Under the pieces are notes generated by a model, which was not told where the DNA came from, ran no database searches, and saw nothing but the letters and a program-made list of their open reading frames with translations. 33,469 nucleotides of DNA from an uncultured beta proteobacterium (lineage in GTDB: Bacteria; Pseudomonadota; Gammaproteobacteria; Burkholderiales; Rhodocyclaceae). The stretch is from positions 1 to 33,469 of the forward strand of contig CAINHS010000117.1 in NCBI GenBank assembly GCA_903848955.1, given 5' to 3'. Position 1 is the stretch's first letter. The number at the start of each line of letters is the position of its first letter. Position numbers and translations under genes: made by a program. Below, piece by piece: positions 1-33,469 of this stretch.

Positions 1-27
1 CTCCTGGGCTATTCGGTGCGCGGTGGA

Positions 28-801
28 TTACTTGTTCTTCCAGACCGGCTTGCGCTTCTCTATGAACGAGTTGAGACCTTCCTTGGCATCTTCGGTGGCC
101 ATCAGATCCTTGAGGTAGTGCTGTTCGATGTGGAACAGGGCCTCATAGAACGGACGGGTTGCCGCTTCCTTGACGGCTTTCTTGGTGTGTAGCAGCGCAA
201 CCCGGGACAGCGATGTGAATTGTTCGAGGAATCGGGCCGTATCGGCCGCAAAGCTCTCCTTCGGAAACACGCGATTGACGAGGCCGATACGATGCGCTTC
301 CTGCGCATCGATGATGCCGCCGCCAAGCAGCAGTTCCATCACCTTGATCATCGGAATCTGGCGCGGCAGAAGGATCGCCGCTATCGGCGGGAACACGCCC
401 AGTTTGATTTCCGGCTGGCCAAGCTTGGCGTTCTCGGACGCCACCACCATGTCGCAGGCGATGGCCAGTTCGCAACCGCCGCCCAGCGCGGCCCCGTTGA
501 CCGCCGCCACGGTGGGTATCGATACCTGCATCAGACGCTTGAGGATGCCGTGGAACACATCGATCATCTTGACCACCTTGTCCGGCGTGTGATCAACCAC
601 GTCAACGCCGGAAGAGAAGGTCTTGTCACCGTTGCCGGTAATGATCAGGACTTTGGCCGTGGTGTTTTCCATCGCCAGATCGAGCGCGGTATTCATCTCC
701 TCCATGGTGGCGATGTCCAGCACGTTGTATGGCGGCCGGTTGATGGCGAGGCGCAGCGTTTCGCCGTTGTCCTCGTAGGAGATGAATTTGAAATCTGCCA
801 T
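28..801 (-). CDS. dch: Dch-like cyclohexa-1,5-diene-1-carbonyl-CoA hydratase (enoyl-CoA hydratase family)
   Basis: A 257-residue crotonase-family protein. It shows the oxyanion-hole motif around AAVNGAALGGGCELAIACD (about residues 98-116) and the LGQPEIKLGVFPP segment that follows. The stretch SSGVDVVDHTPDKV, where common enoyl-CoA hydratases have a CAGAD-type sequence, is what I recall from dienoyl-CoA hydratases of anaerobic benzoyl-CoA degradation (Dch, BzdW, BamR). That enzyme adds water to cyclohexa-1,5-diene-1-carbonyl-CoA, the product of benzoyl-CoA reductase, in the cytoplasm. The ATG is preceded by an AAGGGGAA ribosome-binding site. It lies downstream of a broken gene that also resembles anaerobic benzoyl-CoA genes, which supports the assignment. 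The family is certain; the exact substrate is inferred, and a general enoyl-CoA hydratase remains possible. Confidence 0.65.
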   Translation of the reverse strand: MADFKFISYEDNGETLRLAINRPPYNVLDIATMEEMNTALDLAMENTTAKVLIITGNGDKTFSSGVDVVDHTPDKVVKMIDVFHGILKRLMQVSIPTVAAVNGAALGGGCELAIACDMVVASENAKLGQPEIKLGVFPPIAAILLPRQIPMIKVMELLLGGGIIDAQEAHRIGLVNRVFPKESFAADTARFLEQFTSLSRVALLHTKKAVKEAATRPFYEALFHIEQHYLKDLMATEDAKEGLNSFIEKRKPVWKNK

Positions 802-852
802 GAATGTTCCCCTTGAGTTCCCGCTTGCTCCGGTTAGAAAAGATCGTCCATT

Positions 853-1310
853 TCATCCGCGCCCCCACGCCAGGCGGCCGTCGCCGCCGCAACCAACCTT
901 TGCGGAGGTGACGGCACACAGGAAGGCAGGGCTGTCCGCCACGTCGGGCAAACTGTCGCCGGGTATGCCGAGCAGATCGCCGCTCTGCGCTCCGATACCG
1001 GGGAAGGTCGCATCAAAATCCAGGTCGCTCAATGCATCCACATTCGCAATGCGGGCATTATAGTTGAGGCTCACGTCGCGCTTTTCGACTTCCGCAAGCT
1101 CCTGATCGATCACGGCCAGCAGCACGCGGTAAGAGGGGATTTCGTAGCGGGCCATGCCCCGCGCAGCGCGGAAGCGATCGGCAGATCTTCCGCGCTATAG
1201 GCGCACATCGTCGCCACAACCTGACCACTGGTGCGGCCCTTCCAGGCTCGAGCGTAGTCGTGCCGATTCTCATACCCGTCCTTGAACCGGTCGAACAAAC
1301 CATCAGCCAT
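853..1310 (-). pseudogene. Broken fusion: benzoyl-CoA reductase/HgdB-type N-terminus joined to a GltD/BzdV-type oxidoreductase fragment
   Basis: A GGAGG site followed by ATG at 1310 opens a frame whose first ~43 residues (MADGLFDRF..., then ARAWKGRTSGQVV and a CAYSAEDL stretch) resemble the N-terminus of benzoyl-CoA reductase/2-hydroxyacyl-CoA dehydratase subunits. Those normally continue with an AAGMLP-type motif, which is absent. This frame soon stops, at about 1110. From about 1155 a different frame reads GMARYEIPSYR, then GIGAQSGDLLGIPGDSLP. These are characteristic of the FAD/NAD(P) domain of GltD-like oxidoreductases such as BzdV of anaerobic benzoate clusters. That piece stops near 853, before the NAD-binding motif. 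The simplest reading is a deletion that joined two genes out of frame. A sequencing error alone would not explain the change of protein family. Family labels come from motif recognition only. Confidence 0.55.
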
Positions 1311-1545
1311 TGCTGCCTCCTCGTTGGCTATCCGCCGCACCGCAGTGCCCGTGACGCGCCTTTCTGTTAATCAGGCCGAAGACTATTATTCCAAGGATGA
1401 AACATAATGCACGTTCGGAGCCGAGTATGAGTTATTGGAAATTTTGCGTCAAGCGCATGATGCAATATTCTGCCTTTTCCGAATACACCTATATTTCATT
1501 GTATTTCATTGTGTTACGTGGCTGTTATGGCGCCCGGGCGATCAA

Positions 1546-1592
1546 TATAATTGCACGATAGTTGACGCACATCAAAACACTGCACTATAGTT
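1546..1592 (+). promoter_or_regulatory. Candidate boxR promoter and operator with a repeated TGCAC box
   Basis: The 334-base gap 1311-1644 has no gene. It contains two near-identical 12-mers, TGCACGATAGTT (1552-1563) and TGCACTATAGTT (1581-1592), 29 bases apart. TTGACG (1562-1567) and TATAGT (1586-1591), 18 bases apart, make a plausible sigma-70 promoter, with the second repeat overlapping the -10. A further TATAAT lies at 1546-1551. Additional TGCA motifs lie at 1408-1411 and 1461-1464. The BzdR/BoxR family is known to use TGCA-containing operators, so autoregulation by BoxR is a reasonable inference, not shown by the sequence. Confidence 0.5.
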
Positions 1593-1644
1593 CCAACCCA
1601 ACGGAGCAAGTACTCCAAAGACCGGACCCCGATGGGCGGGCACT

Positions 1645-2538
1645 ATGAATGCGAGCACGAAATTCGAAACACCGGCGTCCTCCAGCCTCGTCGATCAAGC
1701 CGACGCCGAGTTCATCCTGGCACTTGGCGTACGCGTTCGCGAAGCACGGGCGCGTCGCGGCATGTCGCGCAAGGCACTGGCACTCAGTGCCGGCGTTTCC
1801 GAGCGCTACCTGGCGCAGGTCGAAAGCGGCGAAACCAATCCATCCATCATGGTCCTGCGCCATGTCGTCACTGCCCTCGGGATATCACTGATCGAACTGC
1901 TCGAGCCGCAACACGGTTCGCCGGGGTACCGGCTGATCGCCCGCTTCCTTGAGCAACTCACCCCCGACCGGCTGGAGGAAGCCCTGTTGCGCCTGATGCG
2001 GGATTTCGGCAACGAGGACGCCTCGCGCCGCAAGCGCATTGCCCTGGTCGGCCTGCGCGGTGCAGGCAAGTCAACGCTCGGGCGCGCACTCGCCGGCGAA
2101 CTCGCCATGCCCTTCGTCGAACTCAACAACGCGATCGAAGCCGAAGCCGGCATGAGTCTCAACGAAGTATTCATGCTCTATGGCCAGCCCGGTTTCCGCC
2201 GCCTCGAACGGCGCTGCCTGGAAAACTTCATCGCCGAGAATGAAAGCGCAGTCATCACGGTAGGCGGCGGCATCGTTTCCGAAGCGGAGACATTCAACCT
2301 GCTGCTGATCAACTGCTACACCGTCTGGGTCAAGGCAAGCCCGGAGGAACACATGTCGCGCGTCGTCGCCCAGGGCGATTTGCGTCCGATGGAAGGCAAC
2401 ACCGAAGCCATGGAGGATATGCGCCGCATTCTCCTCGCCCGCGAGCCCCTCTATTCGAAAGCCGATTTCACGCTCGACACCACCGGCCGGCAAGCCGGAG
2501 ATTGCCTGGCGCAATTGCGCCAGGCTGTTACAACCTGA
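1645..2538 (+). CDS. boxR: BoxR: XRE-type benzoyl-CoA-responsive regulator with shikimate-kinase-like domain
   Basis: A 297-residue regulator in two parts. Residues ~25-88 are an XRE helix-turn-helix (SRKALALSAGVSERYLAQVE). Residues ~130-297 resemble shikimate kinase, with an intact P-loop GLRGAGKST at 136-144 and a VGGGIVSE segment. This arrangement defines the BzdR/BoxR family, where the kinase-like domain binds benzoyl-CoA as inducer instead of phosphorylating shikimate. It starts the box operon, 28 bases before boxC, so it most likely represses boxRCBA until benzoyl-CoA accumulates. The start is the ATG that leaves a short N-terminal tail before the helix-turn-helix; no strong ribosome-binding site is visible. 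BzdR, the anaerobic-pathway paralogue, is the alternative; the adjacent box genes favour BoxR. Confidence 0.85.
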   Translation: MNASTKFETPASSSLVDQADAEFILALGVRVREARARRGMSRKALALSAGVSERYLAQVESGETNPSIMVLRHVVTALGISLIELLEPQHGSPGYRLIARFLEQLTPDRLEEALLRLMRDFGNEDASRRKRIALVGLRGAGKSTLGRALAGELAMPFVELNNAIEAEAGMSLNEVFMLYGQPGFRRLERRCLENFIAENESAVITVGGGIVSEAETFNLLLINCYTVWVKASPEEHMSRVVAQGDLRPMEGNTEAMEDMRRILLAREPLYSKADFTLDTTGRQAGDCLAQLRQAVTT

Positions 2539-2566
2539 AGCTGATCAACACGAGACGGAGCAGCGA

Positions 2567-4237
2567 ATGACTTATCCCGAAGCCCCCCCGCAGACCATCA
2601 CCTATGACACCCACCCCGCTGCCTACAAGCACTGGCGCCTGAGCTTCGACGGCCAGGTCGCGACGCTGCACCTGGACATCAGCGAGGACGGCGGCATCAA
2701 GCCCGGCTACAAGCTGAAGCTGAACTCCTACGACCTCGGCGTCGACATCGAACTCTACGATGCGCTGCAGCGCATCCGCTTCGAGCATCCCGAAGTGCGC
2801 AGCGTCGTCGTCACCTCCGGCCGCGATCGCATCTTCTGCTCCGGCGCCAATATCTTCATGCTGGGCCTATCGACCCACGCCTGGAAAGTGAATTTCTGCA
2901 AATTCACCAACGAAACGCGCAACGGCATCGAGGATTCCAGCCGCCATTCCGGACTCAAGTTCATCGCCGCCTGCAACGGCACCACCGCCGGCGGCGGCTA
3001 CGAACTGGCGCTGGCCTGCGACGAAATCATCCTGGTCGATGATCGCTCCTCCGCGGTCAGCCTGCCGGAGGTTCCCCTGCTCGGCGTGCTGCCCGGCACC
3101 GGCGGCCTCACCCGCGTCACCGACAAGCGCCACGTCAGGCGCGACCATGCCGACATCTTCTGCACCCTGACCGAAGGCGTGCGCGCCCAGCGCGCCAAGG
3201 AATGGCGGCTGATCGACGACTATGCCAAGCCCCAGGCTTTCGCCGAGAAGGTCAAGCAGCGTGCCGAGCAACTCGCAGCGCAAAGCGACCGCCCGGCCGA
3301 TGCCGCGGGCGTCGCCCTGCCCGCGCTCAAGCGTCGCATCGACGCGGCCGGCTATCACTACGAAACGGTCGACGTCCTCATCGACCGCAAGGCACGTCGC
3401 GCCACGCTGACCGTCGCCGCCCCGGCAAGCGCCGCGGCCGACAGCATCGACGGCATCGTCGCCGCCGGCGCCGCCTGGTGGCCGCTGCTGATGGCGCGCG
3501 AACTCGACGACGCCATCCTCATGCTGCGCACCAACGACCTCGAAATCGGCACCTGGGTGCTGAAGACCCGCGGCGACGCGGCGCACGTGCTTGCCGCCGA
3601 TGCCGCGATGAACCGGCACAGGCAGCACTGGTTCGTGCGCGAAACCATAGGCATGCTGCGGCGGACCCTGGCCCGCCTCGACGTCACTTCGCGCACCATG
3701 ATCGCCCTCGCCGAAGGCGACAGCTGCTTCGCCGGCACGCTGGCCGAACTGCTGCTCGCCGCCGACCGCAGCTACATGCTGTCACTGCCTGACGACGAAA
3801 AGTCCGAGGCCGGGATCACGCTATCGGAGATGAATTTCGGCAGCTACCCGATGGTCAATGGCCAATACCGCATCGCCGCGCGCTTCTATGGCGAGGAAAG
3901 TCCACTCGCTGCCGCCAGGTCGGCAATCGGCAAGCCGCAGGGCGCCGCCGCCGCACGCGAACTGGGGCTCGTTACCGCAACGCCCGACGAGCTCGACTGG
4001 GCCGACGAGATCCGCATCGTCCTCGAAGAGCGCGCCAGCCTTTCGCCCGACGCCCTCACCGCGATGGAAGCCAACCTGCGCTTCGGCCCCGGCGAGACCA
4101 TGGAAACCCGCGTCTTCGGCCGCCTCTCGGCCTGGCAGAACTGGATTTTCATCCGTCCCAACGCCGTCGGCGAAACCGGCGCCCTGAAGGTTTTCGGCAG
4201 CGGCAACAAGGCCAAGTTCAACTGGGAACGCGTTTAA
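2567..4237 (+). CDS. boxC: BoxC: 2,3-epoxybenzoyl-CoA dihydrolase
   Basis: A 556-residue, two-part crotonase-superfamily protein. It catalyses hydrolytic ring opening of 2,3-epoxybenzoyl-CoA to 3,4-dehydroadipyl-CoA semialdehyde and formate, the second step of the aerobic benzoyl-CoA pathway. Its length (about twice a usual enoyl-CoA hydratase), the FCSGANIFMLGLSTHAWKVN segment near residues 90-110, and the CNGTTAGGGYELALACDEI oxyanion-hole region near 135-155 are typical of BoxC. A CGGAG ribosome-binding site precedes the ATG. It follows boxR directly and is followed by boxB after a 136-base gap that holds a repeat hairpin. No frameshift or missing segment was seen. Confidence 0.93.
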   Translation: MTYPEAPPQTITYDTHPAAYKHWRLSFDGQVATLHLDISEDGGIKPGYKLKLNSYDLGVDIELYDALQRIRFEHPEVRSVVVTSGRDRIFCSGANIFMLGLSTHAWKVNFCKFTNETRNGIEDSSRHSGLKFIAACNGTTAGGGYELALACDEIILVDDRSSAVSLPEVPLLGVLPGTGGLTRVTDKRHVRRDHADIFCTLTEGVRAQRAKEWRLIDDYAKPQAFAEKVKQRAEQLAAQSDRPADAAGVALPALKRRIDAAGYHYETVDVLIDRKARRATLTVAAPASAAADSIDGIVAAGAAWWPLLMARELDDAILMLRTNDLEIGTWVLKTRGDAAHVLAADAAMNRHRQHWFVRETIGMLRRTLARLDVTSRTMIALAEGDSCFAGTLAELLLAADRSYMLSLPDDEKSEAGITLSEMNFGSYPMVNGQYRIAARFYGEESPLAAARSAIGKPQGAAAARELGLVTATPDELDWADEIRIVLEERASLSPDALTAMEANLRFGPGETMETRVFGRLSAWQNWIFIRPNAVGETGALKVFGSGNKAKFNWERV

Positions 4238-4261
4238 CACCCCCTACCCCAGACCTTAACT

Positions 4262-4337
4262 ACAGAGACACAGAGGCACAGAGAAAAGCAGGCAGAAGAT
4301 TGTTGTTGAATTCCGCTGTGTCTCTGTGCCTCTGTGG
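4262..4337. repeat. CACAGAG-unit inverted repeat between boxC and boxB
   Basis: The gap 4238-4373 contains two arms, 4262-4283 and 4316-4337, each built of tandem 8-base CACAGAG[A/G] units in opposite orientation. They can pair over about 22 bases with a few mismatches and a ~32-base loop. The same family recurs between boxB and boxA. It resembles the dispersed CACAGAG/CTCTGTG intergenic repeats of many environmental proteobacteria. It is not a CRISPR: there are only two arms, inverted, with no spacers. Confidence 0.8.
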
Positions 4338-4373
4338 TGAATGTTCTTATCGTCTCAAACTTCGGAGAATGCA

Positions 4374-5798
<1,425 letters not shown>

Positions 5799-5808
5799 AG
5801 AAATCTGA

Positions 5809-5911
5809 ACCACAGAGACACAGAGTCACCGAGAAAAAGCAATCTTGCAGGAGATGCCAAGTCACACGCGGGCCTGTCTTGCATTTCTCTGTGCCTCTGT
5901 GTCTCTGTGGT
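5809..5911. repeat. CACAGAG-unit inverted repeat between boxB and boxA
   Basis: The 154-base gap contains two 28-base arms at 5809-5836 and 5884-5911. The reverse complement of the right arm matches the left at 26 of 28 positions, so the transcript could form a long hairpin with a ~47-base loop. It is the same repeat family as in the boxC-boxB gap. No run of T follows, so a terminator is unlikely. Confidence 0.85.
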
Positions 5912-5952
5912 GAAATGCCGGTTTTTGGCACCCCAACCGCAAGGACATTGCA

Positions 5953-7188
5953 ATGACAGCGACCGCCATCCTGCGCCAGCACCTGATCGATCCCGAGATA
6001 TGCATTCGCTGCAATACCTGCGAAGAAACCTGCCCGGTGGATGCGATCAGTCACGACTCGCGCAACTACGTGGTCGACGCGGCCAAATGCAAGTACTGCT
6101 ACAACTGCATCTCGCCCTGCCCGACCGGAGCCATCGACAACTGGCGCCATGTCGCGGCAGAAAATAGCTATTCCCTTGCCGAGCAATTGTTATGGGATAC
6201 GCTGCCGCAACAGGTCGCGTTCGATCAGGCGACACCGGCCGGCGCGAACAGTGCCGCGGCGCTGCCCGACGAGGTGGAGAAGATCGCCGCCGCATCGACT
6301 GCCGGCCAGGGCGGCGCAGCGCCGCCGCCGTGGTCGGCCGCGCATCCCTACGTCAATCTCTACTCGATCCAGAAACCCGCGGTGGCAACGGTCAGCGGCA
6401 ACTTCCGCCTGACGGCGGAGGATGCTTCGAGCGATATCCGTCACATCGTGCTCGATTTCGGCAATGCCTCGTTTCCGGTGCTTGAAGGACAGACCATCGG
6501 CATCCTGGCGCCCGGGCTGGACACCGACGGCCGGCCGCATCACGTCAGGCTGTATTCCGTCGCCAGCCCTCGCGACGGCGAACGGCCGCGCTACAACAAC
6601 CTCTCGCTCACGGTAAAGCGCGTCAGCGAGGATCACGAAGGCGTCGCGGTCCGCGGCGTTGCCTCGAATTTTCTCTGCGACCTCAAGAAGGGTGACAAGG
6701 TCAATGTCGTCGGCCCCTACGGCACCAGTTTCCTGATGCCGAATCATCCGGGCAGCAAACTGCTGATGATCTGCACCGGCACCGGTTCAGCGCCGATGCG
6801 TGCCATGACGGAACGCCGGCGGCGCAAGTCGCTGCCCGGCGAGGATGGCAAGCTGATGCTGTTCTTCGGCGCCCGCACAGCGACCGAACTGCCCTACTTC
6901 GGGCCGCTTACCCGGCTACCGAAGGAATTCATCGACATCAACTTTGCTTTTTCGAGAGCCCCCGGCCAGGCCCGGCAATACGTACAGGATCTCATCCGCA
7001 ACCGGGCCGACGAGGTTGTACGCCTGCTGCGCGACCCCGATACCTATGTGTACCTGTGCGGCCTGAAGGGCATGGAGACCGGCGTCGACCAGGCCTTCAG
7101 CGATATCTGCAGCGGTGCTGCGCTGAACTGGAAGATACTCCAGGCCGAGCTTCTGCTGCAGGGGCGTTACCACGTCGAAACCTATTGA
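5953..7188 (+). CDS. boxA: BoxA: NADPH-dependent reductase component of benzoyl-CoA 2,3-epoxidase
   Basis: A 411-residue iron-sulfur flavoprotein that passes electrons from NADPH to BoxB. The N-terminus carries two [4Fe-4S] motifs: C17, C20, C23 and C27 ([12 protein letters not shown]), and C46, C49, C52 and C56 ([12 protein letters not shown]). A linker rich in Ala and Pro (~90-125) leads to a ferredoxin-NADP reductase-like module with the FAD-binding RLYSVAS segment and the nucleotide-binding [13 protein letters not shown] segment. An AAGGAC ribosome-binding site precedes the ATG. It is the last gene of the operon; boxD (semialdehyde dehydrogenase) and the benzoate-CoA ligase gene are not in this window. 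Its end faces the liv genes, with a terminator between. Confidence 0.94.
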
Positions 7189-7224
7189 CCGCCGGTTCCG
7201 CGCCCGCAGTCAGATACCACCAAG

Positions 7225-7246
7225 AAAAAACCCGCACGAAGCGGGT
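7225..7246 (-). terminator. Rho-independent terminator of the pad-liv operon (convergent with boxA)
   Basis: The inverted repeat ACCCGC-ACGAA-GCGGGT (7230-7246) is followed, on the minus strand, by a run of six T and then CTTGG. It therefore ends transcription coming from livK. On the plus strand only TGTCTTCTTTG follows, so it may also stop boxA transcripts, less efficiently. A second small hairpin, CGCCC-TCTC-GGGCG, lies at 7263-7276. Confidence 0.8.
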
Positions 7247-7305
7247 GTCTTCTTTGCGTACCCGCCCTCTCGGGCGCATACGGCATTTCAGGATGTTGAC
7301 GAGCC

Positions 7306-8457
7306 TCAGTTGACCAGAGTCCAGTCTCCATTCTTGATTTCCAGCATGCGGAAAGCCGACTGATCCAGGCCCATGTGATCCGTTGCCGACATATTGACCT
7401 TGCCGCCGGTGCCGATGTAGCCCTTGGTGGCTTCGATCGCATCCCGCACCTTGGCTTTGTCCGTTGAACCGGCGCGCTTGAAGGCATCGACCGCGATCAT
7501 CAGTCCATCGTAAGCATGGCCGCCGAAGGTCGACACATCCTCCTTGAAGCGCTCGCTGTAAGCCTTGCGGTATCCCGTGGCGACGGGCTTCTGCGGGTCG
7601 CCAGCCGCCAGTTTGTCCGCCACCAGCAAGGCTGCCGCAGGAAGACGGACACCTTCAGCCGCCGGCCCGGAGAGCTTGATGAACTCTTCCGAAGCGACGC
7701 CGTGCGCGTGGTAGAGCGGCAGGGTGATGCCGAGTTGCTTGTAGTTCTTGTTGACCACCGAGGGACCCTGCCCCAGACCGAAGACGAATACCGCCTGCAC
7801 GCCCGCCGTGTTCTTGATCTTGGTCAGTTGCGGCGTCATGTCGGTGTCCTTGGGCCCGTAGGTCTCATTGGCCACCAGGGTAATCCCCATCTTGGTCGCC
7901 ATGGCCTCGGTTTCCTTCTTGCCGGAGGCGCCGAAGCCGCTGGTTTCGGAGAACAGTGCAATCTTGGTGAGATTACGCTTCTTCATGTCGTCGAACACCT
8001 TTTCCGCCGCCATGCGATCGGTATGCGGCGTCTTGAACACCCACTTCTTCACCGGCTCGACGATGACCACGGCGCCTGCCAGTGAAATGAACGGCAGTTC
8101 CGCCTTTTCGACCAGGGGAATCATCGACATGGTCGAACCCGTGACGGTGCCGCCGACGATGATGTCGACCTTGTCATCGTCGATCAGGCGCTTGGCAAAA
8201 CCGTTGGCCTTGGCGGCGTCGCTGCCGTCGTCGTAATGCACCAACTGCAGCTGGCGGCCCAACACCCCGCCTTCCTTGTTGATCTTCTCGATGTACAGCT
8301 GCAGCGTTTTCAGTTCGGGATCGCCCAGGAAAGCGGCCGGGCCGGTGACCGAAAGCACGGACCCGATCTTGATCGGATCCGCCGCCAGCGCCGAAAAGCT
8401 GGCACCGACTGCAATCGCGGCGGCAGTGACGATCTTGAGCAAAGAGTGTTTGACCAT
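7306..8457 (-). CDS. Periplasmic LivK-type substrate-binding protein of an ABC transporter
   Basis: A 383-residue type I periplasmic binding protein. Residues 1-25 form a clear Sec signal peptide (basic start, AAAIAVGASF core, cleavage after SALAA). The mature part opens with DPIKIGSVLSVTGPAAFLG, the usual start of the branched-chain amino acid binding family, and continues with a VGGTVTGSTM segment. A GGAGGAAA site precedes the ATG. It is last in a run with livHMGF, separated from the ATPase gene by 89 bases, so it probably captures the substrate for that importer. Homologues in aromatic clusters bind aromatic acids. Phenylacetate, phenylalanine or benzoate are likely candidates from context; sequence alone cannot decide. 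Confidence 0.85.
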   Translation of the reverse strand: MVKHSLLKIVTAAAIAVGASFSALAADPIKIGSVLSVTGPAAFLGDPELKTLQLYIEKINKEGGVLGRQLQLVHYDDGSDAAKANGFAKRLIDDDKVDIIVGGTVTGSTMSMIPLVEKAELPFISLAGAVVIVEPVKKWVFKTPHTDRMAAEKVFDDMKKRNLTKIALFSETSGFGASGKKETEAMATKMGITLVANETYGPKDTDMTPQLTKIKNTAGVQAVFVFGLGQGPSVVNKNYKQLGITLPLYHAHGVASEEFIKLSGPAAEGVRLPAAALLVADKLAAGDPQKPVATGYRKAYSERFKEDVSTFGGHAYDGLMIAVDAFKRAGSTDKAKVRDAIEATKGYIGTGGKVNMSATDHMGLDQSAFRMLEIKNGDWTLVN

Positions 8458-8546
8458 GGTTGTTTCCTCCGTATATGTTTAGTGACAGCTATTGCCAGGG
8501 GGTGATTCTAATGAACATTTCAAGGCGTGCGAGGTGTTGCCTCCGA

Positions 8547-9863
8547 TCAGATGCCAAGATAGGCGGATCTCACCTGCTCATTGTCGAGCAATTCACTGCC
8601 GGTACCGGATAGAACGGTTTCTCCGGTCTCGATCACATAGGCCCGGTCCGCGATGGACAGTGCCGCCTGGGCGTTCTGCTCGACCAGGAAAACGGTCTTG
8701 CCATGCTCGCGCAGGCTGATGATCGCATTGAAGATCTCCTGGATCAGCAGCGGCGCGAGGCCCATCGACGGTTCGTCCAGCAGGAGCAATTTCGGCCGTC
8801 CCATCAGGGCCCGCGCCATCGCCAACATCTGCTGCTGGCCGCCGGACAGGGTTCCCGCTGCCTGGCGGTACTTCTGCCTGAGGATCGGGAACATGCCGTA
8901 CATCTGCTCCATGTCTTCCGCAACCGACACCTTGTCGCTGCGGGTATAGGCTCCCAGGCGCAGGTTGTCTTCCACCGTCAGGGGACCGAATACCTGGCGT
9001 CCCTCGGGCACCTGGCAGATACCCAGCCGGACACGCTGGTCGGGGCGCATGTGCGTAATGTCGTGCCCGGCAAAAACCACCTTGCCGCCGGATGCCTTCT
9101 GCACCCCGGAGATCGCCCGCAACAAGGTCGTCTTGCCGGCGCCATTGGCACCCACCAGAGCCACCAGCTGGCCCTGCCTGACTTCGATATTGACACCCCG
9201 CAGCGCCTGTATGCGCCCATAGGAACTGGTCAGGTTGGCCACCGACAGCAGCACCGGATGCGCTTCGACCACAGCATTCGCTGCGCCGACGAGACCGAAA
9301 CCAATCGGTGCAGGCGCCTGGTTGACGATGCGCGACATCAGGGCACGGAACTCGATCAGGGCGCTTTCGCCGAACAACGGATCACGGCTGTCGGCAAACG
9401 CGCTATTGATTCCTTGCCAGTCTGCCTCGGTCAATACTCTGCGCGCCAGCGGAAACAGGTCGCTTTCCTCTTTCATGATGTGCTGCCGCATCATCGAAAT
9501 GTAGTCTTCAAGTGTCTGCCGGAACTCGCGAGCCCCTTCCGGATAGGCGCCGACGACCGCCTTCAGCCGGGCACGCAGCCGCGCCACATCAGCCGGGGTA
9601 TTGGCATGCTCGCGCTGGAACTCGGCGATCATTTCGTTGCCTTCACTGCTGCGGGCGAGCACGGCCTTGTACAGAAACGCCTCCTCTTTGGGTTCGTGCA
9701 CCCGCTCGACATACTGCTCGATGTAGTCAAGGATCATGCCGAACAAGGCGGCATCCGGCTTTTCCTCGCCCTTGCCGAGATGCTTGCACAATTCTTCAAG
9801 AACCACGGTCAGCTGCCACATGCTGCGGTGCTCGTTGCTGATGATCTGCAGAGCCTCTGTCAC
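8547..9863 (-). CDS. livF: Hemerythrin (HHE) domain fused to a LivF-type ABC transporter ATPase
   Basis: A 438-residue fusion. Residues ~1-150 are a hemerythrin-like four-helix domain with candidate iron ligands H12, H56 and E60 (RVHEPKEEAF), H86 (EHANT), and H128 and E132 (RQHIMKEESDLF). Residues ~205-438 are a complete LivF ATPase: Walker A GANGAGKTT (238-246), signature LSGGQQQ, Walker B LLLLDEPSMGL, and the switch histidine region. Normal LivF is ~235 residues, so the N-terminal ~200 are extra. The start is a GTG preceded by AGGAGA; there is no stop or frameshift between domains, and the ORF is in the expected place in livHMGF. Hemerythrins bind O2 or sense redox/iron, so the fusion could tie uptake to oxygen; that is inference. 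Confidence 0.88.
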   Translation of the reverse strand: MTEALQIISNEHRSMWQLTVVLEELCKHLGKGEEKPDAALFGMILDYIEQYVERVHEPKEEAFLYKAVLARSSEGNEMIAEFQREHANTPADVARLRARLKAVVGAYPEGAREFRQTLEDYISMMRQHIMKEESDLFPLARRVLTEADWQGINSAFADSRDPLFGESALIEFRALMSRIVNQAPAPIGFGLVGAANAVVEAHPVLLSVANLTSSYGRIQALRGVNIEVRQGQLVALVGANGAGKTTLLRAISGVQKASGGKVVFAGHDITHMRPDQRVRLGICQVPEGRQVFGPLTVEDNLRLGAYTRSDKVSVAEDMEQMYGMFPILRQKYRQAAGTLSGGQQQMLAMARALMGRPKLLLLDEPSMGLAPLLIQEIFNAIISLREHGKTVFLVEQNAQAALSIADRAYVIETGETVLSGTGSELLDNEQVRSAYLGI

Positions 9864-9885
9864 GAAATTCTCCTGGGATCCGGTC

Positions 9886-10647
9886 TCATACGTTGCTGCC
9901 CAGATAGGCGGCTATCACGTCCGGGTTCTCCCGCACTTCCCTGGCCGTGCCCTCGGTCAGCTTCTTGCCGTAATCGAGCACCAGAATGCGATCGGAAATG
10001 TTCATCACCATTTTCATGTCGTGCTCGACCAGTACCACGGTGACGTTGTTGTCGGCGACCTTGCGCACCAGTTCATCGATCTCGGCGGTCTCCCTGGAAT
10101 TCAGCCCGGCCGCCGGTTCGTCGAGGAAAAGAATCTGCGGCTTGGCGGCAAGCGCGCGGGCGATCTCGAGACGCTTCAGCGCGCCGTAGGGCATCGAGCT
10201 GGCGCCGAGATTCCAGTAGCTTTCGAGTCCGACAAAACGCATCAGTTCGCGTGCCTCGTCGCGCAGTTCGCGGTCGCGCCGGGCGAGACCGGGGAAGCGC
10301 AGCATGGCTTTGACCAGGTTGCGGTCAAGCTGCAAATGCGCACCGACCATGACGTTTTCCAGCGCGGTCATGTTCATGCAGACCTGCAGGTTCTGGAATG
10401 TCCTGGCCATGCCCTTCAAGGCCAGCGCATGCGGAGCGATGCCGGCGATGGACTGGCCCTCGAGCCGGATGTCCCCTTCGCTCGGCGTGTAAATGCCGGT
10501 GATCAGGTTGAACAGCGTGGTCTTGCCGGCCCCGTTGGGCCCGATGACCGAGTACACCAGGCCGCGCTCGACCGCAAAGCTGACATCCTGCACCGCCTTG
10601 ACGCCGCCGAAAGCCTTCGAAAGATTGTCGACTTCGAGCAGTGCCAT
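9886..10647 (-). CDS. livG: LivG-type ABC transporter ATP-binding protein
   Basis: A 253-residue ATPase with Walker A GPNGAGKTT near residue 38, a Q-loop in ARTFQN, an SMPYGALKRLEIARAL signature segment (SYGxQ replaced by PYGALKR, as often in LivG), Walker B ILFLDEPAAGLN, and the VEHDMKMVM switch region. The C-terminal extension ending in YLGSNV is usual for LivG. The start is the ATG at 10647 with GGGAGGA 8 bases upstream; longer readings of the frame run into livM. It overlaps the livM stop codon, so the two are translationally coupled. With the HHE-LivF protein it powers the importer. Confidence 0.92.
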   Translation of the reverse strand: MALLEVDNLSKAFGGVKAVQDVSFAVERGLVYSVIGPNGAGKTTLFNLITGIYTPSEGDIRLEGQSIAGIAPHALALKGMARTFQNLQVCMNMTALENVMVGAHLQLDRNLVKAMLRFPGLARRDRELRDEARELMRFVGLESYWNLGASSMPYGALKRLEIARALAAKPQILFLDEPAAGLNSRETAEIDELVRKVADNNVTVVLVEHDMKMVMNISDRILVLDYGKKLTEGTAREVRENPDVIAAYLGSNV

Positions 10648-11594
10648 CAGGGGTCCTCCCGCCCGTTGCGGCCGAAGCGGGCCGCCAGGGTGGGCACCAG
10701 TCCCTTCGGCATGAAGATCATGCACGTCATGAGAATCGAGCCGAAAACCACCGTTTCCCAACCCTCGAAAGTCGACAGCGCCTGCGGCAATGCGGTCAGC
10801 AGAACGGCGCCGATCAACGAGCCGTAAATGGACGCCATGCCACCGATCACGACCATGGTCACAAGTTCGATGGAATGGAAGAAATCGGCGATGTTGGGGG
10901 TGACGAAGCCGATGTAATGGGCGGTGACGCTGCCCATCAGGCTGGCGAAAAAGGCCGACAGAACGAAGATGGCGACCTTGTAGCGGACGATATCGACGCC
11001 CATCACCTGCGCCGCAACCTCGGAGCCGTGCAGCGCCCGCAGAGCCCGCCCGAACGGCGAATCGATGAGGTTCTTCGCCGCCCAGAAACTGAACAGCAGC
11101 GTCGCCGCGAGTACCCAGTACCACTGCTTTTCGCCCGCGATCTCGAAGCCCATCAGGCCGATCGGCGCCACCGGCATGCCGTCCGGACCGCCGGTATAGG
11201 CCGCCTCGTTCTTGATCACGATGGCGATGATGATGCCCATGCCGAGAGTGGCCATGGCCAGATACTGTCCCTTCAGGCGGAAGATCGGCCGCGCCAGTAT
11301 CGCCGCGATGGAACTCGCGATAGCTGCGCCGGCGGCCATCGCCAACAGCGGGTGCCAACCGAAATGGGTCGGCAGGATGGCTGAAGCATAGGCGCCGATG
11401 CCGATGAAGCCGGCGTGTCCGAGACTGATCTGGCCGGCAAAGCCGATGAGAAGATTCAAGCCGAGCGCGATTATGGCGTTGATCGCCATCCGTATGACGA
11501 TGTCGTAGTAGAAGTTGTTGGGCAGCACCAGCGGCAGCAGCAGCAGCACCGCGGCCAGAAGCATGAGGGAGTAATGCCGGCGCACGCCGCTCAT
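10647..11594 (-). CDS. livM: LivM-type ABC transporter permease
   Basis: A 315-residue inner-membrane permease with about 8-10 hydrophobic segments. It begins MSGVRRHYSLMLLAAVLLLL and contains the LNLLIGFAGQISLGHAGFIGIGAY motif that defines LivM. Another typical stretch, RLKGQYLAMATLGMG, follows about 50 residues later. The ATG overlaps the livH stop codon in an ATGA arrangement, and the stop overlaps the livG start. It forms the heterodimeric channel with LivH. Substrate specificity cannot be read from the permease. Confidence 0.92.
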   Translation of the reverse strand: MSGVRRHYSLMLLAAVLLLLPLVLPNNFYYDIVIRMAINAIIALGLNLLIGFAGQISLGHAGFIGIGAYASAILPTHFGWHPLLAMAAGAAIASSIAAILARPIFRLKGQYLAMATLGMGIIIAIVIKNEAAYTGGPDGMPVAPIGLMGFEIAGEKQWYWVLAATLLFSFWAAKNLIDSPFGRALRALHGSEVAAQVMGVDIVRYKVAIFVLSAFFASLMGSVTAHYIGFVTPNIADFFHSIELVTMVVIGGMASIYGSLIGAVLLTALPQALSTFEGWETVVFGSILMTCMIFMPKGLVPTLAARFGRNGREDP

Positions 11595-12466
11595 ACCCGC
11601 TCCGTGACCTGCGCGCCCAGAATGCCGCGCGGCATGAAGAAAAGAATGAACAGGATCAGGATGAAGGGCACGGCATCCTTGTACGCCGACGAAATGTAGC
11701 CCGCCGCCATGGCCTCGATGACGCCGACCAGCAGCCCGCCGAGAACGGCGCCGAGGCCGCTGCCGAGACCGCCGACCACGGCCGCGACAAAACCCTTGAG
11801 TCCCAGCATGATCCCGACATCGTAGGAGGTCAGGGTAATCGGCGTCAGCAGCACGCCGCCGATGGCTCCCAGCGCGGCCGAAAGCGCGAAGCTGACCAGC
11901 AGCACCCACTGCGTGTTGATGCCGACCAGTTCTGCGGCCAGACGGTTGCAGGAGGTGGCGAGAATTGCCTTGCCGGCCAGCGTACGGCTGAAGAAGTACC
12001 ACAGGGCAACCACTACCAGTGCCGTAACGCCGAGTACCCAGAGGCTTTGCGGCAGCAAAGTAGCGCCGCCGATGTGTATCGGGTCGCTGCCCGAGAATCC
12101 GGGATAGCTGTGCGCTCCTTTGCCCAGCCATATCTGGATCAGACCGCGGATGACCAGAGAAGCGCCGATGGTGATGATGATGAGCGTCACCACCTCGGCG
12201 TCGCGCGCCGGCTCTATCGCCAGTTTCTCGAGCAACATGCCGACTACCGCCGGAATCGCGATTGCCAGCGCAACCGCCACAGGCAGCGGCAGGCCGGCCT
12301 GCATGAAGTAGAACACCAGCATGCCGCCGAGCATGATGAATTCGCCCTGGGCAAAATTGATCACGTTGCTGGCGTTGTAGATCAGCGTAAACCCGAGCGC
12401 CGCCAGGGCGTAGGTGGCGCCCACCGTGATGCCCGAAAACAGAAACTGCAGGAACTGCGGCAGCAT
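11591..12466 (-). CDS. livH: LivH-type ABC transporter permease
   Basis: A 291-residue inner-membrane permease with about eight hydrophobic helices. It has the LivH motifs ALGFTLIYNASNVINFAQGE near the N-terminus and KGFVAAVVGGLGSGLGAVLGG in the C-terminal half. It starts 13 bases after the padJ stop, with a weak ribosome-binding site (AGTAGG). The short gap and shared strand suggest that the transporter belongs to the pad operon. This is the main reason to infer that the importer carries an aromatic acid, not branched-chain amino acids, despite the family name. Confidence 0.92.
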   Translation of the reverse strand: MLPQFLQFLFSGITVGATYALAALGFTLIYNASNVINFAQGEFIMLGGMLVFYFMQAGLPLPVAVALAIAIPAVVGMLLEKLAIEPARDAEVVTLIIITIGASLVIRGLIQIWLGKGAHSYPGFSGSDPIHIGGATLLPQSLWVLGVTALVVVALWYFFSRTLAGKAILATSCNRLAAELVGINTQWVLLVSFALSAALGAIGGVLLTPITLTSYDVGIMLGLKGFVAAVVGGLGSGLGAVLGGLLVGVIEAMAAGYISSAYKDAVPFILILFILFFMPRGILGAQVTERV

Positions 12467-12479
12467 GTCGTCGGCGGAC

Positions 12480-13799
12480 CTACTTCGGCCGCCGGTCGAT
12501 CACCCGCCGCGCTTTGCCCACCAGTGTTCGTTCGACCTTGTCGGTTTCGACGACGTGAACATCGGCGCTGACCCCCACCAGGGACTTGATCTGGTGCTGC
12601 ACGGCGGCGCCGATTTCATGTCGCCTGGCTTCGCTCAGGCTGCCCGAGAGTTCGCTGCGAACTTCGACGTAGACATCCAGCTTGTCGAGGTGCCCGTCGC
12701 GGGAAACCTGCAGCTGGTACTGGGCGCACAAGCTGGAGTTCTTCAGCAGAATCTCTTCGATCTGGGTCGGGAAAACATTCACGCCGCGGATGATCAGCAT
12801 GTCATCGCTGCGGCCGGTAATTTTTTCCATGCGCCTCATGCTGCGCGCCGTCCCCGGCAGCAGGCGGGTCAGGTCGCGGGTGCGATAGCGCAGAATCGGC
12901 AAGGCCTCCTTGGACAGGGAGGTAAATACCAGTTCGCCGATTTCCCCGTCCGGCAGCACTGCGCCGGTTTCCGGATGGATGATCTCCGGGTAGAAATGAT
13001 CTTCCCATATGTGCGGACCGTCCTTGGTTTCAACGCACTCGCAGGACACGCCGGGGCCCATGACCTCGGACAGGCCGTAGATATCAATGGCATCGATGCC
13101 CAGGCGCTCCTCGATCTCGCGCCGCATTTCGTTGGTCCACGGTTCGGCGCCGAACAAACCCACGCGCAAACTGCTGCCGTTCGCCTTCATGCCCTGCTTG
13201 ATCATCTCGTCGGCGATCGTCAGCACGTAGGAAGGGGTGCACATGATCACGCTGGGCTTGAAGTCCTGAATCAGCTGCACCTGCTTTTCGGTCTGGCCGC
13301 CGGACATGGGAATGACCGTTGCGCCGAGGGCCTCGCCGCCGTAGTGCGCGCCGAGGCCGCCGGTAAACAGGCCGTAGCCGTAGGAATTTAGAATGATGTC
13401 GTCGGCCGAGCAGCCCGCGGCGCGCAGCGAGCGCGCCATGAGTCGAGCCCACATGGCAATGTCGTTGGCGGTATAGCCGACTACCGTCGGTTTTCCGGTG
13501 GTGCCGGACGAGGCGTGCACCCGCACCACATCGCGCATCGGCGTCGCGAACAGGCCGTAGGGGTAGGTATCGCGCAGATCGGACTTGGTGGTGAAGGGAA
13601 ACTTGGCCAGGTCCGACAACTGCTTCAGGTCATCCGGATGCACCCCGGCGGCGTCGTACTTGGCGCGATAGTGCGGCACATTGTCGTAAGCGTGCTTGAG
13701 CGACCACTTCATGCGCTGAAGCTGCAGCGCCTGCAGTTCATCCCGGCTGGCCTTTTCTATCGGTTCCAGGCCGCTGCCCGGCACATTCTGCTTGCTCAT
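12480..13799 (-). CDS. padJ: Phenylacetate-CoA ligase (AMP-forming), anaerobic pathway
   Basis: A 439-residue adenylate-forming ligase of the PaaK/PadJ family, which activates phenylacetate to phenylacetyl-CoA with ATP and CoA in the cytoplasm. The phosphate-binding motif HASSGTTGKPTVVGYT (residues ~93-108), the DIYGLSEVMGPG segment and the C-terminal KITGRSDDMLIIRGVNVFPTQIE region are those of phenylacetate-CoA ligases. The start is the ATG preceded by GGAGGAG; a longer reading of the frame runs back through padI and is false. The ATG overlaps the padI stop (ATGA). As the first step of the pathway whose later steps are encoded by the genes just upstream, PadJ is preferred over the aerobic PaaK name. 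Confidence 0.9.
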   Translation of the reverse strand: MSKQNVPGSGLEPIEKASRDELQALQLQRMKWSLKHAYDNVPHYRAKYDAAGVHPDDLKQLSDLAKFPFTTKSDLRDTYPYGLFATPMRDVVRVHASSGTTGKPTVVGYTANDIAMWARLMARSLRAAGCSADDIILNSYGYGLFTGGLGAHYGGEALGATVIPMSGGQTEKQVQLIQDFKPSVIMCTPSYVLTIADEMIKQGMKANGSSLRVGLFGAEPWTNEMRREIEERLGIDAIDIYGLSEVMGPGVSCECVETKDGPHIWEDHFYPEIIHPETGAVLPDGEIGELVFTSLSKEALPILRYRTRDLTRLLPGTARSMRRMEKITGRSDDMLIIRGVNVFPTQIEEILLKNSSLCAQYQLQVSRDGHLDKLDVYVEVRSELSGSLSEARRHEIGAAVQHQIKSLVGVSADVHVVETDKVERTLVGKARRVIDRRPK

Positions 13800-15166
13800 G
13801 TTTCTCCTCCCGGCGCGCTTGCGCGATGAACCATCTGTTTGACGAAGGCGAGATTTTCCACCACCTTGGCCTGAATATGTGAAATCTGATCCGGACTCAG
13901 GTGACGGAAGCGGCCCATCGCCTTGAGATACTCGGTAACCGGCAGCGGCTGATCGACCGGCCGCGTGAAGCGCAGGCCGGCACCGGGGGTGTAATCCCAC
14001 AACATGACAAAGTTGGTCTCGACCGCCTTGCGCGCCACTTCCATGTTCTGGTCGGTCGGAAAACGCCAGCCGGTGGTGCAGGGCGAATAGACGTGCAGGT
14101 AGGCAAAGCCCCGCTTGGAAGCCTCTATCGCCTTGTCGAGCTTGTCGTAGAGATCTTCCATATAGGCCGTTGACGCCGTGGCGACATACTCGCAGCGATG
14201 GTTGACCATGATCAGCGGCAGATTCTTGGCATCCTGAGTCTTGCCCTGTGACGGCATGCCGCCCGATCCCTTGCCGACCGGCGTGGTAGACGTCCATGCC
14301 CCGTAGGGCGTACAACTCGAGCGCTGCATGCCGGTGTTCATGTAGCCCTCGTTGTCGACCACCATGAAAAGTATTTGCTCATTGCGCTCGGCCGCGCCGG
14401 ACAGTGACTGGAAGCCGACGTCGGAGGCACCGCCGTCGCCGGCGATGGCCAGCGCCAGCACCTCGCGCCCGACCCGCTTGTACTGCCGCTTGATGCCGGC
14501 CAGCATGGCGGCGGTATTGGTCAGCAGGGGATGGAACACCGGGATCTTGGTGCCGGTGGTGCCGTTGAAACCGACCGAACCCATGCCGGGCACGCAGCCC
14601 GGCGGCGTCGCCAGCACGGTGTCCGGTCCCACCCGGCGCAGCGTATGGCGCATCAGGAGTTCGGTATTGCAGCCCTGACAGCCGGCCAGGCCCGGTGCAA
14701 ACAGGTCCTCCCAGTCGCCGACTTCGTTGTAAATGCGGGAGGTGGTGATGTAAGTCAGCGCCCCGTGGGGGCAGGCCGGTACGCATGCCGGAGAGCCCGC
14801 CGGGCTTTCGTAACACATGTCGCACTTCGCAACGTGACCGCTGCCGGCGTCAAGCGCGATGCCGGCGTAGGCGCAACCGACCGTGCACAGCAGGCAATCG
14901 ACGCACTTCGCCGCGTTCCAGTCGATGACGCCGCTGGCGCCGTCCTTGGTCAGCGCCCCGGCCGGACACACCGTCACGCACTTTGGATCGCCGCACTGAC
15001 GGCACAGCGCAAGTTCGAATCCCCCGCTTGCGTCGCCCACGATCTGAATCCGCGAACGCGTCTTGTCCTGCGTGCCGGTCTTGGCGCCGGCGCAGGCGGT
15101 CATGCAGTCGCCGCAGCCGTCGCACCTGGCGGCATCGAAGGCGATGGTGTTGTAGCCTCTTCCCAT
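13796..15166 (-). CDS. padI: Phenylglyoxylate dehydrogenase beta subunit (ferredoxin domain + TPP domain)
   Basis: A 456-residue subunit of the NADH-forming phenylglyoxylate:acceptor oxidoreductase, which decarboxylates phenylglyoxylate to benzoyl-CoA and CO2. Residues ~1-135 form a polyferredoxin region with several cysteine clusters, including CDGCGDCMTAC, CRQCGDPKCVTVC, CVDCLLCTVGC and CDMCYES. Residues ~145-456 are a 2-oxoacid:ferredoxin oxidoreductase beta domain. It has the CQGCNTELLMRHTLR start, the thiamine diphosphate/Mg motif GDGGASDVG, and the following VVDNEGYMNTGMQRS segment. A separate ferredoxin would be usual in many relatives; here it is joined to the beta domain, as I recall for PadI. 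AGGAGA precedes the ATG. Confidence 0.88.
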   Translation of the reverse strand: MGRGYNTIAFDAARCDGCGDCMTACAGAKTGTQDKTRSRIQIVGDASGGFELALCRQCGDPKCVTVCPAGALTKDGASGVIDWNAAKCVDCLLCTVGCAYAGIALDAGSGHVAKCDMCYESPAGSPACVPACPHGALTYITTSRIYNEVGDWEDLFAPGLAGCQGCNTELLMRHTLRRVGPDTVLATPPGCVPGMGSVGFNGTTGTKIPVFHPLLTNTAAMLAGIKRQYKRVGREVLALAIAGDGGASDVGFQSLSGAAERNEQILFMVVDNEGYMNTGMQRSSCTPYGAWTSTTPVGKGSGGMPSQGKTQDAKNLPLIMVNHRCEYVATASTAYMEDLYDKLDKAIEASKRGFAYLHVYSPCTTGWRFPTDQNMEVARKAVETNFVMLWDYTPGAGLRFTRPVDQPLPVTEYLKAMGRFRHLSPDQISHIQAKVVENLAFVKQMVHRASAPGGET

Positions 15167-15175
15167 ATTCGTCTC

Positions 15176-16429
15176 CTAGCGCCAGAGTTTCGACATCAGT
15201 TCGCGGCCCACCGCCAGCGGGTTTGCCAGGAAGCGCTGCTTGACCGCCGACAGATCGACCCGGCGCAGGATCAGCTGGCACATGACGCCGCCGTCAAAGA
15301 ATTCGTTGACGCCGTAGATGCCGAGCAGCCGGTCATCCTTGAAGATCGCCTTGAGATAGCGGCCGCTGGCTTCGTCGAAGCGTGTCACCACCTCGGCGCC
15401 TTCCGTCAGTCTGCTGCTGCCCACCGAAATCGCATGGCGGCCGAAGAAATGATAGGTGTTGAGCGGCACGCCGCCCGGGTAGTGCTTCAGTCCGGGGTCT
15501 CCGGCCATGGCCATGCCGGCGATGCGCCCCTGCTCCGTCGCATCCGGCAGAATTGAATTCATCACCTTGTCGTCCGAGAAAAAGCTCTTGGCCTGCGCGC
15601 AATCGCCCGCCGCCCAGACGTTGGCGACGCTGGTCTGCATGCTGTCGCCGACCAGAATGCCCCGGTCATGAGCCACGCCGCTGTCGCCGAGAAAATCCAT
15701 GTTCGGCTTGACTCCCGTGGCCACCAGCAGCAAGTCGGCCTCCAGCGTCTTGCCGTTTTCAAGCGTCAGCGTCGCACCGACGGCCGACGGCGCCAGCTTC
15801 ACCACCCGGCTGCCGGTGAGGATGGTCGCGCCGTTGTCGACAAAAGCCTTTTCGATCATCTGCGCCGCCGTCGGGTCGAAATAGCCGTCGGTCAGTTGCT
15901 TCGCCATTTCGACGATGGTCACCGAGGCGCCGGCCTTGACCAGGTTCTCCGCCGCGTGCATGCCCACCAGCCCTGCACCCAGCACCACCGCGTGTTTCGA
16001 CTGGCTGATCGCCGCGTGCAGTCTGGTGGCGTCGTCCAGTGTGCGCAGGACGTGATACTTGACCTGATCGAGGCCCGGAATCGGCGGGATGGCGGGTGCC
16101 GCACCGGTAGCCAGCAGAACTTTTTCGTAGATGATTTCGCTGCCGTCGGCCAGTTCGGCCGCATTGCGCCCGGTATGCAGGGCTTCCAGCGCAGCGCCGC
16201 GCCTGTAGTCGACCCGGTTCGCCGCAAAAAACTGCTCGTCGCGGAGGAACACGTCGCCCGGTGCCGAGCGGCCGGACACGACGTAGGGCAGAACGGTCGG
16301 CGAGTAAGGCAGAAGCGTGTCGCGCGTGACCAGCGTCAGGCTGCCTTCGGCATCGTGCATGCGGATCGCCGTCACCGCTTCGAGCGCGGCGTGGCTGCTG
16401 CCGACGACGAGGTATTTGGTCTGTTCCAT
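15176..16429 (-). CDS. padH: Phenylglyoxylate dehydrogenase epsilon subunit (FAD/NADH oxidoreductase)
   Basis: A 417-residue flavoprotein of the pyridine nucleotide-disulfide oxidoreductase fold, which passes electrons from the iron-sulfur subunits to NAD+. It has an N-terminal FAD motif in the variant form VVGSSHAALEAV, an NAD motif VLGAGLVGMHAAENLVKAG near residues 148-166, and the ATG/GD FAD segments LLVATGVKPN and VWAAGDCAQA. No redox-active CxxC is seen next to the FAD motif. The GAGAGGGA ribosome-binding site lies in the end of padG, two bases before this gene. This subunit explains why the family enzyme can use NAD+ in place of ferredoxin. Confidence 0.87.
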   Translation of the reverse strand: MEQTKYLVVGSSHAALEAVTAIRMHDAEGSLTLVTRDTLLPYSPTVLPYVVSGRSAPGDVFLRDEQFFAANRVDYRRGAALEALHTGRNAAELADGSEIIYEKVLLATGAAPAIPPIPGLDQVKYHVLRTLDDATRLHAAISQSKHAVVLGAGLVGMHAAENLVKAGASVTIVEMAKQLTDGYFDPTAAQMIEKAFVDNGATILTGSRVVKLAPSAVGATLTLENGKTLEADLLLVATGVKPNMDFLGDSGVAHDRGILVGDSMQTSVANVWAAGDCAQAKSFFSDDKVMNSILPDATEQGRIAGMAMAGDPGLKHYPGGVPLNTYHFFGRHAISVGSSRLTEGAEVVTRFDEASGRYLKAIFKDDRLLGIYGVNEFFDGGVMCQLILRRVDLSAVKQRFLANPLAVGRELMSKLWR

Positions 16430-16431
16430 CG

Positions 16432-17679
16432 CTAGTCCCTCTCGTTGAGCCAGACCGGCTCGGTCGGCGCCGGGCCGGAAAGCAGCTTCTCCGTGGCCTC
16501 GATGACGCGATGAAAATGCCCCACCGTGATGTCGGCTCCGGCCAGGCCGCCGATAAAACTCATCGACGGCACATGCCGCCCCAGACGATACAGGGCTCCC
16601 ATGGTCTCCTGGTACATCGGCCCGCAGTTCCAGCGGAAGCCGACCGAACGGTCGACCACGCCCAGAGCCTGTATCTTGGCCAGGGACTTCAACAAGGCCT
16701 CGACCGGAAAGGGGCTGAAGGTCTTGAGCTTGATCAACCCGACGCGCTTGCCGGCATCGCGCGCCTCATCGATCGCGTCCTTGGCCGCGCCGCTCATGCT
16801 GCCCAGGGTCATGATGGCGTAGTCGGCGCCGTCGAGGCGGTATTCCTCGACCAGCGGCGCGAAGCGGCGGCCGAAACGCTGCGCCCACTCCTCGTGCACC
16901 TCCTCGATGACGCGCAACGAGTTCTGCATGCCGCGGCACTGTCCCTTGCGGTAGCGGACGAAGGTCGCCGGCCCCTTGCCGCCCGAACCGCCGGTCAGGG
17001 GATCGACCGCCATCGGCCGCAAAGGGTCGAGCGCCACATGCCAGTTCACGTTCTTGACGCCGAGGAAGGCGTCCACCTCCGCCTGATCGGGCAACTCGAC
17101 GCGCGAGGTGCCATAGGAAAGGTAGTTGCCATCGAGGCAGACATTCACCGGCAGCATGACATCGTGATGCTCGGCGATCTTGAACGCCATCACCGTCGTA
17201 TCCAGAACCTCCTGCACCGTTTCACAATACAACTGCACCCAACCGACCTCGCGCACCGTCATCGCGTCCTGGTGTCCGCCCCACACCGATTGCGGCGTGA
17301 TGCCGTCGCGGGTGACGATCGACATGACGATCGGCAAACGCATGCCGGAGGTGCGGAAATACGGTTCGAACATGAAGGCCAGGCCCGGGCCGCAGGTTGC
17401 GGTGTAGGTCCGCGCCCCGGCCAAGGCGCCGCCCTGCAGCACCGAGAGCACCGAATGTTCGCCTTCGGCATCGACGATATCGGCGTCCATGCGGCCGTCT
17501 GCGATCAGCTTGGCAACATGCTCGACCAGCGAGGACTGCGGCGTGATCGGATACACGGCCACCATGTCGGGGCGCGCCAGAGCCACGGCCAGAGCCGCGG
17601 CCTCGTTGCCTTCGCAGAGAATTACCTTCTGCTTCGCCGGCCCGGCTTGGTCGGGCACATCAAGCGCGGCGGTGTTCAT
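16432..17679 (-). CDS. padG: Phenylglyoxylate dehydrogenase alpha subunit
   Basis: A 415-residue alpha subunit of the 2-oxoacid:acceptor oxidoreductase family. It contains AVYPITPQSSLVEH, the TPP-domain motif typical of alpha chains, the EGEHSVLSVLQGGALAGART segment and a C-terminal domain II beginning near LDGADYAIMTLGSMSGAAKDA. It binds 2-oxoacid and CoA with PadI, which carries the TPP cofactor site. The ATG at 17679 overlaps the padF stop codon; an upstream reading of this frame lies within padF. The stop is two bases before the padH start. The gene is complete and typical for its family. Confidence 0.88.
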   Translation of the reverse strand: MNTAALDVPDQAGPAKQKVILCEGNEAAALAVALARPDMVAVYPITPQSSLVEHVAKLIADGRMDADIVDAEGEHSVLSVLQGGALAGARTYTATCGPGLAFMFEPYFRTSGMRLPIVMSIVTRDGITPQSVWGGHQDAMTVREVGWVQLYCETVQEVLDTTVMAFKIAEHHDVMLPVNVCLDGNYLSYGTSRVELPDQAEVDAFLGVKNVNWHVALDPLRPMAVDPLTGGSGGKGPATFVRYRKGQCRGMQNSLRVIEEVHEEWAQRFGRRFAPLVEEYRLDGADYAIMTLGSMSGAAKDAIDEARDAGKRVGLIKLKTFSPFPVEALLKSLAKIQALGVVDRSVGFRWNCGPMYQETMGALYRLGRHVPSMSFIGGLAGADITVGHFHRVIEATEKLLSGPAPTEPVWLNERD

Positions 17680-17975
17680 GTCGCCTCCGGAATCATGGTG
17701 ATCGCCCGTTGCGGGCACTCGTTGGCGCAGATGCCGCAACCCTTGCAGGTTTTCAGATTGAAATCAAACCAGGCCGGCCTTTCCTCGACGCACTGTACCG
17801 GACAATACAGCCAGCAAACCGCGCACTTGACGCACTTGTCGCGATCGACCACGGGCCGCATGCTGCGCCAGTCGCCGGGCAACATCGGGCTGACCTCGGT
17901 GGCGACCGGGCAAAGGTCGTCCGGCACATTCGCCTTGACCAGGTCGAACAACGGATAGCTGGTGTGCCGGCTCAT
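17676..17975 (-). CDS. padF: Phenylglyoxylate dehydrogenase delta subunit (2x[4Fe-4S] ferredoxin)
   Basis: A 99-residue iron-sulfur protein with two [4Fe-4S] motifs: CVKCAVCWLYCP at about residues 53-64, and CKGCGICANECP at about 82-93. This is the delta-subunit layout of four-subunit 2-oxoacid oxidoreductases, with ~50 residues before the clusters. It carries electrons from the TPP site towards PadH. Both ends overlap neighbours by ATGA (padE stop before it, padG start after it), so it is translated in tandem with them. Confidence 0.9.
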   Translation of the reverse strand: MSRHTSYPLFDLVKANVPDDLCPVATEVSPMLPGDWRSMRPVVDRDKCVKCAVCWLYCPVQCVEERPAWFDFNLKTCKGCGICANECPQRAITMIPEAT

Positions 17976-18544
17976 GCCGCGACCCTCCGCTCTATGGTGT
18001 ATACGGTCGTCTCGTTGTAGCCGCGCTCAAGGGCTGTAAGGTTCTGGGCGAGACCGGCATCGCGGAAATCGGAGTCGGCCAGAGAACGCTTCAAGGCTTC
18101 CAGCGAGACCACTCCGGTGGTCCGCGCGAAAGCGCCGAGCATCAGCGTATTGGTGATCGGACGCTTGAAAACCTCGAGCGCGATGCCGATTGCATCGCAC
18201 AGGCCGACCACGCCCACCGCGTCGGCAAGGGCCACCTCCGCCAGCGGCTTGTGCGTGGCCTGCACCAGTGTGCCGCCGGGCTTGAGACCGCTGAAAATAT
18301 CCACCGATCTTGCCAACGACGGATCGACGCAGATCAGACAGTCCGGGGTATAGATGTTGGTCAGCTGGCGGATCTCGCGATCGCTGCAGCGCAGGAAGGA
18401 AACCACCGGCGCACCGCGCCGCTCGAAACCGAAAGACGGAATCGACACCGCATACTTGCCTTCTTCAAGCAGTGCCGCCGCGAGCATCGCTGCCGCCGTA
18501 ACCGCACCTTGGCCGCCGCGGCCATGAAAGCGCACTTCGTACAT
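17972..18544 (-). CDS. padE: Phenylglyoxylate dehydrogenase gamma subunit
   Basis: A 190-residue gamma chain of the 2-oxoacid:acceptor oxidoreductase family. It begins MYEVRFHGRGGQGAVTAA, the CoA-binding loop that marks gamma subunits, followed by the IPSFGFERRGAPVVSFLR segment. It is the first of the five dehydrogenase genes (padEFGHI), and GAGGAGA precedes the ATG. The 60-base gap separating it from padD contains a stem-loop, unlike the overlapping junctions elsewhere in the operon. The protein is complete and close to the usual gamma length. Confidence 0.88.
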   Translation of the reverse strand: MYEVRFHGRGGQGAVTAAAMLAAALLEEGKYAVSIPSFGFERRGAPVVSFLRCSDREIRQLTNIYTPDCLICVDPSLARSVDIFSGLKPGGTLVQATHKPLAEVALADAVGVVGLCDAIGIALEVFKRPITNTLMLGAFARTTGVVSLEALKRSLADSDFRDAGLAQNLTALERGYNETTVYTIERRVAA

Positions 18545-18563
18545 CCTGTCTCCTCTGGTTCGA

Positions 18564-18581
18564 TGGGGCTCTTTGGCCCCA
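18564..18581 (-). promoter_or_regulatory. Stem-loop between padD and padE
   Basis: A perfect 6-base-pair hairpin, TGGGGC-N6-GCCCCA, lies in the only sizeable gap inside the padBCD-padEFGHIJ run. No T-run follows, so it is not a classical terminator. It may adjust the relative amount of the phenylacetyl-CoA oxidoreductase and phenylglyoxylate dehydrogenase messages, or be without function. Confidence 0.4.
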
Positions 18582-18604
18582 CATCTTATTTGCTTCCCTG
18601 AAAC

Positions 18605-19528
18605 TTAGTATCCTGCCTTGGCATCCGGCATGATCTTCCAGCCGGGCTTGGCCGCAGGACCGGCGGTTCCGCCGCCTCGCACCGGCACGTGCAACAGTGC
18701 GAGTCCCTGGGTAAATCCGGCGCGCAACACCAGGGCGTGCTTGAGGAACCAGCCGCTGGCAACCACCATGAATCCGGCCGACAACACCCACCCGTTCCGT
18801 CCCGGCATTTCCGCCAGCGCTGCCATGACGGCCAGTGCCGGCAGAACATGACCAAACAACATAAGTTTTGAATCCATCCCGCTCAGCACCTTCAGAACTG
18901 CAATGGGTGCGCCGTCGGCAGTCAGCCCGGCAAGATACGACTTCCAGAAGAATGCCCGGCCGGCAATCAGCGCCATCAAACCGGCCAGGACCCAGACGCC
19001 GGCAAGCGGCGACGACAGCGAGGCCACGCACGCCAGAAAGCCGGCTCCCTCGGCAAGACCCGTCGCCACCATCAGCGGCACACTGCGGGGATGGCGCCAT
19101 GCCGGAATGCCCTTGTTGGCCGCCAGTATTCGCGCCTGGCTGTAGAGGAATGCCAGACCCGCAAGGCCCGTCAGAAAGACCAGCGGCGGCCAGACGGTGA
19201 GGAAGGCCAGGCCTCCTGCGGCAAATACCGCCACGGCTACAACCGCCTCGCGGGTCATCCATGACGTCGCGAAATGCCGATAGACATTCAAGGCGCGCCA
19301 CGGCCGGCCGATCTCGAACCAGACGCAGGTCAGTCCGCAGCCGATCAACACCAGCCCCAACAGAATCGCTGTTCGCGTGGCTTCCGTGCCAAGTCCGGCA
19401 ACAGCCGCCATCAGCAGCAATGCTCCGCCGGCGCCGCCGGCAATGAAATTCGCCGCCGCCCGCCCGTCCCAGTTGCGCTGCTGTCGCGGTAACGCAAGGT
19501 CGGATATTCTCTTGGCGCGATTCTTCAT
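18605..19528 (-). CDS. padD: Phenylacetyl-CoA:acceptor oxidoreductase membrane subunit
   Basis: A 307-residue inner-membrane protein with about eight hydrophobic helices, similar to DmsC/NrfD-type anchors that pass electrons to or from quinone. The motifs IGRPWRALNVYRHFATSWMT and FFWKSYLAGL fit DmsC-like subunits. The chosen start is the ATG overlapping the padC stop (ATGA); the frame stays open a little upstream, but only with a TTG start inside padC. As the third gene after padB and padC it completes the PadBCD complex, which oxidises the alpha carbon of phenylacetyl-CoA and feeds electrons to the quinone pool. Confidence 0.82.
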   Translation of the reverse strand: MKNRAKRISDLALPRQQRNWDGRAAANFIAGGAGGALLLMAAVAGLGTEATRTAILLGLVLIGCGLTCVWFEIGRPWRALNVYRHFATSWMTREAVVAVAVFAAGGLAFLTVWPPLVFLTGLAGLAFLYSQARILAANKGIPAWRHPRSVPLMVATGLAEGAGFLACVASLSSPLAGVWVLAGLMALIAGRAFFWKSYLAGLTADGAPIAVLKVLSGMDSKLMLFGHVLPALAVMAALAEMPGRNGWVLSAGFMVVASGWFLKHALVLRAGFTQGLALLHVPVRGGGTAGPAAKPGWKIMPDAKAGY

Positions 19529-20172
19529 GACTTGTCCCAAATGTAGTACACGCCCGGCTCGGTGCCGAGTTCTTCGTGCATGCGGTAATGCTGCGTTTCG
19601 CCAAGCAGCCGGCTGACGTTGCTGCCGGGATCGTCGATGTCACCGAACTCCATGGCGCCCGATATGCATGAATTGACGCAGGCAGGCGTCACCTCCGGAT
19701 GTATGCCCGGCGTCCGCCCGGTGATTCTTGCTTCGTCGATGCGATCCTTGCAGAAAGTACATTTCATCGACACCGCGACGCGCTCCGGATCGAAGCCCAT
19801 GGCTTCGGACGGCAGCGGCTGGTTGCCATAGGAAAAATGCGACTTATGCACAATCGTGCGGGCATCGTAAGGACAGGCCATGACACAGTTGGCGCAACCG
19901 ATGCAAAGATGGTAATTGATGTTCACCAGGCCGTCCGCACGTTGGGTGGTGGCCCCGGTCGGACACACTTCTTCACAGGGGGGGTTGCCGCAATGCATGC
20001 AGGCGCCGGGCAGGAAGGTGCGGCGCACGTCGGGAAACTCGCCGGTTTCGATGTCAAGCACACGCCGCCATTGCACCCCGGGCGGAGTTGCATTGGCTCC
20101 CTTGCACGCCGCGGTACAGGTCTGGCAGCCGACGCAGCGGCGCAAATCGATGCTCATCACATAGCGGGTCAT
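19525..20172 (-). CDS. padC: Phenylacetyl-CoA:acceptor oxidoreductase iron-sulfur subunit
   Basis: A 215-residue DmsB/NrfC-like electron-transfer protein with four [4Fe-4S] motifs: CVGCQTCTAAC (from C13), CMHCGNPPCEEVC, CIGCANCVMAC, and the split CTFC...CVNSC. These carry electrons from the PadB molybdenum site to the PadD membrane subunit. The start is the ATG at 20172, overlapping the padB stop codon; an upstream reading of the frame has no similarity to the family and falls within padB. There is no signal peptide or twin-arginine motif, so the soluble part of the complex faces the cytoplasm, as expected for a CoA-thioester substrate. Confidence 0.88.
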   Translation of the reverse strand: MTRYVMSIDLRRCVGCQTCTAACKGANATPPGVQWRRVLDIETGEFPDVRRTFLPGACMHCGNPPCEEVCPTGATTQRADGLVNINYHLCIGCANCVMACPYDARTIVHKSHFSYGNQPLPSEAMGFDPERVAVSMKCTFCKDRIDEARITGRTPGIHPEVTPACVNSCISGAMEFGDIDDPGSNVSRLLGETQHYRMHEELGTEPGVYYIWDKS

Positions 20173-22925
20173 GCCGGCACCCCCTCGATCCTGGTCGGCG
20201 CGATCTTGCGCACCTGAACCTTGACGATATCCGCCCCGGAACCGGTGGCGTCGGTCAGTTCCAGCGACATCGGCGCAATCGTGTTCAGGCTCGGCAGGTC
20301 GAGATCCTTGGCAAAGGGCTGGGCCCAATGATCGAACTGCCCGAGGATGACCAGCGTGTCGGGGCGTATGCCCTGCGCCAGCACCGCCGCACCGTAGGTT
20401 GCACCGATATGGGAGCGCACTTCAATGCGGTCACCGTCGGCGATGCCGTAGCGCGCAGCCGTCTTCGCGTTGATGATGACACCGCCATGACCGCGGACGT
20501 TCAACGAAATCTCGCGCATCAGTTCGATGCCGACGTTGCCGCCGGCGTGATACTGCATGCTCTTGCTCGCCAGCAGCCACAGCGGGAAGTCTTCGACCCG
20601 GGCCCCGGCATTGACCAGCGCCGCATCCCAGCGTCCCGGCACATCGTGCCATTCGGGTAGTGCGGAATATTCCGACAGTTGCTGGTCCCACCAGGCCATC
20701 TTGTTCTCGTGCAGACGATTGCCGAGTTCCCGCCCGACGCGCAGCAGGCGCTCCTGGTAGGGCAGTTCGTAACGCAGCCCCAACTTTTCCATGGTCGGCG
20801 TCAGATACCACTCGAGCCGCGACATCGGCACGGTATAAAAGCCATGTTCCTTGAACCACTCCAGATCGTGCGTTTCCTTGCCCTCGGACAAGGACGTCGT
20901 TGCCGCGCGGCATACCGCATCCCAGATCTCTTCCGGCTCATGTTCCACCTTCGGATCCAGTGAGAAGTCATAGTTCGCACCCTTCAAGGGTGAAACGCCG
21001 GCAGCACCGCGATTGATGGCATCGTTGTACTCCGCCAGCAGTCCCGTGCGCTTGGCCAGTTCGGTGGTAATCCAGGTGAAGTCGCGCGTATCGCCCTGCG
21101 CCGCCACTGCCGGCTGACGCAGCGCGACCCCCTTGCAGTCCCAGAACTGTTCCATGTACTTGGTGCCGCCGACACGAATCATCTGCACCGACTCGAGATC
21201 CGTGGCTTCCGGCAACAGCATGTCGGCCATGTAATTGGTCTCGTCTATGGTGTAGGCGAAGGCGACCGTGAACGGGAAGGTGGCGATGGTCTTGACCAGG
21301 GTCTGCGTTTCCCAGAAGGAAATCGCCGGATTGGTGCGATAGATGATCCAGACGTCCGGCAGTGTCGGTTGCGGCATGTCCGAACCGGCGGGCTGCTCGC
21401 GCTGAAACATCCAGGCCAGTTGGGTCGGGCCGAGGGCCTGGCTCCAGGCGGTATTGCCGACGATGGGCACCAGGGTCTTGTGCATGTTGCGACCGGTCGG
21501 CTTGACGGCCCAGTGCGCCTTGTCGGTGGCGTTGAACTTCTGCGCCATGAAACCGTCTTCACCGGGCATGATGCTCTTGTGCCGGTTGTCATGCGGACGA
21601 TTCAGGCGCACCGTCGTGCCCAAGGTACCCCCGGGATTCTCCAGCGCGCCGACCAGCACCGCCAGCATGGTGCGCGCCCAACAGCATTCGTAGGCGCCCC
21701 AGCCATTGTTCACCGACTTGCCGAGGCTCACCGCAACCGGCCGGAAGGGCAAGGTCACACCGTCGATCACGGTGGTTTCGCCAATACAGGCGCTGGCCAG
21801 GTACTCATTGGCAATGCGGCGGATGGTTGCCGCAGGAACATCGCAGATTCCCGCCGCCCACTCCGGCGAATACTTGCCGATGTGCTCGACAAGCCTGGTA
21901 AAAGCCGTCACGCCCTCGACGCTGCCCATCTCCTGCACCACGTCATCGGCGTCGACGCTGATGGCACCGCTGACCGGGAACATGCCGACAAGCGCCGGAA
22001 CCACGCCGACACTGTCGAACGGCACGGCCTTGCCCTGTGCCGTGTCCCAAACCAGCGGCTTCCTCGCCGCTGCATCACGCAGATACAAGCCGTCGGGTCC
22101 GACCAGGTAAGGCGAAGAAGTCCTGTCACGCAGGAAGGGCACGTCCAGTTCATCCAGCTGGTGCTCGATGAGAAGCACATGCATCAAGGCGAACATGAAG
22201 GCCGGATCGGTCTTCGGCCGGATCGGCACCCACTCTGCCGAACAGGCTCCCGTGACCGACAGGTGCGGTTCGACCTGGACCCGCTTGTAGCCTCGTACGC
22301 GTGCGTCGGCATGCCGCGTCACCGCGCAGGGTCCGCCTGATGACTCGACATTCGCTCCCAGCGAAATCACATAGCGCGCCGACGGCGTATCCGCGGCAAC
22401 GGTAAACGCGCGGTGCCAGAACTCGCCATACAGGTGCTCGGAATGCACGCATTTGACGCCCTGCCCCGAGCCGAAACTGTAGTCGATCGGCCCCCAGGCC
22501 GAGAGAAAGGCCGGGAAAGTACCCATGTACATGGCGGGCGTGCCGCCATGGCCGAAGGACGCAGCGAGGCGCGGCACCCCGCTCTCGTCGATGACGCCCT
22601 TGGCGCGGGTCGTTTTGAGTTTCGCCGCCAGGGTATCCAGCGCCTCGTCCCAGGAGATGGCGACGAAGCCCGGATCCTCATCGCGGCCCTTCTTCGGATT
22701 GGTCCGCTTCATCGGCGACAGGATGCGGTGCGGGTTGTAGGTCTTCTGTATCAGGCCGTACGCCTTGACGCAGGGTTTGCCGTGCGCCGGATGCACTTCG
22801 GCCGCCGCGAAATTCGGCTCGACCTCGGTCGCGACGCCATCCACCACCTTGACGGTCATGAAATCAGGACCGGCCACGCAGTTGTAGCAGTAGGTCGGAA
22901 CATGCTTGACGGTCTTCATACTCAT
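20169..22925 (-). CDS. padB: Phenylacetyl-CoA:acceptor oxidoreductase molybdopterin subunit
   Basis: A 918-residue DMSO reductase-family molybdoenzyme, the catalytic subunit that converts phenylacetyl-CoA to phenylglyoxylate with water and a quinone. The N-terminal cluster site has C13 and C16 (CYNC) and C52 (KPCVKAYG), but no cysteine at the usual third position. Later landmarks are FVAISWDEALDTLAAKL, the LGANVESSGGP segment, and a C-terminal domain with GDRIEVRS. No twin-arginine signal is present, consistent with a cytoplasmic CoA substrate. GAGGAAT precedes the ATG, and the gene overlaps padC. Other DMSO-reductase family members are possible on sequence alone; the operon with padC-J makes this function likely. 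Confidence 0.88.
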   Translation of the reverse strand: MSMKTVKHVPTYCYNCVAGPDFMTVKVVDGVATEVEPNFAAAEVHPAHGKPCVKAYGLIQKTYNPHRILSPMKRTNPKKGRDEDPGFVAISWDEALDTLAAKLKTTRAKGVIDESGVPRLAASFGHGGTPAMYMGTFPAFLSAWGPIDYSFGSGQGVKCVHSEHLYGEFWHRAFTVAADTPSARYVISLGANVESSGGPCAVTRHADARVRGYKRVQVEPHLSVTGACSAEWVPIRPKTDPAFMFALMHVLLIEHQLDELDVPFLRDRTSSPYLVGPDGLYLRDAAARKPLVWDTAQGKAVPFDSVGVVPALVGMFPVSGAISVDADDVVQEMGSVEGVTAFTRLVEHIGKYSPEWAAGICDVPAATIRRIANEYLASACIGETTVIDGVTLPFRPVAVSLGKSVNNGWGAYECCWARTMLAVLVGALENPGGTLGTTVRLNRPHDNRHKSIMPGEDGFMAQKFNATDKAHWAVKPTGRNMHKTLVPIVGNTAWSQALGPTQLAWMFQREQPAGSDMPQPTLPDVWIIYRTNPAISFWETQTLVKTIATFPFTVAFAYTIDETNYMADMLLPEATDLESVQMIRVGGTKYMEQFWDCKGVALRQPAVAAQGDTRDFTWITTELAKRTGLLAEYNDAINRGAAGVSPLKGANYDFSLDPKVEHEPEEIWDAVCRAATTSLSEGKETHDLEWFKEHGFYTVPMSRLEWYLTPTMEKLGLRYELPYQERLLRVGRELGNRLHENKMAWWDQQLSEYSALPEWHDVPGRWDAALVNAGARVEDFPLWLLASKSMQYHAGGNVGIELMREISLNVRGHGGVIINAKTAARYGIADGDRIEVRSHIGATYGAAVLAQGIRPDTLVILGQFDHWAQPFAKDLDLPSLNTIAPMSLELTDATGSGADIVKVQVRKIAPTRIEGVPA

Positions 22926-22946
22926 ATTCCTCTGATGTTCCCGCGA

Positions 22947-23762
22947 CTAATGAACGCGCTCAGGATGCGAATAGACGCAGTGCCGCTCGCCCCGGACAAA
23001 ACCGATCAGCGTGACACCCGAGTCGATCGCCACTCTGACCGCCATGCCGGTGGGTGCAGAAACCGCCGCCACGACGGCAATGCCCACCGCCGCCGCCTTT
23101 TGCACGATTTCATAACTGGCGCGACTGGTCATCAGCACAAAACCGCTGTTGAAGGCCCGGCGCTGCGCCGCCAGAGAACCGATCAACTTGTCGAGCGCGT
23201 TATGACGCCCGACATCCTCCCGCAGCAGATCGATTCCGCCATCGAAGTCGCACCAGGCCGCCGCATGCACCGCGCCGGTGAGATGGAACAGGTGCTGCAT
23301 GTCCTGCAACGCGGCCAGGGCGTGCGGTAGCGCGCCCTGGTTGAGCACGGCGGAAGACTCTACGCTGGCCGCCCGCCTCGCCAGTTGATCGAGACTTTCC
23401 GTGCCGCAAAGACCGCAACCGGTGCGTCCGGCGAGCGTCCGCCGGTGCTGCTTGAGCGCATGCGCCCGTTCCGCCGAGGTTTGCATGTGCACTTCGATGC
23501 CGTTGCCGCGCTCGATGATCTCCAGATCGTGGATTTCCCCGGCACGACCGACAATGCACTCGCTCAGGCTGAAACCGAGGGCGAAGTCTTCCAGATCGTG
23601 GGGCGTTGCCAGCATTACGGCATAAGAGATGCCGTTATAGACCAGTGCCACGGGCACTTCCTCGGCCAGCGTCTCTTCAGCGCAAGTCATGACACCGCCC
23701 ACCCAACGCCGCGCGTCGTAGCTCTTATGTGCCTCGATGCCCACATCCGCCCCGTATTGCAT
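22947..23762 (-). CDS. fdhD: FdhD-family sulfur carrier for molybdenum cofactor activation
   Basis: A 271-residue FdhD protein. FdhD receives sulfur from a cysteine desulfurase and transfers it to bis-MGD cofactor, a step required for activity of some DMSO reductase-family enzymes. It shows the CGLCG (CxxC) motif of the active loop and the REDVGRHNALDKLIG segment typical of the family. The start is the ATG at 23762 preceded by GAGG; a TTG 16 codons upstream is also in frame but less likely. It is the first gene of the pad operon, 21 bases before padB, so its likely client is PadB. No formate dehydrogenase gene is in the window. Confidence 0.9.
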   Translation of the reverse strand: MQYGADVGIEAHKSYDARRWVGGVMTCAEETLAEEVPVALVYNGISYAVMLATPHDLEDFALGFSLSECIVGRAGEIHDLEIIERGNGIEVHMQTSAERAHALKQHRRTLAGRTGCGLCGTESLDQLARRAASVESSAVLNQGALPHALAALQDMQHLFHLTGAVHAAAWCDFDGGIDLLREDVGRHNALDKLIGSLAAQRRAFNSGFVLMTSRASYEIVQKAAAVGIAVVAAVSAPTGMAVRVAIDSGVTLIGFVRGERHCVYSHPERVH

Positions 23763-23808
23763 TGCCGCCTCGCCTGAAGGTGAAGGAGTTAGACTTGCCC
23801 CTACTTGC

Positions 23809-23857
23809 AATACGATACACTTTGACTAACGCGAAAGCAACACTCTTGTATCGCATT
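23809..23857. promoter_or_regulatory. Divergent fdhD-pad / paaX control region with PaaX-type inverted repeat
   Basis: The 219-base gap 23763-23981 contains the inverted repeat AATACGATACA (23809-23819) and TGTATCGCATT (23847-23857), matching at 10 of 11 positions across a 27-base spacer. A minus-strand promoter, TTGCTT (23835-23840) and TATCGT (23812-23817) with 17 bases between, falls between and over the arms, so a protein bound there would block the pad operon. TTGACT (23822-23827) could be a -35 for the regulator gene. A similar repeat lies before the acyl-CoA synthetase gene. Confidence 0.6.
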
Positions 23858-23981
23858 AGAGTTACCTTATGTTGCACGCCGAATACGGCGCCATCCAATA
23901 CAATGACCGGCATCGCAATTGTTCCGCACCGGGCTGCAAGGCAATCAACCGGGTGGCACCGATCTCAATAATGGGAAACAT

Positions 23982-24929
23982 GTGAAGAGCCGATACATCA
24001 GCCAGTGGATCAAGGACTTTCTGGATCAGCATCCGACCCGTGCCAACTCGCTGATCATCACCGTCTACGGCGACTTCATCGCACCCCACGGCGGCACGGT
24101 ATGGCTCGGCAGTTTCATCCGCCTGGTGCAGCCGCTCGGCCTCAACGAACGCATGGTGCGCACCAGCGTCTATCGCCTGTCCCAGGAAAAGTGGCTGGTA
24201 TCCGAACAACTGGGGCGGAAGAGCTATTACAGCCTGACCACCTCCGGCCGGCGCCGCTTTGAACATGCCTACCGGCGGATCTATTTCGAGTCGCAAGGCA
24301 CCTGGACCGGCGAGTGGCAACTGGTCATGATCCCCGCCTCGCTGGCCGGCACGCAACGCGACGCCCTGCGCAAGGAACTGGCCTGGGCGGGATACGGAGC
24401 GCTGGCATCGGGCATAATTGCCCACCCCTCCGGCGACAGCGACGGGCTGCTCGACATCCTCCAGGAAACAGGGGCACATGACAAGGTAGTGGCCATGAAG
24501 GCCGTCAATATCAGCGCCCTGACCAGCAAACCGTTGCAGGAACTGGTGCATGAATGCTGGAATCTCGAGGCCCTGTCGGCCAAGTATGAGGCCTTCATCG
24601 AACTCTTCCGTCCGCTGCTGCGTTCCATGCGTGCCGCCGGCAGCCTCGATCCGGAGCAATGTTTTCTGGTGCAGACCCTGCTCATGCACGACTTCCGCCG
24701 GGCACTGCTGCACGACCCGCAACTGCCATCCCAGCTTCTTCCCGCCAACTGGAGCGGCGGCGTTGCGCGCCAGCTGTGCCGCGACCTGTACTGCCTGACC
24801 TACCCGCTGGCGCAGCAACATCTGCTCTCGGTGTGCGAGACCGCAAGCGGCCCGCTGCCCCCCGCGGCCAGCTATTTCTACGAACGCTTCGGCGGCCTGG
24901 AACTGCCGGCGACGCCAGCCGGGGTCTGA
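23982..24929 (+). CDS. paaX: PaaX-family transcriptional repressor of the phenylacetate genes
   Basis: A 315-residue PaaX-family protein, close to the ~316 residues of E. coli PaaX. The N-terminal winged helix includes SLIITVYGDFIAPHGGTVWLG and NERMVRTSVYRLSQEKWL; the middle has a TGEWQLVMIP segment, and the C-terminal domain contains MHDFRRALLHDPQLP, all family landmarks. The GTG start at 23982 is favoured by GGGAAA upstream and by length; the frame stays open back to a TTG at 23919. The family responds to phenylacetyl-CoA. Here the gene is divergent from an anaerobic pad operon and not the aerobic paa genes, so it is probably the pad regulator. I am sure of the family, less of the exact target. 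Confidence 0.85.
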   Translation: MKSRYISQWIKDFLDQHPTRANSLIITVYGDFIAPHGGTVWLGSFIRLVQPLGLNERMVRTSVYRLSQEKWLVSEQLGRKSYYSLTTSGRRRFEHAYRRIYFESQGTWTGEWQLVMIPASLAGTQRDALRKELAWAGYGALASGIIAHPSGDSDGLLDILQETGAHDKVVAMKAVNISALTSKPLQELVHECWNLEALSAKYEAFIELFRPLLRSMRAAGSLDPEQCFLVQTLLMHDFRRALLHDPQLPSQLLPANWSGGVARQLCRDLYCLTYPLAQQHLLSVCETASGPLPPAASYFYERFGGLELPATPAGV

Positions 24930-24956
24930 GCAATGCGGAATTGAAGGGATCCAAGC

Positions 24957-24994
24957 GATACATTGCAGACGAAAATGCTCAACTATTTTGTATC
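24957..24994. promoter_or_regulatory. Second PaaX-type inverted repeat, upstream of the acyl-CoA synthetase gene
   Basis: The 126-base gap 24930-25055 contains GATACA (24957-24962) and TGTATC (24989-24994) with a 26-base spacer, the same arms as in the fdhD/paaX control region. A TATAGT (24998-25003) just downstream could be a -10 element. The repeat suggests that the synthetase and thioesterase genes belong to the same regulon as pad. Confidence 0.55.
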
Positions 24995-25055
24995 TGTTAT
25001 AGTCGCACTCAAAAGAGCATTGCCTTGATCGCACGGCACCGGGGGAGTCGATACC

Positions 25056-27158
25056 ATGCAGAATCCGTCACAACCCATGACCCATGACACTGCGCCTGAC
25101 GCAGCAGCGACGGCCTTGTTCATGCAGGCCGCCGCCGCCGGGCGCGACACGCTGAACCAGACGGAACTGGGCACGCTGCTGGGCGGCCTCGGCGTGGAAT
25201 TGCGGCCGGCAGCTTCGCCGCAAAGGATGCCACCCGCAGTAGAGTTGCGCATCAGTCTCAACAGAACCCGCGAATTCGGCATGGTCATCAGCGCCGGACT
25301 TGGCGGGCTGGATGCCGGTCTCGCCGAAAGCAATTTCCGAAAGGACCGCGCCTCAGTCTATGCGGCGACCGGACTGACTGATGCCGACGATTTCCTCGGC
25401 CTGTTCAAGCGCACGCTGTCCTATCAGAAGTTGGCCGCCATCGCCGGACGCGACGGTGTGCTCCTGGCAGACAAACAACTCAGAACATGTTTCGAACGAC
25501 TGCTGGCGCTGGCCAACTGCCAGTCGCATGGCGACACGCAGGCGCAATTCGCGCTGCGCAGCCTGGAACTGAATCCTGCCTCCTTGGGCGAACGGCTAAG
25601 CGTCCAGGCCGCCCAATGTGAATTCGGAGCAGCGCCCGCGCAGCGCCTGCCCCGTCCGATTCACAAGATTGACAAGCTTATCCATCCAGCCTCGATCGGC
25701 ATTATCGGCGTCTCCTCCAGCAACATGAATTTCGGCCGGATCATTCTGCGCAACCTGATGGGCAGCGGCTACAGCAAGGAACGACTGACCATCATCCGCC
25801 CCGGCGAAACGGAGATAGACGGCGTCAAGTGCGTCGAAAGCCTGAAGATGCTGGGGCGCAAACTGGATCTGCTGATTGTCGCCGTGGCCGCCAGCGCCGT
25901 CTACGATCTGGTCGATGAAATCATCGAGACCGACGCCGTCGAATCGGTGATGCTGATTCCCGGCAGCCTCGGCGAAACCAAAGCCAGCCGGGAGCCGGCC
26001 GCCGCGCTGGAAAGCCGCATCAACGCCGCCCACGCCAAACCCGGCGGTGGTCCGATTTTTCTTGGCGCAAACTGCCTTGGCGTGGTTTCCCATCCCGGCT
26101 CCTACGACTCCTGGTTCATCCCGCTCGAGCGCCTGCCGAAACCGCAGAAGAAACCGGAGAGAAACTCCGTCATGCTGAGCCAGAGCGGCGCCTTCATGAT
26201 CACCCGCATCAGCCAGAACCCATGGCTGGATCCGCGCTACATGCTGGCGCTGGGCAACCAGACTGATCTGACGCACGGCGACATGCTCAACTACTTTGCT
26301 GAGCGAACGGATATCGAAACCATCGGCATCTACATCGAGGGCTTCAAGGACCTTGATGGACTCAGTTTTGCCAAGGCCGTGCGCAAGGCCGTGACCAACG
26401 GCAAGCAGGTGGTTGTTTACAAGTCGGGCAAGACGGCTTCCGGCATGGGCGGCGTGATGGGACACACTGCATCGATTGCCGGCGGCCCGGTGCTGTTCGA
26501 CTCGGTGGTGCGTCAGGCCGGCGCCATCGTCGCCGAAGACTTCAACAGTTTCGACGACCTGTTCTACATCGCCGGCGCCCTGCACAAGAAGACAATAACC
26601 GGCGCACGCCTGGGCGCCATCAGCGGTGCCGGTTTCGAGGCGGTGGGCATGGCGGATTTCATCGAGTCGGACACCTTCAACATGGAAATGGGCAGCCTCG
26701 CGCCGGACACGGTAAAGCATCTGGAGGAGATTCTGCTCGCCAAGAAGCTCAATGCCCTCGTCGAAGTCCGCAATCCGCTGGACATCAACCCCGGAGCCGA
26801 TGATGAGGCCCACCTGCAGATCGTCGAGGCTTTTCTGCGGGACCCGGACATCGACGCCGTGGTCGTCGGTCTCGATCCGACCGCCCCCGCGGTGCGGGCT
26901 CTGCAGGAGAGCAAGTTGCGGCCCGGCTTCGATATTTCCGACCCGAAGAGCACGGTCCATCTCATGCCGCCGCTGGTCGATCGCAACCGGAAGCCGGTCA
27001 TCGGCATTGTCGACGGCGGGCAACTCTACGACGCCATGGCGGCCGGACTGATGGACCAGGGCGTCTGCATCTTCCGCAACTGTGCCCGCGGCACGCGGGC
27101 GCTGGTGCGCTACATCGAAGCGCGCCTCTATGCCGACTGCATCAGAGGCCGCCACTGA
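25056..27158 (+). CDS. NDP-forming acyl-CoA synthetase-like protein with a reduced ATP-grasp domain
   Basis: A 700-residue protein related to ADP/GDP-forming acyl-CoA synthetases. Residues ~33-190 look like an N-terminal ATP-grasp domain: the start LNQTELGTLLGGLGV and the late part (EFGMVISAGLGGL, then SLELNP at 169-174) are recognisable. The middle with the ATP-binding lysine and the HKSDVGG-type motif is absent. Residues ~205-700 are a CoA-binding/ligase region starting HPASIGIIGVSSS, with SQSGAFM, ALGNQTDL and the phosphohistidine motif at GHTASIAG (H470). GGGGGAG precedes the ATG. The gene follows a PaaX-type site and precedes a thioesterase gene. A CoA-thioester function in the phenylacetate pathway is likely; substrate and nucleotide use are unknown. 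Confidence 0.75.
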   Translation: MQNPSQPMTHDTAPDAAATALFMQAAAAGRDTLNQTELGTLLGGLGVELRPAASPQRMPPAVELRISLNRTREFGMVISAGLGGLDAGLAESNFRKDRASVYAATGLTDADDFLGLFKRTLSYQKLAAIAGRDGVLLADKQLRTCFERLLALANCQSHGDTQAQFALRSLELNPASLGERLSVQAAQCEFGAAPAQRLPRPIHKIDKLIHPASIGIIGVSSSNMNFGRIILRNLMGSGYSKERLTIIRPGETEIDGVKCVESLKMLGRKLDLLIVAVAASAVYDLVDEIIETDAVESVMLIPGSLGETKASREPAAALESRINAAHAKPGGGPIFLGANCLGVVSHPGSYDSWFIPLERLPKPQKKPERNSVMLSQSGAFMITRISQNPWLDPRYMLALGNQTDLTHGDMLNYFAERTDIETIGIYIEGFKDLDGLSFAKAVRKAVTNGKQVVVYKSGKTASGMGGVMGHTASIAGGPVLFDSVVRQAGAIVAEDFNSFDDLFYIAGALHKKTITGARLGAISGAGFEAVGMADFIESDTFNMEMGSLAPDTVKHLEEILLAKKLNALVEVRNPLDINPGADDEAHLQIVEAFLRDPDIDAVVVGLDPTAPAVRALQESKLRPGFDISDPKSTVHLMPPLVDRNRKPVIGIVDGGQLYDAMAAGLMDQGVCIFRNCARGTRALVRYIEARLYADCIRGRH

Positions 27159-27220
27159 ATGGAACAGCAGCGGATTCGTTTGAAAGCGTCTTGCAACACC
27201 ACATCCACCGAGGACAGACA

Positions 27221-27622
27221 ATGAGCGAAACACTGAAAACCGGCCTCTCGGCCACGCGCCGCATTGACATCGATCGCGACCGCACCATCAGCTTCATGGG
27301 CGACGACTGCCGGGTTTATGCAACCCCGAAGCTGCTCTACGATATCGAAATGGCATGCCGCGATCTGCTGCTGGAACACATCGAAGCGGGAAAGGACTCG
27401 GTCGGCACCCGCGTCGAGCTTGACCACGTCGGCGCCACCCTGATGGGCATGTGGGTCGAGATCACCGTCACGCTGACCGCGGTCAATGGCGGCGCCGTCG
27501 TCTTTGACTTCACGGCACGCGATGCGGTTGAAGAAATTGCGCGGGGCAAGCACAACCGCTTCATTGTCGGCATCGAGAAGACGGCGCAAAGACTCAAGGC
27601 CAAACTCGCCAAGGCCACGTAA
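27221..27622 (+). CDS. FlK-like hotdog-fold acyl-CoA thioesterase
   Basis: A 133-residue hotdog-fold protein similar to the fluoroacetyl-CoA thioesterase FlK. The catalytic triad is visible: T35 (YATP), E43 (YDIE) and H69 (ELDHV). The spacings of 8 and 26 residues are the same as between Thr42, Glu50 and His76 of FlK. The C-terminal segment GKHNRFIVGIEKTAQRL also fits. The ATG with GAGGA upstream is chosen over an earlier in-frame TTG. It lies 62 bases after the synthetase gene, probably in one transcript. Fluoroacetate is an unlikely substrate here; hydrolysis of an aromatic or dead-end CoA thioester, returning free CoA, is a more likely role. The substrate is unknown. Confidence 0.8.
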   Translation: MSETLKTGLSATRRIDIDRDRTISFMGDDCRVYATPKLLYDIEMACRDLLLEHIEAGKDSVGTRVELDHVGATLMGMWVEITVTLTAVNGGAVVFDFTARDAVEEIARGKHNRFIVGIEKTAQRLKAKLAKAT

Positions 27623-27651
27623 GCCGCTACGCAGCCACCCGTTGAAAGCGC

Positions 27652-28179
27652 TTACTCGGCCGCGGCTTGAGCGCCGAATAACTCGTCGATGAAGCCGAAA
27701 CGCCTGAAGTCGCGCACCCGCATCGGGTACAGAAGCCCGTCCAGATGGTCGCACTCGTGCTGCACCACCCGCGCGTGGAAGCCATCCACGCTGCGCTCGA
27801 AACGCTGACCGGACTCATCGAAGCCGGCGTAGCGCAGGCGTGTCCAGCGCGGCACCCAGCCGCGCAAGCCGGGTACCGAGAGGCAACCTTCCCAACCATC
27901 TTCTTCCTCAGCGGAAAGCGGCTCGAGTTCGGGATTGATCAGCACCGTATCGGCTAGCGGCGGCGCATCCGGGTAGCGCGGATTCGACATGCCGCCGAAA
28001 ATCACCACGCGCAGATCGACACCGATCTGCGGCGCGGCAAGGCCGACGCCGTCGAATTGCGCCATGGTGTCGCGCATGTCCTGCAGCAGGGCCGACAGTT
28101 GCGGCGTGGCGAACGCCGTCACCGGCTGCGCCACGCGCAGCAGACGCGGATCACCCATGCGCAGCACTTCCCGGATCAT
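27652..28179 (-). CDS. def: Peptide deformylase
   Basis: A 175-residue peptide deformylase that removes the formyl group from new proteins. All three active-site motifs are present: [18 protein letters not shown] (metal-binding Cys) and QHECDHLDG (HExxH). The start [14 protein letters not shown] is the standard N-terminus; longer readings of the frame extend into the preceding phosphorylase gene. It begins 7 bases after that gene ends, so the two are probably co-transcribed. The proteobacterial genome probably has another def gene beside fmt, so this may be a second copy. It faces the thioesterase gene with a 29-base gap. Confidence 0.95.
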
Positions 28180-28186
28180 GCCCGTA

Positions 28187-28924
28187 TCACTCGCCGCATA
28201 CACCCTCGATGATGCGGCGGACGCGGGCCATGGCCGGATGCAGCACCGCTTCCAGGTCGTCGAAGCTGATGCCGTGGGCGGAGTCGGCGCGCCCGGCGGC
28301 CCAGTTGGCAACCAGGCAAAGCGCGGCATAAGGCAGCCCCAGTTCGCGCGCCAGCGCGGCCTCCGGCATGCCGGTCATGCCCACCAGGTCGGCGCCGTCG
28401 CGCTGCAAGCGGTCGATTTCGGCGGCAGTCTCAAGTCGCGGCCCCTGCGTGGCGGCATACACCGCGCCGTCTGTGACGTCTTCGCCGATGCGGCGGCAAG
28501 CATCGAGCAGCAGCGTGCGCACCGCCGCATCATAGGGTTCCGTGAAATCCACATGGACCACGGGGCCGTCGCCGCCCGACTGGAATGTCATCTCGCGCCC
28601 CCAGGTGTAGTCGATGATCTGATGCGGAACCACCAGTACCCCGGGACCGAGATCGCTGCGAATGCCGCCCACCGAGGCCACCGAAATGATCCGCGTCACG
28701 CCTGAGGATTCCAGTGCGTGAATGTTGGCGCGGTAATTGACCAGATGCGGCGGAATGGTATGTCCGTAGCCGTGGCGCGCGACGAAAACCACATCCTGAG
28801 CGCCTATGCGGCCGAAGCTTAGCGGACCCGAAGGCTCGCCATAAGGCGTACGCACCACTTCACGGTGCGCTACATCCAGGTTTGCCAACTGCGTCAAGCC
28901 GCTGCCGCCTATGATACCGAGCAT
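28187..28924 (-). CDS. S-methyl-5'-thioinosine phosphorylase (MTAP/PNP family)
   Basis: A 245-residue nucleoside phosphorylase. It opens with [13 protein letters not shown], then has the [25 protein letters not shown] segment, [13 protein letters not shown], and [11 protein letters not shown] followed by [22 protein letters not shown]. The overall pattern is the one I recall for the Pseudomonas S-methylthioinosine phosphorylase, which salvages purine and methylthioribose-1-phosphate after deamination of methylthioadenosine. Methylthioadenosine phosphorylase (MtnP) is the alternative; the shorter length (~245 instead of ~280-290) favours the inosine-type enzyme. It is divergent from typA and shares a short operon with def. 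Confidence 0.82.
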
Positions 28925-28965
28925 GAAAATCCCCTGACAATTCAATCGGAACCGCAAGCGAGGCG

Positions 28966-28974
28966 TGATATAAT
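28966..28974 (+). promoter_or_regulatory. typA promoter, extended -10
   Basis: TGATATAAT at 28966-28974 is a perfect -10 (TATAAT) with the extended TGn motif, 39 bases before the typA ATG. No good -35 sits at the right distance, as is common with extended -10 promoters. It lies in the 89-base divergent gap with the phosphorylase gene. Confidence 0.65.
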
Positions 28975-29013
28975 TTCGGGTTCCCCTGCACTGCAACAAC
29001 GCCAACCGCCCCT

Positions 29014-30828
29014 ATGTCCCGCGCCCTCAGAAACATCGCCATTATCGCCCACGTTGACCACGGCAAGACCACCCTCGTCGACCAGTTGCTCCGCCAGTCC
29101 GGCACCTTCGCCGCCCATCAGGCTGTTACCGAGCGGGTGATGGACTCCAACGATCTCGAAAAAGAGCGCGGGATTACCATTCTTTCGAAGAACTGCGCCA
29201 TCGACTACGAAGGCACACACATCAACATTGTAGACACCCCGGGCCACGCCGACTTCGGCGGTGAGGTGGAACGCGTACTGTCCATGGTGGATGGCGTGCT
29301 GCTGCTGGTAGACGCGGTCGAAGGCCCCATGCCGCAAACCCGCTTTGTCACGCGCAAGGCCCTCGCCTTGGGCCTCAAGCCGATCGTTGTGGTCAACAAG
29401 ATCGACCGCCCAGGCGCCCGGCCCGACTGGGTGATCAGCCATACCTTCGATCTCTTCGACAAACTCGGGGCGACCGAAGAGCAACTCGATTTCCCGGTGG
29501 TATTCGCCTCGGCGCTGAACGGCTTCGCCATGCTCGACGCAACCAAGCCCGGTACCGACATGCGCCCGCTCTACGAGGCCATCATCAAACACACGCCACA
29601 GCCCGATGTGAACGTCGATCTGCCACTGCAACTGCAGATCTGTTCCATCGACTACAACAGCTATGTCGGCCGCATCGGCATCGGCCGCATCAAGCAGGGA
29701 CGCATGAAGGCCGGTCAGGAAGTCGCCGTGATGTATGGCGACGAGGCCAAGGGCAAGTCGAAAATCGCCCAGATCATGATGTTCACCGGTCTCGAGCGCG
29801 AACAGGCGACCGAGGCCGAAGCCGGCGACATCGTGCTCGTCACCGGCATTGAACAGGTCGGCATCGGCGTCACCATCTGCGACCCGGCAGCTCCTGCCGG
29901 CATGCCGCCGCTGGTGGTGGACGAACCGACCCTGACCATGAACTTCCAGGTCAATACCTCGCCGCTGGCCGGCAAGGAAGGGAAATACGTCACCAGCCGG
30001 CAGATCCGCGAACGCCTGCAGAAGGAACTTCTGGCCAATGTGGCCTTGCGCGTCGAAGAGACCGAGGATGCCGACGTATTCCTGGTCTCCGGCCGCGGCG
30101 AACTGCACCTCACCATCCTGCTCGAAACCATGCGCCGCGAAGGTTACGAACTGGCGGTATCCCGCCCGCGGGTGCTGTTCAAGGAAATCAACGGCGAAAA
30201 GTGCGAGCCCTACGAACTGCTCACGGTCGACATCGAAAACGAGCACCAGGGCGGCGTCATGGAAGAACTCGGCCGCCGGCGCGGCGAACTGCTGAACATG
30301 GAGTCGGACAGCAAAGGACGGGTCCGGCTTGAGTACCGCATCCCGGCCCGCGGCCTGATCGGCTTTCAGGGCGAATTCCTGACCTCGACACGCGGTACCG
30401 GCATGGCCAGCCATATTTTTGATGACTACGGCCCCATGGCCGGCATCATGGCGGAGCGCCGCAACGGTGTGCTGATTTCGCAGGACAACGGCACCGCCGT
30501 CGCCTATGCGCTATGGAAGCTGCAGGATCGCGGTCGCATGTTCGTCAGCCACGGCGACCCGCTCTATGAAGGCATCATCATCGGCATTCACAGCCGCGAC
30601 AACGACCTGGTGGTGAACCCGATCAAGGGCAAGCAGCTCACCAACGTGCGCTCCTCGGGCACCGACGAAGCCGTGCGCCTGGTGCCGCCGATACTGATGA
30701 CGCTCGAATCCGCCGTCGAATTCATCGCCGACGACGAACTGGTGGAAATCACGCCCAAGTCGATCCGTCTGCGCAAGCGCTTCCTCACGGAAATCGAACG
30801 CAAGCGCGCCAACAAGGCGTCGGCCTAA
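29014..30828 (+). CDS. typA: Ribosome-associated translational GTPase BipA/TypA
   Basis: A 604-residue translation-factor GTPase of the usual length. The G motifs are complete: G1 AHVDHGKTT near residue 13, G2 in ERGITI, G3 [11 protein letters not shown]4 NKID, and G5 in SALNG. The remainder holds domain II, the EF-G-like domains III and V, and the BipA-specific C-terminal domain ending in [15 protein letters not shown]. It assists 50S subunit assembly, particularly in the cold or under stress. The gene is single, with its own promoter and a strong terminator, and is a standard chromosomal marker bordering the accessory genes that follow. Confidence 0.98.
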
Positions 30829-30830
30829 AA

Positions 30831-30856
30831 AAAACGGGAGCCGCGGCTCCCGTTTT
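30831..30856 (+). terminator. Terminator after typA
   Basis: A perfect inverted repeat with 12-base arms (AAAACGGGAGCC and GGCTCCCGTTTT), three bases after the typA stop. The GC-rich stem with A-run before and T-run after makes it a bidirectional intrinsic terminator. Confidence 0.92.
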
Positions 30857-31134
30857 GCTGCAAGAGTCGGCGCTGGCAAGACGCCGAGCAAGTCACGGGT
30901 GGAAGCAGCGGCAGACTGCTCCGTGCCCTATGCAGTCAGTCAGCATCCTGCTCATTGAGCGTCGGCTTCACGCCTTAAAGCTGACGTACAAGTCTGCGCT
31001 CTTCGCTAAAACCCCAAGTGGCACCAACAGATCGCACTCCGGAAATCATCGCCGACTAACCCTAATCAAAATGATCCGCATATGCCATATGTGGCGTATT
31101 ATCCTCATATGGCGTTCCTTCCCAATTCCAGCAC
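30857..31134 (+). promoter_or_regulatory. Intergenic region before the BREX genes, with candidate BrxR operator
   Basis: No convincing gene is seen in 30857-31078. Just upstream of brxR are three CATATG motifs (31079-31084, 31086-31091, 31106-31111). GCCATATG (31084-31091) and CATATGGC (31106-31113) form a perfect 8-base inverted repeat across 14 bases, a centre-to-centre distance of about two helical turns. BrxR-type WYL regulators bind inverted repeats before their own gene, so this is the likely operator. No clear -35/-10 pair was found. Confidence 0.55.
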
Positions 31135-32037
31135 ATGAAGTCCGCGATTGCCCGCGCGGATTCTTTAGTGCTCTCGCAGATCCAGCGTGAGCGTCTTGCG
31201 TACATCGATTACAAGGTTTTCTTCAGCGGGGAACTTCGGCGAGCTGATTTGGAATCCCGCTTCGGGATAGCTCCTGCGGCGGCAACGCGTGATTTGACGT
31301 GTTACCGGGGATTGGCCCCGAGCAATCTGGTCTATGACTCAAGCGCGAAGCTCTACACCATTGGTGATCGCTTCAGCCCGATTTCCCCTTTTGTGGTCGA
31401 ACGCGCGCTGGCATGGCTACGCCAAGGGTATGGCGATGGTCTTGCACTGAGCATCGGACGCCAAATTCCATCCGCCGGTGCCGATTTGCTTTCGCCGCCA
31501 CCGATTGAAACGCTTGGAACCGTTGCACGGGCAATTCATCGTGGCCTTGTGCTTCACATCAGTTACCAGTCGCTTTCGTCTGGCGCGTCTGTCCGGGACA
31601 TCGTGCCGTTGGCCCTCATAGATAATGGATTGCGGTGGCACGTGCGGGCGTTTGATCGCAAGAATTCACGGTTCGGCGACTTCGTCATCAACCGAATTTC
31701 CAAAGCGAAAGCGGCGACGACCCCAATAGCCAAAGAGGAAGCTTTGGCTGAAGACGAACAGTGGAATCACCAGATCGAGTTGGAGCTTGTTCCGCATCCG
31801 AAGCTTTCACATCCCAAGGCGATTGAGGCGGATTACGGCATGTCACGCGGCGTATTGAGGGTACTTACACGCGCTGCGGTGGCGGGGTACGCACTTGGCC
31901 GATGGAGTGTGGATTGCTCGCCCAAGCACTCCCTTGACTCCAGTCGGCACCACCTTTGGTTGCGCAATCCACAAGTGCTCGACGGTGTCGAAAGTGCTGT
32001 TCTGGCCCCTGGCTTCACGGAAAAGGCCCTTTCCTGA
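31135..32037 (+). CDS. brxR: BrxR-like WYL-domain transcriptional regulator
   Basis: A 300-residue regulator with an N-terminal winged helix-turn-helix (ELRRADLESRFGIAPAAATRDLTCYR, residues ~34-60), a WYL domain in the middle (LHISYQSLSSG... with IVPLALIDNGLRWHVRAFD, ~140-185), and a C-terminal WCX-like extension. This layout and the position before brxA are those of BrxR, the repressor of BREX phage-defence islands. The WYL domain is thought to sense a nucleic-acid or nucleotide ligand. The brxA start overlaps its stop (TGATG), so they form one operon. The ribosome-binding site is weak. Confidence 0.85.
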   Translation: MKSAIARADSLVLSQIQRERLAYIDYKVFFSGELRRADLESRFGIAPAAATRDLTCYRGLAPSNLVYDSSAKLYTIGDRFSPISPFVVERALAWLRQGYGDGLALSIGRQIPSAGADLLSPPPIETLGTVARAIHRGLVLHISYQSLSSGASVRDIVPLALIDNGLRWHVRAFDRKNSRFGDFVINRISKAKAATTPIAKEEALAEDEQWNHQIELELVPHPKLSHPKAIEADYGMSRGVLRVLTRAAVAGYALGRWSVDCSPKHSLDSSRHHLWLRNPQVLDGVESAVLAPGFTEKALS

Positions 32038-32633
32038 TGGCCCTCTACAACGCCGAAATTTCTGCCGGTTCGCTGATGATTCCGGAAAGCCGCCGGATCG
32101 CCAGACTGCTCCTCACGCACCCAACCAAGGAGCAGTGGTTCGAGTCGCTCAAACTCGACAACGTCCTGCAAAAGAAATCTCCGGCAACTGCCCGTCGTCA
32201 GGCCCGCCTGATCCGCAACCGCCTCGACACGCTCAACGACGCAGCCTGGTCGCTGATCGTCGATGGTGCGCAGGAAGTCACAACGCAAATGCTCATGGCT
32301 GCCTGCATCAAGCACAGCCGCATGCTTGCCGACTTCATGCGCGATGTCTATGCCGGGCATCTGCGCCGCCTTGAGCAGCATCTGTCACCGAGCAAAGACT
32401 GGGAGACCTTTCTGGCCGAATGCGCTCAACGCGACCCCGATGTTGCCAACTTCAGCGATACGACCAAGGCCAAGATGCTTCAGGTCGTACTGCGCGTTCT
32501 CGCCGAAGCCAAGTACCTAGACTCGACCAAGACCGTGCGCCTCACGCCGCCCCATCTGCATCCTGACGTCGTTCGCTTCCTCAAGCAGAACGACGAACTC
32601 GTAGTGCTTTCCACCATGGATATGACGCAATGA
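32037..32633 (+). CDS. brxA: BREX protein BrxA (DUF1819)
   Basis: A 198-residue protein of the DUF1819/BrxA family, a small helical DNA-binding component of type I BREX. It begins MALYNAEISAGSLMIPESRRIA and has the QKKSPATARRQARLIRNRL segment and a C-terminal PPHLHPDVVRFLKQN; these are familiar from BrxA. The start overlaps the brxR stop; a longer reading of this frame lies within brxR. The stop overlaps the ATG of the next gene (ATGA). It appears intact although the following genes are not. Confidence 0.9.
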   Translation: MALYNAEISAGSLMIPESRRIARLLLTHPTKEQWFESLKLDNVLQKKSPATARRQARLIRNRLDTLNDAAWSLIVDGAQEVTTQMLMAACIKHSRMLADFMRDVYAGHLRRLEQHLSPSKDWETFLAECAQRDPDVANFSDTTKAKMLQVVLRVLAEAKYLDSTKTVRLTPPHLHPDVVRFLKQNDELVVLSTMDMTQ

Positions 32634-32880
32634 GCCTCACCTTCAATGAGCGGCTGAACCGGATCCTGCCGAAGCTCACTTCGCCCGACCTCCTCAATAG
32701 CCAGGGCCTGGGTAATGAAATCGGCTTCTGGATTTTTGACTATCCGCCCGAGGAAGAAATGGCCATGCGCGCCTTCCTTCACGATGTCGTGATGCCAGCG
32801 CTCGGCAAGCACCAGCCGGCGATCCGGGCTGCGGATGTCAATCTGTTTGATGTGGTGATCGCCTTGCTTGAGGAACGTAA
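32630..32880 (+). pseudogene. brxB: Truncated brxB (DUF1788), N-terminal ~84 codons only
   Basis: The first ~84 residues are a recognisable BrxB N-terminus: MSLTFNERLNRILPKLTSPD, GLGNEIGFWIFDYPPEEE and NLFDVVIALLEERK. The similarity then stops abruptly at about 32880. BrxB is normally about 190-200 residues. The frame continues for a further ~48 codons to a stop at 33028, but that tail is only the wrong frame of brxC. The ATG overlaps the brxA stop, as in intact islands, so the beginning is original and the rest has been lost. Confidence 0.8.
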
Positions 32881-33469
32881 GCCGAGCGGGATGCCGTCGA
32901 TTTCCACCGCGATGATGTCGTGCATGCACTCGCCAAGGCACTCAAGCAAAGCGATGAATCCGCTGCCGCCTGGTTCGACAATGCACGCGACACCTACAAG
33001 ATCAATATCGAAGGTCTTGCCAAACTGATCCGCGACTACCTCGACACCAAGCCCGCTGGCCACCGCATCATCTTCCTCGTCGACGAAGTCGGTCAGTTCA
33101 TCGGCGACAACACCCAACTAATGCTGACGCTGCAAACCATCACTGAGCAACTTGGCACGCTCAGCCAAGGTCGTGCTTGGGTCATCGTCACCAGTCAGGA
33201 AGACATCGACGCCGCCATCGGCGAAGCCAACAAGGCCAAATCGCAGGACTTCTCCAAGATTCAGGGGCGCTTCCACACGCGACTGTCGCTGGCCAGTTCC
33301 AATACGGATGAAGTCATCGGCGAGCGCCTGCTGGCCAAGACAGAGGCAGCACACGTCGCCTTGCGTGATCGCTTTGAGAAGAAGGGCGACATCATCAACA
33401 ACCAGCTTGCCTTCGTTGGCAACTCGGTGAACATGCGGTGCTACAAGGATTCGGCAGAGTTCGTGGCGA
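32881..33469 (+). pseudogene. brxC: brxC fragment lacking its N-terminus (continues past window end)
   Basis: From 32881 to the window end a third-party reading of the DNA, in a different frame from brxB, gives 196 codons of BrxC, the large BREX P-loop ATPase. It reads AERDAVDFHRDDVVHALAKAL, then LAKLIRDYLDTK, the Walker B-like IIFLVDEVGQFIGDNTQLML, WVIVTSQEDIDA and DFSKIQGRFHTRLSL. BrxC is ~1,200 residues, with its P-loop upstream of this point; roughly the first 200 residues are missing. A stop codon (32878-32880) directly precedes the open stretch and there is no ribosome-binding site or good start, so the product is unlikely to be made in normal form. The 3' part lies outside the window. 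Confidence 0.82.

Follow-up and report, generated by a model that had tools for sequence, protein, structure and literature searches.

A hemerythrin-domain protein fused to the LivF-type ATPase of a probable aromatic-acid importer points to a possible link between uptake and oxygen, redox or iron state

The HHE-LivF gene and its neighbourhood

The DNA analysed here (hereafter the window) is a stretch of 33,469 nucleotides, contig CAINHS010000117.1 of assembly GCA_903848955.1, from an uncultured beta proteobacterium. Its minus strand carries one run consisting of pad genes, PaaK, LivH, LivM, LivG, a fused HHE-LivF gene and a binding protein. The fused gene (8547..9863, minus strand) is a single open frame of 438 amino acids with a GTG start and no internal stop, and a ribosome-binding-site-like AGGAG, identified in the sequence (9870..9874, minus strand), ends 6 bases ahead of the start codon. 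Residues 1–184 (9312..9863, minus strand) comprise, according to the Pfam match and the structural model, an HHE/hemerythrin domain with a C-terminal helical extension; the Pfam profile Hemerythrin (PF01814) matched residues 5–140 with 56 bits (cut-off 25.3) and an E-value of 7.4e-15. An inter-domain linker, delimited by pLDDT and length comparison, spans residues 185–203 (9255..9311, minus strand), and residues 204–438 plus the stop codon (8547..9254, minus strand) form the LivF-type ABC ATPase domain, assigned through ABC_tran (residues 221–366, 111.8 bits, E 4.9e-32), phmmer and NCBIfam. The in-frame fusion described by the first-pass annotation was therefore confirmed, since both domains were matched within one frame. 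The extra N-terminus of about 200 residues that it mentioned is also present, although its borders had to be corrected: the HHE part proper ends near residue 184–190, and LivF starts near residue 204.

The ATPase part carries Walker A, the signature LSGGQ and Walker B and has LivHMG and binding-protein partners, which identifies it as LivF-type; with the frame open throughout, the view that no frameshift or stop separates the domains and that the ATPase motifs are intact was borne out. This part aligned over its full length with 1ji0_A (phmmer, E 1.5e-78), an example of the LivF-type ATPases of branched-chain amino acid importers, which have no HHE domain. The best NCBIfam match was LivF NF008626, with 274 bits; the equivalog cut-off of 441 was not reached, indicating a LivF-type ATPase outside the branched-chain amino acid equivalog. 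The HHE part is probably COG3945-like, a label that follows the work on benzoate clusters cited below. Linker length ranged from 18 to 33 residues in 62 fusions. Production of a separate LivF from an internal start was considered and rejected, since an in-frame Shine-Dalgarno sequence followed by a start codon occurs in the linker of just 2 of these 62.

The other importer genes are on the same strand. They encode the unfused partner subunit, a LivG-type ABC ATPase (9886..10647; PF00005, PF12399), the LivM-type (10647..11594) and LivH-type (11591..12466) permeases, both with PF02653 and labelled M or H by their order, and the importer's periplasmic substrate-binding protein (7306..8457; PF13458, 212.7 bits). 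Further along the minus strand are the phenylacetate-CoA ligase gene paaK (12480..13799; TIGR02155, 711.6 bits, cut-off 646.3) and the phenylglyoxylate dehydrogenase genes padI, padH, padG and padE (13796..18544), with matches above the cut-offs of NF045766 (PadI), NF045764 (PadG) and NF045762 (PadE); frame 15176-16429 is a pyridine-nucleotide oxidoreductase by Pfam and is named PadH by position. The ATPase does lie in the same run as the pad genes, as first described. Phenylacetyl-CoA oxidoreductase-like genes follow (18605..22925, minus strand), with partial family matches: frames 20169-22925 and 19525-20328 gave matches to molybdopterin and Fe-S subunits below equivalog cut-offs, while the presumed identity of frame 18605-19540 and the names padD, padC and padB go by position. 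The frame beside padB (22947-23810) is presumably FdhD-like (a sulfurtransferase for Mo enzymes), judging from its CGLCG motif. On the opposite (plus) strand lie boxC, boxB and boxA (2567..7188), for the O2-dependent benzoyl-CoA pathway; BoxC (TIGR03222) and BoxB (TIGR03225) were above cut-offs, which agrees with the box operon reported next door, and boxA we name by position.

Genes for an O2-independent route to benzoyl-CoA (pad) hence adjoin the O2-dependent box operon (window 2567-22925), and a pad-liv-box neighbourhood was also observed in L100, L102, L106 and L107. No match to the BcrA, BcrB or BzdO models was detected in the own genome at E 0.001, so that Pad-made benzoyl-CoA may need O2 for ring opening. 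No PaaA above the cut-off was detected in this genome either; two divergent relatives scored 64–73 bits against a cut-off of 280, at L287:8045-14251 (contig C27) and L289:7847-8677 (contig C15). The relative on C27 sits with PaaJ-, PaaI-, PaaN- and PaaY-like genes, a cluster that perhaps encodes a variant phenylacetyl-CoA oxygenase. The idea that this organism must use pad plus box was dropped, because the C27 relative leaves an aerobic phenylacetate route possible. HHE domains are common in this genome, with 15 matches to PF01814 over the cut-off.

Conserved candidate metal ligands and predicted structure

Six candidate metal ligands are located in the HHE part, all on the minus strand of the window: H12 in helix 1 (9828..9830), H56 and E60 as an HxxxE motif in helix 2 (9684..9698), H86 in helix 3, with no histidine four residues before or after it (9606..9608), and H128 and E132 as a second HxxxE motif in helix 4 (9465..9482). 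Each was found in 81 of 81 sequences, a set formed by the window and the 80 named loci kept from a scan with the HHE part. These residues, which the first-pass annotation had placed correctly, are also invariant in 17 full-length fusions (17/17), whose HHE parts fall to 32% identity, and in 92 of 92 sequences when stand-alone relatives are included. In YtfE, the sequence SHMMKEE is aligned to the H56/E60 region. From this conservation we infer a putative diiron protein.

One important question is whether the domain binds O2, as the hemerythrin reading in the first-pass annotation supposed. The motif of O2 carriers is H-HxxxE-HxxxH-HxxxxD (PMC9388753). In the 81 sequences this motif was absent, since helix C has no second histidine and helix 4 has Glu instead of Asp. 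Position 82 is L or F in 81/81 and never His, whereas position 90 is Pro in 74, His in 1 and another residue in 6; the window protein has His at neither. E133, at +5 of H128 and hence in the place of the O2 carrier's Asp, is invariant (81/81). Since, moreover, YtfE, NMB1532 and FBXL5 are the closest relatives of solved structure, O2 binding cannot be assumed, and that reading was not sustained. The ligands of YtfE/RIC and FBXL5 we take to be H, HxxxE, H, HxxxE, as in the window HHE, and the ligand set resembles those of YtfE/FBXL5 more than that of an O2-carrying hemerythrin. Histidine was seen at position 90 in 8 of the 92 sequences (L279, L251, L257, L280, L281, L194, L195 and L196), all of them stand-alone or USP-fused relatives and none fused to LivF. 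A His in this place is a feature of O2-carrying hemerythrins, so some relatives may bind differently.

An AlphaFold2 model of residues 1–190 (47 rows; mean pLDDT 90.9) showed a four-helix bundle plus two further helices. The bundle helices (residues 3–27, 38–71, 76–105 and 111–143) carry H12, H56/E60, H86 and H128/E132, respectively, so that every helix of the predicted bundle contributes at least one candidate ligand. In a sequence-profile search of solved proteins the matches were YtfE (E 8e-9), NMB1532 (2p0n, 3.6e-5) and FBXL5 (6.9e-5). Foldseek placed 3cax first (TM 0.68), 2p0n second (0.65), FBXL5 ninth (0.54) and YtfE at rank 33 (0.34), with no match at E 0.001 or better. The structure prediction proposed in the first-pass annotation thus gave a four-helix bundle, with weak fold matches to solved HHE proteins. 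The full-protein model (62 rows) had a mean pLDDT of 86.5, a pTM of 0.58 and pLDDT below 50 at residues 185–198; because of the low linker pLDDT and this pTM, the domains look flexibly tethered, with no fixed contact predicted between them.

Distribution of the fusion

Full-length fusions were found in at least 17 of 199 genomes of the family, at least 10 of 399 of the order, at least 4 of 369 of the class and at least 4 of 398 of the phylum. The own genome is included in each count, the family and order sets share genomes, and the values are lower bounds, as the best 8 or 4 candidates per genome were scored. Four further genomes of the phylum set were over the threshold through a match in the LivF part only. 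Named contigs were also scanned with the HHE part of the 17 fusions, and the best 80 of the 138 loci encoding relatives were kept. The HHE domain is fused in frame to LivF in 76 of these 80, a proportion that does not extend to HHE proteins in general, since the loci were picked by the HHE part of known fusions. Three of the others (3/80: Caenispirillum bisanense, Azospirillum soli and Azospirillum isscasi) have a stand-alone HHE protein, and one is cut by a contig end. Among the 76, three loci (L139, L151 and L160) run off the contig within LivF and L131 stops early. Some named loci share assemblies with the genome sets above, and the counts were accordingly not summed.

The fusion ranges from Sulfuritalea, Zoogloea, Azonexus and Rhodoferax up to gammaproteobacteria, and includes the isolates Zoogloea ramigera NBRC 15342, Z. 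dura, Azonexus hydrophilus, Dechloromonas hortensis and Marinobacterium jannaschii DSM 6295. An assembly error or a fusion private to this genome, which the first-pass annotation had named as grounds for giving up its claim, is ruled out by the 76 fused loci and by the other genomes. One scan of viral sequences with the HHE part detected no relative. Distant HHE relatives were present in 28 plasmid records, all below 60% identity; the 15 plasmid rows listed are annotated as hemerythrin or universal stress protein, or are without annotation.

Gene context and likely substrate

Marker genes were searched at the 76 fused loci by tblastn with identity and coverage limits, using genes from the window, from L044 and L112 (PaaX, PaaY, PaaN, PaaH and PaaF above cut-offs) and from L190 (PaaA, PaaC, PaaK and PaaX above cut-offs). 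Aerobic phenylacetate markers (PaaN, PaaY, PaaA or PaaC homologues) were found in 42 loci, pad genes in 7, other paa genes only in 7 and no marker in 20; many of these 20 are short contigs, but in L115, L120 and L135 the flanking DNA extends for the full 10 kb in either direction. In 56 of 76 loci the fusion is thus accompanied by one or more pad or paa markers, a conserved link to phenylacetate genes. A LivG gene was present at 74 of the 76 loci; the exceptions, L152 and L154, start at a contig end close to the fusion. The assignment to an aromatic-acid importer operon was upheld. The substrate is probably phenylacetate or a close aromatic acid, as judged from gene context.

By contrast, the proposed tie to the anaerobic pad genes did not hold: pad genes are present in 7/76 loci against 42/76 with aerobic markers, and LivF carries no HHE domain in the pad clusters L055 and L056. 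The search for HHE-LivF proteins beside pad genes that had been suggested did find such loci, but mostly aerobic phenylacetate genes in their stead. These proportions make a phenylacetate importer probable and the pad link a lineage speciality; the system is best read as a phenylacetate importer that is aerobic in the majority of bacteria and was taken up by the pad cluster in the Sulfuritalea-like lineage. They also bear on the explanation in which an O2-carrier hemerythrin shuts the importer when O2 appears, sparing the anaerobic pad pathway. Pad genes adjoining the fusion in the window and in seven fused loci, in a genome that also has box genes, would suit such a switch; set against the aerobic majority and a ligand pattern that departs from the O2-carrier motif, we consider it very improbable.

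In L044:15347-16396, L145:10782-11846 and many other fused loci, a 350-residue ferredoxin-FAD-NAD reductase that is not PaaE by cut-off was observed alongside. At L042:13945-15372, PadI is split in two frames while the HHE-LivF frame is whole.

Stand-alone relatives of the HHE domain

A search of 121 genomes of the family gave 88 unfused matches, and 40 of the first 41 by rank were taken (G103:C2 was left out). In 12 of the 40 the HHE gene immediately follows LivF within a Liv operon. In another 12 it lies 3' of boxCBA in the same orientation, frequently with an intervening thiolase gene, and in 14 it sits beside a USP-like gene; the remaining 2 were in no group. L252 and L278 have gaps of about 1 kb and 3 kb, respectively, between boxCBA and the HHE gene. 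The box-linked HHE proteins (L251, L252, L256, L257, L259, L261, L268, L269, L274, L278, L280 and L281) formed a clade with support 100/97. Loci L212-L214 were added because LivF had been seen beside HHE and are thus biased picks, and L214 is the same locus as L282. In all, 14 distinct LivF-HHE operons were recorded, with a gap of 15–174 bases on the same strand and a LivF 36–50% identical to that of the window. In the three alphaproteobacteria, about 6–10 kb separate the stand-alone HHE gene from a Liv operon whose LivF is unfused; PaaX lies in this interval, together with further paa-like genes in Azospirillum.

The stand-alone proteins end near where the linker of the fusion begins. The window HHE is 34% identical to L245, and the best matches of stand-alone relatives to fused rows were 35–45%. 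The same HHE family was also seen fused C-terminally to a presumed USP-like (universal-stress-protein-like) domain in L194, L195, L196 and L198 (three genomes); one plasmid match is annotated in this way. The repeated occurrence of HHE next to LivF as a separate gene indicates that the two are linked.

Relatives beside boxCBA and USP-like genes fit a general iron, redox or stress role, and this raises the chief rival to a regulator acting in cis, a protective or iron-handling module without transport control. The HHE domain would scavenge O2, peroxide or NO, or would store or donate iron in a YtfE-like manner for the diiron and Fe-S enzymes that degrade aromatics (BoxB, PaaA, Pad), the fusion providing membrane placement and fixed stoichiometry. 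The sequence-profile search, headed by YtfE, points the same way, and protection or an O2 store/scavenger function has been proposed for COG3945 proteins in benzoate clusters (PMC6449761). What this explanation leaves unaccounted for is the LivF partner, as the fused HHE domains form one clade (see below) and the protein is adjacent to LivF in 14 other operons; we hold it to be rather unlikely.

Evolution of the fusion

Two trees were compared. In the LivF tree (130 rows, 92 fused and 38 unfused), whose details are unsure given long branches and unsettled bootstrap, the fused label needs 9 changes, of which 7 are forced by starred branches. Unfused L028, L069, L026 and L098 fall inside fused groups, and unfused L029, L030, L031 and L071 are interspersed with fused L146, L153 and L174. 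The HHE tree has 92 rows; in it the 44 'fused' rows, including L105, which is cut by a contig end, form a single clade with support 99/96, sister to the stand-alone HHE of the three alphaproteobacterial paa loci. Independent fusions were hence rejected, as the HHE tree gives one fused clade although the LivF tree needs 9 changes. One gain with several losses, or exchange of LivF, fits these trees best: most simply, a single joining event in an ancestor would have been followed by inheritance or transfer across beta- and gammaproteobacteria. The separate genes stand in the order LivF-HHE and the fusion in the order HHE-LivF, so that the fusion did not arise from the loss of one stop codon.

Ten genomes were queried for an HHE protein of the fused type. 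None was detected at E 1e-10 in G304, G114, G006, G078 and G1123; the other five do have one, including the fused G378, which belongs to the same genus as the unfused G304. Since unfused LivF proteins are nested among fused ones, the HHE domain looks auxiliary. This distribution also argues against a structural or assembly role, in which HHE would help LivF to fold, pair with LivG or bind PaaK/Pad with a metal of structural use only, for same-clade LivF proteins in G304 and G114 are unfused in genomes without such an HHE. The flexible tether, the extra C-terminal helices and the fixed stoichiometry of the fusion would agree with such a role; the six ligands, however, stay invariant while the HHE sequence drops to 32% identity in the 17 fusions, and we regard the explanation as improbable.

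Nine close relatives compared with the window gave dN/dS values of 0.12–0.31 for HHE and 0.07–0.10 for LivF, and HHE gave 0.04–0.44 in 20 other close pairs, with synonymous sites near saturation in some. HHE dN/dS is below 0.45 in all 29 pairs printed; both parts of the fusion are, by this measure, under purifying selection, HHE evolving faster than LivF. A fusion without a function of its own, a genetic hitchhiker, might be suspected from that faster rate and from the unfused LivF rows, read as losses. We find it hardly credible in view of the dN/dS values and of ligands that are invariant across divergent sequences.

Comparison with known systems

As background, YtfE/RIC acts in Fe-S repair and the NO response, and FBXL5 in iron and O2 sensing. 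By sequence profile, both rank with the nearest proteins of solved structure, but unlike the window HHE they are not fused to ABC ATPases. COG3945 genes occur in benzoate clusters of Rhodocyclales, with a role described as unclear (PMC6449761). The window HHE resembles those stand-alone proteins in its link to aromatic-acid transporters and box genes, and both the C-terminal extension and the six ligands recur in the relatives analysed here, which may be of the same clade as the genes of PMC6449761. The stand-alone proteins are encoded by genes of their own, 3' of LivF or box genes, whereas the window HHE is fused to the N-terminus of LivF.

The first-pass annotation knew of no transporter controlled in this manner, a statement that needs qualification, because P1B-5 ATPases, although not ABC transporters, bear a hemerythrin-like domain (PMC9388753). 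Both systems place a cytoplasmic hemerythrin-like domain, diiron or predicted to be so, on an ATPase that drives transport, and in both this domain may act as a sensor. P1B-5 ATPases are P-type metal-ion ATPases with a C-terminal domain and the motif H-HxxxE-HxE-HxxxxD, whereas the window protein is an ABC importer subunit with an N-terminal domain and the motif H-HxxxE-H-HxxxE, and it does not belong to the P1B-5 type. Hemerythrin-c-di-GMP enzymes likewise have an N-terminal hemerythrin domain ahead of a catalytic domain; redox-dependent catalysis has been shown for them, but their hemerythrin ligands are canonical, unlike those of the window. Architectures of O2-binding hemerythrins are surveyed in PMC4919030. 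No paper on an HHE-LivF fusion was present among the matches listed in the open-licence PMC literature, and within that literature HHE-LivF is a hemerythrin-domain chimera for which no earlier description was found.

Proposed role of the fusion

Taken together, these results suggest a possible coupling of aromatic-acid uptake to oxygen, redox or iron state. We propose, with a probability of roughly 45%, that the HHE part is a diiron module acting as a cis regulator of the LivF ATPase in an importer of phenylacetate or a close aromatic acid. In this proposal, a LivF subunit that carries a complete HHE protein as its N-terminus, predicted to be a diiron four-helix bundle, would respond with altered activity of the tethered ATPase to the redox state of the diiron site (oxidised versus reduced) or to its ligand state, perhaps O2, peroxide, NO or iron loading. 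Uptake and the subsequent CoA trapping would thereby be matched to the capacity of the cell to finish the pathway. With an aerobic pathway, uptake might be slower when O2 is short, which would avoid CoA trapped as phenylacetyl-CoA; this direction is speculative.

The proposal draws on the ligands conserved in 81/81 sequences, purifying selection, the single fused clade and the 14 LivF-HHE operons, and unfused LivF proteins among fused ones fit an auxiliary, regulatory part. Against it, stand-alone HHE proteins in the same kind of neighbourhood indicate that covalent coupling is not essential; the lack of a predicted contact between the domains, the weak Foldseek matches and the 20 of 76 loci without a phenylacetate marker were also counted against it. 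A wider version, which we put forward more tentatively, is that a family of aromatic-acid ABC importers may be gated by a diiron HHE protein, built into the ATPase in the phenylacetate branch and a separate partner elsewhere, so that redox, O2, NO or iron state would control carbon uptake directly and post-translationally; the HHE-LivF protein would be the first member described.

If the cis-regulator proposal is true, aromatic-acid uptake would be tuned at the pump itself, by O2 or redox fitness for ring opening, beyond transcription. LivF would also become a testable partner for the HHE proteins encoded in benzoate and phenylacetate clusters, described in PMC6449761 as unclear in function, and the fusion would be a natural single-chain construct for measuring the HHE-LivF partnership.
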